Positions 1 to 64,000 of a stretch of 64,000 nt of DNA are shown here, piece by piece. The position numbers were made by a program, and so were the translations under genes. The notes beneath the pieces were generated by a model. It was not told where the DNA came from. It made no database searches and was given only the letters and a program-made list of their open reading frames with translations. Within the stretch, counting starts at the first letter, position 1. Every line of letters starts with the position of its first letter. This stretch comes from Acidobacteriota bacterium (lineage in GTDB: Bacteria; Acidobacteriota; Thermoanaerobaculia; Multivoradales; J023). The stretch is from positions 1 to 64,000 of the forward strand of contig JAJCXO010000154.1 in assembly GCA_029263395.1 (NCBI GenBank). Direction: 5' to 3'.

Positions 1-538
1 GGGTAGGGCCCGAGACAGCCGTTCGCGACACCCGGATCGATTGATTCGAATCCCGATTCGCAAACCGAATGCCTCTAAGCTCAGACCATCCGCCCAGCCT
101 AGGCGGTCGAGTTTCGCCAGTCAGCTCGACGATTCTTGCAAATAGGGTAATAACGGAGCCATTGGCATCTCCCAGTTGGATAATTATCTTTCAGAACAAG
201 AACCTGGTTTCGAGCCTGAAAAGAGCCAGGTCGATGAAGTTGGAATTTATAGTGACAACTGTATAGGCCTAACCTGTCAGTGTCGAATCTTTGGTCCTGG
301 TGTGCAGTGCGATGGGGTCGATAGAGGGCTTGATGATTACGATGTGTAGAAGGCTCGACTCAACAGGTGGTGTACCGGATGCTTGACACTTGGCCGAGTG
401 CTGGCTAGGGTCAGCTGATCTTCCTGTCTTGTCGAAATGTCTTGGTCTAAAGAACCTATAGCCGAAGCAGCTCTGGCCTGGCCAGCCCTAGTCGAAATAT
501 CTCGGAAGTTGTTCTTCCGCCCCAAATCGGAGGTCTCC
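1..538. other. Non-coding left edge and leader of the GH85 gene
   Basis: I see no convincing gene here; the short open frames have no domain-like content and no ribosome binding site. A 12-bp imperfect direct repeat, GTCGAAATGTCT at 431-442 and GTCGAAATATCT at 491-502, lies exactly 60 bp apart just upstream of the endoglycosidase and could be a pair of regulator half-sites (inference). A GGAGG at 529-533 is the ribosome binding site of the next gene. Confidence 0.5.
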
Positions 539-2572
539 ATGCGTGGTTTCGAGAAGTGCGTATTGATCCTAGTGGTTCTGTTGTTGGGCCAGGTTGCCGC
601 CGTGGGTGCTGGCGGATTCCCGACGGATCAACCCTTTGCCTCGTTTTGGTTCCCGAATGAGCTGTTGAGCTGGAACCCAGACCTCGACCCCGACGCGCCG
701 TTCAACCGCAGCGCGATTCCGTTGCAAGGCCGTTTCCGGAACCCCGCCTTACAAGTGAACCCCCATGCACGGCCTAATGCGGCGCAGGTCGTCGCGCTTT
801 CGATCATGAACCCGTCGACCTCGAACAATCCTTCGCAAGGTTCGCTTCGGTTCGACGCTTTTACTTTCAACTATTGGCAGTACACAGACCTCCTGGTGTT
901 CTGGGGTGGTTCCGCGGGGGAGGGCATTATTCTGGCTCCCAACCCTGGAGTGATCGATGCCGGCCACCGCAACGGCGTGCCGGTGTTGGGTACAATTTTC
1001 TTTCCCCCGATTGCGTTTGGCGGTCAGCTCAACTGGTTGCAGGATCTGGTACAGCGTTCCGGCGCTACCTTCCCGGTAGCCGACAAGTTGATTGAAGTTG
1101 CCGAAACCTATGGCTTCGATGGTTGGTTCATCAACCAAGAGACCAACGGTGGTGACGCTGCGCTGGCAACCGACGTCCGAGACTTCATCCGGTATGTCCA
1201 AGCCAACTCATCGCTACACATCCAGTGGTACGACTCGATGATCGAGAGTGGGCCAATTTCCTGGCAGAATGAGCTAAATAGCCTCAACGATGCATTTCTC
1301 GAGGAGAGCGGTCGGGTCTCGGACACCATGTTCCTCAACTTCTTTTGGAATACGACCCGGCTAGCCAACTCGCGTTCTCACGCCATGGGACTGGGTCGTG
1401 ACCCTTACGAAGTTTTCGCCGGCATCGATGTGCAGGCCAACGGCTTCAACACTCCGGTCAATTGGCCGGCGCTATTCCCAGACGGCTCACCGCATGTGGT
1501 GTCGTTGGGTTTCTTTGCTCCCAACTGGACGTTCTCCAATGCGTCGTCGCGGGAGGAGTTTTATCAGAACGCCAACCGTTTCTGGGTGAGCGCCAATCGT
1601 GACCCGGCGGTTACCGAGCCACCGGTGTCATGGCGAGGTGTTGCGCACTACATCCCGGCCTATTCGCCGATCGACAGCATTCCGTTCGTGACTCATTTCA
1701 ACACCGGTCAAGGCAACCTCTATGCGATCGATGGCGAGGTGTCGCGGGTTGGGGATTGGAACAATCGGGCGTTACAGGATGTGTTGCCGACCTGGCGCTG
1801 GCGGATCGACAGCAGCTCCACGCCGATGTTCCCCGAGTTGGTTTGGAGCGATGCCTACAACGGCGGGACCAGTCTCAGAGTCTCAGGGGACTTGGGCGCG
1901 ACCAACCAGCTCAATCTGTTCGCCACCCAGCTCGATATTGCCGGCGACAGCGTACTCCAAATCGCTTACAAGACCGGTTCGAGCGGCACGGACACCCATC
2001 TCGAAGTTGGTCTGAACTTCGAGGACGGGCTCGGTCTAGGACCCCTCGAGCTGCTCGACGTGGGGACCACCACCACCGATGGCTGGAACACCAAGGAATT
2101 TGATCTCAGTGCTTTCAGTGGCCAGACCTTGGCGAGGCTTTCTCTTCGGTTTGATTCCGCGACCACGGTCAATGGCTATTCGATCGACATCGGCAAGCTG
2201 GCCATTATTGCGGGTACTGCCGATCTTCCGCAGCCGCCATCCAACCTCGTCATCGTCAACAAAGTCGAACCGGATCCTCAGACTGCTACCTTGCGTCTGA
2301 CCTGGGAACACTCGGCCGATGATGTCATCGCCTACAACGTCTATCGCCGCAACCCCGACGCCAGCCTGACTCATCTCGGCGGCACACCGAACAACGCCTA
2401 TTTTGTGGCGGAATTGAATCGGGTTGGTGTCGAAGTCGTGACGACGGTTGAAGTCGAAGCGGTGGGACTCGAGGGTGGCCGCTCCTCGACTGCCACTACT
2501 TCTTTTTTATGGGCCGACATGGGGCTGATCTTCGAGGATGGCTTCGAGTCCGGGGATACGTCCGCCTGGTGA
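539..2572 (+). CDS. Secreted GH85 endo-beta-N-acetylglucosaminidase
   Basis: Family GH85 enzymes cleave the chitobiose core of N-glycans. The 677-residue product has a signal peptide (about residues 1-25, hydrophobic LILVVLLLGQVA), then the GH85 barrel. The motif FDGWFINQET at about 193-202 supplies the Asn199-x-Glu201 pair expected for substrate-assisted catalysis in this family, and WQYTD and DSMIESG fit too. A fibronectin-III-like domain follows (about 560-655). The protein ends in FEDGFESGDTSAW, a short acidic/aromatic tail I recognise from secreted acidobacterial proteins. The frame is open from 437, but ATG 539 is chosen because GGAGG lies 5 nt upstream and the signal peptide begins there. 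It likely acts outside the cell on host or environmental glycoproteins. It is a lone gene, convergent with the next one. Confidence 0.85.
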   Translation: MRGFEKCVLILVVLLLGQVAAVGAGGFPTDQPFASFWFPNELLSWNPDLDPDAPFNRSAIPLQGRFRNPALQVNPHARPNAAQVVALSIMNPSTSNNPSQGSLRFDAFTFNYWQYTDLLVFWGGSAGEGIILAPNPGVIDAGHRNGVPVLGTIFFPPIAFGGQLNWLQDLVQRSGATFPVADKLIEVAETYGFDGWFINQETNGGDAALATDVRDFIRYVQANSSLHIQWYDSMIESGPISWQNELNSLNDAFLEESGRVSDTMFLNFFWNTTRLANSRSHAMGLGRDPYEVFAGIDVQANGFNTPVNWPALFPDGSPHVVSLGFFAPNWTFSNASSREEFYQNANRFWVSANRDPAVTEPPVSWRGVAHYIPAYSPIDSIPFVTHFNTGQGNLYAIDGEVSRVGDWNNRALQDVLPTWRWRIDSSSTPMFPELVWSDAYNGGTSLRVSGDLGATNQLNLFATQLDIAGDSVLQIAYKTGSSGTDTHLEVGLNFEDGLGLGPLELLDVGTTTTDGWNTKEFDLSAFSGQTLARLSLRFDSATTVNGYSIDIGKLAIIAGTADLPQPPSNLVIVNKVEPDPQTATLRLTWEHSADDVIAYNVYRRNPDASLTHLGGTPNNAYFVAELNRVGVEVVTTVEVEAVGLEGGRSSTATTSFLWADMGLIFEDGFESGDTSAW

Positions 2573-2769
2573 GGGACCGGTTGTAGGCCGCCAGGGAGCG
2601 CTCAGATACAGGTGTGCCGGCAGCGAGGCATGTTGGGAACCGGCACTAAGCTCGCGAGGTTCCTACGGAAGGTCCCTCATGGAACCGTTGGATCTGTTCA
2701 TAGCCATCGTGCCCCAAGAAAGTAGCGGAGGCAGCAGCGAAAACCAATCTGGCGGTCCGCCCACTATCC

Positions 2770-3879
2770 TCAGAGTTCGTCGAACGCCTGGCCGAGGCGT
2801 TCGAGGCCGGCGAGCAGGTAGTCGGAGCGTTCGCCGATGCCAAGGCGCAGGTAGTGATCCATACCGTACACGTCACCGGGGAGAACGAGGAGGCTTCGTT
2901 CACCGCGCAAGCGGGTGGTGAAGGCGGTGGAGTTGATGTCGTGGTCGTAGTGCAGGAAGGCCATGCCGCCGGCTTGCGGCGGCACGAAGCGAAAGTGTTC
3001 TTGGCGTTGATCAATCCAGCCCTGGAGCAACGCGAGATTCTTGCGCAACATGGTGCGGTTACGCTCCAAGATCTTCTGTCGTCGCTCGGGTTCGAGGATC
3101 ATGCGTGCCACGAGCTCGCTAACCACACTGGTCGTGATGGTTGTGTAGTCATTGCGACGCCAGGCTTCAGCGATGAAGTCTTCTGGGCCAACGAGCCAAC
3201 CGATGCGTAACCCAGGATGGGCCAGAGCCTTGGACAATCCTGCCGCGACGATGGCTCGGTCGTCGAGATCGCGGAAGCTTGGCCCCTCTTGACCATCGAG
3301 CTCGACGCCCTTATAGACTTCGTCAGCATAAACAATCGCGTCGACGTCGTTGGCAATCGCCACAATCTCAGCCATGGTGGCGCGATCGAGTACTGCCCCG
3401 GTTGGATTGTTGGGGTTGCACAACACAATCGCCCGCGTCTTGGGGGATACTAGGCTGCGGATTTCGTCGAGATCCGGGGCCCAGCCTCGATCCTCACGCA
3501 AGGTGAACGGTTTGACCTCAACCTCAAGCGCGCGCGCCAGCCCCCAGATCTGCATGTAGTTGGGTAGCATGAGCACAACCTCATCGCCGCTTTCGAAAAG
3601 CGACCACATGGCCAGGAAATTGGCCTCAGCTGAGCCGTTGGTCACCAGCACGTTGTCGGCTGTCGCGCCCGGGTAGTATGCGGCGATTGCCTCTCGTAGA
3701 TCCGGTTCGCCGTTGGTCCAGCCATAACCTAGACGGGCATCGAGTACTTGGTCGATCTCGTCATCGCTGAGTAGCTCGCGCAGGGTGAAGGGGTGGATCC
3801 CACTCTCCGTCAAGTTGAGCTCGACGAGGTTCTCCCACAACGATTGCATACGTTCCAGCTCGAAGGTTTCGATGTGCAT
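2770..3879 (-). CDS. PLP-dependent aminotransferase, class I/II (fold type I)
   Basis: This is a 369-residue cytoplasmic aminotransferase. Visible family motifs are NPNNPTG (PLP and substrate contacts), YADEVYKG (Asp/Tyr contacting PLP) and the Schiff-base lysine in GLSKALAHPGLRIGW; the Arg in LRIGW is the usual carboxylate ligand. The short N-terminus, beginning MHIETFELERMQSLWEN, resembles the arginine/capreomycidine-type branch of class I/II aminotransferases, but the amino donor cannot be read from sequence. The gene is flanked by the convergent GH85 gene and, 72 bp upstream, by the stop of the hybrid histidine kinase in the same direction. Co-transcription is possible, but no functional link is evident. 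Confidence 0.8.
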   Translation of the reverse strand: MHIETFELERMQSLWENLVELNLTESGIHPFTLRELLSDDEIDQVLDARLGYGWTNGEPDLREAIAAYYPGATADNVLVTNGSAEANFLAMWSLFESGDEVVLMLPNYMQIWGLARALEVEVKPFTLREDRGWAPDLDEIRSLVSPKTRAIVLCNPNNPTGAVLDRATMAEIVAIANDVDAIVYADEVYKGVELDGQEGPSFRDLDDRAIVAAGLSKALAHPGLRIGWLVGPEDFIAEAWRRNDYTTITTSVVSELVARMILEPERRQKILERNRTMLRKNLALLQGWIDQRQEHFRFVPPQAGGMAFLHYDHDINSTAFTTRLRGERSLLVLPGDVYGMDHYLRLGIGERSDYLLAGLERLGQAFDEL

Positions 3880-3951
3880 GGTTTGCTCCGGCGAAGGTCA
3901 ATGTTGGCGACCGGGGAAGTGTAGACCCTGAAAGAGCCCTAGGCCAACCGG

Positions 3952-6267
3952 CTACGCGGAAGGAGCCTCGATTGTGGTTGAGGTCTCGACAACTTGCCGC
4001 ACTTTGCTCAGCAAGACGTTGAGGCGGAAAGGCTTGCTGATGAAGCCTTGCAGCCCTTCGATCCCTTCAGTGGCTCGGGTTTCGGGATCGCCGCTACACA
4101 GAATGACTTTTACATCCGGCTTGATTCGACGCATCTCCTGGAAGGTCTCGAGGCCGCCAAGATGCGGCATGCGGGAGTCGAGCAAGACCAGATCGAAATG
4201 GTCTGGTCGCTCGCGAAAAAGCTCGATGGCGGTGTTGCCATCGGGGGCTACAAACACCTCGAAACCAGCATTCTCGAGGCAGACCGAGGCGACGTAACGT
4301 ACCGCTTCTTCGTCGTCGACCAGCAAAACTCGACTACCGTCGGCGCGCCAGGACTCATCACGCTTCGGCTCGCTTGTGGCTTTGGTGGCGGGCTCGTTTG
4401 TCGCGGGAAACAGAATGGTGAAAGTTGAGCCACGACCGAGCTCGGTGTCAACGTGAATGGATGCACGGTGGCCGCGGACGATACCGAGAACCGCCGCCAT
4501 GCCAAGCCCGCGGCCATCTGCCTTGGTGGTGAAGAAGGGGTCAAAGAGTTTCGTCTGGGTCGCCTTCTCCATACCGCATCCGTCGTCAGTGACTTGTAAG
4601 AAGACATGCGGTTCGTGCTTCGTGTCCAGGTCGCTCGGCAGGGTTGCCGTAACCTCGGGGGCGGTTGCCAGAGCGCCGACCCGGACGTTGATATGGCCGC
4701 TATCTTCACCCAGCGCATCAGAGGCGTTGGTGATCAAGTTCATGACAACTTGACGCACCTGGGTTACGTCAGCCTGAATTGTTGGAAGGTCGTCGTCGGA
4801 GTGGAACTCGAGACGAGCTTTTTTCGAGATCGAGGTTCGCAGCAGGCTGGCCATTTCCTGTACCAGAGCTCGGAGGTCACAGCGCTCAAATTGAAACTGG
4901 CCCTTGCCGGAGTAAGCCAACATCTGGTTCGCTAGTTCAGCGGCGCGCTCAGCAGCGACCTCGATCCGTTGGATGTGGTACTGATCGGGGGCATCGTTGG
5001 GTAGGTGGCGGCGGACCAGGCCGGCATTGCCAAGGATGCTGACCAATAAATTGTTGAAATCGTGTGCGATGCCACTCGCCAGCACACCGAGGCTTTCGAG
5101 CTTCTGGGCTTCGTGGAATTGAGTCTCCAGCTGCAACCGCTCTTGCTCCGTCCGCCGACGCTCGACGACCTCACTCTCGAGCTGAGCTGTGCGCTCACGA
5201 ACGAGATCTTCGAGGCGCTCACGATGAGCCGCAAGCTCCTTTTGTTCTTGCTTGTAGGTCGTGACGTCTCGCAGTACCGAAAGGAAGGCGACAACTTTGC
5301 CGTCCTCACGAATGGCGGAAGTTGTGCTCTCGATGTTGAGGTGCCGCCCCGAGCGGTGCTTGAGCGTCATCTCGTAACGTTCGAGCGAGCTACCTTCCAA
5401 GAGCTGCCCAATTCGACGCTCGCGCTCACACGGTTCGGCATAAGCATCGCGGGCGACATTGAAGTCGGATAGCTCGTTCTGTTCGTAACCGAAGAGGTCG
5501 AGCCCAGCCTGATTGATGTCGAGCATACGCCCTTCCGGGGTGGTGACCGCGACCGCATCTTGAGACTGTTCGAACAGTCGACGGTATCGAGCCTCGGATC
5601 TGCGCAGCCGATTGTGGGTTCTTCGACGGGCGCTGTGAATCGTTACCGCCAGCACTAGCGCGCCCAGCAATGTCATGCTGTATTGCACCAGCTGTTGAGA
5701 GGAGGTTGTGACGTGCCATGCTACCGGTGCCCAGGCAACAATCAGTAGCGCCAGGGCAACGGCCAGCCAGCGGCGAGACAGTAGGAAACTGCCGGCAGTA
5801 ATGGCGACCAACGCCGTCATGTTGTTTTGCAGTGGTTCGCGGACGCTGTAGAACGTGAACAGCACGTTCGAAAGGCCTAACATCAGCATGCCGACAATCA
5901 TCGGATTGGCCCAGCGTCGGGGGATTTGCTTTTGCCTCAGAGCGAGCCAGAGCAACAGAAAAATCACCGCCAAGGTGAAGTTGTACGCCACCACGGGCAA
6001 GGTCTTGCCGGATACGATCTTTTGACTGTTGATGAGGCCAAAAATTGCGACACCCACCGCCAGACCGGCAGTCAGGGCACGCAAGCCTTCGAAGGCGACA
6101 CGATCCGTCGCCCGCCGGATAGCAGAACTCGTTCGCTGGTCGGCGCGTGGATCCACTAACTGACCGCCCTTCGCAAGGTGGTGGTGCTCGGCGATCCGCT
6201 GCCACGGTCGCCTTTGCAGTCGCAAAATTAGAGAAGGAAGAAACAGAATCGGCTCGAATTTTAGCAT
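3952..6267 (-). CDS. Membrane-bound PAS hybrid histidine kinase with C-terminal receiver
   Basis: This 771-residue kinase is anchored by about six hydrophobic segments (residues ~60-212). A PAS domain follows (~225-345), then a coiled coil rich in Glu/Arg (~345-390). The HisKA domain carries the phospho-acceptor His in GIAHDFNNLL, a form typical of CckA-like hybrid kinases. The HATPase domain has DDGCGM and the GRGLGMA glycine box, and a receiver domain (~640-755) starts VLLVDDEEAV with phospho-Asp in LLDSRMP. No output domain or cognate regulator is adjacent, so phosphate probably passes to a distant phosphotransfer protein or regulator. The first ~45 residues are basic and poorly conserved-looking, and the true start may be downstream. 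It is divergent from the decarboxylase at 6461. Confidence 0.85.
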   Translation of the reverse strand: MLKFEPILFLPSLILRLQRRPWQRIAEHHHLAKGGQLVDPRADQRTSSAIRRATDRVAFEGLRALTAGLAVGVAIFGLINSQKIVSGKTLPVVAYNFTLAVIFLLLWLALRQKQIPRRWANPMIVGMLMLGLSNVLFTFYSVREPLQNNMTALVAITAGSFLLSRRWLAVALALLIVAWAPVAWHVTTSSQQLVQYSMTLLGALVLAVTIHSARRRTHNRLRRSEARYRRLFEQSQDAVAVTTPEGRMLDINQAGLDLFGYEQNELSDFNVARDAYAEPCERERRIGQLLEGSSLERYEMTLKHRSGRHLNIESTTSAIREDGKVVAFLSVLRDVTTYKQEQKELAAHRERLEDLVRERTAQLESEVVERRRTEQERLQLETQFHEAQKLESLGVLASGIAHDFNNLLVSILGNAGLVRRHLPNDAPDQYHIQRIEVAAERAAELANQMLAYSGKGQFQFERCDLRALVQEMASLLRTSISKKARLEFHSDDDLPTIQADVTQVRQVVMNLITNASDALGEDSGHINVRVGALATAPEVTATLPSDLDTKHEPHVFLQVTDDGCGMEKATQTKLFDPFFTTKADGRGLGMAAVLGIVRGHRASIHVDTELGRGSTFTILFPATNEPATKATSEPKRDESWRADGSRVLLVDDEEAVRYVASVCLENAGFEVFVAPDGNTAIELFRERPDHFDLVLLDSRMPHLGGLETFQEMRRIKPDVKVILCSGDPETRATEGIEGLQGFISKPFRLNVLLSKVRQVVETSTTIEAPSA

Positions 6268-6460
6268 CTGGATCTGATTTGGCTCTGAGCCTTCTCGCTG
6301 GCAGCGGCATTGTCGAGATCGCAGCTTTAGCTAAGTGCACCTGCTTAGGCTCAATAGCGGCAGCCGAGCCGCGGCGAGCGAAATATTGGCCAGTCCAAGA
6401 ATGATGACCAAGCGCTTAGTGGATCGCGGCTTCGTCGCCGTTTGGAGATAGGCTAGTGGG

Positions 6461-7828
6461 ATGGATATCCGTGACGATCGATCAAATTTCTCCGACATCC
6501 TCGCCGCTGCGCTCACCGCCGCCGACGAGTTTCTCGAGCGCCTGGAAGAGCGACCGGCCGCGTTACGGCCGCCACCAACCGAAGCTATGAACCTACCGGA
6601 AGACGGCTTGGGCGGTCAGCAGGCGATCGAGGTTTTCCGCCAGCGTTTCGAGGCCGGACTGTCCGCTTCTTCGGGGCCGAGATATTTAGGGTTCGTGACC
6701 GGCGGCAGCACGCCAGCGGCTCTGGCTGGCGACTGGTTGGCCGCAGCCTATGATCAAAATCTTTCCAACGACGGCGACTCGATCGCCACAACCGTCGAGC
6801 GCGAGACCATCGGGTTGTTGCGGTCACTGTTCGGCCTCGACAACAGCTTCGAAGGTGTTTTTGTCAGCGGTGCGACCCAGGCCAACGTGGTGGCGCTGGC
6901 GACCGCCCGCCAGTGGGCTGCGGACCGCCTAGGCGTCGACGTTGCGGCAGATGGTTTGTGGCGCCTGCCACCCATTCCGGTCCTCGGCGGTACACCTCAT
7001 GCCAGCATCCTGAAAGCAGTTTCGATCCTCGGCATGGGCCGAGGTTGTGTCGAGCACGTTCCCTGTCTGCCGGATCGTCAGGCGGTAGACCCCCAGGCGC
7101 TTGCGGAGCGGCTGGCAGCTCTCGACGGCGCACCAGCGATTGTCAGCGCCAGTGCCGGCGAGGTCAACACCGGCGACTTTGACGACTTGGTGGAGCTCAG
7201 TGAACTGTGCCGTCACCATGGTGCCTGGCTGCATGTTGATGGCGCCTTTGGTCTGTTTGCGGCCTGTGATCCGGAGAAGGCCGAGTTGTTGCGTGGTCTC
7301 AACGCCGCCGATTCGATTGCCACCGATGGCCACAAATGGCTCAACGTACCCTACGACTCGGGGATCGTCTTCACTCGCCACCTGGAGCATCAGGAGTCGG
7401 TCTTCAAGGCCGTCGCCGCCTACCTCGGAGCTGGCCCCGATCTCTTACACCGTACACCGGAGAACTCCCGCCGATTCCGCGCCCTGCCAGCTTGGATGAC
7501 TCTCATGGCCTACGGTCGTTCCGGCTATCGCGAGTTGGTGAGCCGCTGCTGTCGCCTGGCTCGTCGTCTCGGCGATGGCATCGCTACCTCCGAACACTAC
7601 GAGCTGCTGGCGCCGGTACACCTCGATATTGTCTGTTTCGCCTTGCGGAAGGGGGATGTCGAGCGGCGCGACCGCGTCATCTATCGTTTGCTCGACGATG
7701 GTCGCGTCTATTTGACACCAACCGTCTTTGACGGTCGCCCCGGTCTGCGTGCTGCTTTCGTCAACTGGCGGACGGGCGAAGAGGACATCCCGGTAATTCT
7801 GGAAGCGTTGGCCGACGCAGCTGTTTAG
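6461..7828 (+). CDS. PLP-dependent group II decarboxylase / aspartate aminotransferase-fold enzyme
   Basis: The product is 455 residues and belongs to the pyridoxal-dependent decarboxylase family (glutamate, aromatic amino acid and diaminobutyrate decarboxylases). Landmarks are GVFVSGATQANVVAL, HVDGAFGLFA (Asp that pairs with the PLP nitrogen) and the Schiff-base Lys in TDGHKWLNVPYDSG. Length fits the family. Substrate cannot be assigned; nearest-sounding relatives are often annotated as aspartate aminotransferase family or L-2,4-diaminobutyrate decarboxylase. It stands alone on the plus strand between two leftward units, converging with the NarL-type regulator 54 bp downstream. Confidence 0.82.
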   Translation: MDIRDDRSNFSDILAAALTAADEFLERLEERPAALRPPPTEAMNLPEDGLGGQQAIEVFRQRFEAGLSASSGPRYLGFVTGGSTPAALAGDWLAAAYDQNLSNDGDSIATTVERETIGLLRSLFGLDNSFEGVFVSGATQANVVALATARQWAADRLGVDVAADGLWRLPPIPVLGGTPHASILKAVSILGMGRGCVEHVPCLPDRQAVDPQALAERLAALDGAPAIVSASAGEVNTGDFDDLVELSELCRHHGAWLHVDGAFGLFAACDPEKAELLRGLNAADSIATDGHKWLNVPYDSGIVFTRHLEHQESVFKAVAAYLGAGPDLLHRTPENSRRFRALPAWMTLMAYGRSGYRELVSRCCRLARRLGDGIATSEHYELLAPVHLDIVCFALRKGDVERRDRVIYRLLDDGRVYLTPTVFDGRPGLRAAFVNWRTGEEDIPVILEALADAAV

Positions 7829-7882
7829 CAGACCCGTTGGCTCCGGTCCAAAACGCATCGAGAGCTCTGTCGGTCGAAGTAT

Positions 7883-8503
7883 CTACAGCCAGCCTTGCCG
7901 ACGGGCGATGCGGGCGGCTTCGGTACGGTTGCCAGCGCCGGTTTTGCCAATGGCCTCGGAGAGATAATTGCGGACGGTGCCTTCGGAGAGATGAAGCTGC
8001 TCAGCCATTCGGCTGGTGGAGAGGCCCTGGGCGGCGAGTCGTAGCACTTGGCGTTCGCGGTCGGTGAGTGGATCCTCGGCGCCCCAGGCTTCGGCGGCAA
8101 GCTCGGGGGAGATGGCGCGGCCGCCGGCAACCACGGTGCGGATAGCCTCGGCGAGCTGATCCGAAGGGGCGTCTTTGAGCAGGTAACCACGGACGCCGGA
8201 GTCGAGGGCGCGACGTAGATAACCGGGGCGGGCGAAGGTGGTGAGGATCATGACGGCGGGGCCTGGGTTGTCGCTTGTTGCCAGGGAGGAAGCGAGGTCC
8301 AGCCCGGTGGTACCGGGCATTTCGATGTCGGTGAGTAGGATGTCTGGGGCCAACTCATCAATCAGCCTTTGGGCCTCCGCGCCATCTTTAGCGCGTCCAA
8401 CCACGTCGAGATCGTCCTCCAGGTCGAGCAAGGCAGCGAGGGCCCCGAGGACCATCGCCTGGTCTTCGGCCAGGACAATGCGGATTGGATCTGTTGCGGT
8501 CAT
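7883..8503 (-). CDS. NarL/FixJ (DesR-like) response regulator
   Basis: This 206-residue regulator has a receiver domain (~1-125, conserved Asp13-type acidic pocket in LAEDQ, phospho-Asp59 in LLTDIEMPG) and a LuxR-type HTH (~140-202, DRERQVLRLAAQGLSTSRMA). Its ATG overlaps the stop of the upstream DesK-type kinase (ATGA at 8500-8503), so the two are translationally coupled and almost certainly a cognate pair. It is the last gene of a leftward unit that begins with an ABC exporter. By analogy with LnrJK/YxjML systems of Bacillus, it likely activates that exporter; this is inference. Confidence 0.9.
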   Translation of the reverse strand: MTATDPIRIVLAEDQAMVLGALAALLDLEDDLDVVGRAKDGAEAQRLIDELAPDILLTDIEMPGTTGLDLASSLATSDNPGPAVMILTTFARPGYLRRALDSGVRGYLLKDAPSDQLAEAIRTVVAGGRAISPELAAEAWGAEDPLTDRERQVLRLAAQGLSTSRMAEQLHLSEGTVRNYLSEAIGKTGAGNRTEAARIARRQGWL

Positions 8504-9765
8504 GAGGAGACGTCCCCAACGGCAAGCTCAGGGGAGGTTGGGAGCGTTTGAGCCGATATCTCCTCGTCGGGTTGATCTATGGGCACCAGCGCTGGCGCCG
8601 GCAAGCGGGCTTCGAGTAGCCACCCATCGCTGGGGTCGACAAGCAGGCGACCGTTGAGCTCGCCGAGACGTTCGCGCATGCCAAGCAGTCCATGGCCCGC
8701 GCTTTCTGTCACCCGGTTGGGGCGGGCCAGCTGGCCGTTGTCGTGGATGCTTAACACGATCTCGGAGGGCTCTCGTTTGAGAGTGATACGACACCGGTTG
8801 GCATTCGAATGTCGAGCGAGGTTAGTGACTGCTTCGCGCAACACCATGGCGAGGGCAGATTCCTGGCGGGTCGCAAGCTCGACCCGGCCAACTTCCGTAT
8901 CTAAGGTGATATCACGCGCTTCACACACCAGTCGCGCTCGCGCCAGCTCACCAGCCAAGCCGGCTTCGCGAAAACCTTCCACCGCCTCGCGTACTTGACG
9001 TAACGCGTCGCGAGAGATGCGTTCGACATCCGCGATTTCAGTTGCAGCGCGTTCGTCGCCACGTTCGGAGAGCTTGCGAGCAAGCTCTGCCTTGAGGGTG
9101 ATCACCGATAGGGTATGACCGAGAAGATCATGGAGGTCGCGGGCGATACGTTCGCGTTCTGCGATGGTGGCGAGGCGCTCGACCTCCTCTTGGCTGCGGC
9201 GTAAGGCGTCTCCCTTGCGGGAGATTTCGGAAAAGTAGATGTTGGTGGCGCCGACAACTCCGCATAAGCAGAGGGTGAGCAGGCCATGGAATAGGTGCTG
9301 CCCGGTGAGCCGGTTCGCGAGAATCACCGTGATCGCGATGGCAGCCAGCACGCGGCGCCCGATTTTGGGTGGACCAACTTCACCGGCAAAACCACTGCCG
9401 TAAACGTAGAACACGATACCAGCACTGCTGAACGGGGTCCACGCCACTCCGAGGGCGACAAGTGCAGCAATGTTTGGCAGAACGGCCAATCCCCGGCGCC
9501 AATAGCCATTGAAGTAGACCCCGAAGAAGACGAGCAGGCTGAGGCTACCGAGCCACAGGACGGTGGTCGAAGTCGGCTGGATGATCCACCGCCATACCGG
9601 CAGGCTGAGGTAGAACAACCATAGGTAGGGGATCCAACCGATCTCACGTCGGTTTGGCAGCAGGCGTCGATGGATCGCCAACAGGATCCCCGGCAGCCCT
9701 TCGACGAGTCGTGCTGGTCCAGTCTTGCATGGCAGGGGTTGTGCCTGTGGCGTGGATTCGGTCAT
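8500..9765 (-). CDS. DesK-type sensor histidine kinase
   Basis: The product is 421 residues with a multi-span N-terminal membrane region (~40-185), a short coiled coil, a HisKA_3 dimerisation domain whose phospho-His lies in ARDLHDLLGHTLS, and a C-terminal HATPase with GHGLLGMRERL. This architecture is standard for DesK/NarX-family kinases that pair with NarL-type regulators. The membrane part has no large extracytoplasmic domain, so the signal is probably sensed in or near the membrane. It is coupled to the regulator by a 4-bp overlap and follows the amidohydrolase by 81 bp, a gap holding a 16-bp tandem repeat. Confidence 0.88.
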   Translation of the reverse strand: MTESTPQAQPLPCKTGPARLVEGLPGILLAIHRRLLPNRREIGWIPYLWLFYLSLPVWRWIIQPTSTTVLWLGSLSLLVFFGVYFNGYWRRGLAVLPNIAALVALGVAWTPFSSAGIVFYVYGSGFAGEVGPPKIGRRVLAAIAITVILANRLTGQHLFHGLLTLCLCGVVGATNIYFSEISRKGDALRRSQEEVERLATIAERERIARDLHDLLGHTLSVITLKAELARKLSERGDERAATEIADVERISRDALRQVREAVEGFREAGLAGELARARLVCEARDITLDTEVGRVELATRQESALAMVLREAVTNLARHSNANRCRITLKREPSEIVLSIHDNGQLARPNRVTESAGHGLLGMRERLGELNGRLLVDPSDGWLLEARLPAPALVPIDQPDEEISAQTLPTSPELAVGDVSS

Positions 9766-9789
9766 ACCCTTCCTACGTTATCAACGTGC

Positions 9790-9829
9790 GATGTGCCCCG
9801 TGTGTGATGTGCCACGTGTCTGAAGTGCC
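9790..9829. repeat. 16-bp tandem repeat, 2.5 copies
   Basis: GATGTGCCCCGTGTGT (9790-9805) is followed by GATGTGCCACGTGTCT (9806-9821) and a half copy GAAGTGCC (9822-9829). The repeat fills the gap between the amidohydrolase stop and the kinase start and could be regulatory or a simple slippage product. Confidence 0.6.
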
Positions 9830-9846
9830 CTAGTCAACAGTCTGCG

Positions 9847-11685
9847 TCAGCGGATCTCGACATCATCGATCTCGAGAGAGAACGCCCCTGGCGGATCGAC
9901 GGCGGAGAACGAGATGCCTCGTAACATGCCCGGATCAGCACCACCGAAATCGTCGAACGGCAACACGATGGTGCTCCAGTCGTCGCCAGGTGTAAACGGT
10001 CGACTTGCCGGAATTCCCTGAGTATTTCCAGAAAAGACCATCACAGAATAACGGCGACCATCACCTCGAGTTCGAAACCGGATCTCTTGGTGACTAGAGA
10101 AGTCGACCGCTGACATTGGGGTGTCGCCCGGAAAAACCATCGCGCCGGCCCAGGGAAACATCCCGCCAGCCTGGATCTCTCCTGCGATATGTAACACGCC
10201 GTTTCGCACCTCGAGCTCAACTTCGGATTTCCCACCCATCCGTTTGTCAGTAGTTGGTACCCAGCCACGTCCGAACCGACTCTGCAAGCCGTTTTCGAAG
10301 TCAGCCAAGAAGGTATCTTCCGGAGCTGCCGCGACGCTGGTGTCCAAGGGCTTGGTGGTGCTAGTCGGTTTCGGGTCGATCGGTTGTCCTGCTTTCCAAA
10401 TCTTGGCGATGCGGTGACTATGCGAGATATCCGTGGTTGGATCACCGGCTATCAGGATGAGATCTGCCAGAGCACCCGCAACGATTCGGCCACGGTCCGG
10501 CACACCAAAGGAGGTTGCCGCGCGCGAGGTGCCAGCGGTGAGCGCCGCTTCTGGGGTGAGGCCGGCCGAGGTCAGCAGGGCGAGCTCGCGGTGCAGTGAA
10601 AGGCCCATAGCAGTGGATGGATTGGGAGCATCGGAGCCAGCCAGGATCGGCACTCCAGCCTCCGATAACAGGCGGACGCTATCGAGGACAACCTGCCACT
10701 CCACCCGAGCGGACTCTGGAAACCGTTGCATCAACGTATCGCGTTGGAAGGGACTCAATCGTCCACCTAATGGGCCGTCGGCCAAGGCTAGAGAAGGCGC
10801 AGGATCAACCATACCCTCCATCACCACCAATGTCGGAATGACAAAGATGCCAGCGTCGCGGATGATCTTGACTTGTTCGGCGTTGGGGACCTGGTCGCGC
10901 CATACGTGCACCAGACCATCAGCGCCCATCTCGACCACGGCCAGTGCGTCTTCGAGCCGCGAGGCATGGACTACAGCAAGCAGTCCTTGTTGGTGGGCGG
11001 CGTTGATGACGGCGCGAACCGTGACCTGGTCGAGGGTCGCAAGCTGTCGGCCCCAGCCTGGCTCGACAACAAGTTTGATCCAGTCAGAGCCTTCGCTTTT
11101 TCGCGCTGCGACCCAGGCCTCAGCTTCTGCGGGGCCGGCGAGCGTATCGACCGGGATGCCAAACTGTGTGCCATGGCCGCCGTCGACGGTTGCCAAAACA
11201 CCGGCGGAGAAGAGATCGGCGCGGTCGGTGGCCCCACCCGCTTCGCGGTCAGCACGGGCCTTCTGTAGCTCCGCTGGGGAAGTGAATTGGTCGAGTAGGG
11301 TGGTGACGCCGAAGCGGACTGCATCCGCCCGAGCGTCCCCCCAGCTGTGGACGTGGGCGTCGAGTAGACCGGGGAGCAGGGTCTTGCCGGTGCCGTCGAT
11401 GGTTTCAACACCGGCCGGTAGCTCCAACTCCTCGGCAATGGCTTTGATGCGGCCATCGGATACCAGCACGTCGGCGCGCTGCCAGGTACGTTCGCCGTCG
11501 AACACTCGGGTGTTGACGATCGCGAAGCTGTCTGGAGTTGCATCAACCCGCTGGGTCGGAGTCGGCAGCAGTACAATAGTGATCGCGAGCAGCGGGAAGA
11601 TACCGATACCGAAGATGTTGGCGAACCGCTTGGAAGCCGGTGGGGCGAAGACCCTGTCCGGCTGTTCAGGTGCAGAGTTACGCAT
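9847..11685 (-). CDS. Exported amidohydrolase fused to a CIA30 domain
   Basis: This 612-residue protein has an N-terminal hydrophobic anchor or signal (~20-45), then an imidazolonepropionase-like amidohydrolase domain. The metal-binding HxH is in LLDAHVHSWGD, with later metal or catalytic residues in VVHASR, GLVHVW and AGSDAPNP. A C-terminal beta-rich domain (~445-612, starting FLADFENGL) resembles CIA30/NDUFAF1, a carbohydrate-binding-like fold. ATG 11685 is chosen because GGAGG sits just upstream; the longer frame would run antisense through the permease. The substrate is unknown; relatives act on Xaa-Pro or cyclic amide substrates. It lies between an ABC exporter and its two-component pair, an unusual position suggesting it modifies whatever is exported or sensed. 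Confidence 0.82.
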   Translation of the reverse strand: MRNSAPEQPDRVFAPPASKRFANIFGIGIFPLLAITIVLLPTPTQRVDATPDSFAIVNTRVFDGERTWQRADVLVSDGRIKAIAEELELPAGVETIDGTGKTLLPGLLDAHVHSWGDARADAVRFGVTTLLDQFTSPAELQKARADREAGGATDRADLFSAGVLATVDGGHGTQFGIPVDTLAGPAEAEAWVAARKSEGSDWIKLVVEPGWGRQLATLDQVTVRAVINAAHQQGLLAVVHASRLEDALAVVEMGADGLVHVWRDQVPNAEQVKIIRDAGIFVIPTLVVMEGMVDPAPSLALADGPLGGRLSPFQRDTLMQRFPESARVEWQVVLDSVRLLSEAGVPILAGSDAPNPSTAMGLSLHRELALLTSAGLTPEAALTAGTSRAATSFGVPDRGRIVAGALADLILIAGDPTTDISHSHRIAKIWKAGQPIDPKPTSTTKPLDTSVAAAPEDTFLADFENGLQSRFGRGWVPTTDKRMGGKSEVELEVRNGVLHIAGEIQAGGMFPWAGAMVFPGDTPMSAVDFSSHQEIRFRTRGDGRRYSVMVFSGNTQGIPASRPFTPGDDWSTIVLPFDDFGGADPGMLRGISFSAVDPPGAFSLEIDDVEIR

Positions 11686-11785
11686 GGAGAGACCTCCAGG
11701 TCGAAATTTATAGGGTGAGTGGTGAGCAAGAGGTTTCAACCTCACGGAGTTTGCGGTTGGACGGTTTCGATCCTCCGTGTGATCC

Positions 11786-12565
11786 TCAACGGCGGATGCC
11801 ACGCATGGCGACGATCCCAGCGACAACCGTGATTCCCGCCAAAACTCCGACGTGGAGTTGCCAAGGATGTCCGGCATCGAGGCCGATGACACCGAGGGCG
11901 AGCTGAGCGAGGTGATAGGGCGGCATGAAGAGCGCAAGTTGCTGGAGAAACTCCGGCAGCATGGTGATCGGGATCCACAATCCCGATAGGAAAGCACTCG
12001 GCAGGTACAACAGGTTGATGATCGCCGGCGCTCCTTTGGCGCTGACCCTGGTGCCGATCGCGAGCCCGAGAGCGCCAAAGGGTAGGGTACCGATCAGCAG
12101 GATGATGGCCAGGGCGAGCCATTGGCCGCGCTCGAAGCGGACATCGGCGAGGACCGCGGCGAGAACAAACAACTCGAACAGGATGAAGGCAGAGAACCAC
12201 AACGCCGTCACCAAGCGGGCACCGATCAACGCCGCTGGCGGGGCCGGGGTGACCCGCTTCAGCCTCAGCTCACCCGACTCCCTGGCAACCGCGATACCAA
12301 CGCCGAAGCCGAGGAGGCCGGTGCCGATGACACCGAAGGCACCGTAGGTCGCCACCAGATAGGTGGCGAGGCCGGAACCCTTGCCAAAAAAGACGCCAAA
12401 GAAGAGGTAGAAGAAAGCCGGAAACAACACCGTTGGCATAGCAAAGTCGAGCTGCCGCCAGTTCGCGATGAGCTCATAACGGACTTCGGCCAAGAACGCA
12501 TGCATTACATGGTTCGGGCGCCTTGATGGTGCCAGCTCGGACTGAAGCTGGAGTGAGGACCTCAT
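11786..12565 (-). CDS. ABC-2 type transporter permease
   Basis: This 259-residue integral membrane protein has six hydrophobic segments in the usual ABC-2 arrangement, with the pattern NLLYLPSAFLSGLWIP characteristic of antibiotic/lipid exporter permeases. The ATG at 12565 overlaps the ATPase stop (ATGA at 12562-12565), so coupling supports this start even though the first ~20 residues are polar; ATG 12505 is an alternative. It forms the membrane half of an exporter with the preceding gene. In similar modules the cargo is an antibiotic, lipid or peptide; nothing here identifies it. Confidence 0.85.
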   Translation of the reverse strand: MRSSLQLQSELAPSRRPNHVMHAFLAEVRYELIANWRQLDFAMPTVLFPAFFYLFFGVFFGKGSGLATYLVATYGAFGVIGTGLLGFGVGIAVARESGELRLKRVTPAPPAALIGARLVTALWFSAFILFELFVLAAVLADVRFERGQWLALAIILLIGTLPFGALGLAIGTRVSAKGAPAIINLLYLPSAFLSGLWIPITMLPEFLQQLALFMPPYHLAQLALGVIGLDAGHPWQLHVGVLAGITVVAGIVAMRGIRR

Positions 12566-13488
12566 GCTGCTTCTTCCTGGGGCGCATCGGAGTCGAGTTC
12601 ACCGCCGGTGAGAGCGAGGAAAGCCTGTTCCAGGCCAACGCCGCCAACCTCCAACTCGTGGAGCTCGGGATCCTGAGCAAAAAGTTGCCTGAGCACGCTT
12701 TCAGCGTTGGCGGTGAGGATTTCTGTGCTGGCACCACGGCGCTCGACCCGACGGACGCCGTCGAGCGTGCGAATGGTTTTGATCGACAGGCGAGTCACGC
12801 AGCAGATGCGCCGTCCCGAGACCTCGGCTTCGAGCTCGGCAGGAGTGCCTTCGGCGATCACTCGGCCATGATCGATGACCACGATGCGATCTGCCAACGC
12901 AGCAGCTTCCTCCAGGTGATGGGTGGTGAGCAGCACCGTACGGCCAGATTCGCTGAGGTCGCGGACACGAGCCCACAGCCGCCGACGGGATTCGACGTCG
13001 AGGCCAGTGGTGGGTTCGTCGAGGAAAAGCAGCTCCGGATTGCCGGCCAGCGCCAGGGCGAAGTGAAGCCGTTGCAGCTGGCCACCGGAGAGGGCCTTCG
13101 CCCGCCGATCCATGAGTTCGGCCAGGTCCGCTGCCGCCACCAGCTGCGCGACGCCGGCCGGGTTGGGGTAATACGAGCGAAAGAGGTCGATCTGTTCGGC
13201 GATGGTGAGATTTGGACCGATGCCAGAGATCTGCAACATGGCACCGATGCGGCGCCGGACGGAGAGGCTGCGAGGATCCTTGTTGAAGACGGTGACGTTG
13301 CCGCTGCCGGGCCGGAGTAGGCCGAGCAGCAGCGAGACCATAGTGGTCTTGCCAGCACCGTTGGGGCCGAGCAGGGCGAGGACTTCACCGCGTCGGAGCT
13401 CAAAATTGATACCGGCTAGCGCCGTCACCTTGCCGTAACTATGGTGTACGTCAGCGATGTGAGCGATACGGTTGGATGAGGTTTGCAT
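12562..13488 (-). CDS. ABC transporter ATPase, drug/antibiotic exporter type
   Basis: The 308-residue ATPase shows Walker A GPNGAGKTT, signature LSGGQLQRL, Walker B LLFLDEPTTGLD and the switch His in LLTTHHLEEA. The C-terminal ~80 residues form the regulatory extension common in DrrA/CcmA-like ATPases. It is the first gene of a leftward unit: ATPase, permease, amidohydrolase-CIA30, DesK-type kinase, NarL-type regulator. Spacings are a 4-bp overlap, 100 bp, 81 bp and a 4-bp overlap. The start at 13488 is preceded by an AAGGAG-like site on the minus strand. Confidence 0.92.
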   Translation of the reverse strand: MQTSSNRIAHIADVHHSYGKVTALAGINFELRRGEVLALLGPNGAGKTTMVSLLLGLLRPGSGNVTVFNKDPRSLSVRRRIGAMLQISGIGPNLTIAEQIDLFRSYYPNPAGVAQLVAAADLAELMDRRAKALSGGQLQRLHFALALAGNPELLFLDEPTTGLDVESRRRLWARVRDLSESGRTVLLTTHHLEEAAALADRIVVIDHGRVIAEGTPAELEAEVSGRRICCVTRLSIKTIRTLDGVRRVERRGASTEILTANAESVLRQLFAQDPELHELEVGGVGLEQAFLALTGGELDSDAPQEEAA

Positions 13489-13611
13489 GGCAATCTCCTT
13501 TCGTGGTCAAAGAGTGCCATGCAGCCAAAGGCGTCGGTAGTGTGCTTCGTCAGCACCTCGGCCTGACGTTTGTCACTTCTTTACTAGCCCGACTGATCCA
13601 TCCCGCCAGCT

Positions 13612-14250
13612 CTACCCGGCAATCGTGTCGAGCATCGCACGTGCGGTGGTCAGTTCGTCAGGGTGAATGGCATGCCCCATTCCGGGGAACCGGCGGAGGG
13701 TGACCTCGGCGCTCATCCTTTTCAAGACGGTGGCGGTCTCTTCGACCCGGGCCCAGGGGACGTGAGGGTCGGGATCGGATGAGCCGAGAAAAACTGGCGT
13801 GCCGTCCAGGGAGCCGGGATAGTCCCGCACGGTACCTGGTGGCCCAATCAGGCCACCGGTGAAACCGACCACGCCGCCGAAGCGGCGCGGGTGACGTGCC
13901 GCGAATTCGAGGGTTAGACAGGCACCCTGAGAGAAACCGAGCAACAGCTGACGGTGGCTTGGAAGCCCGGCTTGTTCCGCCTGCTCGAGGACGGCAGCCA
14001 GGGCCGTCAGCCCGGACGATAAACTGGGCTCATTGTGCTCGATCGGTGCTAGAAAACTATACGGATACCAGGTGCAGCCGGCGGCTTGCGGAGCCAGGTA
14101 GGCGACATCCTCACGGCCGATCTCGTCAGCCAAAACGAGAATGTCTTCGGCGCTGGCGCCGCGCCCGTGGGCCAGCAGAACGACGGCGCGCGCGTCGCTG
14201 AGAGGCGCACCCGTATGCCGTACCGGCTGGCCATGATGTGGCCCGCTCAC
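13612..14250 (-). CDS. Phospholipase/carboxylesterase-type alpha/beta hydrolase (MhqD-like)
   Basis: This 212-residue alpha/beta hydrolase carries the nucleophile elbow GFSQGACL (Ser), an acidic residue in the SSDPDPHVP loop and the catalytic His in GMGHAIHPDEL. GTG 14250 is chosen because it overlaps the stop of the dioxygenase (GTGA at 14247-14250); the longer frame would overlap that gene by 85 bp. The pairing of this esterase with a ring-cleaving dioxygenase matches the Bacillus mhqE-mhqD pair, which responds to quinones and catechols. It is the last gene of the sigma-54-controlled unit described below. The substrate is probably an ester or lactone formed after ring opening (inference). 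Confidence 0.8.
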   Translation of the reverse strand: MSGPHHGQPVRHTGAPLSDARAVVLLAHGRGASAEDILVLADEIGREDVAYLAPQAAGCTWYPYSFLAPIEHNEPSLSSGLTALAAVLEQAEQAGLPSHRQLLLGFSQGACLTLEFAARHPRRFGGVVGFTGGLIGPPGTVRDYPGSLDGTPVFLGSSDPDPHVPWARVEETATVLKRMSAEVTLRRFPGMGHAIHPDELTTARAMLDTIAG

Positions 14251-15209
14251 GAGGTGCCTTGGTGATCGAGCGCCGGCATCTCGATCGTCGGCAGGACACG
14301 TTCGATCTGGTCGCGCTGAGGTTCCAACCAAGGGGGCAGCTGGAGTCTCGAGCCGAGGCTATCCGGCCGCTCGTCGCGGGTAAAACCCGGCGGGTCGGTG
14401 GCAAACTCGAACAACACTCCTGCAGGCTCACGAAAGTAGATCGACTGGAAATATCGACGATCTTGGACCGGGGTCGGTTGCAGATCCAGACTGGCGAGAG
14501 TCTCGCGCCAGGCGGCCTGCGACAGCTCGTCCGGAACCCGCCAGGCGACATGGTGGACGGTACCAGCGGCAATCCGCCCGTGGCCTGTCTCGGGAGTGTG
14601 CAGTAAGTCGACGCAACGGCCGAGGGCTCCCGCCGTGGTCTCGAATCGTGAGCGTTGACCAAGCTCGCCGGCTCGCCGTAAGCCCATGGTTCGAGTCAGC
14701 AGCTCAGCGGTCGGCTCCACCTCACGCACCGCCAGCGTTACGCTGTGGAAGCCGCGGATGGCATGCTGAGTTGGTACCGATCCTCTACTCCAGGGTTTAC
14801 CGAGATTTTCGGCGTGGGCTACCAACTCTAGCTTCAGGCCGTCCGGGTCGTAGAACGTGAGCACCTCTTCGTCGAATCGCGCGGTCGGTTGCTCGACTAT
14901 GACGCCAAGTCGTTCGAGGCGATCAGACCAGAAGCCCAGCGATCCCTCAGGCACCGAGAACGACGTCACGGTCGCCTGGCCGGAGCCGCGACTACCGCGC
15001 CGTGCCATCGGCCATGGGAAGAAGGTCAAGATGGTTCCGGGCTGTCCGAGTTCGTCGCCGAAGTAAAAGTGATAGGTCGAGGGGTCGTCGAAGTTGACGG
15101 TCTTTTTGACCAGCCGAAGGCCCAGGACGCCAGCGTAGAAGTCGGCGTTTTGTTGTGGGTCAGTGGCAATCGCCGTGACGTGATGGATACCAGCTATCGG
15201 CTGTGTCAT
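14247..15209 (-). CDS. Glyoxalase-fold ring-cleaving dioxygenase (MhqE/MhqO-like)
   Basis: The 320-residue product contains two vicinal-oxygen-chelate halves. The first starts IAGIHHVTAIATDP, with metal His in HHVT; the second starts AIRGFHSVTLAVREVEPT. A Glu in the REPAGVLFEFATD strand completes the usual 2-His-1-Glu site. It closely follows the pattern of the MhqE/MhqO hydroquinone dioxygenases. ATG 15209 overlaps the stop of the amidohydrolase (ATGA at 15206-15209) and has AGGAG upstream, so the longer frame is rejected. With the downstream esterase it forms a coupled pair probably used for quinone or catechol breakdown or detoxification. Confidence 0.85.
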   Translation of the reverse strand: MTQPIAGIHHVTAIATDPQQNADFYAGVLGLRLVKKTVNFDDPSTYHFYFGDELGQPGTILTFFPWPMARRGSRGSGQATVTSFSVPEGSLGFWSDRLERLGVIVEQPTARFDEEVLTFYDPDGLKLELVAHAENLGKPWSRGSVPTQHAIRGFHSVTLAVREVEPTAELLTRTMGLRRAGELGQRSRFETTAGALGRCVDLLHTPETGHGRIAAGTVHHVAWRVPDELSQAAWRETLASLDLQPTPVQDRRYFQSIYFREPAGVLFEFATDPPGFTRDERPDSLGSRLQLPPWLEPQRDQIERVLPTIEMPALDHQGTS

Positions 15210-17062
15210 GGTTTTTTCTCCTGGGTGTAATATCCGCCAAAGCGAATAATCGGTGACCAGTCGGGATCGACGGCCAGATCCCACGGTGCCAGGGATGCGA
15301 AGACGCCGGCACCATAAACCGTGTCACCGCCGACGATCGTCAGCACCGATTCGATGCCGCGGATCGCGTTCTCGGGTACCGAGAAATAGTCGGCACTGAG
15401 CACTGCAAGGTCGGCGTAACGACCAGGAGCCAAGGTGCCCTTGAGTTTCTCCTCGCCCGAGAACCAGGCGCTGCCGGCGGTATAGAGGCGCAGGGCCTCG
15501 CGTCGTGAGAGGCGGTTCTCCGGTGCGGCCAACTGTGTACCACCGACGGTTTTGCCAGTGACCAGCCAGTGTAGCGCCGGCCACGGATTGTAGCTGCCGA
15601 CCCGGGTGCCGTCGGTGCCGACGCCGAGCGGGATACCAGCGTTGAGGATGCGCCGGATCGGCGGTGCTTGCGCCGCCACCTTCTCACCGTAACGTTCGAG
15701 GAAGGCCTCCCCAGCGTAGGCTAGCCGCGACTGGATCGCGATACCGCCGCCCAGCGCCCCAAGCCGTGTAAGGTTGTGGTCTGAGATCGTCTCAGCGTGA
15801 TCGATGGCCCACCGGATGCCGTGAAAGCCTGGGCGACCCGCTGACTGTTCATCGCGGTCAACCTCCTCGAAGACGTCGAGAATCCGGCTGATGGACTCGT
15901 CATAGGTGGCGTGGATCCGGAGCGGCCATCCTTTTTCGACCAACTGACGCGAGACTGTGTAGAGGTCGTTACGGTAGTTTCGCTCACCGAGATCGGGCCG
16001 TGGCGCCAAGAAGTTCTCAAAGTCTCCAGCCGACCACACTAGGAACTCTCCGCCACCCTCGAGGGTGAAGCCGTCCGCCAGTCGCAGAGCACTATCCGTG
16101 CCGACGTTGTAGTCTTTGGTCCAAGTAGCAAAGTCTTCGACCTCGTGTCCTGGGCGCTGCGGAAAGAGGTAGTAGGAGATGCGAATTGGCATGGCCCCAT
16201 CCTCGGCCAGCCGTTGGGTGCCGACGTAGTCGCGCGGAAAGAGGTGCCCGCCGCCACCAGCGTCGATGGCACTGGTGAGCCCGAACCGGTTGAGCTCACG
16301 ATAGAACTGGCGGGTCGAGTTGATCTGTTGTGTTTCGGTGAGCGACGGCAATGCACCGATCGTTTGGTAAAGGATGGTCGGGTTGGGTTCGGCCAACAGG
16401 CGCCCAGTCGGATGTCCGTCGCGACCGATCTCGTAACGTGTTCCCGCCGGAGACTCGGTGTCGGCGGTGATGCCGAGAGCGTCCAGTCCGGCGTGGTTGA
16501 GCAAACCCTGGCTGTAGAGGAAAAGCACGAATACCGGAGTATTGGGCGCTGCTGCGTCGAGTTCAGCGACCGTCGGCATGCGGCGTTCGGCGAATTGATA
16601 GGGGCTCCAGCCGCCGATCACCCGAACCCACTGCCCCGGTGGGGTACGCTCGGCCTGCACCTGCAGCCTGTCGAGTGCCTCGGCCAGTGTCGGCACGCCA
16701 TCCCACCGCAACTCGGCATTGTAGAAGCGACCACCGCGCACCAGGTGGAGGTGGGAATCGTTCAGCCCCGGGATCACGGTGCGACCTTCGAGCTCGATGA
16801 CCTGTGTCGACGACTGTTGGTATTGGCGGATTTCGTCATCGCTGCCGACCGCCTGCACCAGGCCGTCGCGGATCGCGATCGCGGACACGCCGCCGATGGT
16901 CTCGTCGAGAGTCGCCACCTGGCCGCCGACCAGAATCAAGTCGGCTGGCTCGTGATCCTTGGCGGTTGGGGAATCTGCCTGCGAACAAGCCGACGTCAGC
17001 AGCAGCGCGAGTGCCAGGCCCAATGCGCGCTGCCGGCTTGGGTGGTTACATCTGATCTTCAT
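15206..17062 (-). CDS. YtcJ-like amidohydrolase, probable lipoprotein
   Basis: This 618-residue protein starts with a lipoprotein signal (LALALLLTSAC, lipobox Cys at about residue 26) followed by an Amidohydro_3 domain. Metal ligands are visible in GLNDSHLHLVRGG, WAIDHAETI and GVGTDGTR. GGGAGG precedes ATG 17062. It is likely anchored in the envelope, facing the periplasm, and hydrolyses an amide or similar bond of unknown substrate. It is coupled to the dioxygenase by a 4-bp overlap. It follows the isochorismatase by 116 bp, a gap holding a strong hairpin, so differential expression within the operon is plausible. Confidence 0.85.
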   Translation of the reverse strand: MKIRCNHPSRQRALGLALALLLTSACSQADSPTAKDHEPADLILVGGQVATLDETIGGVSAIAIRDGLVQAVGSDDEIRQYQQSSTQVIELEGRTVIPGLNDSHLHLVRGGRFYNAELRWDGVPTLAEALDRLQVQAERTPPGQWVRVIGGWSPYQFAERRMPTVAELDAAAPNTPVFVLFLYSQGLLNHAGLDALGITADTESPAGTRYEIGRDGHPTGRLLAEPNPTILYQTIGALPSLTETQQINSTRQFYRELNRFGLTSAIDAGGGGHLFPRDYVGTQRLAEDGAMPIRISYYLFPQRPGHEVEDFATWTKDYNVGTDSALRLADGFTLEGGGEFLVWSAGDFENFLAPRPDLGERNYRNDLYTVSRQLVEKGWPLRIHATYDESISRILDVFEEVDRDEQSAGRPGFHGIRWAIDHAETISDHNLTRLGALGGGIAIQSRLAYAGEAFLERYGEKVAAQAPPIRRILNAGIPLGVGTDGTRVGSYNPWPALHWLVTGKTVGGTQLAAPENRLSRREALRLYTAGSAWFSGEEKLKGTLAPGRYADLAVLSADYFSVPENAIRGIESVLTIVGGDTVYGAGVFASLAPWDLAVDPDWSPIIRFGGYYTQEKKP

Positions 17063-17100
17063 GGGTTGCCTCCCCGGTCACGGGGACCGGAAAATGAAGG

Positions 17101-17123
17101 GGCCGGGGTATCATCCCCCGGCC
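17101..17123 (-). promoter_or_regulatory. Intercistronic hairpin in the sigma-54 operon
   Basis: GGCCGGGG (17101-17108) and CCCCGGCC (17116-17123) form a perfect 8-bp stem with a 7-nt loop between the isochorismatase and amidohydrolase genes. A second small stem, CCGGT/ACCGG at 74-78 and 86-90 of the 17,000 block, is adjacent. There is no T-run, so an RNA-stability or attenuation element is more likely than a full terminator. Confidence 0.5.
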
Positions 17124-17178
17124 TCGAGGTTTTGTTGGCTGCGGCGATTGCGACGGATCTCGAGGTAAGCGTCGCCGA

Positions 17179-17925
17179 TCAGTGTGAGCTTGCGCCCTCA
17201 GCGGCCCACTTCTGCATTGTCTTGATGTAGTCGATACCGAGGCCGTAGCCGCCACCGTGTTCGATCGCCAGGGCGGTGACTTCGGCATACTTACCGGCGC
17301 GTGCCCAGTCGCGATGCAGCTCGAGCAGGTATTGCATCCAGGTCATCGGAATGGCTCCAGCTTGGATCATCCGTTGCATGGCACGTTCGTGTGCTTCCGG
17401 GCTGACCCCCGCCGAAGCGTCGGCGATCACATAGACCTGGTAGCCGTCTTCGATCGCCGATAGCGCCGGACCGGTAATGCAGATCTCGGTCCATAACCCA
17501 GCCAGCACAAGCTTCTTGTGGCCGAAAGCCTCGACCTGTTTGACCACCCTTGTGTCTTCCCAAGAGTTCATCGTCGTGCGGTCGATGTACTTGGATTCGT
17601 CTGGAAAGGTGGCGCGCAAGCCGGGGAAGAGAGGGCCACTGAACGACTTCTCAGCCACTGTGGTCACAATGGTGTCGACCTCGAACAACTTGGCAGCTTT
17701 GGCTAGTCCGACGGTGTTGTTGCGCAGGTTCTCGATCGGTTGCGAACCGACCGCAAACGCCATCTGGCTTTCATGGTCGATCAGGATCAAGGTGTGATCG
17801 TCAGGGTTGAGCAGCTGAGCCGCGGCTAGCGACGGATCGTTGTGCGGATTCTGTGCTGCAGCGGCCAAGGGCAAGACGAGGAGCGCAAGGGCAGCGATCG
17901 CGATACCGAACTTGGTCTTCTTCAT
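17179..17925 (-). CDS. Exported isochorismatase-family hydrolase (YcaC-like)
   Basis: This 248-residue protein has a clear signal peptide (KKTKFGIAIAALALLVLP, cleavage near AAA-QN) and an isochorismatase fold with the catalytic triad Asp50 (LILIDHESQ), Lys93 (VAEKSF) and Cys149 (WTEICITG). The layout TTMNSWED and ADASAGVSPEAHERA matches the YcaC branch. An exported member is unusual, since most family members are cytosolic. It is the first gene of the four-gene unit driven by a near-consensus sigma-54 promoter at 17989-18005. The natural substrate of YcaC-like enzymes is unknown; nicotinamidase or amidase-type hydrolysis is the usual guess. Confidence 0.85.
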   Translation of the reverse strand: MKKTKFGIAIAALALLVLPLAAAAQNPHNDPSLAAAQLLNPDDHTLILIDHESQMAFAVGSQPIENLRNNTVGLAKAAKLFEVDTIVTTVAEKSFSGPLFPGLRATFPDESKYIDRTTMNSWEDTRVVKQVEAFGHKKLVLAGLWTEICITGPALSAIEDGYQVYVIADASAGVSPEAHERAMQRMIQAGAIPMTWMQYLLELHRDWARAGKYAEVTALAIEHGGGYGLGIDYIKTMQKWAAEGASSH

Positions 17926-17988
17926 GATCTTTCTCCTAGGAGAGCTTTGTAAGTGTGCCTGTTGGTTGCGTCAGACAACATCCCTCTT

Positions 17989-18005
17989 AGCAGGCGACGT
18001 GCCAG
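17989..18005 (-). promoter_or_regulatory. Sigma-54 (RpoN) promoter of the isochorismatase operon
   Basis: On the minus strand the site reads CTGGCACG, N4, CTGCT. It matches the consensus YTGGCACG-N4-TTGCW at every position but one, with GG (18003-18002) and GC (17991-17990) separated by the required 10 bp. It would start transcription near 17978, leaving a ~52-nt leader before ATG 17925. The divergent gene encodes a sigma-54 activator, which strongly supports the call. Confidence 0.82.
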
Positions 18006-18078
18006 CTTGACGGCCAGTCCTCAAACACTGAGAACATGAGGCTTGTGCCGACAGCTGGCGTCTGGAAGTCACTGTCGG

Positions 18079-18142
18079 TTGTTTCACTCGTTGCAACGTG
18101 AAACGATGAAACGTTTCAACAAGCGTTTCGATAGACGTTTCA
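18079..18142. promoter_or_regulatory. Enhancer-like cluster of TGTTTCA/TGAAACG half-sites (probable UAS)
   Basis: Six half-sites lie within 64 bp: TTGTTTCA at 18079, TGAAACG at 18099, the perfect palindrome TGAAACGTTTCA at 18107-18118, CGTTTCG at 18124 and CGTTTCA at 18136. The last three CGTTTC cores are spaced exactly 12 bp apart (18112, 18124, 18136). The cluster sits about 75-155 bp upstream of the sigma-54 promoter, the normal distance for enhancer-binding proteins, and directly upstream of the activator gene, so it probably also mediates autoregulation. Confidence 0.72.
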
Positions 18143-18156
18143 GCAAGGAGGCCCGA

Positions 18157-19836
18157 GTGAAACCCGTCCGCGAGATCAGCCCCGATCTGCTGCATTTCGA
18201 ACCCGACAAAGGCTTGGTCGAGTTCGAGGGCTACCGCATGGTGATGCTCTCGGCCTGTGCTCTCGGCGCCCTGCGCCGGGAGCTGATCCAGACTCTCGGC
18301 TGGCGGCGGGCACGCGGTCTGATGAAGCGTTTCGGTCACGCGGCCGGGCTCGCCGATGGCCTGGCGCTCGCTGAGCGATTTCCTGACGCCTCGGGGAAGC
18401 GCCATATGGACCTTGGACCGGCCCTTCACGCCTTGGAAGGTATCGCCAAGGTGGTGCGGATCCCCGAGTTCACCGAGATTGATCTCGATAACGGGCGCTA
18501 CCACGTCGAAGCCTATTGGGAGGGCTCGTTCGAGGCTGAGCAGCATCTCGAGTTGTTGGGGCCAAGCGACGAGCCGGTATGCTGGACGCTGGTCGGTTAT
18601 GCCTTGGGCCACTCCTCCGCAGCCGCCGGGCGACCGACAGTTGTTGTCGAAACCGAGTGCCGGGCGATGGGGCACGAACGTTGCCGGTTCACCGCCGCCC
18701 TCGCCGACGAGATGCCCGACGTCGTAGAGCGTGAGCAGGCCGATTACGCACCGCAGCATCTACCGCAAGTGTTGGAGGACCTCCATCAGAACTTGAAGCG
18801 ACACCGGCGCACCTTGCGATCTAAGGAGAAGACGATTGCCCAGCTGCGCTCGGAAGTGGAGAAGATTCGCCCCCGCGGTCGTTTTGTCGGCGACAGTGCA
18901 GCGCTGGCGTCCGCTCTCGATACCGCACAAGCGGTGGCACCTTACGATGCTACTGTCCTGGTGCTGGGCGAGAGTGGGACCGGCAAAGAGCTCCTGGCCC
19001 GCTTCGTCCACGAGCAATCGGTGCGCACCGGTCGAGCGTTCGAGTCGGTCAACTGTAGTGCGCTGCCCGAGAGCCTGCAAGAAGCGGAGCTGTTCGGCTA
19101 CGCTAAGGGCGCCTTTACGGGTGCGATTTCCGCCAGCGCCGGAGTGTTCGAGGCTGCTCACCGCGGCACACTCTTCCTCGACGAGATCGGCGACCTTGCA
19201 CTCAGTGCGCAGACCAAGATCCTCCGGGCCCTACAAGAAGGCGAGATCAAACGCCTCGGCGAGAGCCGTAGACGCCAGCTCGATACCCGCATCATCGCTG
19301 CCACCCACCGTGATCTAGAAGCGATGGTGCGCGCCAAGACGTTTCGCGAGGACCTTTTTTATCGCCTCAGTGTCATGACGATCACCTTGCCACCGCTGCG
19401 GCAACGCGGCAACGACGTGCTGCTGCTCGCTGAGCACTTCCTGAGCTTTTACGCCGAGCGTTTCGGTAAGCAGGTGGAGGGATTCTCCGGCAGAGCCAAC
19501 CGGGCCTTGGCCAGCCACGCCTGGCCGGGCAACGTTCGTGAACTGGAGAACGTGGTACAGCGCGCCGTCATCCTGGCCAGGGGAAAGAAGATCGTGTTGG
19601 CAGATCTGCCGGATCATCTCGGTTCCGATCCACTGGCCGCGGCTGGTCGCCAGACATCGTCTGCTGGGGTTGTCGAGGATCCGCCCGTGCTGGCAGACCT
19701 GCGGTCGATGGATAACGAGGTCGAGCGCATGCTTCGAGCCTTGGAGTTGGGTGGTGGTAACCGCAACCGTGCCGCTGGTTTTTTGGGTATCAGCCGAACG
19801 ACGCTGTGGCGGCGAATGAAAGCTTTGGGGATCTGA
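18157..19836 (+). CDS. XylR/DmpR-type sigma-54-dependent transcriptional activator (XylR_N-V4R-AAA-Fis)
   Basis: This 559-residue enhancer-binding protein starts with a XylR_N plus V4R sensory region (~1-205; the V4R signature is ETECRAMGHERCRF). Then come a coiled-coil linker (~210-245), an AAA+ domain with Walker A GESGTGKE, the sigma-54-contacting GAFTGA loop and LFLDEIGDL, and a Fis-type HTH at the extreme C-terminus (NRAAGFLGISRTTLWRR). XylR_N/V4R members bind small aromatic effectors directly. GTG 18157 is chosen for its AAGGAGG site at 18145-18151. An in-frame ATG at 18106 lacks a ribosome site and would translate the half-site cluster into KRF repeats. It is divergent from the operon it most likely controls. 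Confidence 0.9.
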   Translation: MKPVREISPDLLHFEPDKGLVEFEGYRMVMLSACALGALRRELIQTLGWRRARGLMKRFGHAAGLADGLALAERFPDASGKRHMDLGPALHALEGIAKVVRIPEFTEIDLDNGRYHVEAYWEGSFEAEQHLELLGPSDEPVCWTLVGYALGHSSAAAGRPTVVVETECRAMGHERCRFTAALADEMPDVVEREQADYAPQHLPQVLEDLHQNLKRHRRTLRSKEKTIAQLRSEVEKIRPRGRFVGDSAALASALDTAQAVAPYDATVLVLGESGTGKELLARFVHEQSVRTGRAFESVNCSALPESLQEAELFGYAKGAFTGAISASAGVFEAAHRGTLFLDEIGDLALSAQTKILRALQEGEIKRLGESRRRQLDTRIIAATHRDLEAMVRAKTFREDLFYRLSVMTITLPPLRQRGNDVLLLAEHFLSFYAERFGKQVEGFSGRANRALASHAWPGNVRELENVVQRAVILARGKKIVLADLPDHLGSDPLAAAGRQTSSAGVVEDPPVLADLRSMDNEVERMLRALELGGGNRNRAAGFLGISRTTLWRRMKALGI

Positions 19837-19905
19837 GTTCCGAGTTGAGTGCCCTTTCGTGGGGAGATCGAAGGGGAGAGAAAGGAGGGCAACGGTTCGG
19901 GCCGC

Positions 19906-21426
19906 TCAGAGCTTCGTGAGTTGTTGGCGTCGAGCTCGCAGAGTGGTCACGAGATCCTCATGGCCCGATGAGCGTGCAAAGCTCTCCAACTCGCGCGCAC
20001 GCAAGACCGCACGAGCCCAGGAGTCGGCACTGCGGCCGGCGATCAATTGATCTAGTAGACGGGTAATCCGTTGCGAGCCGAGGTCGATTTCGCCGCGTTG
20101 GAGGGTCAGTTTGGCTTCGAGAAACTGCAACGATCGGCGACATTCGGCGCGCTGCATCAACCCGACAGGGTGCTGTAGGAGAGTTGGAGTCAGCGCCACC
20201 AGCCGGTCCGTTGCCAGCTCGAAAGCGTCTTCGGCTTCCTGCACCCGACCCAAGGCGATCAGGGCTTCGCCAGCCAACGCAGCACCGAAGAACGCGCCGG
20301 CCGCGTCGGTGTCCTGCTCGCAGCGGCGAGCTACTTGCAGCGCTTCGCTGCTGCTGCCGGCTGACAGCAAGTACTCGACCCAGGGTGTGCAGTAGAACCC
20401 GCCCCGCCAGCCCTTGCCTGCCAAGCTGAAAGTTTCGGCGAAAAGCTCGCCAGCGGCTTGCTGGTCATCGAGATGGAGTCTCACGGCGGCCAAGAGTCGC
20501 AGGTTGTGACCGAAGTGCCAGTCTTGCTCTAACGCCAAGCCGAGCTCATCGGCTTGTTGCCGATGCAGCCGGTCGACTCGTTCGAGGATCTCGACCGTTT
20601 CGGACCACGCACAGCGACGAGGTAGCAGGTGACCGACCATGTGCCAAGCGTGAGGAATCTGTGGCAGGCCTTCCGCAAATATCCGGGCGTGCCGTTCGGC
20701 CAGTTGATACTGCCCGAGGTTCTCGTAGGCATGGGCTAGGAAGTGGTGGGCGCCCCAATGTTCAGGATCGTGCCGCAGCGCGGACGAGAACCAGGCCACG
20801 GCGTCGACGTCTCCGCCCTGGCCACGTAGCCACGAACCGGCTTCGGCGGCGGTACCGCGCAGCACCAACAGATGCGGGTCGTCGATGTCGATCCGCAGTC
20901 GCTGGTCGATGGCGGCGCGGTAGCGAGCTGTTCTGTCGAGGCGCTCGGCGGCCGGTGAAGTCAAGGCTTCGAATTGCAACACCCCGAACCTGACCCAAGC
21001 CTTTTCTCGCGCTGGGCCGTCGACGGCCAGCGCCACAGCACGATCGAGATTGTGGCGTGCCGAGTCGAAGTCCCCCAGGCTCCATCGTGCCTTGGCGAGA
21101 CCTAGATAGGCCATGGCCAAGCGATCGTCGAGTTGCAGCGCCTGCTTGAACGAACGCTCGGCCAACAGCCAGCGGTAGCCAGCCAGCAGCGTAATGCCTT
21201 GGTCGTAATAGGCTTGAACAGCTGGCTCTGCCGTCGAGAGAGATTGGTGTAGACGAGGTTCGAACATCAGGTCGATTGACGCTTGGGCGGCCGCCGGGGG
21301 CGTCCCGACGGCGCCAATTATCGGCTCGCTGGCGGCAATTGAGAATCCGTAGACGAGTCCGATCAGCCAGAACCAGCGGCGCCAGCTGATCGGTATGTCA
21401 TGGGTCTCGAGCTCAAACTTGTTCAT
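19906..21426 (-). CDS. Membrane-anchored or exported TPR protein
   Basis: The 506-residue product has one N-terminal hydrophobic segment (FWLIGLVYGFSIAA) and many tetratricopeptide-like helical pairs. Recognisable repeats include AERSFKQALQLDDRLAMAYLG and AVAWFSSALRHDPEHWGAHH (each quoted in part). No catalytic domain is seen. ATG 21426 is preceded by GGAG; the longer frame would run into the start of the neighbouring gene's coding strand. The gene lies 50 bp downstream of an unknown secreted protein in the same direction and probably shares its transcript. A scaffolding role in the periplasm is the simplest reading. Confidence 0.75.
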   Translation of the reverse strand: MNKFELETHDIPISWRRWFWLIGLVYGFSIAASEPIIGAVGTPPAAAQASIDLMFEPRLHQSLSTAEPAVQAYYDQGITLLAGYRWLLAERSFKQALQLDDRLAMAYLGLAKARWSLGDFDSARHNLDRAVALAVDGPAREKAWVRFGVLQFEALTSPAAERLDRTARYRAAIDQRLRIDIDDPHLLVLRGTAAEAGSWLRGQGGDVDAVAWFSSALRHDPEHWGAHHFLAHAYENLGQYQLAERHARIFAEGLPQIPHAWHMVGHLLPRRCAWSETVEILERVDRLHRQQADELGLALEQDWHFGHNLRLLAAVRLHLDDQQAAGELFAETFSLAGKGWRGGFYCTPWVEYLLSAGSSSEALQVARRCEQDTDAAGAFFGAALAGEALIALGRVQEAEDAFELATDRLVALTPTLLQHPVGLMQRAECRRSLQFLEAKLTLQRGEIDLGSQRITRLLDQLIAGRSADSWARAVLRARELESFARSSGHEDLVTTLRARRQQLTKL

Positions 21427-21476
21427 GAGACTCCGGAAACCTCTCCAGGTACGGGATTGCCCACAAGTTGGCGGAC

Positions 21477-22898
21477 TCAGGTACACATAGGAGGTGGAAT
21501 GATGGTGCAAGTATGCGACGTCGAGTCGCTCATGTTCGCTTTCCATAATGCATTTGTGGCCGCGCCGAACGTGACGCTCTGGCCTGCAATGGATACGTTT
21601 ACCCCCACCGAACCGCAAACAAAGACGATGCATTCTTTGACGGCACATTGCATGCCAGCTGTACAGGTCGCAATCTTGCTCGCAGTTGAACTCTTCTGGT
21701 CGAGGACCTTGTATTCCTTGTGGCCAGTCACCAGAAGGCCCTCATAAGTCCCACCGTCGTTACAGCCATTGTTGTAAATCAGAGGTTGGCAGCTGACGTC
21801 ACAGTTTTCGTGGCAAGTAAATCTAGAAATCAAGTCGAAAGCGGCTAGATGATTGCCCGTAGCATGACCGGTTGAGTCTCTTAGGTATTGGAAAGGTGAC
21901 AGTTTGTCAACGACCTCCGTGCGACACCTGATGATGGGATCAATATCTCCTGGGTCCCTGAGTTTGAGCTCGATGTCGACCCCAGCTTTCCCCTTGATGG
22001 ATTTGTTCCAACCACCGCCGAGGCCGGCCGAAGGTTGCCGTTGCATATCAGCCCGAAACGCCTCGAACGATTTGTGTGGCGTTGAGAGTGTACCCTCGGA
22101 CACGAACTGGCCGACGCTCTCGAAGACTCGGTCTTGCAAGTTGGCAAGCACTTGCCCGTCAGGCCCCAGCTCCCATAGAGCAACGGCGCGATAGCTTACC
22201 GTGTCCGCCTCATACTGGAGCGTCGCCTGGTAGGTGGTCAAGGCGCGAATCGCATCGGCATTGCCGCCTTCGAAGCTTTCCGAGTCGACGGGTGCTTTCA
22301 AGGATTTTTCCATGCTGTTGGACTCGGCGCGCGGGTGGCTCGCATAGAGTCCCAGCGCCTGTTCTACGGTCAGTTCAGTGAGCCCTTTTTCCGCCAAAGT
22401 GCTCTTGATCTCAGATTTTGTTTCCCAAGCAACTTCTCGGTGGGAGCGTACGGTTTTCTGGCCGTCTTGCTCGACTACAAAGTCAGTACGTTGCCCCCGG
22501 AGCTTGCGGCCATCGGGCCGCGAGATCATGTCGCTCCATAGCGTCTCGTCGAACGCTTCCGGATAAAGCGTTCTAAAGTCAGATAGCTCGACATGCATGG
22601 TGTAACCTGAATCGCGTATCTTCTCGGCTGCAACTTCGTACATCTCTTCGATCACCGCGCGTTCGTCGATCTGCCGCGCTAGCTCGTCGTCTTGCTCGCC
22701 ATGAAAAAGAATCATTTCTGGTGCCTTGGGTAGAAAGGATTTTTCCGACTCTTGAGCCGCAATTCCTCCCGGCCCCAACATCATCAGTAGGATCAGCAGG
22801 CGAGTTATGGCCTGGGTTGTGCTTGGCGTGTGGCTGCCAACGTCGGAGGGTTGCATGTTGGCAAACCCTTTGCCGGTGGTGTTCTGGCGTGATCTCAT
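21477..22898 (-). CDS. Secreted protein of unknown function with Cys-rich C-terminus
   Basis: I do not recognise this 473-residue protein. It has a signal peptide (about residues 30-48, RLLILLMMLGPGGIAA), a charged, mostly helical middle with no known motif, and a C-terminal ~130 residues containing about a dozen cysteines (CHENCDVSC, CTAGMQCAVKECIVFVC). These suggest a disulfide-bonded extracellular domain. GAGGA precedes ATG 22898. It is followed at 50 bp by the TPR protein, so the two may form an extracytoplasmic pair. Confidence 0.65.
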   Translation of the reverse strand: MRSRQNTTGKGFANMQPSDVGSHTPSTTQAITRLLILLMMLGPGGIAAQESEKSFLPKAPEMILFHGEQDDELARQIDERAVIEEMYEVAAEKIRDSGYTMHVELSDFRTLYPEAFDETLWSDMISRPDGRKLRGQRTDFVVEQDGQKTVRSHREVAWETKSEIKSTLAEKGLTELTVEQALGLYASHPRAESNSMEKSLKAPVDSESFEGGNADAIRALTTYQATLQYEADTVSYRAVALWELGPDGQVLANLQDRVFESVGQFVSEGTLSTPHKSFEAFRADMQRQPSAGLGGGWNKSIKGKAGVDIELKLRDPGDIDPIIRCRTEVVDKLSPFQYLRDSTGHATGNHLAAFDLISRFTCHENCDVSCQPLIYNNGCNDGGTYEGLLVTGHKEYKVLDQKSSTASKIATCTAGMQCAVKECIVFVCGSVGVNVSIAGQSVTFGAATNALWKANMSDSTSHTCTIIPPPMCT

Positions 22899-23242
22899 TC
22901 CTCAGCTCCTGTTCGAGTCGTTGACGATCGCGGGGCGGTGATGACGTTTGGTGATGAAAACCTTTCTGGCAACGTACAGCCGACCTCTGATGACTGGTCC
23001 TCGCTGGTTTCGCGTCGGGATCTAGTTGCCGAGTCCGGCCGCCGAGAGGCCTCTCACCCCGTCATGTGTCTCGTGTTAACGAGCGGTTGAGGCGGTTTGG
23101 GCCACTTTGGGAGAGACTGCCGACAGGTGAGGACGGATGGTCGTCTCGCTGCCGTACGCTGGTCAAATACTTCAGCTTCAGCAGGCGACCGCGAGCCGCT
23201 AATCATCGGCGCGCTCTAAGCGACCAGGGAGCGTGGCGAGGG
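22899..23242. other. Intergenic stretch of 344 bp
   Basis: No gene is supported. A perfect 12-bp palindrome GAGAGGCCTCTC lies at 23043-23054 and a small stem CTCGT/ACGAG at 23069-23082. Either could be part of a terminator for the CHAT gene or an operator for the gene starting at 22898; there is no T-run. Confidence 0.45.
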
Positions 23243-26200
23243 CTACTGCCAGTCGCCGTAAAGTTGGAATCCAGCCCAATGTAATGGTAGTGAAGCGTCG
23301 ACGGAGCGTTCGATCCCTCCCATCCCGACCACGGAAACCTGGCTCGTCAACAGATCGAGTTGCGCAGCTCGCAAGGCGTCTACCTTGGTCTCGCCGCTGC
23401 GCAAGTGGTGATAAAAGCGTACGACGAGCGCCTGGGTGTGGAGGTCGGAGACTTGCCACAGGGCTGCCGCCACACTGCGGGCTCCGGCAATCTGGAAGGC
23501 TCGGGTCAGACCGATCAAACCCTCGCCGGCAAGCTCTTTTCCTAGTCCGGTGCGACACGCTGAAAGCATGACCAGATCGGCATCGAGTCGGACGCTCTCG
23601 AAAATCTCCCAAGCTTGCAGTAAGCCATTGTCCCCGCCAAAGCCAACGCTAGCCGAGACGTCTTTGGGTTGGCTGAGCACCAGAGCCGAATCGAGAGGGG
23701 AATGGGCGTCGAGTAAACCATGCACAGCAAAATGAACCAGCTGGGTGTTGCGAGGCAGCGACTTGACTTCCTCTTCGATGGCACTCCGGCCGATGAAGGC
23801 TTTCGAACGCGGGAAAAGGTTGGCGATTCTCTCGACCTCGAAGCGGCTGGCCGGTAATGGGTTCATCTCGAGACCACGTCGGATCGCCGAGCGCCAAGCC
23901 ACCGGGGGCTTGCCTGAACCATAGTCTGGGTCGCCAAAGGCTGCCAAGGTCCATTGCGAGATTGGCTTCCGATTGGTCGGCCGAGCGGCAGTCAGTTGGT
24001 CATGGACGGTAGCCGACAAGGCCAGGTAGACGGCCTTCGATTCGATCAAGTACCGAACCGGCTCACCTTCAGGAGATTGGACAAGTGCCGCCCACGGCAA
24101 GTGGTGCAGCGGCCCGTCGGCAAGAACCAACAGGCGGTCGGCTTCATCGATTGTTGTCGCCAGTGGTACGAGGAGTTGCCGGTACAAGGTCCGTAACAGA
24201 CTCTCGGCCCGTCGCTGGCGGCGTTGTCCGGCTGCTGAGCTGCCGGTGCCACTGATCAAGCGGTTCAGCAGGTCGATCTGATTCCTCAGCACAGGCTCTG
24301 GTGGGATCGGCGCGGTCCGTAGCCTGCCGTCTTTGGACAACGCAAACACTTGGCCACCGGAGGCAGCACTTTGAAACGAAAGCAGAAGCGTGCCGTGGTC
24401 GAGGGTCCGCGCCGCCTGTTCCAAATTTAGAGCTTGCTTCGGGCGCGCTGCGAGGTATTTCGGCGACAAGCGTTGCAATTCGAGGCTGAGACGTTCGTAG
24501 CGACGTCGCAAGCGGTCGAGCTCGTGGATCAGTGCCGGGTCTGGGCTCGGTGCAATGCGGATCTGCTCTTGGACTCGTTCATACTGAACCGCGAGATCTC
24601 GACGTTGATCCACAAGCTCCGGCGACAGCTCATCGCTGAGTAGGTCGCGACCGGCAAGCAGCTCGAGAAAACCGCGAGCACGGGAACGCTCGACGATGTC
24701 GAAGGCTTCGACCGGACGCTCCTGAGCAAGCAGCAACGCAGCATACTCATCATAGGCCGTTTTGGCGTTGGCTCGATAATGAGACCTCTGCAGCTCGGTT
24801 CCTCCGAGCCGGCCGATCTGCGACTCGAGAGCAGCCAGAGATTGTTGGTAAAACTGTGCTGCGACCTCAGGCGCTTTGTCTCGCCACGCACGGCCTAAAC
24901 CCCTCAAGGTTGCTGCCTCTAAGGCGCTGTGGGGAGCAAGGCGCTGACGGATTTTCAGCGCCTTGTCGAGAGACTCGATTGCAGCCTCAATCCTGCCTGG
25001 CGATGCCAGGTCGAGCTCCCCTAACAGGTGATGGCTTTCTGAGGTTCGCAGACCCTCCGGAGCGATAGCAGTCTGGCGGTCCCTCGCTTTGAGCGCCAGC
25101 TCCCGGGCTTTTCCCAGCTCGCCTTGCCGCCGAGCGATTTCGGCAAGTTGTAACAGGCTGTCGGCCAGTTCCGGATTGGCCGGGGCGAGTGCCAGGCGAA
25201 TCTCGTGAGATTCGGTGGTCAGTGTGAGTGCATCGTCCAACGTGCCTCTGGCCAAGGCCAAGGCTGCGAGGCGATGGAGTCCGAAGGCGGTGTCTAGACT
25301 CTGTGGCGCCAATCTACGATAGATCTCTATCATGCGTCGATAGTGCTCTTCAGCCCAGGCCAAGTCTCCCCGGTCCTGGGCGATGGCGCCCATGGTGTCC
25401 AGTGCCAGAGCCATCTCGTGGCTCACCGGGGCAGCGTCGCTGAGTATCGTTATCGACTGTTCCGCTAGCTTCTCGCCTTCGACCAATTGTCCACGTTGTC
25501 GGTGGCACTCGGCGAGATTATTGAGCGCCACGGCAACGAACCTGCTGTTCGGGTCCAGCTGTTCGGCAATTGCCAGGGACCGACGAAAATGACCCTCCGC
25601 CATGCTCATCAAGCCGCGGTCGTGAGCGGCAATCCCGAGATTGTTGAAGGTTTCGCTTTCGAACCTCGATCCTGGAGCTAGCTGTCGGTAGAGGGGTGCC
25701 AGTTGCTTCCATGCAGCTTCCGCGGCATCCAACTCTCCCTGCTGGCGCGCAACATGGCCAAGGCCGCTCAAGGCGGTTGCCTTCAGCATACTCCGCGGAG
25801 CCGATTGATCTAGCTGCTCGGAAGCCTCTTTGAATCGAACTTGTGCCGACTCCAGCCTGCCACTACCGAGATCCAGGATACCGAGCCAGTTCTGCCAGTA
25901 GGCTTGCAGAAGCGACCCGAGGTTGTTGGAGCGAATCGTCTCGAGACCCTGGATGATCCTGGCCGAGCTTGTCTCGAAGTCCCCAGTGTGTTTCAACGCC
26001 GCGCTCAAACGCTCGAGTACGTAAAGTTGATCGAGAGGATCGGGCAGCACATCCAGCAACTGGGCCAAGTCATCCTCGGTGGCCCCCGCATTCCCAAAGC
26101 GAATCTGGGTATCGAGAATTTCGGCGGCCCACCAGGCTTGCAGGCCGGGCTCCGAGGAGGAGAGCTTGTGGTGTTGGCGCCAGGCGTGCAGTACGGCTAG

Positions 26201-26611
26201 CGGCGTCTCGGATCTCTTCGAACGGCCATCGCGGTAGGCGGTGAGGGCTTCAGGTGTCAGCTGGGGTCGCAGCTCGACTCGCCACGGCCCATCGCCGAGT
26301 TCCAGCCAGAACGTCTGGTCGTCGCGCTGTACTTCCAGCTCGACGGGCTGCCGGGGGATCTCGGCTCGTTTGAGCCACCAGAAGTCAGTTGGTCGAGCGA
26401 GCTGGCCGGTAGTTGTCGTCTGCGTCTCGCTCCGCCGTCGCCATCTCGACAGGACATCTCCCGGGAGCAAACCTGGCGCTGCTTCTGGAGACACCGTTTC
26501 GACGACAATTGCGGTGCCTTCGGCGCTCGACCCTAACGTCACCATCGATCCACCCCCGAAGACGACCGCGGCGATCAAGATCCGACTCCAGCGGTAGCCG
26601 AAACCGCTCAT
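23243..26611 (-). CDS. Exported PDZ-TPR-CHAT caspase-like protease
   Basis: This 1122-residue protein has an N-terminal signal or anchor (~8-28), then a PDZ-like segment (VSPEAAPGLLPGDVLSRW, ~35-115) and about fifteen TPR-type helical repeats (~150-640). The C-terminal CHAT domain (~820-1122) has the catalytic His964 in HFAVHG and Cys1019 in LSACRTGLG, followed by GLTRAFQIAGARSV and ALWQVSD, all diagnostic for CHAT. CHAT proteases are relatives of separase and caspases and normally cleave one specific partner. Its start overlaps the upstream gene (ATGA at 26608-26611), and that gene overlaps a sigma-like factor, so the three are a coupled unit. A signal sequence implies the protease faces the periplasm. 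Confidence 0.9.
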   Translation of the reverse strand: MSGFGYRWSRILIAAVVFGGGSMVTLGSSAEGTAIVVETVSPEAAPGLLPGDVLSRWRRRSETQTTTTGQLARPTDFWWLKRAEIPRQPVELEVQRDDQTFWLELGDGPWRVELRPQLTPEALTAYRDGRSKRSETPLAVLHAWRQHHKLSSSEPGLQAWWAAEILDTQIRFGNAGATEDDLAQLLDVLPDPLDQLYVLERLSAALKHTGDFETSSARIIQGLETIRSNNLGSLLQAYWQNWLGILDLGSGRLESAQVRFKEASEQLDQSAPRSMLKATALSGLGHVARQQGELDAAEAAWKQLAPLYRQLAPGSRFESETFNNLGIAAHDRGLMSMAEGHFRRSLAIAEQLDPNSRFVAVALNNLAECHRQRGQLVEGEKLAEQSITILSDAAPVSHEMALALDTMGAIAQDRGDLAWAEEHYRRMIEIYRRLAPQSLDTAFGLHRLAALALARGTLDDALTLTTESHEIRLALAPANPELADSLLQLAEIARRQGELGKARELALKARDRQTAIAPEGLRTSESHHLLGELDLASPGRIEAAIESLDKALKIRQRLAPHSALEAATLRGLGRAWRDKAPEVAAQFYQQSLAALESQIGRLGGTELQRSHYRANAKTAYDEYAALLLAQERPVEAFDIVERSRARGFLELLAGRDLLSDELSPELVDQRRDLAVQYERVQEQIRIAPSPDPALIHELDRLRRRYERLSLELQRLSPKYLAARPKQALNLEQAARTLDHGTLLLSFQSAASGGQVFALSKDGRLRTAPIPPEPVLRNQIDLLNRLISGTGSSAAGQRRQRRAESLLRTLYRQLLVPLATTIDEADRLLVLADGPLHHLPWAALVQSPEGEPVRYLIESKAVYLALSATVHDQLTAARPTNRKPISQWTLAAFGDPDYGSGKPPVAWRSAIRRGLEMNPLPASRFEVERIANLFPRSKAFIGRSAIEEEVKSLPRNTQLVHFAVHGLLDAHSPLDSALVLSQPKDVSASVGFGGDNGLLQAWEIFESVRLDADLVMLSACRTGLGKELAGEGLIGLTRAFQIAGARSVAAALWQVSDLHTQALVVRFYHHLRSGETKVDALRAAQLDLLTSQVSVVGMGGIERSVDASLPLHWAGFQLYGDWQ

Positions 26612-27609
26612 TCCGTCGTCACCTCCAGCGGGTATTCAGCGAGACTTGTTGCCGTCCCGTCGGTCAGGCCAAACAAGCGAGCGCGCAGTTCGATGCCGTT
26701 TAGTTTGCCCACTGGCAGCAGAACGGCAAGCTCGGTGCCCTTGCCGAGCGTCATCTCGCCCGAGGTCCAGAGTTCGTTGCCTTCAGGGTCGAGAACGTCG
26801 AGCCGGTAGCGGTCGGCTAGCTCCGGGGGCTCGATCATCAGCAATACGACGTGCGATTCTCCTGAGGCCAGGCTCACTGGCTTGGCCGAGCGCATCGACT
26901 CGTCGTCTCCCAGCCAGACCATCGGCAGGTTCCCCGACGGTTTTTGTGTGGCTTCGAGCTCTTTGATCTGGCGAGCCTGGACCCAGGTTAGGGCCACGAG
27001 GCCCGTGACGACGGTCGCCATAGCTGCCGCGACCAGGAATCGAGGCCAGGGGCGTGGGTTGACGGGCGGACGGCCGTTGGGCTTTGGTGTTGGCGGCTTT
27101 TGTGTCTCGTTGATCTCAAGGTTTCGCAACACTTGGGTGGCTGGTTCCAGGGACTCGGCGACCCACCGTTCGTAACTCGGCTCGTCGAGCAACTGGGTGG
27201 CTCCGCGATCCATAGACAGCCCTGCAGAGTTTGCCCGCACCTCTTCGACGACAGCTACTGGAACCCTGCCGCTGTATCGATCGGCACTGAGCTTGGCCGT
27301 CGGTACCGTAACTTGGAATCGAGGGCGTAGCCTGAGTGGGCCGAGGCCAGCATCAGTGGGCACCGCGACATCTTCAGTACAAGCGAGGGGAAAGGTGTCT
27401 GCTGCCACCAGCAGGCACCGGTCCTCGTCCTGGTGCTCCAGGATCATCCATTCGATTCCGTAGTCGGCGCTGTCGGGCAGCACCCACAGATCGCCAAGGG
27501 CGGGTGGTAAGGGCGGCGAACGCTCCGAACTCCGACCTGAGCGAGCCGACTGGGAGCGAGCCGACTCGACACGCCGGTAGACACGGTGGCGAAAAGAGTC
27601 TTCAGTCAT
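26608..27609 (-). CDS. Single-pass membrane protein between sigma-like factor and CHAT protease
   Basis: I recognise no family for this 333-residue protein. It has an Arg/Ser-rich, mixed N-terminal part (~1-175), one transmembrane helix (~190-212, PRFLVAAAMATVVTGLVALT) and a C-terminal ~110-residue beta-rich domain expected in the periplasm. The topology is that of an anti-sigma factor: cytoplasmic N-terminus near the sigma-like protein, periplasmic C-terminus near the CHAT protease. The genes overlap on both sides (8 bp upstream, 4 bp downstream). An anti-sigma or protease-substrate role is inference from position only. Confidence 0.6.
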   Translation of the reverse strand: MTEDSFRHRVYRRVESARSQSARSGRSSERSPPLPPALGDLWVLPDSADYGIEWMILEHQDEDRCLLVAADTFPLACTEDVAVPTDAGLGPLRLRPRFQVTVPTAKLSADRYSGRVPVAVVEEVRANSAGLSMDRGATQLLDEPSYERWVAESLEPATQVLRNLEINETQKPPTPKPNGRPPVNPRPWPRFLVAAAMATVVTGLVALTWVQARQIKELEATQKPSGNLPMVWLGDDESMRSAKPVSLASGESHVVLLMIEPPELADRYRLDVLDPEGNELWTSGEMTLGKGTELAVLLPVGKLNGIELRARLFGLTDGTATSLAEYPLEVTTE

Positions 27610-28777
27610 GGGACTCCCCTAACTCGGACGGCGTCGCGTCTGGATCAGTGAGACCAGGCGAGTCGACCGTATCGATTCGACGGCAGCGTTCGAGATAACG
27701 CCCCAGGGTGGCCAACAGGCTTGGAAGCCGACCCCGCGGTATGCGGAGCTGCTCGGCTAGCTGCCGGGTCGATCGCGGAGCGCTCACCTTGTCATGGTCC
27801 ATCGATTGATGGATTTCGACAGTATCTCCCAAAGCCTCGACCCGCAGGAAGCGCCACAAAGTCAGCAGGTGGCGCCGCGACTCCGGGCGCTGGGCCGAAC
27901 GTTCGAGACGCCGCTCGACGCAGGTCACCAATCGGTCGAAGTGTTCGCGTTCCTCGAAGTCGTTGGGCGGAACCACGTGTCGTGTCATAGTGTGGAATGA
28001 ATCATCAGGTTCGGCGGTTGCGATGCCTTCGGCGTCGCCCTGATAAAGGGCTGCCCACCGTGCCCGAACGTCATAACGCAGCGGATCCAGCAATTCACCG
28101 AAGCGAAACGAGCGGATCCCGTCCTCGCGAAGGCCCAGGATTTTGGCTTGCAGGTCGCTGATCAAAGCCTTGCGGGCGGCCCCGCGAACCGTCAGCAAAT
28201 CAGGCATGAGATGGTCATTCCAGGAGCGTACTCGAGCCCCGAGGTCGTTGCTGAGGGGAGTCTCGGACTCAATTTCGAAAAAGGCCAACAGAGTGCCACT
28301 GCGCAGTTTGGATCCAGCGTCGATGATCCTTAGCTGCTCGGCATTCACCAGGTTTTCGACGGCTGACCGAGCCATCTCATACGTCCGGAGCCCGATCGGA
28401 TCGTGCACCCGCTGACGATCGTGGATGAAGTGTCGAACGTTCAAGTGAATCAGACCCTCGATGGATTCCTTGACCCGCAACTGAGCACTCAAGCTTCGCA
28501 GACGGTGGCAAAAGATGTAAGTGAAGCTGTCGGCCACCAATTCTTCGAGGGCGTCGGTGCGTCTGTCAGCGAGTGTGTTGCTGCTGCCGTTTACCGAGAA
28601 CCAGGTCTCATAGCCGTAAACACCGAGGTAAGATGGTGGCTGATCCGCCATGCCCCGCCGACGTAGCTCGCGTCTCAGCAGTCGGCGCAAGGCCTGCCAC
28701 ACCGCGTCGAAGCGATCGGCAGGGATTTCCTCGCGGTTGGCGAGTGAGTAGATGAAGTCACTGAAGAAGCGGCTCAT
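27602..28777 (-). CDS. Sigma-factor-like DNA-binding protein
   Basis: The middle of this protein, beginning LEELVADSFTYIFCHRLR and continuing through HLNVRHFIHDRQRVHDP, resembles sigma-70 region 2. The C-terminal segment STRQLAEQLRIPRGRLPSLL looks like a region-4 helix-turn-helix. It is longer than ordinary ECF factors (391 residues from ATG 28777), with an extra ~100-residue middle. The frame is open from 28894. ATG 28777 or 28819 is preferred because a promoter-like element lies at 28898-28918 and the N-terminal 40 residues of the long form look non-conserved. It overlaps the membrane protein gene by 8 bp. Family assignment is by eye and moderate. Confidence 0.55.
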   Translation of the reverse strand: MSRFFSDFIYSLANREEIPADRFDAVWQALRRLLRRELRRRGMADQPPSYLGVYGYETWFSVNGSSNTLADRRTDALEELVADSFTYIFCHRLRSLSAQLRVKESIEGLIHLNVRHFIHDRQRVHDPIGLRTYEMARSAVENLVNAEQLRIIDAGSKLRSGTLLAFFEIESETPLSNDLGARVRSWNDHLMPDLLTVRGAARKALISDLQAKILGLREDGIRSFRFGELLDPLRYDVRARWAALYQGDAEGIATAEPDDSFHTMTRHVVPPNDFEEREHFDRLVTCVERRLERSAQRPESRRHLLTLWRFLRVEALGDTVEIHQSMDHDKVSAPRSTRQLAEQLRIPRGRLPSLLATLGRYLERCRRIDTVDSPGLTDPDATPSELGESHD

Positions 28778-28897
28778 CGATGGGAAACCCTTGGGATTCC
28801 AGCTTCGGAGCTCCGGCATGGAGCGTTCGGATGTGGCCTTGTTCGAAGGAGAGTCGATCGTGCCTGCCAGGGAACTCACGAACCCATACGCCACGAA

Positions 28898-28918
28898 TTC
28901 TAGACTAGATCCCGTCTA
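28898..28918 (-). promoter_or_regulatory. Promoter-like element upstream of the sigma-like gene
   Basis: On the minus strand the element reads AGACGGGATCTAG followed by TCTAGAAT. The 13-nt core AGACGGGATCTAG recurs exactly upstream of the phosphodiesterase gene (57603-57615), and GATCTAG with CTAGACT recurs upstream of arsI (28980-28989). TAGAAT could be a -10 box. Confidence 0.45.
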
Positions 28919-28963
28919 AGCACGTGGGTTGTCCGGTCGCCCTCCCTCCCTGAACCAGATAAC

Positions 28964-28989
28964 GGCAAAAACTAGATGCGATCTAGACT
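28964..28989 (+). promoter_or_regulatory. Promoter/operator-like element upstream of arsI
   Basis: GGCAAAA (28964-28970), 9 bp, then GATCTAGACT. Inside it, CTAGAT-GCG-ATCTAG (28972-28986) is a perfect inverted repeat. The same GGCAAAA ... GATCTAG arrangement occurs upstream of the phosphodiesterase gene with an 8-bp gap. TAGACT at 28984-28989 may be the -10. Confidence 0.45.
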
Positions 28990-29092
28990 GCCGCGCGGAT
29001 GAGCGAAGATGTTTGCATCCTTTGGCTCGCAACTCCGACTCCTTGGATAGCAGGACAAATCGATACCACGTTGACCAAGGAGATCAAAGACC

Positions 29093-29533
29093 ATGCAAAG
29101 ACTACACATCAACATCAAAGTCAAAGAGCTCGCTGAATCCGTTCGTTTCTATTCGACGTTGTTCGCCGCCGAGCCGACGGTCACCAAGTCGGACTATGCC
29201 AAGTGGATGCTCGACGATCCGCGAGTCAACTTCTCGATTGTCGAGGCTGAGGGTGGCGCGCTCGGCATCCAACATCTCGGCATCGAAGCGCAGACCGAAG
29301 ACGAGTTGCAAGACTTGCGGCGTCGTATCGGTTCGCTCGACGGCGAGGTATTCGACGAAGGCGATACCATCTGTTGTTACCACGCCTCGGACAAAACCTG
29401 GGTCACGGACGCGCAGGGGGTATCCTGGGAAACCTTCTACACGTCCGGCGAGGCCACCACGTTGACGAATCCGGCCGCTGAGGCGGACGCGGGCAACGAG
29501 ACGGCATGTTGCGAAACGACCTGTTGCAGCTGA
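29093..29533 (+). CDS. arsI: ArsI-like C-As lyase / CadI-family glyoxalase-fold protein
   Basis: This 146-residue vicinal-oxygen-chelate protein shows the ArsI pattern: metal ligands His5 (MQRLHI), His61 (GIQHLG) and Glu113 (SWETFY), and the vicinal pair Cys94-Cys95 (DTICCYH) that binds trivalent organoarsenical. ArsI cleaves the carbon-arsenic bond of methylarsenite and related compounds. Unlike the compact enzyme, it ends in a second cysteine cluster, CCETTCCS. A run resembling AAGGAG precedes the ATG. A sigZ-type gene follows after 44 bp, a partnership pointing to metalloid-responsive expression. CadI-type cadmium-induced proteins are the main alternative. Confidence 0.8.
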   Translation: MQRLHINIKVKELAESVRFYSTLFAAEPTVTKSDYAKWMLDDPRVNFSIVEAEGGALGIQHLGIEAQTEDELQDLRRRIGSLDGEVFDEGDTICCYHASDKTWVTDAQGVSWETFYTSGEATTLTNPAAEADAGNETACCETTCCS

Positions 29534-29577
29534 GCGACACGGTGCATCCAAGCAGGTATCCTCGGCAGGGAGACGTG

Positions 29578-30171
29578 ATGAGCCAACCGACACACGAAAC
29601 GATGTTAGAAACCTCGTGGGGACACTTCGTGGATGGGCTCCGGGCCTTCATCCGCCGTCGGGTACCTGCGCAGGATGCGGAAGATGTCGCGCAAGAGGCT
29701 CTACTACGGATCCACAAGAGCGCCGCTTCGTTGCGTGACCCGCAGCGCGTCCAGAGCTGGGTCTATTCGGTCGCCCGGCATGCGGTTGCCGACTACTACC
29801 GCACCCATCGACGGGTCGAAATTTCAGATTCGATCGAACTCGACGCGATGCCCGATCCGAGCGCTGGGATTGCCGAAAAGCTCGGCACGTTCGAGGGGGA
29901 TCACAGCACGCATGAGGAAGTCCTCTCTTGGTTGCGTCCGACCGCCGAACAATTGCCGGCTGGCTATCGCGAGGCGTTGCTGATGGCAGACTTCGAGGGC
30001 CTGACCCAGCGCGAGGTGGCAGCTGCCCTCAACTTGTCGCTGCCCGGGGCCAAGTCCCGCGTCCAGCGTGCTCGTCGCATGCTGGCAGCCGAGCTCGAAC
30101 GTTGTTGCTCGGTAGAGCTTGGACCCGAAGGCCAGGTCGAAGATTTTCGGCGGAACAACTGCGATTGTTGA
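29578..30171 (+). CDS. sigZ: SigZ-type ECF RNA polymerase sigma factor with Cys-rich tail
   Basis: This 197-residue ECF sigma factor has region 2 (DAEDVAQEALLRIHK, then RVQSWVYSVARHAVADYYR) and region 4 (LPAGYREALLMADFEGLTQREVA, quoted in parts). Its C-terminus carries RCCSVELG and ends NNCDC, a cysteine arrangement typical of the SigZ group and suited to binding metal or arsenite. ATG 29578 is preceded by GGGAG; the longer frame from 29506 overlaps arsI. No anti-sigma gene follows, so activity may be controlled by the Cys tail itself (inference). It is transcribed with arsI and converges with the diguanylate cyclase. Confidence 0.82.
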   Translation: MSQPTHETMLETSWGHFVDGLRAFIRRRVPAQDAEDVAQEALLRIHKSAASLRDPQRVQSWVYSVARHAVADYYRTHRRVEISDSIELDAMPDPSAGIAEKLGTFEGDHSTHEEVLSWLRPTAEQLPAGYREALLMADFEGLTQREVAAALNLSLPGAKSRVQRARRMLAAELERCCSVELGPEGQVEDFRRNNCDC

Positions 30172-30201
30172 CGGCCTGCGAGGGGTTTCAATCCGGTTTG
30201 G

Positions 30202-31371
30202 CTAACTGATCGTCAGTCGATTGCGGCCGGCTCGTTTCGATCGGTAAAGTGCTTTGTCGGCTGCCTTTAACACCTGCTCGGTCGTCCGGCGTTTGGGATT
30301 GCGATCGGCGACGCCAAAGCTGGCGGTGACTTTGAGTTTGCGGTCAGTGGAGCTGCCGCCACCTCGCTTGCGAGGTTTCTTCTTGGGGCGAGCTGGCCCG
30401 CGGACGACAAATGGTTGATCGGCGATCGAGCGCCTGAGATCTTCCAGATGAGCCGCTACGTCCTTCGCCGATCGGCGCGGGAAGAGCAAGGTGAATTCTT
30501 CGCCGCCGTAACGATAGGCGGTGCCGCCGCGAACTTTGGCGAGACGACTTGCTACCGATCGCAGCACTTGATCCCCAACCTCATGACCATGGCGATCGTT
30601 GAGGCGTTTGAAATGGTCGATATCAACCATGGCGATGGCATACCGGCGGCCGGGGTGACGCAGACTTTCCTCCAACGCACGGCGGGCCGGTAGGCCGGTC
30701 AAACCATCTTCGAACGCCAAAGAGAACGCGTTCTCGATTTGTGCGAGGACGAGGATCATGCCGCCCGCTGCGAGAAAGATACGTGGCTCCCGGGCAAGTT
30801 CGAAAGCCAGAAGTCCTGTCACCAGAGCCGCCATCAGGCCACCCTCGACCGGAGTGCCGCGGCGCCACCAGCAGATCGCGATGACAAAGGCCGGCAGGGC
30901 GAAACCAAGCCATACAACCTGGGGCAGTCGTAGGGTAGGTAGGGATTCGAACAGAGTGTGGAGGAGCACACGGTGGAGGCTAGCCAGTTCACCACGGGCG
31001 ATAGCGAACACAGCGAAGCTTTGCATGATCAACGCCGCACACCACAGCCAACCCGTATGGCTCGTCACGCGCCATTCGGCCTGCATTGCCAACGCCGCTA
31101 GGTTGAGCGGTAGTAGGAACGTGACCACCGGCAGCTGACTCAGGTTGAGGACCGCCGGTGTGATGGCCAACGACTCGGTCACCAGCGCCAGGGTCAGCGA
31201 AGCAGCTGCAAGCCGACCGCGACGGAAACGCCAAGCGAGCAGAAAGGCGACTCCGAACACCCCGCGGCTGGTCCATACCAGGGTTGCCAAGGGCAAGTCG
31301 ATGGTGATCCATCCCTGGTCCAAGGCATAGGCGGCGACGCACAGGGCGGCGGAGAGGATCGAGAAGCGCAT
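30202..31371 (-). CDS. Membrane GGDEF diguanylate cyclase
   Basis: The 389-residue product has about seven N-terminal membrane segments (~1-215) and a C-terminal GGDEF domain. The active-site signature is RYGGEEF, with upstream VDIDHFKRLNDRHGHEVGDQ contacting substrate, so it should make cyclic di-GMP. The allosteric I-site RxxD expected five residues before GGEEF is absent (RGGTAY instead). A Lys/Arg/Gly-rich insert (KKKPRKRGGGSS) interrupts the domain before the final ASFGVAD segment. It lies 28 bp downstream of a GT87-like protein, suggesting co-transcription. Confidence 0.88.
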   Translation of the reverse strand: MRFSILSAALCVAAYALDQGWITIDLPLATLVWTSRGVFGVAFLLAWRFRRGRLAAASLTLALVTESLAITPAVLNLSQLPVVTFLLPLNLAALAMQAEWRVTSHTGWLWCAALIMQSFAVFAIARGELASLHRVLLHTLFESLPTLRLPQVVWLGFALPAFVIAICWWRRGTPVEGGLMAALVTGLLAFELAREPRIFLAAGGMILVLAQIENAFSLAFEDGLTGLPARRALEESLRHPGRRYAIAMVDIDHFKRLNDRHGHEVGDQVLRSVASRLAKVRGGTAYRYGGEEFTLLFPRRSAKDVAAHLEDLRRSIADQPFVVRGPARPKKKPRKRGGGSSTDRKLKVTASFGVADRNPKRRTTEQVLKAADKALYRSKRAGRNRLTIS

Positions 31372-31399
31372 CGTGACGGTTGCTTATTCGCTCGAGCGG

Positions 31400-32635
31400 T
31401 CAATCGTTGTGAAGACCTTGCCAGGCTACGAAGCCTGCCAAGGCGATGAGCGTAGCGCTAGGGATCAGCAGCAACAGCGCCTCGATTGGCAACCACAGGT
31501 CATCGATAGCGCCAGCATTGTAAAAGAGCACCACGGCGGCGCCGAGGTAGATGAAGCTCGGTTCCGCCCAGGCGTGTTGTCGCCCGACACGTTTCTGCCA
31601 GCGGCGGCGGGCGAGAGACATCGCCATCGCCACCACCGGGAAGACGATCACCAGCGTGTGGCCCCAGATCAGCGGCGTTGCGAGGACTGACGCCGTAAGC
31701 GCTAAGGCCAGCCACCCAGACCGACTGGTGCGTACCCAGTAGCCCACGATCAACGTGACCGCGACGATCATGGCCAGCAGCCAGAGTCGGCCGATGCCCA
31801 GGTGCAGAACATCCGCCAGTCGATAGAGCGACCAGGTGCGAATGAATCCGATGCGCAGGACATCCTGCCCCAGCAGTTGGAAGAAATAGGGGAACGCGAA
31901 CCACAACAGCAGCGTGAGACCACCGCCGAGGATGCCGGCAAGTTGATGCGCTCGCGCTCTTTTCGTCGGCGGGGTGAACACCAGCAGTGGGAAGATCGCG
32001 GCCGCAATCGGTTTGAGGGTGACACTCAGGGCCAGCGCCGGGCCAGCGAGTAGTGGCTGTCTGCCGGCAAATACCAACGCCGGTAGCGCCAGGCCAATGG
32101 CCAGAAACGATAGGTTGCCGAGGTGAATACCCTCAGCGATACCAGGGGCGGCGATCAATAACAGACCCGCGAAGAAGATCCGCTCGAGCCAGGCTGAACG
32201 CTGTGCCGAAGCGTGGCCTAGGGTGTCATCGAGGCGTCGCCACCATGCGGCGGAAAGCCACAAGGTGATCAGCAGGCCGAGGTAGTTGCCGGCTCGCAAG
32301 GTGTAGCGCGCGGCGGGCATCCCGAGGGTCTCGGTTAGCCAGCTGCCAAACGTGGCAAATGCGGTCGGGTAGTAGTAGCCCCGAACCTCATAGGGTGACC
32401 GCCCCTCGTCTATCGCCTGAAACGCAAGCTCGTAAAGCGATTCGTCGATGTGGGCCACCGGTGCGCTGAGTGGCGTCCAATAGCGCGCTAGACCAACCAG
32501 CGCCAGGACAACCAACGCCAAGCAGTGCGCCTGCCATGGCAGAGCCCGCCACTCGTCGAACGCGGCAGTGAGCAGGTTGGGCGCTGAGCCCACCGCCTTC
32601 AGCTCGGTGGTCGAGCTTGAATCTGAAGACTCCAT
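31400..32635 (-). CDS. GT87-like polytopic glycosyltransferase
   Basis: This 411-residue protein has about ten membrane segments and a short first periplasmic loop with Asp/Glu residues (SAPVAHIDESLYE) after the first helix. This is the layout of polyprenyl-phosphate-sugar-dependent GT-C enzymes of the GT87/DUF2029 group, supported by the GNLSFLAIGLALPALVFAGR stretch. It would transfer a sugar to an acceptor on the periplasmic side; donor and acceptor are unknown. The GGDEF gene follows at 28 bp. Confidence 0.7.
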   Translation of the reverse strand: MESSDSSSTTELKAVGSAPNLLTAAFDEWRALPWQAHCLALVVLALVGLARYWTPLSAPVAHIDESLYELAFQAIDEGRSPYEVRGYYYPTAFATFGSWLTETLGMPAARYTLRAGNYLGLLITLWLSAAWWRRLDDTLGHASAQRSAWLERIFFAGLLLIAAPGIAEGIHLGNLSFLAIGLALPALVFAGRQPLLAGPALALSVTLKPIAAAIFPLLVFTPPTKRARAHQLAGILGGGLTLLLWFAFPYFFQLLGQDVLRIGFIRTWSLYRLADVLHLGIGRLWLLAMIVAVTLIVGYWVRTSRSGWLALALTASVLATPLIWGHTLVIVFPVVAMAMSLARRRWQKRVGRQHAWAEPSFIYLGAAVVLFYNAGAIDDLWLPIEALLLLIPSATLIALAGFVAWQGLHND

Positions 32636-32785
32636 GAACCACCGATCTTATCGACTTCCATGGTCGCCTGAGCGGGTTGCGTGCAGCGATCCCGGGCCGA
32701 CACAAGGCCGGCCCCTGCGGGATCATCCTCCCGGTTCGACTGTTTTTGTAGGGGCGAGCTTTGTGCCGCGCCTCACCGCTAGCTG

Positions 32786-35700
32786 TCAGTGAACAGCCGT
32801 GTCCCCTGCCAGAGCCGCGACGTTGGACGCCGAGACCTTCTTGACGTTGTCATTCGAGTTGCGGTCGATCAGCTTGTTGTAGGGATCGATGCCAGCCCGC
32901 ACCGGCTTGGCATCAACAATCAGTTCGAAGGTCACATCCGGTTGGGTGATATGCCGCTTCTCGAGTAGGAGCACGGTTTCCTGGCGTTTGCCATCCACCA
33001 CGGCTTCGCCAAACACACCGATGTCGATCCAATCGTTCAGCGCAACATCGGTTTCGGTACCCTCGCCATCGGCCCGGACCTTCCTCGCTTTGGCGTTGAG
33101 GGTGACGGCAAAGGTACCGTCCGGGCGTTCGGCGTAGCTGGCGTCTTCGACACGATTCTCGAACAAGGTGATGGTCTCGAACAGATCGGCCAACAGGGCT
33201 GGGCCGTCAACCTCTGCCATGTCTTGCGGCATTTCCAGGCGCAGGAACTCCATGAATTCGAGAGTATTCGTGTAAGGCGGTTGCTGGAACTTGACTGCTT
33301 CGACGAAACGAGCGAGGGCCCGATTGAGGTTGTCCTCACCGATCGCGTCGCGCAGTGCATACATGATCAAGCTGCCCTTGTTGTAGTGAATATAATTCTG
33401 GTCTTCGACCAACATCAGCGGCATCTCTTCGATCAACTCACCTCCGCGATTGCGCAAATAGCGATCCAGCTCATATTTTAGGAACCGGCGCATCTTCTCG
33501 GGACCATACTCCTGCTCCATGATCATCAAGGCCGAATGCTGAGCGAAAGTTTCCGAAAGCATCGTCCGTCCTTGCACGTTCCCCCCTATCACCTGGTGTG
33601 CCCACCATTGATGGGCGACCTCGTGGGCGGTGACATAAAACGGATAATCCAGTGCGGTATCGTCGCTCTCGTCGAAGTCCGCGATGAACCCGACACCTTC
33701 GGAAAATGGCACGGTATTGGGGAAAGACTGCGCAAACTTGACGTAGTTCGGAAACTCGATGATCCGCATCTGACGATGCTGGTAAGGACTGAAGTTGGCT
33801 TCGAAGTAATGAATCGATTTTTTAACAGAATCGATCATCCGGTCGACGTTGTAGTCGTGCCCTTGGTGATAAAAAACTTCGATTGCAATATCGCCGAGCT
33901 GGTCGCGTTGGACTTGGTAGTCAGCGGATAGGAACGCATAAAAATTCAAGATCGGCGCATCCATCTTGTAATGGAAGTACCGCCGACCATCTTCCGTCCA
34001 TTCTCTCTGCAGGTAACCTGGGGCGATCGCAATCTGATCCGGGTGCGTTGAGACCGTGGTCTCGAAGTGGATCCAATCGGCATCCGAGGCGATGTAGGCA
34101 TTACGACGTGCGAACAGGTCGTCTACCTTGGCCATACGGTGGGCAAGTGGCAAGCCGTATTTGCGTCGGGTGTTGCGATTGACGAGCTGCACCCGCTCGT
34201 TGTATCCGAAACTCGGGAAGTATTGTTTGTTGTTGAAGAAGGTCCCGTTGTGTACCACGGAGGTGTTGGAGCCGCTGTTGACGAAACCGAGGTTCTCGAC
34301 CGTCAGATCGAACCGTAACTCGGTCTCGGCGCCTGGTGCCAGTGGCTCGTCCAGGCGGTAGATGGTGTAGCCAAAGTCGTCGAATCGCGCCGACTCGGTA
34401 TGGGGTGGCAGATCGAGTGAGTTGATTTTTGCCTGTCGCGGGATGCTGAGATGTATTTCTTGCAAAGGCTCAGCGTTGCGGTTGATCAAGTGGTAACTGC
34501 CGCGAGCTTCGACCCGGCGTTCCTCGGGGAAGATGTCGACGTCGACTTCCACGCCTGAGATGCGGGGTAGTGCCACGTCTTTGTACTGCCGCAGCTCCTT
34601 TTCGTAGGTAGCCTGCCATGCTTCGCGCTGTCCCTTGGTGGTGTACTCATTGAGCACGTTGGTGTTGTAAAAGATCCATCCACCCACCGCGACGAAGGCC
34701 AACATCAAGCCTGCCAGGACGCCACGAATCGGACCGCGAAAGCGTTGGCGAGCGATGCGCAGCCGAGTCCGGAACGACGTGTCGGTGCCGCGCACCCATA
34801 GCAGCACTGAGAGGACGACGAGAATGGCTGCCGCCAGCGTCCAATAGAGGCTGAACCAGGCCACGGGTTGCACAAAATGGCCGTAACCGTTCATGTCGGA
34901 ATACGACGCCCGAGGCGTATTTCCGAAACGGTAGAGATTGTGCTCGAATCCCAAGTACGGCATCAGGCCTTTGCTGATCAAGTACAAAATCATCAACAGG
35001 AACCCGATGATTTTTCTACCCGCCGACACTTGAAAGAAGCTCGCCAGGACACAGGCCAGCAGGAACGGTATAACCGTCACCACAAAACCCTGGGCATACA
35101 CCGGTAGCTCAAAGTGGAAGTAGCCTCGGGACATCTGCACAACCATCGTGGCGATTATCCCGACGGCGAGGAATACCACCACCACGAACATTTGTGCGAC
35201 CAGTTTGGCCGCCAAGAAGACCCAATTCGGCGTTGGCATCGCGTCGACAATTTCGGACAGTTTGACGCTGCGCTCGCGCCAGATCAACTCGCCACTGTAA
35301 ATAGTGATGATGAAGACCAATAGGAAGACGTAGGCTCCTTGAATGGCGTAAAGCATCAAATGAGTGACGGGGTAGGCTGGCGTCCCGACGATTTGTCCCA
35401 CCGAACGTGCACCGCCGATCAGGTTGAACATCCCGAGGGCCAGAATCAGCAGGAAAGGGATACTCCGGAAGACTCCGAGGACCTCCAGCCGTGCTTGATG
35501 CAGGAATTGCCGCAGGGCAGTACTGTTCGTGAACACCGGCTGGATTTTGTTCAAACGTAGGGGAGCCTCGGTCGAGGTACCTGTAGTTGTTCCAGGCGTT
35601 GTTGTGGTGTCGACGGGAGCGGTCCTGTTGAGTGCGCTGCTGGCTGATTGTTTCCACCGTCGTCGACGCTGGCTGCTAAGGATTGCGATCGGCCGAAACA

Positions 35701-36478
35701 GTGCCAGCGAGCCGCCGAGGCACACCAGGCTCAGGGTTAGCCATAACAAGCGGTTGGTGAGCAGCAGGCCGGTGAGCTCGGGGAGTTGGGCGTTGCGTTC
35801 GACCAGCGTCCAATATTGGGTCGCTTGCTGAAACGCAGCACGACCGAAAGGATCAAGCAACGCGGCTGTTGCCTGATTGTCCAGGTCACCGACGAGTAAG
35901 CGGCTGAGAAAGTAAAAGGCAAGAAAACCGATCAGTCCGAGATAGGTCACAAAAACCTTGCGACTCAGGCTGGCGAGTGCAAAGAATACAGCACCGCAGA
36001 ACAGTAAGTTGGGAAAAGCCATTACCAGCAGACCAAAAAAATAAGGTACCAGCGTCACCGGGCCCAGCTGTTCTGGATCCACCCACGGCATCAGGCTGCC
36101 GACAAACATGCCGATGGCGGTCCCGGAGAATACTGCGCATGCGATCAGATAAGCACCGATGAAACGGCCCAGGAAATAGTCAACTTTGCGCACGGGTCGG
36201 GCAAAAAACAGCTCGTGGGTGTTGCGCTGGAAGTCGCGCAGGATAGCCCCTGCGACAAACACCGTCGTGATGAAGGTACCGATCAGGCTCATCTGGCCGA
36301 GCATCCCGACCACTACCCATGGGGCGTTGCGATGGACGTTACCCAACGCCCCGATGATCTGGAGACCATTAGTCGAGGTGGCGACGAAGGTCATGACGAT
36401 GAACAGACCGGTCACCAACCAGAACAGTGGCTGCCGGAGCTGGTAGGCAATCTCGAACCGTGCGATGCGGAATAACAT
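32786..36478 (-). CDS. ABC-2 permease fused to M1-family aminopeptidase
   Basis: This 1230-residue fusion has an N-terminal ABC-2 permease region with twelve or more hydrophobic segments (~1-610) and an exported M1 metallopeptidase region (~640-1130). The zinc motif HEVAHQWWAH lies near residue 950, with the third ligand Glu in MLSETFAQHSAL 18 residues later. A M1-type beta domain precedes it (RYFHYKMDAPILNFYAFLSADY region). Such fusions pair with a dedicated ATPase, here the gene 15 bp upstream. The peptidase is expected in the periplasm. Its usual GAMEN exopeptidase motif is not obvious, so substrate trimming mode is uncertain. Peptide export coupled to processing is a reasonable inference. 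Confidence 0.88.
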   Translation of the reverse strand: MLFRIARFEIAYQLRQPLFWLVTGLFIVMTFVATSTNGLQIIGALGNVHRNAPWVVVGMLGQMSLIGTFITTVFVAGAILRDFQRNTHELFFARPVRKVDYFLGRFIGAYLIACAVFSGTAIGMFVGSLMPWVDPEQLGPVTLVPYFFGLLVMAFPNLLFCGAVFFALASLSRKVFVTYLGLIGFLAFYFLSRLLVGDLDNQATAALLDPFGRAAFQQATQYWTLVERNAQLPELTGLLLTNRLLWLTLSLVCLGGSLALFRPIAILSSQRRRRWKQSASSALNRTAPVDTTTTPGTTTGTSTEAPLRLNKIQPVFTNSTALRQFLHQARLEVLGVFRSIPFLLILALGMFNLIGGARSVGQIVGTPAYPVTHLMLYAIQGAYVFLLVFIITIYSGELIWRERSVKLSEIVDAMPTPNWVFLAAKLVAQMFVVVVFLAVGIIATMVVQMSRGYFHFELPVYAQGFVVTVIPFLLACVLASFFQVSAGRKIIGFLLMILYLISKGLMPYLGFEHNLYRFGNTPRASYSDMNGYGHFVQPVAWFSLYWTLAAAILVVLSVLLWVRGTDTSFRTRLRIARQRFRGPIRGVLAGLMLAFVAVGGWIFYNTNVLNEYTTKGQREAWQATYEKELRQYKDVALPRISGVEVDVDIFPEERRVEARGSYHLINRNAEPLQEIHLSIPRQAKINSLDLPPHTESARFDDFGYTIYRLDEPLAPGAETELRFDLTVENLGFVNSGSNTSVVHNGTFFNNKQYFPSFGYNERVQLVNRNTRRKYGLPLAHRMAKVDDLFARRNAYIASDADWIHFETTVSTHPDQIAIAPGYLQREWTEDGRRYFHYKMDAPILNFYAFLSADYQVQRDQLGDIAIEVFYHQGHDYNVDRMIDSVKKSIHYFEANFSPYQHRQMRIIEFPNYVKFAQSFPNTVPFSEGVGFIADFDESDDTALDYPFYVTAHEVAHQWWAHQVIGGNVQGRTMLSETFAQHSALMIMEQEYGPEKMRRFLKYELDRYLRNRGGELIEEMPLMLVEDQNYIHYNKGSLIMYALRDAIGEDNLNRALARFVEAVKFQQPPYTNTLEFMEFLRLEMPQDMAEVDGPALLADLFETITLFENRVEDASYAERPDGTFAVTLNAKARKVRADGEGTETDVALNDWIDIGVFGEAVVDGKRQETVLLLEKRHITQPDVTFELIVDAKPVRAGIDPYNKLIDRNSNDNVKKVSASNVAALAGDTAVH

Positions 36479-36493
36479 GATGTCGACGCCTCC

Positions 36494-37402
36494 TCAGGCC
36501 GCGGTGCTGGTGGAGGAGACGGTTTCGCCAGCGGGCGCGGTGTTGTGGAGGGTCGAGAAGTACGCATCCTTGAGATCCGCGTCGACGGGCTCGAACCCGT
36601 CTGTCAGCGGTGCCTCGCTGAAGACGTGCATCTCCAGGCGCCCGGCAGCCCAGCGGGTCGAGATCACCGTCAGATCTTGCTCGTAGCTGGCGAGTTCTCG
36701 ACGCTCGATCACTCGACGCCAGATCTTGCCTTCCAGCTGCTCGATGACACTGGCCGGGGAGCTCGCCAGGCGCAGCCGTCCCCCGACCAAAATTGCCATC
36801 CGTTGGCACAGGTCGCTGACGTCTTCGACAATGTGGGTCGAGAGAATCACCACCACGTTCTCTCCGATTTCGCTCAACAGATTCAAGAACCGGTTGCGCT
36901 CTTCGGGGTCGAGGCCGGCGGTGGGTTCGTCGACGATAATCAACTGAGGGTCGCCGATCAATGCCTGAGCGATGCCGAATCGCTGGCGCATGCCGCCGGA
37001 GAAGGTACTTAGGTATTGCTTGCGGACCTCGAACAGATTGGTCATCTGCAACAAATTCTCGACCACCGCCTTGCGCTCGCGGGTGTTGGTGATGCCCTTC
37101 AATACGGCAAAGTGGTCGAGCATGCCGGCGGCTGAGATGCGCGGATACACTCCAAATTCTTGGGGGAGGTAACCGAGGATCTTGCGTACCTCTTCCTTCT
37201 GGCTCAGCACGTCGAGTTCACCGAAGCGGATCGAGCCTTCATCGGCCTCTTGCAAGGTTGCGATCGTCCGCATCAAGGTCGACTTGCCGGCACCGTTCGG
37301 GCCCAGGAGACCAAACATGCCCCGGGGAATTTGAAGGTTGATTCCTTGCAGCGCACGGACACCATTGGCGTAAGTCTTGGACAGGTTCTCGATAGTCAGC
37401 AT
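36494..37402 (-). CDS. ABC transporter ATPase partnering the permease-peptidase fusion
   Basis: This 302-residue ATPase shows Walker A GPNGAGKST, signature TFSGGMRQRFGIAQ, Walker B LIIVDEPTAGLD and switch His in VVILSTHIVEDV. ATG 37402 with GAGAGG upstream is chosen; the longer frame is antisense to the agmatinase leader. The C-terminal ~90 residues are an extension typical of ATPases paired with ABC-2/M1 fusions. The next gene starts 15 bp downstream, so the two form an operon and a complete exporter. Confidence 0.92.
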   Translation of the reverse strand: MLTIENLSKTYANGVRALQGINLQIPRGMFGLLGPNGAGKSTLMRTIATLQEADEGSIRFGELDVLSQKEEVRKILGYLPQEFGVYPRISAAGMLDHFAVLKGITNTRERKAVVENLLQMTNLFEVRKQYLSTFSGGMRQRFGIAQALIGDPQLIIVDEPTAGLDPEERNRFLNLLSEIGENVVVILSTHIVEDVSDLCQRMAILVGGRLRLASSPASVIEQLEGKIWRRVIERRELASYEQDLTVISTRWAAGRLEMHVFSEAPLTDGFEPVDADLKDAYFSTLHNTAPAGETVSSTSTAA

Positions 37403-37687
37403 GCGCGCCTCTCTTCCGTGCCGGGTGAAAGCAGTCGATGTCGCGTTGGTCCCACTATCCCAAGGGATGGGTGAGCCTCCGGCGATACTCGATCGGGTGG
37501 TGTACTGATGGTTGGAGTTTATGCCAGGCGTCGGATAACACCGGACGCAACTCCTCACGGCGGGTGGGCGGTCCGGCCCAGATTTCCCAGCGAGCTCCAG
37601 TGGTCCCCAAGTTGACCTCGAGCTGGTAATCTCCGTTGCCTTCGATCCGTCCACCGCTTGGCCTGTTCTCGTTTGGCGTACCGACCT
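37403..37687. other. Divergent intergenic region with an open but start-less frame
   Basis: Between the ATPase and agmatinase starts, the minus strand is open for 76 codons (37458-37685) with protein-like composition (GDYQLEVNLGTTGARWEIWA, then GPPTRREELRPVLSDAWHKL). It has no ATG or GTG near its upstream end and is bounded by TAG on both sides. It may be a decayed gene fragment or a TTG-started small protein. Confidence 0.3.
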
Positions 37688-38593
37688 ATGACCCACGATC
37701 AGCCTCTGAAGTTTTTGATCCCGCCCGAATCAGCGACCCCTGAAGACGACGGCGAGCCCTTCCTGCGCGAAGTGCAGGATCCCGAAAGTGTGATCCTGCC
37801 GGTGCCCTTCGAGCGTACGACTTCGTATGGCACCGGTACCAGCGCGGGACCCGAAGCCATCCTCCGCGCCTCACACTATCTAGAGTTGTATGACGAAGAG
37901 CTCGACCGAGATCTCAGTGAGTTGTCCGTTGCGACACTGCCACCGCTGTCACTCCAGGCGAAGGATCTCGAGGAGGCCCTCGCAGAGTTGCAGGCTGAGG
38001 CGTTTCGACACCTCTCGGCCGGCAAGTTTCTAATGACCCTGGGCGGTGAGCACAGCTTGAGCTCAGCCCCGATCAAAGCGGCTCAGGCAGCGTACGGCGA
38101 GATTGGCGTCCTGCAATTTGACGCCCATAGCGATCTGCGGGATCAATACGAAGGTACCCCCTACAGTCACGCGTGCGTGATGCGGCGAGTCTTCGAGTTG
38201 GGGATCCCCAGCGTGGCGGTTGGGGTGCGGGCGATCTCTGGACCGGAGATGGCGTTGGTGAAAGCGCATCAGCTGCCTGTTATCTGGGGCCATGAGTTGG
38301 AAACCGCTGAGGCACTACTCGAGGTTTTGCTTTCCAAACTGCCGCCACGGATTTACTTGACGTTCGATGTCGACTTCTTTGATCCGTCGCTGATGCCTGC
38401 TACGGGGACCCCCGAGCCTGGGGGTGGCTTCTGGCATCAGACGATGCCGTTGCTGCGAAGGGTGTTCGAGTTCAAAGAAGTCGTCGCGATGGACGTTGTC
38501 GAGCTGGCGCCGATCAGCGGCCAGCCAGCGAGCGACGTTGTGGCCGCGAAGTTGGTGCTGAAGGCGCTGGCGTATCGATCGTTCTTGGGCTAG
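37688..38593 (+). CDS. speB: Agmatinase / ureohydrolase family
   Basis: The 301-residue enzyme belongs to the arginase/agmatinase superfamily, which hydrolyses a guanidino group to urea using two manganese ions. Metal ligands are visible in GGEHSL, QFDAHSDLRD and TFDVDFFDPS, and the substrate loop in SHACVMRR. TGTPEPGG at about residue 240 is the family C-terminal signature. The sequence fits agmatinase better than arginase, but guanidinobutyrase or formimidoylglutamase cannot be excluded. ATG 37688 is preferred to an upstream TTG at 37658. It is monocistronic and divergent from the ABC exporter. Agmatinase makes putrescine in polyamine synthesis. Confidence 0.82.
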   Translation: MTHDQPLKFLIPPESATPEDDGEPFLREVQDPESVILPVPFERTTSYGTGTSAGPEAILRASHYLELYDEELDRDLSELSVATLPPLSLQAKDLEEALAELQAEAFRHLSAGKFLMTLGGEHSLSSAPIKAAQAAYGEIGVLQFDAHSDLRDQYEGTPYSHACVMRRVFELGIPSVAVGVRAISGPEMALVKAHQLPVIWGHELETAEALLEVLLSKLPPRIYLTFDVDFFDPSLMPATGTPEPGGGFWHQTMPLLRRVFEFKEVVAMDVVELAPISGQPASDVVAAKLVLKALAYRSFLG

Positions 38594-38792
38594 AGGCGAA
38601 GTCGGTGCCCGAGCTTTGATCTCCGGCGTGATCCGCCTTTGAGATCTCTTTGATCTTCGTTTGAAGACCCCTGCCGGGGTCAATCCCTAGAGTACGTCTC
38701 GTCGCTGGGGCGGTCATGGCACAACGGGTGCCGGGGCTGCCAACAGGCGGCAAGTTAACCAACACGACATACAGACTCTAGGAGAATTCATC

Positions 38793-40181
38793 ATGCGTTT
38801 TAAAGATACCCTAACCCATGGCACGGCTGCGCTTCTGGCGGCTACGGCCCTCACTGTTCCGGCTGCTGCTCAGCCGATCAACCTGTCGAATTGGACCGTC
38901 GAGTCCGGAGCCTCTTTCGAGGCCTTCGTCCTTGACGAGCCCTTCTGGGAGATCAGTTTGGACCGGCTCTCCGTAACCCAAAGGGAGAATCCTGATCCGA
39001 GTTTCTTCTATAGCGATTTTGAAGTCGAGAGCGCCCGGGTGACCGCTGAGCTGCGGGTTGCGGCCGGGGAGCTCGATGACGATTGGATCGGCTTCGCCAT
39101 CGGCTTCGATCCCGGCGAGCGCCGTGACGCCAATGCCGACTTCCTTTTCCTCGATTGGAAAAAGGCCGACCAGCAGCTCGGTGCCTTGGCAACGGTCGAG
39201 GGCCTGGCGGTGTCGCGAGTTTCCGGAATTGCCATCCCTGACGAGTTCAGGGTCCGCCAAGATCTTCCCCAGAATCCTGATGGCGGGATTGTCGAGTTGG
39301 CCCGTGGCCTCACCCTCGGCAATGTCGGCTGGGAGGTTGGGCGGACCTACGAATTCGAATTCGAGATCTTGCCGACCTCCCTGCGAGTATTCGTCGACGG
39401 TCAGCTGGAGATTGATCTGCCTGGCGTCTTCGACCGCGGTCGGTTTGCTTGTTACAACTTTTCGCAAGGGGGTATGAGCTGCGGCAATATCACCGTCGAA
39501 ACGTTGGCGACGCCACCTCTACTCCTCGACACCTGGAATGATGAGTCGTATCGTTTTGGGATCGAGGCTCCTGGCAGCTGGCTGCTATCGGATGATGCCC
39601 GATCCGCCGAGCAACTCAACCGCAACGACGCCTCGGTGTTCTACAGTGACTTCATGCTGGCGAACGACGCGGTGGTCGCGGAGCTCGTCTCAGTCGACAA
39701 CTCGGAAGACGACTACATGGGCTTCGTTCTCGGCTTCGATCCCGGCGAAACCCAGGATCCAAATGCCGAGTACCTGGTGATCGATTGGAAGAAGGTCAGC
39801 CAATCGGGTGTGATCGGCGGCGAAACGTTCACCGCCGAGGCGGGATTGGCGGTATCGCGGGTCTTCGGCGAGCCGAGTGTCGCCGAGCTCTTCGGCCACA
39901 TCGACCACCCGACTTCGCCCGCCGGCGGCGTCGTCGAGCTGGCGCGGGCTGCCAACCTGGGCGGCATTGGCTGGGACACGGCCTCGCGCTACGAATTCAC
40001 CTTCGAGGTGAAGCCGACCTCTCTCAAGGTCTGGGTCGAGGACACCACCCGCAACGACGGCCCGCGCCTCGAGATCGACCTACAGGGTGATTTCAGCGCC
40101 ACCGCCGGCCGTTTCGGCTGCTACAGCAACTCCCAGCCCCGGGTCGAGTGCGCCAACGTCCGCCGTGAAGCCCTGGACTGA
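38793..40181 (+). CDS. Secreted protein with two thrombospondin-C-like domains
   Basis: This 462-residue protein has a signal peptide (LTHGTAALLAATALTVPAAAQ) and two tandem domains of about 200 residues (~29-230 and ~240-460). They share the pattern SVFYSDF ... DDYMGFVLGFDPGE ... YLVIDWKK, alike in both halves. This resembles the beta-sandwich C-terminal domain of thrombospondin. The two halves are internal duplicates. It is likely an extracellular binding or adhesive protein; no enzyme motif is present. AGGAGA precedes the ATG, and a textbook terminator follows at 40212-40239. Confidence 0.75.
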   Translation: MRFKDTLTHGTAALLAATALTVPAAAQPINLSNWTVESGASFEAFVLDEPFWEISLDRLSVTQRENPDPSFFYSDFEVESARVTAELRVAAGELDDDWIGFAIGFDPGERRDANADFLFLDWKKADQQLGALATVEGLAVSRVSGIAIPDEFRVRQDLPQNPDGGIVELARGLTLGNVGWEVGRTYEFEFEILPTSLRVFVDGQLEIDLPGVFDRGRFACYNFSQGGMSCGNITVETLATPPLLLDTWNDESYRFGIEAPGSWLLSDDARSAEQLNRNDASVFYSDFMLANDAVVAELVSVDNSEDDYMGFVLGFDPGETQDPNAEYLVIDWKKVSQSGVIGGETFTAEAGLAVSRVFGEPSVAELFGHIDHPTSPAGGVVELARAANLGGIGWDTASRYEFTFEVKPTSLKVWVEDTTRNDGPRLEIDLQGDFSATAGRFGCYSNSQPRVECANVRREALD

Positions 40182-40211
40182 TCGGTTTTTGTAGGTTAGA
40201 GATGCTTGGAG

Positions 40212-40239
40212 AGGGCGAGCTTCGGCTCGCCCTTTTTTT
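40212..40239 (+). terminator. Rho-independent terminator
   Basis: AGGGCGAGC, TTCG tetraloop, GCTCGCCCT, then seven T: a perfect 9-bp GC-rich stem with a U-tract, 31 bp after the stop of the thrombospondin-C-like gene. Confidence 0.95.
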
Positions 40240-40309
40240 CGCTCCGGGCATGGTGCGAGTCAATCTGCGAAATCTAAGCCGGGAAAAAGATCAGGCTTTC
40301 GCAGTAACT

Positions 40310-41530
40310 TCACACCCGTCGTCGAAGCATCAGGACGCCACCACCAGCGAGAAACAGCACCAGGATCATCAAGGCGATGGGGTGGAGTGTTGGTATCGGG
40401 AGTGGTGACACGGAGGTCGGCGCACAGCGCAGGACAAACGCTTCGAGCGAGCCATCTGGATTCTCTCCGGTCCAATCGGCGAAGGCGGAGGTTGCGATCA
40501 GGGCGCCATTGCCGCTGATGGAGGTGAAGAAGAGGTCGCTGTCGTCTGGAGTGAGTTGCATCTCGGCGCCGGTGTCGGGATCGAAGGTCAACACAGCGGC
40601 GTCGAAAACACCGTTGTGGAAGACCAGCCGTCGGCCTCTGTGATCCAGGGCCTGAGCCTGAGGGAAGCTGATGGGCGTGGGGGTCCAGATCGAGCCGGTC
40701 GGTCGATCGAAGACCACCAACCCATCGGTCGAGAGGTAAGAGATGCGTTGCCCATCGCCACTGATCACGGTTGGAAAACCCGCTGCCAAGATAATGGGAG
40801 CGATGGCCTCGAGGGTTTCGGAGGCGACATCGAAAAGGTAGACGTTGGGGCCTGTCACGCCGGCCAAATCGAAGTCGGAAGCGAAGACGATGGCCGAACC
40901 ATCGGTGCTGATTCTAGGGCGGTAGTTGGCAGGGCAAATACCTGGTGGCATGCAGGGTGGTCCCACCGAATCGCTGATTTGGATGAACCGATTTTCGGTT
41001 TGCAGGTAAAGGAAGACCTCGATATTGCTGTCCGGGTTTTGGCCGGTGAGGTCGCCGCCGTAGAGGAACGAAAAACGTTCACCATCGCCGCTCATTGACG
41101 ATACGCCGGCGTCCACCGCGATCACTTCCTGAGTGGCTCCGGCTGTGACGTCGTGAACAAAAACGCTGCCACTCGACGTCGAGCGAAATGCGATCCGGTT
41201 GCCGTCGTCGGTGATTTCGGAGCTGTTGTTCGTGACCCCCACCGTGTCGGTGATTTGCAGGAAGGCGCCGGTGTTCAGGTCATGCCGAAAGACCTCGAGG
41301 TTGTGGTCTGAATTGCCGCCGGTCAAGTCAGCTTGCGAGTGCAAGGTGAGCCATCGGCCATTCGAGCTGATGTCGTCCACGACGCTGCCGTAGGTTGGTG
41401 AGGAGGTCACCTGGGTGATGGGGCAGTTTTCTTGACCCCACACAGCGGAGCTCAACAGGCTGGCGACCAAGGTGATGGTGCAGGGGAGGGCGGCAGGCGA
41501 ACGTTGGATCGGTGACTCGTTGGAAGGCAT
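40310..41530 (-). CDS. Exported TolB/PD40-like beta-propeller protein with IPTL-like C-terminal anchor
   Basis: This 406-residue protein has a signal peptide (~10-32) and a series of WD40/PD40-like blades of the form GDGQRISYLSTDG, DDGNRIAFRSTS and SGNGALIATSAFAD, as in TolB-like propellers. The C-terminus, LPIPTLHPIALMILVLFLAG followed by an RRR-type basic end, has the shape of IPTL/PEP-CTERM sorting signals: short motif, hydrophobic helix, Arg cluster. It is therefore probably exported and processed or anchored at the surface. The partner sortase is not in the window. It converges with the previous gene. Confidence 0.72.
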   Translation of the reverse strand: MPSNESPIQRSPAALPCTITLVASLLSSAVWGQENCPITQVTSSPTYGSVVDDISSNGRWLTLHSQADLTGGNSDHNLEVFRHDLNTGAFLQITDTVGVTNNSSEITDDGNRIAFRSTSSGSVFVHDVTAGATQEVIAVDAGVSSMSGDGERFSFLYGGDLTGQNPDSNIEVFLYLQTENRFIQISDSVGPPCMPPGICPANYRPRISTDGSAIVFASDFDLAGVTGPNVYLFDVASETLEAIAPIILAAGFPTVISGDGQRISYLSTDGLVVFDRPTGSIWTPTPISFPQAQALDHRGRRLVFHNGVFDAAVLTFDPDTGAEMQLTPDDSDLFFTSISGNGALIATSAFADWTGENPDGSLEAFVLRCAPTSVSPLPIPTLHPIALMILVLFLAGGGVLMLRRRV

Positions 41531-41766
41531 TCGAGATCTCCTTGGATCTTTCGATGGTCATAGTAGCGCTGGGCGTCGCGACCATTCATGGGAACCCATC
41601 CAGCACAAGGCCTCAACAGGCACCTCGGGCTTGGAGGGTCTTCTACCTTCAATGGCGAAATCCGACCTAAAAAGGGCTCAAGAAAAATGGCGGTATTTCC
41701 GATCGTCTGCGTAACCATGCGTCGGAATTTTGCATGACGGGGTCTCGAGTAGCTAGGATGTTAGCC

Positions 41767-42135
41767 ATGTCTTCCGATCTTGATGCCCTCGAACGCCTGC
41801 GCACGATTATCGAAGCTTGGCCTGAGACGCGAGAGAAGCTCTCCCATGGTGCGCCGACCTGGTGGGGAGGTCGCAAGACCTTCGCTACCTTTGATGATCA
41901 CCACCACGGTGCGGAGCACATTGCCGTCTGGGTCAAATCGAGCTTCGATGAGCAAGAGCTGCGGGTTGCTGCCGATCCCGAGGTCTTTTTTGTGCCTCCC
42001 TACCTGGGACCGAGTGGCTGGGTCGGCGTCCGGCTAGATCACGAGACCGACTGGGGAATGGTCGAAGATCTGCTCGAGGACGGCTATCGAATGGTGGCAC
42101 CGAAGCGGGCGATCAAACAGCTAGCTGAGCGCTAA
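41767..42135 (+). CDS. MmcQ/YjbR family protein
   Basis: The 122-residue product matches the MmcQ/YjbR double-wing DNA-binding-like fold, with the typical stretch LSHGAPTWWGGRKTFATF and, later, GPSGWVGVRLD. Members are small cytosolic proteins of unclear role, often called DNA-binding. ATG 41767 starts MSSDLDALERL; ATG 41758 is an alternative. It is 30 bp upstream of the zf-TFIIB membrane protein and likely co-transcribed with it. Confidence 0.78.
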   Translation: MSSDLDALERLRTIIEAWPETREKLSHGAPTWWGGRKTFATFDDHHHGAEHIAVWVKSSFDEQELRVAADPEVFFVPPYLGPSGWVGVRLDHETDWGMVEDLLEDGYRMVAPKRAIKQLAER

Positions 42136-42165
42136 CTGGCCAACCCGTCGACCGGGAGAAAGCTG

Positions 42166-43362
42166 ATGGACCTCGAACGTTCCTGCCCACGCTGCCCGGA
42201 CGTTGGATTGACCGATTTCCCCGACAACGGCCTGGTGGTGGACTACTGCCCGAACTGTCGCGGTCTGTGGTGTGACCGCGGTGAGCTCGAACAGCTCGTG
42301 GGTGAGCCATTGGATCCTGCTGTCCTGCCGCTGCCCTTCCCTTTGGGCATACCGACGGGACCGGCCTGTCCGGCGTGTCCCGAGGGTCGACTGGTGGCGC
42401 GATCCACCCAAAACGAGGACCCTGTCGAGCTCTTCGATTGTGTGCAATGCGGCGGCACCTGGCTCGACGGTGGTGTCTTGCAGCGCTTGCGCAAGGTGTT
42501 GCGGGATCGGCGGGTGGAACGCCAAGCTCGGCAGCCGCGGCCGCGGCTCGAACGACCGTCTCCCTCATCGACTCTGGCGACCCAGTCGTCTTACCAGCCT
42601 CGACTGCCGTTCGGTGTACCGATCGTGCGGGTGGCAGCGCTGCCGATTGCCTTCTTGATCGGGTTGGTCCTCAGCAACTCGCCGCGGCTCATGATTGTTG
42701 TTTTTCCGATGCAACTGACCCTACACGAGTTTGGGCACACCATCGCCGCGTGGCTCAGTGGCCGGATGGCGGTGCCGGTGCTCATCGCTGCGCAAACTTG
42801 GGTTGGTGGAGAACGTTCGGTGCTGGTCATTCTGGGGCTCGCCGCGAGCCTCGGCTTTCTTGGCTGGCTCGCGATCAAGGAGCGTAAGCCGTTTACGATG
42901 GCGGCGGTCATCCTCTTCTTGCTGGCCCAGCTCTTCTTGACCTTCGTCGCGACGGCAGACCAGTCCGAAATGTGGGATGTGTTCGCGGGTCTTGGTGGCG
43001 AGATTCTCCTGAGCACCCTGATTATCGTGGCCTTCTATTATCCGGCACCCGATCGCCTACGCTGGGATTTCTGGCGCTACATTCTCCTGGTGCCTGCCGC
43101 GATTGTTTTCTGCAGTAACTATCTGCTCTGGTTGAAAGTCCGACGAGATCCCAGCTACATGCCGATGGGGGCCGCCGTTGGCCCCAACAGCAACGGCGAT
43201 CTCAATCGACTGATCGGTGACTGGGGTTGGAGCGTCGAGCAGATCAGTACCTCGTACCTGAGCCTCGCCACGTTCTGTGGTCTGATCATCGCCGGGCATT
43301 ACGTTTTTTTTCTGGTCCGCGCCGGACTTGGCGGCTCATCGCGCGATCTATCAACGGGTTAG
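42166..43362 (+). CDS. zf-TFIIB domain fused to a polytopic HEFGH membrane protein
   Basis: This 398-residue protein begins with two zinc-ribbon-like modules (~4-30, CPRCPDVGL ... CPNCRGLWCDRGEL; ~68-110, CPACPEG ... CVQCGGTWLDGG), as in zf-TFIIB domains. After a Pro/Arg-rich linker come six or more membrane helices. The segment LHEFGHTIAAWLSGR lies in the second helix region and matches the HExxH zinc site of site-2-protease-like M50 proteases. The third-ligand motif of M50 (NxxPxxxxDG) is not evident, so proteolytic activity is uncertain. It could link zinc or nucleic acid sensing to membrane proteolysis (inference). It overlaps the convergent peptide gene by 4 bp. Confidence 0.72.
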   Translation: MDLERSCPRCPDVGLTDFPDNGLVVDYCPNCRGLWCDRGELEQLVGEPLDPAVLPLPFPLGIPTGPACPACPEGRLVARSTQNEDPVELFDCVQCGGTWLDGGVLQRLRKVLRDRRVERQARQPRPRLERPSPSSTLATQSSYQPRLPFGVPIVRVAALPIAFLIGLVLSNSPRLMIVVFPMQLTLHEFGHTIAAWLSGRMAVPVLIAAQTWVGGERSVLVILGLAASLGFLGWLAIKERKPFTMAAVILFLLAQLFLTFVATADQSEMWDVFAGLGGEILLSTLIIVAFYYPAPDRLRWDFWRYILLVPAAIVFCSNYLLWLKVRRDPSYMPMGAAVGPNSNGDLNRLIGDWGWSVEQISTSYLSLATFCGLIIAGHYVFFLVRAGLGGSSRDLSTG

Positions 43363-43715
43363 ATTTCGTTTTGCGCGCATTGATTGGGATCTTGGAGGTT
43401 TACACCTTCAAAGAGAGCAAAGAGCGGATCCCACTCGGGAAGTGCTGCGTTCGTGGCTTCGCTGAAGCCGAAACAGAACCAGTCATAATCGTCGCACCAC
43501 TGTCCGCAAGTCGTTACTCTAAAAGCCCATGGAATTGCACAAACTTGTGACGGATTATTGCCAGTGCAGATCTCATCACAGTCTGGTGGCAACGCACCAG
43601 CAAAGTTCGGGATCAAACTCAATAGGCTGGCAACCAAGACAATGCGGGTAAACTTTTCAAAGCTGCTCGTCATTCTTTCGCAGTTTCTCGCATGACGTGT
43701 TTTGCTCTTCATCAT
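43359..43715 (-). CDS. Small exported cysteine-rich protein
   Basis: This 118-residue protein of unknown function has a basic N-terminus, a signal helix (TRIVLVASLLSLIPNFAGA) and a mature part of about 77 residues. That part holds seven cysteines (PPDCDEICTGN, SQVCAIPW, TTCGQWC, WFCFGF, NQCAQ) plus several aromatic residues. ATG 43715 is chosen for AGGAG 7 nt upstream; the frame is open further but lacks a ribosome site there. The stop overlaps that of the convergent zf-TFIIB gene. The local sequence is more AT-rich than its neighbours, hinting at recent acquisition or a diverged leader. Toxin, pheromone or structural peptide roles are all possible. Confidence 0.55.
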   Translation of the reverse strand: MMKSKTRHARNCERMTSSFEKFTRIVLVASLLSLIPNFAGALPPDCDEICTGNNPSQVCAIPWAFRVTTCGQWCDDYDWFCFGFSEATNAALPEWDPLFALFEGVNLQDPNQCAQNEI

Positions 43716-44126
43716 TATTTTACTCCTGTTTTCCTTGGTTGCAGTCTCCAATCGCCATGGTTTTGCGGACGTTCCGGTTGCCATGATCCACTTTACATCT
43801 GTCTTTCTGCTAATCCTCTTGTCTTGATAGTGGGCCTCCATATTGCTTTTTCCGAAGAACAGTAGAACTAACATTCTAATCTTGTCTCTGTTTTTCATGC
43901 GTCACGTAGCGTCTGTGACACTGAACGGAAATCGGCCTTCTTTGATGGGCCAACAGGCCCTAGATTCCAAGACGTCGACTTGACTCTACAAGGGGATCAG
44001 GGGAATTGTCAACGCGGCATCACTGTGTCCACATAACACGACTCGATTGGTGGCATACCTGCGCAGGGAGAGGTGATTCGTCTTGGTATATGCGATTTTG
44101 GGTCGAGGCGCTGAGTCGCCCCTTTG
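43716..44126. other. AT-richer intergenic leader of the Cys-rich peptide
   Basis: No gene is supported. The segment is noticeably richer in A/T than the rest of the window and includes an inverted repeat GTCAC/GTGAC at 43901-43905 and 43915-43919, a possible operator in the long leader of the small exported protein. Confidence 0.4.
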
Positions 44127-45608
44127 TTAAGCGTCGGATCTCAGGTTACGGGTCAGGATCATCAGCACTGCGACGATGATCAATAACAGGACGGTTCCCA
44201 TCAGCAGCGCATAGTCTTCCAGCTGGAGCAGCGAGAACAGTAAGGTATACAACGTGGTCAGCAAGGCTGCAACAACAGCTGTGCGTTGCCAACTACGGAT
44301 CACAGCACCGGTGTAACAGGTGATCATTCCGATGCTGACGGCCGATGCCAGAACATAGGCACGGAAAAAATTGATGTGTTCCGCGAAGGACAACAATGTC
44401 AGGTAGAACAAGGTGAGCGCGATGCCGATCAGACCGTACTGCACGAAGTGCAACCGCAGGGAGTACACCAGCTCGAAGATCAGAAAAACCAAGAAAGTCA
44501 GGCCGACGAAGAGCAGCCCGTACTTAACCGCCCGGGTGACTTTGGAGTAGAGGAACACCGGTTCGAATAAATCCACGCCAGCGAGGAATTCGTCGAGCTC
44601 GAAGGTCCGTTTGGGGTAGGCGAACAGTTGCGGATAGTTGCGAGCCAAGTGCGGTATCGACCAGGTGGCTTCGAACCCTGCTTCGTGAGTTTCATAGTGC
44701 GCCGGCAGAGCCGATCCCTGGAAGCTGGGGTGCGGCCAGCTCGAGGTCATCTGCACCTGGGTATCTTCGCCAAATGGTGCAAATCGAAATCCCTGGCTGC
44801 CGTTGACTGACAGGCTCAGGTGAAAATTGTAGGGTGCACCATCCGGGGGCAGCATCTTCACGGGTGCATGAAAGCCACTGCCGAGGAGGTCGGTCAGGCG
44901 AGTGCCAGGGGCCAGACTTTGAGGCTGGCCGTTCCAGGTCAGCGCCGAGACTTCATTGATGGCGCGGGTATCGGAAATCGACACAACGAGATAAGCCTTG
45001 TCCCAGTCGGTCCGATGAAGGTTCTCCGAGATCGAGCTGAGGTCCGGTGGTTCAAAATGGCCTTGGACTTGAAGCTCCGCAGCGTAAACCAGCGACTTAT
45101 AAATCCCGCGGTGCCGGAGTTGCTCTTGGAGTTCGACCTCGATACTCAAGCCTTTGGGTAACACAACGGCCGAAAAGTTCTGGAACACCGCCTGGCTTGT
45201 GGTCGTCTCTTCGCCGGTCTTTTCGTCTTTGACGGTTTCTTGAACGAGGGTCTTCTCCGTGTAGGGCACCACCAAGATTGGCCCCTTGAAGGTCTGCTGG
45301 GTTCCCCAAATACCGGCGATGTCAGTCAGCACCGAGTTGTAGAGCCGATGGCGCTCGCGCACCATGTCACCGACCATGGCCAGCGGGATCAACATCAGGA
45401 GCGCCAGCACGCCGATGACGATGGAACGAACGGTCAGTGATTCTTTGAGAGGCGGCCGGTGCGACGGGCTCGCCTCGGATCCGGATGTGGAGGAGGTTCG
45501 ATTCGCCATGAGTTTTTTGATTCCTAGATAAATGAGCGCGGCGACACCGCCAAGAAGCACCACGACGAAGATGAGAAAGCCCAAGACGGCCAAGTCGTTT
45601 CCAGTCAT
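44127..45608 (-). CDS. creD: CreD-family inner membrane protein
   Basis: The 493-residue product matches CreD: a membrane helix and the motif pattern GPILVVPYTEK, then FSAVVLPKGLSIEVEL, IYKSLVYAAELQVQGHFE and DTRAINEVSALTWNG in the large periplasmic part, and five or six C-terminal helices (LPHLARN onward, VKYGLLFVGLTFLVFL). An extra N-terminal helix and Ser-rich linker (~1-60) precede the usual start, so ATG 45515 (MANRTSS) is an alternative. CreD is part of the CreBC regulon and affects envelope integrity and beta-lactam tolerance. No creBC genes are adjacent. An unusual palindrome array lies ~300 bp upstream. Confidence 0.88.
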   Translation of the reverse strand: MTGNDLAVLGFLIFVVVLLGGVAALIYLGIKKLMANRTSSTSGSEASPSHRPPLKESLTVRSIVIGVLALLMLIPLAMVGDMVRERHRLYNSVLTDIAGIWGTQQTFKGPILVVPYTEKTLVQETVKDEKTGEETTTSQAVFQNFSAVVLPKGLSIEVELQEQLRHRGIYKSLVYAAELQVQGHFEPPDLSSISENLHRTDWDKAYLVVSISDTRAINEVSALTWNGQPQSLAPGTRLTDLLGSGFHAPVKMLPPDGAPYNFHLSLSVNGSQGFRFAPFGEDTQVQMTSSWPHPSFQGSALPAHYETHEAGFEATWSIPHLARNYPQLFAYPKRTFELDEFLAGVDLFEPVFLYSKVTRAVKYGLLFVGLTFLVFLIFELVYSLRLHFVQYGLIGIALTLFYLTLLSFAEHINFFRAYVLASAVSIGMITCYTGAVIRSWQRTAVVAALLTTLYTLLFSLLQLEDYALLMGTVLLLIIVAVLMILTRNLRSDA

Positions 45609-45916
45609 GGTGTCGAGTCCTCGTTAGTCGAAGTTTTCCCGGCAGGAGTGCCAGGCTGAGCAAGCCAGCCGCCACGGTATGATCTATTAGAGACACTCAA
45701 CATGGCCCGATCAAGGCAAGAGTGAGGCAGGCTCGGGGCAAATAGGCTGATCCATCGGGTGTCTCATCGGTCGCCCGGCGTCACGGCTACGATCCCGACC
45801 GGGCCGGGACGTTACCCCGTCCTTCTTCGCCGATTTACCCGAGCGGGGGAGCCTTGCGGCATCTCGATCCAGAGAAGGGCCGAGGATTGGCGATCTTGGG
45901 CACGAAAAGAAGCACG
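45609..45916. other. Leader region of creD
   Basis: No coding sequence is supported in this 308-bp stretch between creD and the palindrome array. It should contain the creD promoter. GATC-containing words occur, but no copy of the RATCA-N5-TGATC palindrome is present. Confidence 0.4.
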
Positions 45917-46290
45917 AATCAGCCGATGATCGGCAAAATGTCGACCGACATTGGCCCAATCAGCCGATGATCGGCAGGATGTCGACCGACATCGGCCCAA
46001 TCAGCCGATGATCGGCAAAATGTCGACCGACATTTGCCCAATCAGCCGATGATCGCCAGGATGTCGACCGACCTCAGCCCAATTTTCGCCTGATCGAGCT
46101 TCTCGAGCACGCAACGAGCCACGATCATCGGGTGATCGCACGGCTTGTCGCGAACACGAGGTCCAATCATCGGCTGATCGGGCTGCGATGTTTTGTTCAG
46201 ATCCGCGATCAGCCGATGATCGGACGTCTCGAGCATCCTCGACCCGTCGATCAGCCGCTGATCGACGGTCTTGCGACGAGGAACCGAGGG
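45917..46290. repeat. Nine-unit phased palindrome array, 41-42 bp period
   Basis: Units begin at 45917, 45958, 45999, 46040 and 46081 (41-bp period), then at 46123, 46165, 46207 and 46249 (42-bp period). Each unit starts with a 15-bp palindrome RATCA-N5-TGATC; unit 5 is degenerate in the left arm. In units 1-4 the rest of the unit is also conserved and contains TGTCGACCGACA. In units 6-9 the flanks have diverged, but the palindrome arms remain intact. 41-42 bp is four helical turns, so all palindromes face the same side of the DNA. The period is not a multiple of three, and no frame runs through. There are no spacers, so this is not CRISPR. Confidence 0.88.
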
Positions 46291-46332
46291 GTCGCGACGC
46301 ATCCCTGGCTGTTTGGGGAGAATTCCTCCAGT

Positions 46333-46372
46333 TTGATCAAGGACCTGCTTGATCAAGGACCTCTTCGATCAA
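46333..46372. repeat. TTGATCAA repeat, 16-bp period, three copies
   Basis: TTGATCAA at 46333-46340 and 46349-46356, and TCGATCAA at 46365-46372, each followed by GGACCT or GGGC. The copies are exactly 16 bp apart and lie between the palindrome array and the frameshifted gene. Confidence 0.7.
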
Positions 46373-46597
46373 GGGCACGTTGCCAGCGCACTCGTATCCG
46401 TCACCGCAGCCGACGCGTTACCGAGCGGATTGGTGTAGGTCTGTGAGGTGTCGGTTGTGGTGTCGGTCACCGTCAAGGTGTATTCCACGTCCGTTGTGGG
46501 TGGAGAAGCTGCGCGGCAGCTCGGCGGCACCGGCCGCCCCGGCTGCGATCCATACGGCCGCTACGATCATCGAGGTCCTCAATCTTGCGGATCTCAT
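46369..46597 (-). pseudogene. Frameshifted small secreted-protein gene
   Basis: ATG 46597 has an excellent AAAGGAG site 7 nt upstream and encodes a clear signal peptide (RTSMIVAAVWIAAGAAGAA). After about 30 residues this frame loses protein character and runs to a stop at 46418. The +1 frame from about residue 36 continues with VEYTLTVTDTTTDTSQTYTN, then PLGNASAAVTDTSALATCP, and stops at 46369-46371. That reads as a proper beta-strand C-terminus. A single frameshift near 46500 would join the two into a protein of about 75 residues. It could be a true pseudogene, a sequencing error, or a remnant of a larger deletion. Confidence 0.5.
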
Positions 46598-47053
46598 TTC
46601 AAATCTCCTTTGGTCGACGTATCTTGTGAAGCTGGAGTGAGACTGGATTGGCGCAGGGTCTGGCAGTTGGCTCGAATGATGTGAATCTCGGAGTGGGTGC
46701 GTTTGTGCGATCAGTGCGGTGACAGCGCGGGGTGCTGCTTCTTCTCGGTTCGAGGAGCAGGATGCAGAGCTTGGAGGATGGAGTGTTGTGGTCTTAAACA
46801 AGACGATACTTGCTCTTCACGCTCAAAACTGAAATAGTAATACCGTCGGGTTCGCCTTACGGACCGAAAGCTACTCCCCGCCTGAAGCGACAACTCCAAA
46901 CCGTCTCTTTCCTGCAATCGAGTATCCAACGCCTCCTCTAGCAGCCCGTGGGCTTCGGTCACGTTGGCCGAGCAACCATGCACGTTTTTCCGTTCACCGT
47001 TTTTTAGATCACTGTTTTCTAGAGGATTGTGGCGGACAGGAGATGAGAGTCAA
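46598..47053. other. Long leader of the RRM gene
   Basis: This 456-bp stretch has no supported gene. It lies between a leftward gene start and the RRM start, so it holds two divergent promoters. A long 5' leader would fit the cold-inducible behaviour common for small bacterial RRM proteins (inference). Confidence 0.4.
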
Positions 47054-47356
47054 ATGTCGAAGAAGATCTACGTAGGCAATCTGCCATTCAGCGCGTCCGA
47101 CGACGAAGTCCGCGATATGTTCGGTGAGTTCGGGACGGTTGAATCGGTCAACCTGATCACTGATCGGGACACCGGCCGGCCTCGGGGCTTCGGCTTCGTG
47201 GAGATGTCAGATGGTGCCGACGAGGCGATCCAGGCGCTTCACCAGAAAGATATGGGCGGTCGTAGCCTCAATGTAAACGAGGCTCGTCCTCGTGAGGATC
47301 GCGGCGGTCGCGGCGGTGGCGGCGGTGGCGGTGGCGGTCGACGCCACGGCTGGTAG
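47054..47356 (+). CDS. Glycine-rich RRM RNA-binding protein
   Basis: This 100-residue protein has a single RNA-recognition motif, RNP2 KIYVGNL and RNP1 RGFGFVEM, with FGEFGTVESVNLITDRDTGR between them, and a Gly/Arg C-terminal tail (RGGGGGGGGGRR). This is the standard form of cyanobacterial and acidobacterial Rbp proteins, which bind single-stranded RNA and often act in cold adaptation. GGAGATGAGAG precedes ATG 47054. A hairpin follows the stop. Confidence 0.93.
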   Translation: MSKKIYVGNLPFSASDDEVRDMFGEFGTVESVNLITDRDTGRPRGFGFVEMSDGADEAIQALHQKDMGGRSLNVNEARPREDRGGRGGGGGGGGGRRHGW

Positions 47357-47370
47357 TCGATAAGTAAGCT

Positions 47371-47401
47371 GCTGGAGGTCGACGGAACGTCGATCTCCAG
47401 C
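47371..47401 (+). terminator. Hairpin after the RRM gene
   Basis: GCTGGAGGTCGACG and CGTCGATCTCCAGC pair over 14 bp with one G-T wobble and a 3-nt loop, 14 bp after the stop. There is no strong T-run, so termination may be weak or the stem may protect the mRNA end. Confidence 0.6.
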
Positions 47402-47537
47402 ACGATAGTTCAGTTGTTTCTCGACCTGAGATGCCCTGGCAAAAAGCCACTGGCATCGCGACTGACGCTTTCTAGGCGTCCCTCGTAAGACAGGTTCTGG
47501 ATGCCTTGCAAGCGACAGCATTGATCGGATCCGATGG

Positions 47538-49076
47538 CTAACGCAGCCACCAATCGACGATGTTGAACGGTGCGATCGGCGGCAAGCTCGAGAAGTCCAT
47601 GTCGTTGGTGCCGAAGTTCTCGAAGGTGAGTAGGGCGACGGCATTGACATCGTAGTTACCGTTGCAGGTCAACTGACTGGGGTTGGCGGCACAATCGGTA
47701 TCCGTCCACAGCGTCTGGCTAGCCTGGCCATAACCGCGAACGAACCAGTAGCGTTCCAGGTTCTTGCCACCGCCGAAGTTTGTCGGATCGAGGGCGCCGC
47801 CAACCGCCTCCTCTTCAATGACCAGCACGTTTTCTTGCACACCAAGGTCGCCGCCGAAGTCGACTCTGGCGGCGACGAACATCCACTGGCGATGTTTGAT
47901 GCTGCCGATGAACGGACCTTGAGTACCGGTCTGCGGATCGAAGGCGAGGACATCGAACTCCTTCCAGCCATGCTCCAGCTTGGCACCCGCGGTCACCGAG
48001 CCTTGGTTATAGGTTGTCGGCGGTACGATGCCGAGGTCGATCACCGGTAGGTCCGAGATCATGCGTACGGTTTGGGGCGGAAAGTTCGCATTTGCTCCGC
48101 TGGTTGGGCCACACAGGGTGCCGGGGTTTGCGAAGCAGCGCGAGCCGGCCAGGATGTCGATGTTCTTATGAACGCCGAGGCGAGTGTCGTTGGTGCCGTT
48201 GTGAGAGATCATGTCGAAGTTGCCGGTCTCGAAGGTGTCGGGTTGGACAAATAGAGCGGTGCTGCGCAGCAGCTCATTTGATGCCGACTTCTCGGCATCG
48301 TGGCACCAGCGCTTCAGGATCCCACCAACATTGAGCCAGGGTCCACACAGCTTGAACCCGGGCATTGTCTGGCCACGGTGATGCCGCAAGTCGATGCAGG
48401 CTTTGCCGGTGCGGACTCTGGACAACATGGGGTCGTCCCAGTCGAAGACGCCAGCCTCTAGTGAGTGGAGCAGCCGAGGCGAGACGTAACGGGTGGTCGA
48501 TTCGGTGGTGAAGGTACCTTCGAGGGTTGTCCAGATGCCGCTGCCGCCGCCATCCTCGAGGACTCGGACAGCGGAAACTCCACCAAAGGCATCCCATTCG
48601 GTGACACTGAGGCGAGCCTGCTGCCCCGAGTCGTTGTGCAAGCGCACGGAGAGCCTATATTCAGTGCTGCCGCGGACTATGATGCCGGGATCAGTCCCAG
48701 TGTCAACGCTCAGGTAAAGGTCACCGGGCTGGGTGACGGTGACCCGTGCTGCGTGCGCCCCCGACTGGACTGGCTGTGGCACCGTCAAGATGGCTAGCGA
48801 GCCAGCCCCAGAATTCACCGTCAGCGCCCACTGATGGATTTCCGCAGGCGACTGCGTGACACCTTCGAACGCGGCATTACCGATCAGATTGCAAGTTCGC
48901 GCTTTGGCCTCCTGCAGTTGCGCCTGAGCGCTAGACCCGCTGCAGGCAAGCCAAACGACGGCTGCGATGACAGGTATGAGTTCGGTGCCTCGATTACGTG
49001 CGGGCTCAGAAGATGCGAACAAGCGTTGGATGAGGGAGTGATGTCGGCGGATTGCAGTTGAGATGAGTTGAAACAT
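47538..49076 (-). CDS. Secreted protein with carbohydrate-binding-like N-terminal domain
   Basis: The 512-residue product has a signal peptide (about 28-50, LIPVIAAVVWLACSGSSAQA) and a jelly-roll-like first domain (~60-200). Its N-terminus starts CNLIGNAAFEG and continues with YRLSVRLHNDSGQQARLSV, as in CBM4/9-type modules. The remaining ~300 residues are not recognised; they contain several cysteines (RCFANPGTLCG, TDTDCAANPSQLTCNG). ATG 49076 is chosen because AGGGA precedes it and the signal peptide follows; the open frame extends upstream without such features. It probably acts outside the cell. Confidence 0.6.
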   Translation of the reverse strand: MFQLISTAIRRHHSLIQRLFASSEPARNRGTELIPVIAAVVWLACSGSSAQAQLQEAKARTCNLIGNAAFEGVTQSPAEIHQWALTVNSGAGSLAILTVPQPVQSGAHAARVTVTQPGDLYLSVDTGTDPGIIVRGSTEYRLSVRLHNDSGQQARLSVTEWDAFGGVSAVRVLEDGGGSGIWTTLEGTFTTESTTRYVSPRLLHSLEAGVFDWDDPMLSRVRTGKACIDLRHHRGQTMPGFKLCGPWLNVGGILKRWCHDAEKSASNELLRSTALFVQPDTFETGNFDMISHNGTNDTRLGVHKNIDILAGSRCFANPGTLCGPTSGANANFPPQTVRMISDLPVIDLGIVPPTTYNQGSVTAGAKLEHGWKEFDVLAFDPQTGTQGPFIGSIKHRQWMFVAARVDFGGDLGVQENVLVIEEEAVGGALDPTNFGGGKNLERYWFVRGYGQASQTLWTDTDCAANPSQLTCNGNYDVNAVALLTFENFGTNDMDFSSLPPIAPFNIVDWWLR

Positions 49077-49533
49077 TGAACATTCCCTTGAATGCCGCTG
49101 GTCGGCAAGTCGGAGTGTTGACCTTCCTGCCTGGGAATGGAGGGACCCAGATCTGAATGCTCTGTGAGTTGCAGAGCCTCCGAGAGACTTGAAAAGCAAG
49201 AGCTGTGCCATCAGTGATTTACCGGTGCGTCCAAGCGCAAGGCCAGGAATCGGCACCACTATTGGGTGAGAAGTGCCCAGCCTTCGAGCTGAAAAGCAAA
49301 GAGGTTGGGCAAACGATCCACGTTCAACGAACGATGCTGAGCCTGGCACGGGTTTACACTAAGCCTCTCGTGGAGGCTGATTTGGGTATGAAGGGTTTTA
49401 TACTTGTGGCCAGGTTCGTCACTGCGAGGTTGCTGGGAGGCCCTTGCTGCGACGGTTGACGTCTGACTCGGCTTGCCGTCCTGTTGGAATCGCCTTACTC
49501 AACTAGCTTGCGCATGGAGGAGGAAACTTGAAG
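49077..49533. other. Divergent intergenic region
   Basis: No gene is supported in this ~457-bp region between two divergent secreted-protein genes. A strong GGAGGAGG at 49516-49523 is the ribosome binding site for the rightward gene. Confidence 0.5.
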
Positions 49534-50430
49534 ATGCCTACCAAAGCCCTACTCATCATCACTGTGACGCTGTGCTTGTTCCTGTCCCCGGAGCCTGGCT
49601 CAGCTGCTAAATTACAGGCCGACCTCATCGATTCGGTGGACGGTGAGGCCAGGTACATCGTGAGCTGGGAAGCCGGCACGTTTACTAGTGGTGGGCTCTA
49701 CAGCGGATCGCTCAATCGTGCGAACAAGAAAATTGTTCGGCGCTCGGGGGAGTTTTGCACCGCGCAAGGTTTTGATCGATGGCGGTTTGCCACCCTTGCC
49801 GAAATTGCCAACGACGAGACGTTGAAAGTCGCCTGGGATATCGCAACCGGCGGGACCGGCAAGACCCACTCGACCGAGCGCACCGGCAATTGGTTGACAG
49901 GCATCGAGAAACACAATCGAGTACGCCGCATCCTCATCTTGAGCAAGGTAGACGGCTCAGCAGGACCTTGCCGGGAATTGCCGACTCAGCTCGCCCGTAG
50001 AAGCAGCGCAGCCGAAGAGACGCCAGGAGACACGGATCAGGCGGAGGCCGTCGAAGTACACCCTGAAGTGTTGAAGTCGACCCGTGCAGCTGCCGAGGAG
50101 GGGGACGTCGAGGCCCAGAACCGGCTCGGTGAGATGTATGCAAAGGGTATCGGAGGTTCCAAAGACTACCGCCAGGCGGTGAAATGGTATCGCCAGGCGG
50201 CCGACCAAGACTTTGGACCAGCCCAGCTCAACCTCGGGTTGGCTTACGCCGAAGGCTTAGGGGTACCGAGTGATCACGTACAGGCATATTTGTGGCTCAA
50301 CCTGGCGTCCACCACGGGAGACGAGCTAGCCAAGACGTCACGGGATGAATTGGCCGAGAGGATGACTGCTGAGCAGGTCGCCGAAGCCCAGCGCCTAGCA
50401 CGGGATTGGTGGGAACGTCGCGCAGAATAG
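49534..50430 (+). CDS. Secreted Sel1-repeat protein
   Basis: This 298-residue protein has a signal peptide (KALLIITVTLCLFLSPEPGSA), an N-terminal globular part of unknown fold (~25-150) and C-terminal Sel1-like repeats (~185-270: AEEGDVEAQNRLGEMYAKGI and ADQDFGPAQLNLGLAYAEGL). Sel1 repeats mediate protein contacts in the envelope. ATG 49534 follows the GGAGGAGG site by 10 nt; a TTG at 49528 is also possible. The N-terminal part contains GTFTSGGLYSG and WDIATGGTGKTH, which I could not assign. Confidence 0.7.
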   Translation: MPTKALLIITVTLCLFLSPEPGSAAKLQADLIDSVDGEARYIVSWEAGTFTSGGLYSGSLNRANKKIVRRSGEFCTAQGFDRWRFATLAEIANDETLKVAWDIATGGTGKTHSTERTGNWLTGIEKHNRVRRILILSKVDGSAGPCRELPTQLARRSSAAEETPGDTDQAEAVEVHPEVLKSTRAAAEEGDVEAQNRLGEMYAKGIGGSKDYRQAVKWYRQAADQDFGPAQLNLGLAYAEGLGVPSDHVQAYLWLNLASTTGDELAKTSRDELAERMTAEQVAEAQRLARDWWERRAE

Positions 50431-50616
50431 CATACGTGACGACTTGGCTTCGAGTGTTGCCATCGATGACTTCGATGAGTTGGCCTGAGTACCTTTATCG
50501 CATGGCTGATCTCGGGAGATCAAACTGGAGCCTCATACCCGAGCTGTGAAGCGAGCTCGCCACAGTGTCGGCGGATGAGGTCGAGTTGGTGGTGAGCGAT
50601 GAGCTGTCGACTGCCA

Positions 50617-51132
50617 TAAGCCCAGCTGTGGGGTGGTGGCAGATGTTGTGGGAAGCCTGCAGCCGACACGGGGCGGAAGATTCCGCTGGCCGATTTGATT
50701 CCGGTACCACCCGGTTCGATCGCCAGTATCCTCGACTGGAAACCGGCGCTGGCAGGCGGCCATGCCCACAGCTTCGCTCTCCAGGTCTGGCTCGAGTTGG
50801 GGCCGGCGGGAGCCTTGCTGCTCGCCGGGTTGATGGTGACTCTGTTGCGATCGGTCCGCGGTCGAGAACAGGGCAACTCAGCTGAGGCCGCTCAACTTGC
50901 CCATTACACCGGGATCATGGCCTTCTTGATGGCGAACTATCCGCTGTGGAGTCCGTCTGTGGTCTGTTTGGTTTTTCTTGCGGCAGCTTATGGATCGATC
51001 CTCGATACGTCCAAGCCGACGGCTGCTGACAAGCCGGCGAAAAACAGTCCTAAGCCTGCCAGTAGGCCGCCAAGTGTTGTCCAAGTCAGGAGTTTTGCCA
51101 GCACGTTCGGCAGTTCGACTCGGCGGTGCTGA
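50617..51132 (+). pseudogene. O-antigen ligase-like C-terminal fragment
   Basis: The frame reads as the C-terminal third of a Wzy_C/O-antigen ligase membrane protein: GGHAHSFALQVWLELGPAG, then ALLLAGLMVTLLRSVRG and TGIMAFLMANYPLWSPSVV. The frame is closed upstream by stops at 50593 and 50614, so the N-terminal two thirds are missing. The region after about 51020 is no longer protein-like and overlaps an antisense flippase fragment. It is best read as a decayed gene. Confidence 0.45.
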
Positions 51133-51512
51133 GCTACCTCGGAGACATGACTGAACGAGGCGGTCGCGAACAGGTGGCCGAAGTGTGCGAGAAACGCGAA
51201 CCCGGGCTCACCGATGCGGTAGTCGCCGACCTGATCGCTACCCGCCGTGATGCCGAGCAAGATCACGGGATAGGCCACCCCCAGGCGGTGGAGTGTGTCC
51301 GCGGCACCGATCGGCCAAGACTGTTAAAGAATCCGTCGCATCTCCGAAGCTTTAAATCGGAGGCGTATCGGACCATAGATACTCTGAAACCACCGGGCTT
51401 CGAGGAGAATCAACAGTGCCATCGTTATGACAAAAAACGCTGGTACAAGCCAGGCAGTGGCGTCGTCTTGGACCAGCAGGACTTGGGCATTTTGCCAGAG
51501 ATCCAGTGAGTT
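50988..51512 (-). pseudogene. Wzx-like polysaccharide flippase fragment with internal stop
   Basis: The minus strand encodes flippase-like sequence: NSLDLWQNAQVLLVQDDA and FVITMALLILLEARWF, and after an in-frame TAA (51324-51326) SWPIGAADTLHRLGVAYPV, then GDYRIGEPGFAFLAHFGHLF. Both sides of the stop are in the same frame and continuous in family sense, so a single nonsense change interrupts the gene. The N- and C-terminal parts of the ~480-residue family are also absent. Together with the ligase fragment on the other strand this marks a degraded polysaccharide locus. Confidence 0.5.
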
Positions 51513-51662
51513 CGGAGTTCGGGGGCTGTGTACCAGGCTGAAACTCCGTTGCGACGGGTTAGAGAGACGCCGTCGAGATTGCATATTTCCCATCCTCGTA
51601 CGACTGAGGTAGCCTGTCGCTCTTGCCGGCCTCCAAGAATTTCTGCCGGTGATCGGAGAACG

Positions 51663-52796
51663 ATGACCGACGACCGACTTGCCGCTATCGACTGTCCCCA
51701 CGGCGAAGCTTGTGGTGCTTGCGCCTTCTTGACCATAGGCTACCCAGCCCAGCTCGGGCGCAAGCGCCGGGTGCTCGGCGAGGCCTTGAAACGGTATCGT
51801 ACCCTGGAGAAGGCCAAGCTCCTTTCCTGCCTGGCATCGCCTCACGTCGAGATGTATCGCAACCGGGCCAAGATGGCGGTTGGATTGTCGAAAGGTAGAG
51901 AAGCGAAGCTTGGCTACTTTCGATCGGGCACCCGTGAGATCACCGACGCAACCGACTGTCGCGTGTTGGTGCCCGAGATTCTAGAGACCAGCCGAAGATT
52001 GCGCGGATTGCTGAACACCGTCGGTTCGATACCGCGTGAGCTGCGCCATATCGATATCCGTTGTGGCAGCAAACCTACCCGCCAGCATCTGATCCTCGTC
52101 TTGCGAACCGACAAGCTGCCTCGGCTGCCGATCGAGAGGATTCGAAGTGCCTGCCGGTGGGTCGACGGTATCTCGGTCAATTTGAATCCGAGCGGCGGGG
52201 CGCAGGTGCTCAAGGGACCGATTCAGCCGATTTGGGGAGCGCGTGAGGTGTATGTCGAGACGGCCGGTTTATCGCTGCGGGTGTCGCCAGCGTCCTTCTT
52301 CCAGGCCAACCTGTCGGTCCTGCCGGAAATTCACCGCATCATGGCCGACTTCATGGACCGTGGAAAGGTGCTGGCAGATCTCTACTCGGGGGTCGGGACC
52401 CACGGCCTGGCGCTGCGAGATCGGTTCCGCAGCGTTGTGTTCGTTGAGGGTGTGAGGATTGCTGTTGCCGATACCAAAGCGACGATCCAGCGTAACCGGC
52501 TGAGCGGCGTCCAAGTTATCGCCAAGCCGGTCGAGCGTGCTTTGGAGCCGTTGATGGCCACCAACCCGGACAGTGTCGTTATGAATCCGTCCCGTGCCGG
52601 TGTCAAACTGACGGTGCTCGAGCGGCTCGCGGCGTCGGCTGTGCGCAAGATCGCGTACCTGTCGTGTGATCCGAAAACGCTCTGTCGTGATCTCGATGTC
52701 TTGGTCAAAGGTCGATTCCGACTGGTGTCCGCGCAGCCGATCGACATGATGCCGCAGACCCGGCAAGTCGAAGCGATTGCACTGCTTCAGCGCTAG
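51663..52796 (+). CDS. TrmA/RlmC/RlmD-family RNA (uracil-5) methyltransferase
   Basis: This 377-residue SAM-dependent enzyme methylates a uracil C5 in rRNA or tRNA. An N-terminal 4Fe-4S cluster is indicated by Cys11, Cys17, Cys20 (CPHGEACGACAF) and a later Cys in ATDCRVL. The SAM site is LADLYSGVGTHGL, the catalytic Cys lies in YLSCDPKTLCRDL and the general base Glu in QTRQVEAIALL. It lacks the N-terminal TRAM domain of RlmD, so it resembles the shorter RlmC/TrmA form. ATG 51663 has GGAG upstream. Target position cannot be set from sequence. Confidence 0.88.
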   Translation: MTDDRLAAIDCPHGEACGACAFLTIGYPAQLGRKRRVLGEALKRYRTLEKAKLLSCLASPHVEMYRNRAKMAVGLSKGREAKLGYFRSGTREITDATDCRVLVPEILETSRRLRGLLNTVGSIPRELRHIDIRCGSKPTRQHLILVLRTDKLPRLPIERIRSACRWVDGISVNLNPSGGAQVLKGPIQPIWGAREVYVETAGLSLRVSPASFFQANLSVLPEIHRIMADFMDRGKVLADLYSGVGTHGLALRDRFRSVVFVEGVRIAVADTKATIQRNRLSGVQVIAKPVERALEPLMATNPDSVVMNPSRAGVKLTVLERLAASAVRKIAYLSCDPKTLCRDLDVLVKGRFRLVSAQPIDMMPQTRQVEAIALLQR

Positions 52797-52950
52797 GCAG
52801 CTTGGGCGTTCAGCTCGATTTTGTCCCAGGTGGGTCCGCTAGCCGGCCGTGCGGGTGGGCTGCGCGCGAGACTGCGTGACTCGCCGGATCCTTCTCTAGA
52901 TGCGTAAGCTACCTCAATGCAACCCGTGAGCGAATCCTTCAATGGTGCAC

Positions 52951-52993
52951 GCTCAAACATACTCGCTCGTGCTCGCTCCACCCGCACGACCTC
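52951..52993 (+). repeat. Dispersed intergenic repeat, copy 1
   Basis: GCTCAAACATACTCGCTCGT, then GCTCGCTCCACCCG and ACGACCTC. A second copy with the same order of words is at 57536-57578. Both lie in intergenic DNA. Confidence 0.55.
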
Positions 52994-53027
52994 GACCACT
53001 CACCAAACTCCAGCTCAAGCTAGAGAA

Positions 53028-55661
53028 CTAGGGAGCGAGCCCCGCGCCAAGCTCAAATCGAGGCTGGGGCTTGAGCTCGAAGCCCGGCGTTCCTTCGGTG
53101 ACGACGAGCAGGCTGTTGATCGGTACGTCGGCGAGTTCCTGGCGCCGGTGGGTTGGCGGCTTGACGGCTTGCGATTCGACGTCGGGGAGAGTGTTGTTTC
53201 GGCCGACGGGCCAGGCGATTTCGATGGTTAGGATCTTGGTGTTGCGGCCCAGGCCGATATGTTGCCTCAGCGGTGAGGCGCCGAACGAGCCACCACTGGT
53301 GACCCAGCGGACGCGTTGCGTCTGGCGACCATCCTCGTCCAGGACAACGCGGATCCGGGCACCAATGGCAGAGCGGTTGTTTTGCTTGCCGACCAGCTCG
53401 ATTGTAATCCAATCATTCCCGTGGCCCGGGTTTTGGAACAGGGCGCTGGGGTATTTGTCGCCCAGAAAGGCGCCGCCCATGTTGGCCAGGATGTCTTGAT
53501 CACCGTCGTTGTCCAGATCTGCGAACGAGACGCCGTGCCCTTTCTGCAGGTGGCCGGTACCGGTTGCGGTTGTGACGTCGACGAATTTCTGCCCCTGCTG
53601 ATTCAAGAACATGCGATTGGGCACTACCATGCCGTAGGACGGTGCTCCGGTGCCAAGATAAAGATCGAGGTAACCGTCGTTGTCGAGATCGCCAAAGTTG
53701 GCGCCCATGGTCGGGATCATGCGGGCCATGCCAAGCGCGGTGGTGGCGTCTTCAAAGGTACCGTCACCCCGGTTGCGATAGATGCGTAGCGTCTCACCCT
53801 GGGGAGTCTGGCCGAGGTATTCACGGGCGACCTCGTCAACAGTCTGTAGAAAGGTGAACACAACAAGGTCTTGCCAGCCGTCGTTGTCGTAGTCCCAGAA
53901 CCAGGTAGCGAAGCTGTAGGTGGGCTTGCTCACCCCATGCGCTCGAGCCACCTCGTCGAATCGGCCATCGCCACGATTGACGAACAGCAGATTGCGGTCA
54001 CCAAAGTTAGAGACGTAAAGGTCCGGTCGACCGTCGTTGTTGATGTCACCCCAGGTTGCGCCTTTGGTCAGCGAACGGAAGCGTAAGCCAGCTTGGGTGG
54101 TCACGTCTTCGAAGGTGCCGTCCCCCCGACTCCGGAACAGTTGGCTGAACGACATTTCGTGGCCGACAAAGAGGTCGAGCCAGCCGTCGCCGTCATAGTC
54201 CGCCCAGGCCGCGGTCTGGGTACGGTGGGCCGGGCCGCCGAGTCCAGCCTGGGTGGTGACATCTTCGAATCGCACGCCACCGTTGACCGTCGGTTGGTTG
54301 CGCAACAGGGAGTCACGGATTGCGGTTTCCCAACCTCCTCGCATGACGTACAAGTCAAGCCGGCCATCGTTGTCATAGTCGACCTGAGTGACGTTCAGGC
54401 CGCCGAGTTGGTCACCCAGCCCGGCGGCCTCGGTGACTTCGCTGAAGGTGCCGTCGCCGCTGTTGCGATAGAGACGCAGGGGTTCGCAAGGGTCACGGCT
54501 GGAGAGGACCACGTCGAGCAAACCGTCGTCGTCGAAGTCGTCGGTGACGCTGCCTCCGGCGTTGTCTGAAGTGGCGACGCCTGCCGTGCCGGCAACATCC
54601 CAGAATCGCCCCGGGTCAGCCGCCGAGGTGAACGAGTCTGGGCCGATCCGAAAGCGCTCTGCCACTCCGTCGGGGTAGGTGCCGATCGTCATGGCGGCGA
54701 CGTTGAGCAGCCATCGCACCTCGAGATCGGTCGGATGCCGGTTGAGGTAACGAGTGAAGTGCTCGACGGCCCGCTGGGCGCCGTCGCCGACGCGATGCTG
54801 CGCCGCCTCGCTCAGCGGGAAAAGGCACATCTCGCGGTGACGGTGCGGGTGTTGCGTCTGCCCCGCTGCGGGGTGCGGGTGTTGCGTTTGCCCAGGACTG
54901 TGAAAACAATTGTCGACCTCGCCGCGGCGCAGCTCGAGGATGCCAAGGACTTGGTGCATGATGTCGCGGTAACTCTTCTGTCCGGCCGGGGCCTCGGTTG
55001 GTAGCCGTTGAACGAGGCTATCGACCGCCTTGATCGCCTCGGCCATCTCACCTTTCAGGGAGAGCACACTGGTGAGCTCAGCGTAAGCCGGGATGACATC
55101 ACTGGGATGGGCTCCCGGGGCCAGCGCGACAACCTGTGCCCGAGCCGCCTGAAGCCTATCGTCGATCAGTCGTGTTTTGGAGGCGCAGATGGCGGCCAGA
55201 TCTTCGGTATCGACATCGATCTCGAGGCTCAGCAGCTTGGGATCCGTTGGTCCCAGCGACAGCTTGGCCCAGATCGCCTCCGAGTCCTCGGCATACGCCG
55301 TCTCTCCCAGGAGTGCTGGAGGTCCGGTGGGCAGGAGGCGAGCCACCAGGTACTGGCCACCACCGCCGGTCAGCAACTCGGGTTCCCCAGGCTGCGCGTC
55401 TTCCAAGACTGTTTTCAAACTGGGATTGAGCTCGGACCAACCGAAGCGGCCGACGTAGGAGGTTTCGGGGATCAGCAGCTGGTCGATGAAGAAGCCGGTT
55501 CGCATCGCCCTCGCCACCACCTGGGCTTGGTGCTCGGATTTGGCGAGGACCAATTCCACGGTGCGCTCGGCATCCAGCGTGCGCTCCGCGGCATGGATCG
55601 GCACCCATCCAGCGAAGGCAACCAGGAGGACAATACCTGCCCGAGCAATCAACCGAATCAT
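53028..55661 (-). CDS. CRTAC1-like secreted FG-GAP/VCBS protein with ASPIC/UnbV C-terminus
   Basis: This 877-residue protein has a signal peptide (~1-24) and an N-terminal helical part (~25-260). Seven or more FG-GAP-like blades follow, with calcium-binding motifs such as DDFDDDGLLDVVLSS, DYDNDGRLDLYV, DYDGDGWLDLFVG and DLDNDGYLDLYLG. The C-terminal ASPIC/UnbV-like domain (~770-850) includes TIELVGKQNNRSAIGARIRV and RWVTSGGSFGASP. The propeller probably sits at the cell surface. A 30-bp tandem duplication at 54845-54896 inserts two copies of GQTQHPH where related proteins have a short Cys-containing loop. The FkbM methyltransferase ends 2 bp before this start. Confidence 0.88.
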   Translation of the reverse strand: MIRLIARAGIVLLVAFAGWVPIHAAERTLDAERTVELVLAKSEHQAQVVARAMRTGFFIDQLLIPETSYVGRFGWSELNPSLKTVLEDAQPGEPELLTGGGGQYLVARLLPTGPPALLGETAYAEDSEAIWAKLSLGPTDPKLLSLEIDVDTEDLAAICASKTRLIDDRLQAARAQVVALAPGAHPSDVIPAYAELTSVLSLKGEMAEAIKAVDSLVQRLPTEAPAGQKSYRDIMHQVLGILELRRGEVDNCFHSPGQTQHPHPAAGQTQHPHRHREMCLFPLSEAAQHRVGDGAQRAVEHFTRYLNRHPTDLEVRWLLNVAAMTIGTYPDGVAERFRIGPDSFTSAADPGRFWDVAGTAGVATSDNAGGSVTDDFDDDGLLDVVLSSRDPCEPLRLYRNSGDGTFSEVTEAAGLGDQLGGLNVTQVDYDNDGRLDLYVMRGGWETAIRDSLLRNQPTVNGGVRFEDVTTQAGLGGPAHRTQTAAWADYDGDGWLDLFVGHEMSFSQLFRSRGDGTFEDVTTQAGLRFRSLTKGATWGDINNDGRPDLYVSNFGDRNLLFVNRGDGRFDEVARAHGVSKPTYSFATWFWDYDNDGWQDLVVFTFLQTVDEVAREYLGQTPQGETLRIYRNRGDGTFEDATTALGMARMIPTMGANFGDLDNDGYLDLYLGTGAPSYGMVVPNRMFLNQQGQKFVDVTTATGTGHLQKGHGVSFADLDNDGDQDILANMGGAFLGDKYPSALFQNPGHGNDWITIELVGKQNNRSAIGARIRVVLDEDGRQTQRVRWVTSGGSFGASPLRQHIGLGRNTKILTIEIAWPVGRNNTLPDVESQAVKPPTHRRQELADVPINSLLVVTEGTPGFELKPQPRFELGAGLAP
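54845..54896. repeat. 30-bp tandem duplication inside the CRTAC1-like gene
   Basis: GCGGGTGTTGCGT at 54845 and again at 54875 begin two copies of a 30-bp unit; the copy junction includes the palindrome CCCCGCTGCGGGG. It keeps the reading frame (10 codons). Confidence 0.75.
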
Positions 55662-55663
55662 CT

Positions 55664-56575
55664 TCAGACCTGCTGACCGAGGACTTCGTATTGTGGTGCG
55701 CTCTCGAGGCGGTCCGCAACGAACGACCGGTCGCGCACGAAGAGAGTGTTGTCAGAGTTGGGATTGGTACCTTCGATCTGAGTCAGAACGCGGGTCATCG
55801 GATCGTAGGAGCAGGTTTCGAAGCCGAGATCTTGCATCATCTGGAGGGTTTTGGACTCGTCGAAGCCATAACGACTGCCGCTGCCATTGAGCTCCAGAAT
55901 CACGGAGTGTAGGGCGGGATGACTCAATGTCTTAGTTGCCCCTTCGAGCACCGGGGTCTCGTAACCCTCGACATCAATTTTGATCAGCAGGGGCGGCGAG
56001 TCCTGGTCCAGGATCGAGTCCTGTTCTAAGACCGTGTCTAACGTCGAAACCTCGACGCAGATGCTGTCATCAGTCGGTTCGTCCGAGGCGAGCACGTGAT
56101 TGGTCGTATCGCTGCGGCTGGTGAAATTGATTTGCCCCGGCTTTTGGCTCAGGCCGATATTGAGACACGTGATCCGGTCGTCCATTCGATTGAGGCGTAC
56201 ATTGTCGACCAGCCGGTTGTAAGTGCTCGGGACCGGTTCGAAGGCATACCCTCGAGTGCCGACGACGGCACCGGCGAGCATCGTATAGGAGCCGACATTG
56301 GCGCCAACGTCGATGAACAGATCCTCCGGTCTCGACACATGGAGCAAGAACGCCATGTCTTGAAACTCTTGGAGGCCAGTGTAGATGTTGCCCGTCAAGC
56401 CGGTTTCGCCGTTGCGGACCAAGAACCTGGCGCCGCCAATCCAGTCGTAAACCGTTGCTCCCGGCGCCAACCGGCTCGCGATCTGCCACTTGGCAAAACG
56501 AGCGATCGCAGCGAGCTGGTGGTCTCGATTGAGCGGGTGGCGGGTGATGAACTTCAGCGAGCGTAGGAGTGTCAT
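55664..56575 (-). CDS. FkbM-family SAM-dependent methyltransferase
   Basis: The 303-residue enzyme has the FkbM-type methyltransferase core: SAM motif FIDVGANVGSYT, acidic ribose ligand in YAFEPVPSTYNRL, and motif LLIKIDVEGYETPVLEGA near the active site. FkbM proteins O-methylate sugars or polyketides. The gene ends 2 bp upstream of the CRTAC1-like start, so the two are co-transcribed. Modification of a glycan linked to that surface protein is possible (inference). The N-terminal ~50 residues are helical and unassigned. Confidence 0.85.
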   Translation of the reverse strand: MTLLRSLKFITRHPLNRDHQLAAIARFAKWQIASRLAPGATVYDWIGGARFLVRNGETGLTGNIYTGLQEFQDMAFLLHVSRPEDLFIDVGANVGSYTMLAGAVVGTRGYAFEPVPSTYNRLVDNVRLNRMDDRITCLNIGLSQKPGQINFTSRSDTTNHVLASDEPTDDSICVEVSTLDTVLEQDSILDQDSPPLLIKIDVEGYETPVLEGATKTLSHPALHSVILELNGSGSRYGFDESKTLQMMQDLGFETCSYDPMTRVLTQIEGTNPNSDNTLFVRDRSFVADRLESAPQYEVLGQQV

Positions 56576-56797
56576 GGCTTAGGGGGTAGGTTAGCCCAAA
56601 ACCGGGTTTAGTCAGCCGTAATGATTTCCTCGCCAAAGGCTGTGGGAACAACCGCGAGTTGCGCCGGGAAGTGGAGTCGTTGCTACCGACCAACACTCAA
56701 ACCAGGAAAAGCTTCCGCCCGGACACCCAGAGTTGCAATGGCGACGGAGGCTTTGGCCGGGCTCTGAGCAGCGGATCCGAAGGGGTACTGCGAGGAC

Positions 56798-57295
56798 TTA
56801 CGACTCGAAGTGCTGTTCGTAGGCGACGATCAATGAGTCGATGTTGGTTCGGATGTCTTGCAGAGGTTCGATCTCGGTTTGGGTCTTCAGCTCTTCGACT
56901 TTCGGCAGCAAGGCGGCGAGGAAGAGGTGCAGTTGATCATGGGCCGGACCCGTCATGGTGCACCCTTGTATCAGCGACTTCAGCTCCTCGTTGAGCTTGT
57001 CTGCCAAAGCCCGTGCGTCGTCTACCGATTGCAGAGGCTCTGAGCCTGCCATCAGCTCGGCAAGTTTCTGAGCCGAGAGGCGAGTATGGTCGTCGACCGG
57101 CCACTTCTGGCCGTCATTCAGTTGTAGCTGGAGACCATACGAGTGCGTCTCGTGATCCGCTCCTTGAGCGGCGTGATCCGCTCCTTGAGCGTCGTGGCCG
57201 GACGCGTGGTCATCGTGCCCCTCGGGGTGATGGCCACAACCGGCCATTATTAGCAGGGAACAAATTAAGGCAGCGAGTGTGATGGAACGGCTCAT
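56798..57295 (-). CDS. His-rich lipoprotein of unknown function
   Basis: This 165-residue protein starts with a lipoprotein signal (LICSLLIMAGC, lipid Cys at residue 20). A His/Asp-rich segment follows (GHHPEGHDDHASGHD and a duplicated AQGADH), then a helical domain (~55-165) with LQLNDGQKWPVDDHTR, which I cannot name. The His run could bind Zn, Ni or Cu. It is partly built from a 21-bp tandem repeat at 57151-57192, so its length may vary between strains. It is probably tethered to a membrane facing the periplasm. It appears monocistronic. Confidence 0.7.
   Translation of the reverse strand: MSRSITLAALICSLLIMAGCGHHPEGHDDHASGHDAQGADHAAQGADHETHSYGLQLQLNDGQKWPVDDHTRLSAQKLAELMAGSEPLQSVDDARALADKLNEELKSLIQGCTMTGPAHDQLHLFLAALLPKVEELKTQTEIEPLQDIRTNIDSLIVAYEQHFES
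57151..57192. repeat. 21-bp tandem repeat in the lipoprotein gene
   Basis: CGTGATCCGCTCCTTGAGCG at 57151-57170 and again at 57172-57191, encoding two AQGADH-type heptads. Confidence 0.8.
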
Positions 57296-57535
57296 TCTTT
57301 TTCGACTCCTTCGGCAGGGTAGCTCAGCTATGATTCGAGCACATCATACCCGACTCCATTCCGACCGAGGGTCGGGCAAGAACTTGGCTGGGATCTAATT
57401 GGATCCCAGCTACAAACGCATCGAGAGCTCGGTCGATCTTGTGGGCTGCGCCGCAGCTCCAGAACTCGCCGGGTCTGTTACGAGAAGCCTAAGCCCTTTT
57501 GGTGCTATCGGATACGAGATGCGAACAGGTGCGAA

Positions 57536-57578
57536 GCTCAAACATGCTCGCTGCTTGCTCGCTCCACAAGACCTCCCT
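57536..57578 (+). repeat. Dispersed intergenic repeat, copy 2
   Basis: GCTCAAACATGCTCGCTGCT, then TGCTCGCTCCACAAG and ACCTCCCTCG. It matches copy 1 at 52951-52993 in order and sense. Confidence 0.55.
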
Positions 57579-57593
57579 CGCTGAGTCGAAAAT

Positions 57594-57620
57594 GGCAAAA
57601 CGAGACGGGATCTAGCTAGA
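57594..57620 (+). promoter_or_regulatory. Promoter-like element upstream of the phosphodiesterase gene
   Basis: GGCAAAA (57594-57600), 8 bp, GATCTAG (57609-57615) and TAGACT (57615-57620). It shares the 13-nt AGACGGGATCTAG with the element at 28898-28918 and the GGCAAAA ... GATCTAG layout with the arsI element. Confidence 0.45.
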
Positions 57621-57671
57621 CTTGGCCGCCAGTGTCGGCTGGCGACAATGGATCTTCTCGGAGGAGTACGC

Positions 57672-58172
57672 ATGCAATTCGGCGTGTTTTCTGACGTTCA
57701 CGACAACCTGGGTAATCTCCGTGCTCTATTGAAGTCTTTTGAAGAGCATTCCGTCGATACCCTGCTGTTCCTTGGCGACTTCTGTTCCCCGATACCGGCT
57801 CGATTGATGAACGACTATCCTGGGACGATCCACTGCGTCTTCGGCAACGGTGACGGGGATCGTTTTGCGATCCAGAAGTTGTCCTTGTCCGGGCAAAGCA
57901 GTCTTGTCCTACATGGAGAACATGCTGAACTCGAACTGGGCGAACGCAAAATCGCACTAACTCACTATCCACTGTATGGGCAAGCCTTGGCGCGAACCGG
58001 TGACTATGCAGCGGTGTTCTACGGTCACACGCATCAGCAGTCTGCGCAACGCTTCGGCAACTGCCTTCTGCTCAATCCGGGGGACATTCTTGGTCTGAAT
58101 TCTGCGCCGAGTTATGCACTCTACGATGCAACTGAAAATGATGCCGTGATCCATTCGTTGGGTGGCGAATGA
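57672..58172 (+). CDS. YfcE/MJ0936-type metallophosphoesterase
   Basis: This 166-residue phosphodiesterase has the small calcineurin-like fold. Dinuclear metal ligands are in FGVFSDVHDN, LLFLGDF, VFGNGDG, ALTHYP and FYGHTHQQ, all in the standard order, so it should hydrolyse phosphodiesters; the physiological substrate of this subfamily is unknown. GDFCSP replaces the commoner GDxxD variation. ATG 57672 follows GGAGGAG. A DUF2378-like gene follows after 112 bp in the same direction. Confidence 0.88.
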   Translation: MQFGVFSDVHDNLGNLRALLKSFEEHSVDTLLFLGDFCSPIPARLMNDYPGTIHCVFGNGDGDRFAIQKLSLSGQSSLVLHGEHAELELGERKIALTHYPLYGQALARTGDYAAVFYGHTHQQSAQRFGNCLLLNPGDILGLNSAPSYALYDATENDAVIHSLGGE

Positions 58173-58284
58173 GTTGCGGTCAGGAGTCTCCGCTAAGGTC
58201 CCTGATTTCTGTAGTATAGGCCCTTAACTTCTGCATCAGAACGTGGAGCGGGGGCTCGTGGGCCGTAGAGTGGAGGCTCAAACG

Positions 58285-58863
58285 GTGGCGATGGTGCAAA
58301 TCAGCGGACGGGCGCTGCTTGGTGTGATCAAGTACTCGAAGGTGTTGGCTGGCCCTGACGGGCCCGGGGTCCTTGTATCCAACCTGGCCGAGCACGATCG
58401 CGTAGTCCTCGCCAGCACAATTCGAGGCCGAAAATGGTACCCGTATAGCGTCTACGCGGGCATGCTCGAGACGATCAAGATCTGGCCGGACCTGGGTGAC
58501 AGCGATCCCTTGCTGGACTTTGCCTATTGGGGACTCGAACGGGATGCCGGTTCAGTGCTCAAGATCCTTTCGGTGTTTTCGTCCGTCGAAGGTCTAGTCC
58601 ACCGCGGCTTCGGGTCTTGGGGTAGTTTTTTATGGAGTCGTCACTGCGATGTCGGCGAGGTTTTCCTCGCCGACAGCGGACCCAAAACTGGCACCATGGG
58701 CCTGCGTGGTTTCCCTGAAATCTCAGCTGCTCACTGCTGGCTGGTTAGCGGTTACCTCGAAGCCATGGGCCGGATTATCGGAGCCACCTCATTACGCATG
58801 GAGAAGACGCACTGTGTGCACCGCGGCGACGCGCATTGCGAGTACCGCGGCGACTGGGATTGA
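58285..58863 (+). CDS. DUF2378 (TIGR02265)-like protein
   Basis: The 192-residue product matches the general pattern of the DUF2378 family, expanded in myxobacteria: a first part with GVIKYSKVLAG and KWYPYSVYAGMLETI, a middle with VFSSVEGLVHRGFGSWGSF, and a C-terminus ending THCVHRGDAHCEYRGDW. That ending resembles the Cys-containing tail of V4R-like small-molecule domains. It has no membrane segment. GTG 58285 has TGGAGG 8 nt upstream; GTG 58243 and ATG 58291 are alternatives. A ligand-sensing role is inferred from the V4R resemblance only. Confidence 0.55.
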   Translation: MAMVQISGRALLGVIKYSKVLAGPDGPGVLVSNLAEHDRVVLASTIRGRKWYPYSVYAGMLETIKIWPDLGDSDPLLDFAYWGLERDAGSVLKILSVFSSVEGLVHRGFGSWGSFLWSRHCDVGEVFLADSGPKTGTMGLRGFPEISAAHCWLVSGYLEAMGRIIGATSLRMEKTHCVHRGDAHCEYRGDWD

Positions 58864-58877
58864 TCGCATCGCAGGCC

Positions 58878-59918
58878 TCAAGCGGCGCTGCGCCAACGTG
58901 GACGCTTGGGGAGCTTCACCGGATCGACGGTGGCTTGATCGACCGTGGCTGGGAGTTCGGAATGATCCTGTACGTTTTGCCCGGTGCTTGCTGCCAGCGT
59001 TTGGCTGACGCGGTTCCAGTGGAGAAAGACGACAGCGCCGATCACCAGAGAGGCACCAATCAGGGAGCGCCAGTTCAACGGTTCGCCAACTAGCCAGCCT
59101 AGGAATAGAGCGATGACCGGATTGACGAAGGCGTAGGTTGCAACCGATGCCGCAGTGGTCTCGCGCAAGAGGTAGACGTACGCGGATAGGGCGATGATCG
59201 AGCCGAAAACGATCAGGTAGGCGAAGGCGGCGAGCGAGCGACCGGAAATTGCTGCGACGTCCACTTGCTGCCACTCGCCAGCTGCGGTGGCCACCAAGAT
59301 CAACACCGCTCCGCCACCGATCATCTGTAGAGCGGCGGTCATCCACGGCGAGTCTGGAACTGCTGCGGAACGCGCACGCAGCGATCCCAGGGCCCAGAGA
59401 AAGGTTGCCGTGATCAGCACCGCGGCGCCAACTGGGGCCACCGCACCCTCGGCAGGGCCGATCAAGAGACCAACCCCGAGGAGTCCGAGACCGAGGCCAA
59501 GAATGACTCGCCACCCGGGTCTCGGACCGCCGAAGAACAACGCATCGAGGGTGACCATCCACAGTGGAATGGTCGTCACCAGGAGTGCTGCCAGAGCCGA
59601 CGGTACGGTTTGTTCAGCCCAGGTCACCAGGCCGTTGCCGCCGCACATCATCAGGACTCCCAGAATGGCTGCCGCCCGCCATTGCGACCGGGTCGGCTTG
59701 GCGATGCCACGCCAGCGCAAGATGGCAAACAACAAGCCGCCCGCAATCAAGAAGCGCGAACCTGCCATCAGGAACGGTGGAATAGTTTCGATCGCAAAAC
59801 GAATCACCAGGTAGGTGGAACCCCAGATGATGTAAATCGCAGCAAAGGCAAGCAATACCGGAAGCGTCATCTTGGAGCCCGAGCCGATGGATGGGAGGGT
59901 GGGTTCGATGTTCTTCAT
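58878..59918 (-). CDS. EamA/DMT-family exporter (YedA-like)
   Basis: This 346-residue transporter has ten predicted helices and two EamA halves. The YedA-like signatures IYIIWGSTYLVIRFAIETIP and MAGSRFLIAGGLL are clear at the N-terminus, and ATYAFVNPVIALFLGWLVGE in the second half. Such proteins export amino acids, metabolites or drugs. ATG 59918 is taken; the longer frame runs into the MocR operator. The C-terminal ~40 residues are polar. It diverges from the MocR regulator with the operator between them, so it is probably a regulator target. Confidence 0.88.
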   Translation of the reverse strand: MKNIEPTLPSIGSGSKMTLPVLLAFAAIYIIWGSTYLVIRFAIETIPPFLMAGSRFLIAGGLLFAILRWRGIAKPTRSQWRAAAILGVLMMCGGNGLVTWAEQTVPSALAALLVTTIPLWMVTLDALFFGGPRPGWRVILGLGLGLLGVGLLIGPAEGAVAPVGAAVLITATFLWALGSLRARSAAVPDSPWMTAALQMIGGGAVLILVATAAGEWQQVDVAAISGRSLAAFAYLIVFGSIIALSAYVYLLRETTAASVATYAFVNPVIALFLGWLVGEPLNWRSLIGASLVIGAVVFLHWNRVSQTLAASTGQNVQDHSELPATVDQATVDPVKLPKRPRWRSAA

Positions 59919-59974
59919 GGCTTCAATGTGACAGCTCGCGAAGGCGAACAACAGATACAGAAAACGTGGATTGT

Positions 59975-60003
59975 TTGCATAACAGTTGGTGGTGTCCTAC
60001 ACT
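59975..60003 (+). promoter_or_regulatory. Promoter of the MocR gene
   Basis: TTGCAT (59975-59980), 17 bp, TACACT (59998-60003). Transcription would begin near 60010, at or just before ATG 60013, suggesting a leaderless mRNA; neither ATG has a Shine-Dalgarno site. Confidence 0.55.
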
Positions 60004-60009
60004 GTTATG
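59978..60009. promoter_or_regulatory. MocR operator: 9-bp perfect inverted repeat
   Basis: CATAACAGT (59978-59986) and ACTGTTATG (60001-60009), separated by 14 bp, in the short divergent region. The repeat overlaps the -35/-10 promoter and the first ATG of the regulator gene, so binding would repress or autoregulate it and could control the EamA gene. Confidence 0.78.
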
Positions 60010-61512
60010 GTGATGAGTTCAACGACTTCAACCATTGCCGAGTCCGCAACCGAAGCGCCCCTCTACCGAACCGTTGCCGACGACATCGCCGGTTTGATCG
60101 ACCAGGGGACCCTGGCTCCCGGCGCTCGGATTCCATCGCTGAGGGCAACCAGTCGGCGGTTGCAGGTCAGCGTTACGACAGTGATGGAGGCCTATCGGGT
60201 CCTCGAGGACCGCGGTTTGGTCGAAGTGCGTCCGCAGAGCGGCCACTACGTGCGCCTCGCCGCTGCGGCAGCTCCGCCGGAACCGGTGCGGACGACCACC
60301 TGTCGCCACGCAGCGATACTGGACACCACCGCTTTGATCGAGCTCCTGGCCGAAGAGGCTAGCCAGCCCGGCTTGATGGTGCCTTTTGGAGCTGCGGTAC
60401 CAGCTCCCGACTTTCTGCCGATCAGTCGACTCAACACCTTACTTTCGCGAGCCGTGCGCCGCGAACCGATCGCCTGCCAGTCTTACGACACGATCCCGGG
60501 GCGACCGGAGCTCCGCCACGAGATTGCACGCCTGGCCTTGTCCGCGGGCTGCACGCTGACCGCCAACGACTTGATCATCACCACCGGTGCTCAAGAAGCA
60601 ATTTCCTTGGCCTTGCGGGCGGTGACCCTACCCGGAGATACCGTGGCGATCGAAACGCCGACTTACCACGGCTTCCTGCAGGTTTTGGAGAGCCTGCATC
60701 TCAAGGCTTTTGAGGTGGCGACGGATCCGCGCGAAGGTATGTGTCTCGACGCGCTTGCTGACGCCTTGAAGACGCAGCAATTGGCGGCGGTTTTGATGGT
60801 GCCGAACTTTGGCAATCCCCTTGGCCATCGTATGCCGGACGGGGATCGTCGTCGCCTCGCCGCGATGTTACGCAGTGCAGGTGTGCCGTTGATCGAAGAC
60901 GACACCTATGGTGAGTTGGCGCATGAGGGGCCGCGGCCGCTGAACGTTCAGTCGTTTGACCACGAGTTGTCGAACGGTCGTGCCGACGACAGCAATGTCC
61001 TGTTGCTGTCGTCGTTCACCAAAATCTTGGCGCCCGGCCTGCGGATCGGCTGGATTGCTCCCGGGCGTTTCCGAAGGCAGGTCATCCAGCAGAAGGTTGC
61101 GACCACCATGGCGACCGCCACACCCACGCAGCTAGCGATTGCTGACTACTTGGCCGGTGGTGGGATGGAGCGCCATCTGCGTCGACTGCGTCGTAGCTTC
61201 AAAGATCTGGTCACCCGGATGATCTCGGAGATCGGCGAGTCGTTCCCGGCCGGCACCTGCGTCACGCGACCGACCGGCGGCTACTTGTTGTGGGTCGAAA
61301 TGCCGGCCGAGGTGGATGCCTTTGCACTCCACCGAGCCGCGTTGGCGGAGGGCATCAGCATCGTACCGGGGCCGATTCTGTCGGCATCCGGGCGTTATCG
61401 GAATTGCCTGCGACTCAATTGTGCCGTGCCCTGGTCGCCAACGGTGGCGGCTGCCTTGCGTCGGCTCGGCGAGTTGGCGACAGCGATGAACTCGGCGACG
61501 CGGTCGCCGTAG
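60007..61512 (+). CDS. MocR/PdxR-type GntR regulator with aminotransferase domain
   Basis: The 501-residue protein has an N-terminal GntR winged HTH (~20-88, PLYRTVADDIAGLIDQG and RLQVSVTTVMEAYRVLEDRG) and a C-terminal class I aminotransferase-like domain (~125-490). In the latter, TGAQEAISLALRA, the Asp of LIEDDTYGEL and the PLP lysine in LSSFTKILAPGLRIGW are intact. MocR proteins sense PLP or amino compounds. ATG 60007 lies inside the operator; ATG 60013 is equally possible. It is flanked by two EamA exporters, its likely targets. Confidence 0.9.
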   Translation: MVMSSTTSTIAESATEAPLYRTVADDIAGLIDQGTLAPGARIPSLRATSRRLQVSVTTVMEAYRVLEDRGLVEVRPQSGHYVRLAAAAAPPEPVRTTTCRHAAILDTTALIELLAEEASQPGLMVPFGAAVPAPDFLPISRLNTLLSRAVRREPIACQSYDTIPGRPELRHEIARLALSAGCTLTANDLIITTGAQEAISLALRAVTLPGDTVAIETPTYHGFLQVLESLHLKAFEVATDPREGMCLDALADALKTQQLAAVLMVPNFGNPLGHRMPDGDRRRLAAMLRSAGVPLIEDDTYGELAHEGPRPLNVQSFDHELSNGRADDSNVLLLSSFTKILAPGLRIGWIAPGRFRRQVIQQKVATTMATATPTQLAIADYLAGGGMERHLRRLRRSFKDLVTRMISEIGESFPAGTCVTRPTGGYLLWVEMPAEVDAFALHRAALAEGISIVPGPILSASGRYRNCLRLNCAVPWSPTVAAALRRLGELATAMNSATRSP

Positions 61513-61655
61513 ATCGTCGCCTGGCAGCAAGAGCCAGCCGGCTTGAACGGTCATTCAATACGAAGGTTCGGCATAGGACAGCTTGGCGCGATTGTTGCGG
61601 AAGTTGACGAAAATGCCACTTGTCTCGAAGGCCTTTCACAGCCATCCTAGGTCCC

Positions 61656-62624
61656 ATGACGACACCTTCCCAATCCAACCGCCCGCCGTCGCTCGCGTCA
61701 GTCTTGGCCGCCTTCGGGGCTGTCTACTTCATCTGGGGTTCCACCTACCTCGGTATTCGTTTCGCCATCGAGACAATGCCGCCTTTCACCATGGCAGCCA
61801 TTCGTTTCCTGTCCGCCGGGGCCATTCTTTTTGGCGTTTCGCTGTGGCAAGGTTGCGGGCTGCCACCATGGATCCACTGGCGTTCGGCCTTGATTGTGGG
61901 TGTCTTGCTGCTGGTGTCTGGCAACGGTTTTTTGACTTGGGCCGAGCAGTTTGTTCCGTCTGGGGTCGCAGCCCTGATCGTCGCGACGGTGCCACTGTGG
62001 ATGGTTTTGTTGGATACATTGCGTCCAGGAGGTTCGCGTCCTGGGATTGCAATCATTCTGGGCTTGGTGTTCGGCCTGGTTGGGATAGCTGTCTTGATCG
62101 GCCCGGGCAACCTCGGCGGCGAGCCGGTGGATGTGATAGGCGCGTTGGTGATCTGCGTAGCAGCGCTGTCTTGGGCTGTCGGCTCCATCTACCAACGCAA
62201 CGCTCCGCAGAGCACGTCGACCCTACAGAACGTTGGGATGCAGATGCTGCTCGGCGGCGCTTTTCTGGCGGTTGGCGGATACTTGCTCGGTGAGCGTATG
62301 GATCCATCGCAGGTCTCGACGCGCTCGGCTTGGGCCTTGGTTTACCTGTCGCTTCTCGGGGGGGTTGTCAGTTATTCGGCTTACGTCTGGCTACTCAAGG
62401 TCTCGACGCCAGCCAAGGTCTCGACCTACGCATACGTCAACCCAGTGGTTGCTGTGCTACTGGGTTGGGCGCTGGGAGGTGAAGTGCTGAGCCCGCGGGT
62501 CTTTTTGGCTTCGGTTACAGTGGTTGGCGCGGTGGTTCTGCTCACGGTCAGTCGCAAGCAAGCCCCGCCAACTGCAGCGCAGACCAGGTCACTCTCGACA
62601 TCCTCTGGCGAGCGAGCTGCCTGA
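61656..62624 (+). CDS. EamA/DMT-family exporter, second paralogue
   Basis: This 322-residue ten-helix transporter is clearly related to the exporter at 58878-59918: FIWGSTYLGIRFAIETMPPF and STYAYVNPVVAVLLGWALGG match the corresponding segments of that gene. It follows the MocR gene by 143 bp in the same direction. ATG 61656 is used; the upstream in-frame ATG 61620 has no ribosome site. Two paralogues around one regulator suggest duplication with divergence in substrate or expression. Confidence 0.88.
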   Translation: MTTPSQSNRPPSLASVLAAFGAVYFIWGSTYLGIRFAIETMPPFTMAAIRFLSAGAILFGVSLWQGCGLPPWIHWRSALIVGVLLLVSGNGFLTWAEQFVPSGVAALIVATVPLWMVLLDTLRPGGSRPGIAIILGLVFGLVGIAVLIGPGNLGGEPVDVIGALVICVAALSWAVGSIYQRNAPQSTSTLQNVGMQMLLGGAFLAVGGYLLGERMDPSQVSTRSAWALVYLSLLGGVVSYSAYVWLLKVSTPAKVSTYAYVNPVVAVLLGWALGGEVLSPRVFLASVTVVGAVVLLTVSRKQAPPTAAQTRSLSTSSGERAA

Positions 62625-62677
62625 TGAAGCTCGTGCGATCGGCCAGGCGATCAGCTGGGTGACAGGAAGGAGATGCC

Positions 62678-63643
62678 ATGGCTCACATGATTGCGGCCGC
62701 CATTTATGATGGGTTGCTGGCCTTCGAATACAGCATCGCCAGGGAGATTTTGGGTCGCGATCGCCGAAACCTCACCGCCGACTGGTACGAATTTCGCCCC
62801 TGTCGAGTTGAACGCGGCAAGCTGTTCACCAGCCATGGGCTTGAGATCCGTCCACCCGGTAACCTCGAAGACTTTGCCACCGCCGACACAATCTTGATCG
62901 CTGGCTGGGCAGAGCTCTTGAAGCGTCCATCTGAACCGATGCTCGAGGCGTTGAGATGTGCTCACGCCAGAGGTGCCCGCCTGGTGACAATCTGCACCGG
63001 TGCGTTTGTTGTCGCTCATGCCGGTCTCCTCGACGGGCGAGCGGCAACCACCCATTGGCTACACGCCGATACCCTGAGCGACGCCTTCCCTGAGATTTTG
63101 GTCGACGCCGATGCGCTTTACCTGCATGACCGATCGGGCCCCGGCCAGATTTCGACGTCGGCCGGCTGCGCGGCTGGTCTCGACTTGTGTCTGGCGGTCG
63201 TCCGTGAAGATTTTGGCCTGAACGTAGCCAACACCATTGCGCGCAGAATGGTTGCCCCCGTGCATCGCGATGGTGGTCAGTCTCAATACGCCGAGTCACC
63301 GGCAGGCGTGACGGAAGACGACAACTTTGGCCCGGTACTCGATTGGATGGTCCTTCATCTCGACCAGCCCTTTGCGATGGACGGAATCGCCAGGAAGTTT
63401 GGATTCTCGCTGCGAACCTTTCAGCGCCGTTTCCGGGAGATCATGGGCCTGAGTCCACATCAATGGTTGGTGCAGCAGCGAGTCGCCCGAGCACGGGAGC
63501 TGTTGGAGTCGTCGGATCAAAGTGTCGAACAGATTGCGACACTGTCTGGCCTTGGCTCGGCAGCCAACCTGAGAATGCACCTGGCAAGGCACCTGGGGAC
63601 AACGCCAAGAGCCTACAGATCAGCATTTCGGGCCGCCTCGTAG
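62678..63643 (+). CDS. GlxA-family transcriptional regulator (DJ-1/PfpI-AraC)
   Basis: This 321-residue regulator has an N-terminal DJ-1/PfpI-like domain (~5-170, with the nucleophile-elbow Cys in LVTICTGAFVVAHAGLL) and a C-terminal AraC double HTH (~215-318, IARKFGFSLRTFQRRFREIM and QIATLSGLGSAANLRMHLAR). Members control amine, choline or carnitine catabolism and similar pathways; the effector is unknown here. GGAAGGAG precedes ATG 62678. It follows the second EamA gene by 53 bp and may be co-transcribed with it. Confidence 0.9.
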   Translation: MAHMIAAAIYDGLLAFEYSIAREILGRDRRNLTADWYEFRPCRVERGKLFTSHGLEIRPPGNLEDFATADTILIAGWAELLKRPSEPMLEALRCAHARGARLVTICTGAFVVAHAGLLDGRAATTHWLHADTLSDAFPEILVDADALYLHDRSGPGQISTSAGCAAGLDLCLAVVREDFGLNVANTIARRMVAPVHRDGGQSQYAESPAGVTEDDNFGPVLDWMVLHLDQPFAMDGIARKFGFSLRTFQRRFREIMGLSPHQWLVQQRVARARELLESSDQSVEQIATLSGLGSAANLRMHLARHLGTTPRAYRSAFRAAS

Positions 63644-63649
63644 CGCGGG

Positions 63650-63688
63650 AAAAGCCACCGTCACCCGGAAAGTGACGGCAGCTTTTAT
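63650..63688. terminator. Bidirectional terminator between convergent genes
   Basis: CCGTCAC (63658-63664) and GTGACGG (63672-63678) form the inner stem; AAAGC (63651-63655) and GCTTT (63681-63685) extend it across a CA/CA internal loop. T-runs follow on both strands, suiting the convergent AraC and HEAT genes. Confidence 0.65.
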
Positions 63689-63732
63689 GTGGTGGGCTCG
63701 TTAGAAGAGTCGGCGTTCGAGGTGTTGATCCA

Positions 63733-64000
63733 TCAACCCTTTAGGGCTTGGCGAATCCGCTCCGCAAGCTCGGGGTAGTTGAGGTTGTCATCGTTGCTGT
63801 CGACGCAACGGGTCAACGCCCAAAGTACTTTTTTGCGCACCTCAGGACTTTCGTCTTGGAGCGCCTCGGTCAGAGCCTCTGTGGCGCGGCTGTCCTCGAT
63901 CATTCCCAACGCCCAGGCGGCTTGTTGACGGACCTCTGAATTGGCATCTTCGAGGGCTGGAATGAGTCCTTCGACGGCGGCCGAGTTTTCGATCATCCCG
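63733..64000 (-). CDS. HEAT-repeat protein, C-terminal part (cut by window edge)
   Basis: Only the last ~89 residues are present; the frame continues beyond 64000. Two to three PBS-lyase-type HEAT repeats are visible: LIPALEDANSEVRQQAAWAL and ALTEALQDESPEVRKKVLWAL (in part). Such repeats mediate protein contacts; the role of the full protein cannot be told from this end. Confidence 0.75.
   Translation of the reverse strand, partial: GMIENSAAVEGLIPALEDANSEVRQQAAWALGMIEDSRATEALTEALQDESPEVRKKVLWALTRCVDSNDDNLNYPELAERIRQALKG

Follow-up and report, generated by a model that had tools for sequence, protein, structure and literature searches.

Three overlapping genes on the minus strand of the 64-kb stretch of DNA analyzed here (the window) are best read as a non-CRISPR counterpart of the CASP system, in which a periplasmic CHAT protease would act as a site-1 protease. 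The genes encode SIG (27602..28777, 391 aa), a divergent sigma-70-like protein; MP (26608..27609, 333 aa), a predicted single-pass anti-sigma-like protein; and a TPR-CHAT protease that is predicted to be exported (23243..26611, 1122 aa). The ORF coordinates bear out the 8-bp (27602-27609) and 4-bp (26608-26611) overlaps described in an earlier note on this DNA. The mechanical SIG ORF is longer and runs from a GTG at 28894 (27602-28894, 430 aa); homologues begin to align near the ATG at 28777. As an overall explanation, we give about an even chance to the proposal that SIG is held at the membrane and freed when CHAT cuts MP. The genetic logic behind the earlier interpretation, namely a regulator, a single-pass membrane partner and an exported CHAT protein, recurs according to our sequence comparisons, but the relation to Csx30 that it drew on was not found.

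The TPR-CHAT protein carries TPR repeats and a CHAT domain (PF12770, residues 805-1120, E 9.8e-63) with catalytic-type residues at His964 (AVHG) and Cys1019 (LSAC), the latter being the cysteine already singled out. It thus has the features of a CHAT peptidase, and proteolytic activity is predicted. By hydropathy, a hydrophobic segment begins at residue 11, after an Arg-containing start, and an export segment is likewise called in 45/56 CHAT ORFs near the periplasmic domain shared with MP (15 with a lipobox; 11 of the 56 have no such segment), so the periplasmic location proposed earlier holds as a prediction.

In MP, an N-terminal SIG-associated domain (~residues 36-163) and a linker precede one strong TM by hydropathy (~residues 191-208), as expected of the single-pass protein previously described, and a C-terminal domain that is predicted to be periplasmic. 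Classical ZAS anti-sigmas also end in this TM/periplasmic domain: among 79 MP-type proteins sharing it, 32 have HxxxCxxC ahead of the TM, and zf-HC2 scored above its cut-off in three of four that were scanned (L205, L018 and L228). The zinc motif is absent from the window MP. Across 76 MP-type proteins, the positive-inside rule placed the N-terminus inside in 46 but was equal in 18 and opposite in 12, so that the orientation we infer, with a cytoplasmic N-terminus and a periplasmic C-terminal domain, is favored in most but not all of them. The window MP gene adjoins SIG, and the pairing is general: SIG is adjacent to MP in 23/36 SIG loci and forms one ORF with it in another 10, giving 33/36 in total.

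Related cassettes recur beyond the window, as the earlier proposal leads one to look for, and they include true ECF sigmas with ZAS anti-sigmas. In the window's own genome (40 CHAT ORFs examined for 42 matches), an ECF gene lies within 3 kb of 23/40 CHAT ORFs, SIG of 3 and either of 25. Four genomes outside the domain profile yielded 39 domain ORFs from 40 matches (L238, at a contig end, gave none); CHAT lies within 2 kb of 33 of these and an ECF gene within 100 bp of 31, and 35 are next to ECF or SIG or fused to one of them, against a rough uniform-placement chance of ~3% per gene. Outside the order, the domain is near CHAT in 11/21 cases and near ECF in 13/21, the 20 loci having been picked by hand as one match per genome, mostly the best-scoring, with G221 (which also has SIG), G132, G161 and lower ones passed over. 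Per-genome match numbers in the two profile searches are lower bounds, covering at most 4 and at most 9 scored candidates per genome. A separate search of the genome contigs for related loci returned only L095, which was rejected because it had no SIG, MP or CHAT profile match.

The composition of the SIG loci bears on the direction of signaling. CHAT is found within 2.5 kb in 18/36 loci, a Ser/Thr kinase in 12, both in 3 and neither in 9; L043, with two short SIG pieces, was excluded from the 36-locus counts and promoter sets, and the kinase counts come from a profile built from nine kinases recognized by eye, 4 of which were then checked in Pfam. All four of the kinases scanned have Pkinase and TPR matches, and in the SIG-locus kinases a TM separates the TPRs from the kinase part. 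Since TPRs occur on these kinases too, kinase and CHAT may both be TPR-bearing input modules. A possible but doubtful alternative is that SIG and MP form a complete sigma/anti-sigma sensor, with CHAT or the kinase as its regulon output, an exported caspase-like effector. The 18/36 SIG loci that have no CHAT within 2.5 kb would fit such an arrangement, as would the several in which CHAT is encoded upstream or on the opposite strand and the periplasmic domains with no CHAT within 2 kb (6/39 and 10/21 cases). However, the window genes overlap, the association with CHAT goes with a single periplasmic anti-sigma domain whose cytoplasmic modules differ widely, and the CRISPR precedents, as described in PMC10028731 and PMC11417357, put the protease upstream of the anti-sigma.

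The proposal that CHAT frees a sigma factor also depends on what SIG is. SIG is a divergent family found mostly within this order, and the window member has no match at E<=1 to any family in Pfam, NCBIfam or PADLOC, including the curated models for regions 2 and 4. In a curated-model scan of 35 SIG relatives, one matched Sigma70_r4 (E 0.011), and single members matched other HTH models weakly (HTH_36, 0.0052; HTH_Crp_2, 0.0054). Profile-profile comparison supports a region-2-like N-terminus (~residues 19-114): an ECF profile aligned to SIG residues 1-150 with an hhalign score of 34.7 (P 5e-5), compared with at most 16.2 for column shuffles (0/60) and 12.9 for the reversed control. Among 14 non-self family alignments, an ECF family was the top scorer at both SIG ends. 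At the HTH-like C-terminus (~residues 335-369), three ECF alignments ranked 1-3 of the 14, with a region 4 score of 22.1 that is barely above the reversed control (21.5). The earlier description of SIG as sigma-like is thus the weakest part of that account: it is supported for region 2, by profile-profile comparison, and by no Pfam match for the window protein. Direct derivation from PF07638-type ECFs was rejected: that narrower profile matched SIG only in part, over 40 columns (22.1, P 0.0095; shuffles up to 18.0, reversed 15.9), and gave no useful match to residues 10-145. A first, 13-row ECF alignment matched the C-terminus only, at a probability of 8%, with no match in the region-2 part. 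PDB profile searches with alignments of SIG (A1) and MP (A2) gave no credible match, and an AlphaFold2 single-sequence model of SIG alone was unusable (pLDDT 38.5).

Promoter sequences offer a further indication. The pattern TAACGG-N13-17-TGG, which was both derived and counted in one SIG set, occurs upstream of 13/36 SIG genes but of 0/50 domain-adjacent ECF genes, 1/98 other ECFs and 2/347 other ORFs. A shorter core gave 13/36, 0/50, 3/98 and 7/347 for the same sets and 3/36 on the reverse strand of the SIG upstreams, and a looser pattern gave 14/36, compared with a mean of 5.3 and a maximum of 13 in 200 shuffles and 5 on the reverse strand. The best gapped word was found in 11/36 SIG upstreams and in at most 7 in 10 shuffles that kept base composition only; with two groups judged orthologous collapsed, the element remained in 9/32. 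With its bipartite form and AAC in the upstream half, the sequence resembles an ECF-like promoter element. The intergenic region upstream of the window operon (28895..29092, minus strand) does not contain the TAACGG-N14-TTGGC element seen in other SIG operons, and no second shared motif rose above shuffles in the 23 SIG loci that lack the first.

These data bear on a second alternative, that SIG is a non-sigma HTH regulator, for example a membrane-tethered transcription factor that MP tethers and proteolysis releases. The missing Pfam sigma match, the weak HTH_36 and HTH_Crp_2 matches, the region 4 score and the fusion of SIG to the TM protein in 10/36 loci would all suit a regulator of this kind, but we consider it unlikely, given that the region-2 match exceeds shuffled, reversed and real-family controls, that SIG occupies a position equivalent to that of ECF genes in related cassettes, and that the promoter element is bipartite with AAC in its upstream half.

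In the CHAT-release proposal, SIG, as a divergent sigma-70/ECF-like factor, would be held inactive at the inner membrane through binding to the cytoplasmic N-terminal domain of MP. An envelope signal would activate the exported TPR-CHAT protein through its N-terminal and TPR parts, and CHAT, as site-1 protease, would then cut the juxtamembrane periplasmic stretch of MP. A site-2 protease of the M50/RseP type, together with cytosolic proteolysis, would free SIG to transcribe its own operon and a regulon. The candidate CHAT cut site is R240-S241, at Arg240 (SM-R240-S; 26890..26892, minus strand). Within the TM/periplasmic domain, conservation peaks at this Arg column: Arg is present in 54/66 CHAT-adjacent proteins and is followed by Gly or Ser in 43/54. 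A dependence of this Arg on CHAT was tested and not found, with Arg in 17/26 proteins that have no CHAT nearby (13/20 with neither partner and 4/6 with a kinase). This conservation, the Ser/Thr kinases near SIG-MP in 12/36 loci and the genome's five M50 matches, of which some are partial, would accommodate cleavage of MP by a periplasmic protease of general function (of the DegS, Prc or RseP type), or activation of SIG by phosphorylation, with the CHAT target elsewhere, but the strong association of the shared anti-sigma domain with CHAT (33/39) makes this improbable.

If CHAT does release SIG in this way, transmembrane transcriptional signaling would be a function for many of the TPR-CHAT genes in these genomes, a caspase-family site-1 protease would join regulated intramembrane proteolysis, CASP would gain a non-CRISPR context, and a divergent sigma-like family would be matched with specific predictions of its promoter, TAACGG-N14-TTGGC, and of a cleavage site. 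We suggest only tentatively the broader view that these are widespread non-CRISPR envelope cassettes in which exported CHAT proteins are dedicated Arg-specific site-1 proteases of TM anti-sigmas, and in which one branch has a new sigma-70 subfamily, invisible to Pfam and in many cases fused to the membrane tether that belongs to it. The type III-E CASP module may also have been drawn from a stock of such sigma/anti-sigma/TPR-CHAT cassettes.

The cassette is not categorically new, because CASP, CalpL and RIP systems have the same logic. As described in PMC10028731, a type III-E CASP/Craspase locus likewise pairs an ECF-like sigma and a sigma inhibitor with a TPR-CHAT protease, and proteolytic release is proposed; in contrast, the window shows no CRISPR array, its CHAT protein is predicted to be exported, MP is predicted to span the membrane and has no detected Csx30 relation, and SIG is not a Pfam-recognizable ECF. 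The earlier statement that there is no CRISPR here agrees with our search of the 64-kb window, in which no CRISPR-like array (direct repeats >=20 nt within 120 bp) was found; outside the window, contig C178 of the genome has one partial Cas1 match. Of the likeness to Csx29, Csx30 and the CASP sigma suggested earlier, the shared genetic logic stands, but the Csx29 model NF041237 scored 12.9 bits (E 0.037) against the window CHAT protein, with a cut-off of 300. Csx30 was absent among the 8 solved-structure matches (E<=10) of the MP profile, the library of which presumably includes Csx30 chains, and no Csx30 model appeared among the MP family-model matches. In the type III CRISPR system CalpL/CalpT/CalpS, a protease cuts an anti-sigma holding an ECF sigma, much as proposed here, although that protease is of the Lon type and activated by cA4 (PMC11417357). 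ECF48, ECF52, ECF53, ECF36 and IutY, in the account of PMC8999054, join a sigma and a membrane anti-sigma in one polypeptide, and proteolysis frees them or is expected to do so; the SIG fusions differ in that their family is unrecognized by Pfam and the partner in the fusion is the N-domain of MP instead of ZAS. PMC3501461 describes operons with a caspase-family gene and a sigma-70 factor in Myxococcus, Anaeromyxobacter, Haliangium, Sorangium, Ralstonia and Fibrobacter, but these encode metacaspases, not TPR-CHAT proteins, and its account of them describes no anti-sigma or export logic. A predicted membrane anti-sigma and a proposed sequential proteolysis are shared with RseA/DegS/RseP and RsiW (in PMC10028731), whereas the site-1 protease here would be an operon-encoded, caspase-like CHAT. 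No PDZ domain was detected in the window TPR-CHAT protein; two CHAT relatives have weak PDZ matches, a further likeness to these systems.

The three overlapping minus-strand genes and their overlaps stand in the sequence as the earlier note gave them: a divergent sigma-70-like protein of 391 aa (SIG, 27602–28777), a predicted single-pass membrane protein (MP, 26608–27609) and a predicted exported TPR-CHAT protease (23243–26611). The last carries a CHAT domain (Pfam, E = 9.8e-63) with both His964 and Cys1019 present. Pfam, NCBIfam and PADLOC each gave no family match with E ≤ 1 for the window's SIG. MP gave a single weak Pfam match (0.12), and its linker and TM segment matched the NCBIfam 'anti-sigma factor' model below threshold (E = 0.0024, 17.9 bits; cut-off 100), as did 4 of 23 MP relatives. 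Divergent from the trio (29093–30171, plus strand) are a glyoxalase-superfamily protein (PF00903, 1.2e-5) and then a true ECF sigma factor with Sigma70_r2, Sigma70_r4 and a Cys-containing tail. Two further genes follow the trio downstream (19906–22898, minus strand): one encodes a protein of 473 aa that contains Cys, has a hydrophobic segment at its N-terminus and matched nothing in Pfam below E 0.07, the other a TPR protein of 580 aa.

MP is a chimera, common on the outside and SIG-associated on the inside. Its N-terminal domain is found with SIG, and its C-terminal domain, beyond the TM segment, also ends zinc-type (HxxxCxxC) anti-sigmas that are encoded beside real ECFs. Of 396 genomes sampled from the phylum, 66 contained the TM/periplasmic domain. 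We took 40 matches to its profile from four genomes absent from that profile (G002, G005, G011 and G018); among the 39 recovered ORFs, CHAT lay within 2 kb of 33 and within 150 bp of 19, an ECF gene lay within 100 bp of 31, and SIG was fused or adjacent to four. In a sample of 20 loci from outside the order, hand-picked from the higher-scoring matches, CHAT lay within 2 kb of 11 of 21 ORFs and an ECF within 100 bp of 13.

The earlier note's reading of SIG as sigma-like gained support in region 2, although Pfam found nothing in the window protein and one weak Sigma70_r4 among 35 family members. Profile-profile comparison with 47 SIG-free ECF sequences aligned SIG residues 19–114 to ECF region 2 (score 34.7, P = 5e-5), against maxima of 16.2 in 60 column shuffles and 12.9 when reversed. 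SIG was also compared with 15 real-family alignments built at these loci, one of them its own; the best non-self match to the N end was an ECF family (32.3; next ECF 18.0, next non-ECF 16.2), and three ECF families took the top three places at the C end. The region-4 score was nearly matched by its reversed control, an earlier 13-row ECF alignment gave a C-terminal match alone (probability 8%), and a PF07638-type profile matched partially (22.1, P = 0.0095; shuffles at most 18.0, reversed 15.9). A single-sequence AF2 model of SIG was of no use as structure evidence.

ECF promoters carry an upstream AAC and, after about 14–15 bp, a second box. Scanning for gapped words in the 350-bp upstream regions of 36 SIG genes returned an element of this form, TAACG(G)-N14-16-T(T)GGC; the best word occurred in 11 of 36 upstreams, with at most seven in 10 base-composition shuffles. 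TAACGG-N13-17-TGG was present in 13 of 36, versus 0 of 50 ECF genes adjoining the domain shared with MP, 2 of 347 other ORFs and 1 of 98 other ECFs; that single ECF case falls within L109, which is a SIG locus too. The Fisher P values (3e-14, or 7e-10 with likely orthologues collapsed) are both optimistic, since this SIG set also served to select the pattern. A looser pattern over 480 bp occurred in 14 of 36 upstreams; shuffles averaged 5.3 (at most 13 in 200 runs), and the reverse strand gave five. The element was absent upstream of the window's own SIG.

SIG itself was found in 16 of 59 nearest relatives and in 8 of the 396 genomes: six of the same order (own genome counted), one elsewhere in the phylum with a full-length copy (G221), and one with a weak C-terminal match. 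MP was fused to SIG at 10 of the 36 loci (seven genomes), adjacent at 23 and missing from three, one of them at a contig end. Two SIG genes adjoining Ser/Thr kinase genes (L107:6160–7239 and L108:7121–8197) had no detected MP, and at L100 (12676–13875, minus strand) the SIG C-terminus diverges from the family and an MP-domain remnant lies in an overlapping frame, by frameshift or decay.

The cassette is real and recurrent, and its role is probably regulatory. The own genome (10.68 Mb) holds a very large CHAT expansion of 42 matches. Across 36 fetched neighbourhoods and the window, 23 of 40 CHAT ORFs had an ECF gene within 3 kb, three had SIG and 25 had either; a protein with MP's TM/periplasmic domain was near 12, and several neighbourhoods ran ECF, single-TM protein, TPR-CHAT. 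The window-type trio is found a second time in this genome, at L013 (contig C78), and related cassettes recur here and in other genomes, where the earlier note had suggested looking for conserved trios. At L102 (contig C58) SIG-MP adjoins a kinase. The soluble, fragmented version at L043 (contig C162) is possibly decayed or cytoplasmic; there (1248–5904) SIG has shrunk to two short ORFs, the MP N-domain is fused into a 675-aa protein lacking a TM segment, whose C-terminal part resembles Peptidase_C25 below cut-off (E = 7.7e-4), and an additional CHAT gene is present.

On the protease side, an N-terminal hydrophobic segment or lipobox (lipobox in 15) was seen in 45 of the 56 CHAT ORFs neighbouring the domain shared with MP, and regular expressions matched both catalytic motifs in 42. 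Six CHAT N-termini were scanned, and weak PDZ matches, both under the Pfam cut-off, preceded the TPRs in L012 (5.9e-5) and L123 (0.0056); Pfam detected no PDZ in the window protein. A second architecture, 666 aa long, lacks a hydrophobic N-terminus and has its TM in mid-protein; it adjoins fused SIG-MP at L109:8241–10241 (Pfam CHAT 5.6e-21) and L122:8852–10852. In CHAT-adjacent proteins, conservation within the TM/periplasmic domain peaks at an Arg column some 30 residues past the TM (Arg240 of MP; 54 of 66), followed by Gly or Ser in 43 of the 54. Since clan CD proteases often prefer Arg at P1, it is a candidate cleavage site, though it may have a structural role; it also occurs in 13 of 20 proteins that have neither a CHAT nor a kinase close by, and in 4 of 6 with a kinase. 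The Csx30 cut lies in a flexible loop near residues 427–429, where no residue proved essential (PMC10028731), so an Arg preference should not be assumed.

Our favoured model, about as likely as not, is one in which MP would hold SIG at the membrane, the exported CHAT would cut as the operon's site-1 protease, and M50 and cytosolic proteases would complete release. The genome has five M50 protease matches, some partial. Where SIG and its membrane partner are fused, proteolysis would be a natural way to set SIG free; there are known cases of sigma and anti-sigma joined in one protein and released, or expected to be released, proteolytically (PMC8999054). The earlier note's idea of CHAT-driven release is plausible, with recurrent cassettes as context, although the cleavage and the sigma fold of SIG remain putative. 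Within 2.5 kb of the 36 SIG loci lay CHAT at 18, a Ser/Thr kinase at 12, both at three and neither at nine (two at contig ends). All four kinases checked in Pfam combined a Pkinase domain with TPRs, with a TM in between by hydropathy, so CHAT and kinases may be alternative input modules that carry TPRs. Some ECFs are activated by kinases, and a kinase replacing CHAT therefore fits alternative activators. The third gene, CHAT or kinase, could instead be an output of the switch, a rival that is likewise consistent with a kinase standing where CHAT would. By the protein features tested, the trio does not belong to the type III-E CASP module of Csx29, Csx30 and sigma factor; release by CHAT would share the working logic of CASP (PMC10028731) and CalpL/T/S (PMC11417357). 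In a mostly title-level search of open-licence literature, an exported CHAT with an anti-sigma was not named, which does not establish its absence from print; the CASP/Craspase and CalpL literature found consisted of CRISPR papers, alongside the ECF review (PMC8999054), a 2012 paper that notes metacaspase operons with sigma-70 (PMC3501461) and papers with apparently unrelated titles. Elsewhere in the window, 41-nt units are repeated in tandem at 45917–46121, each with the palindrome-like CCGATGATCGG.
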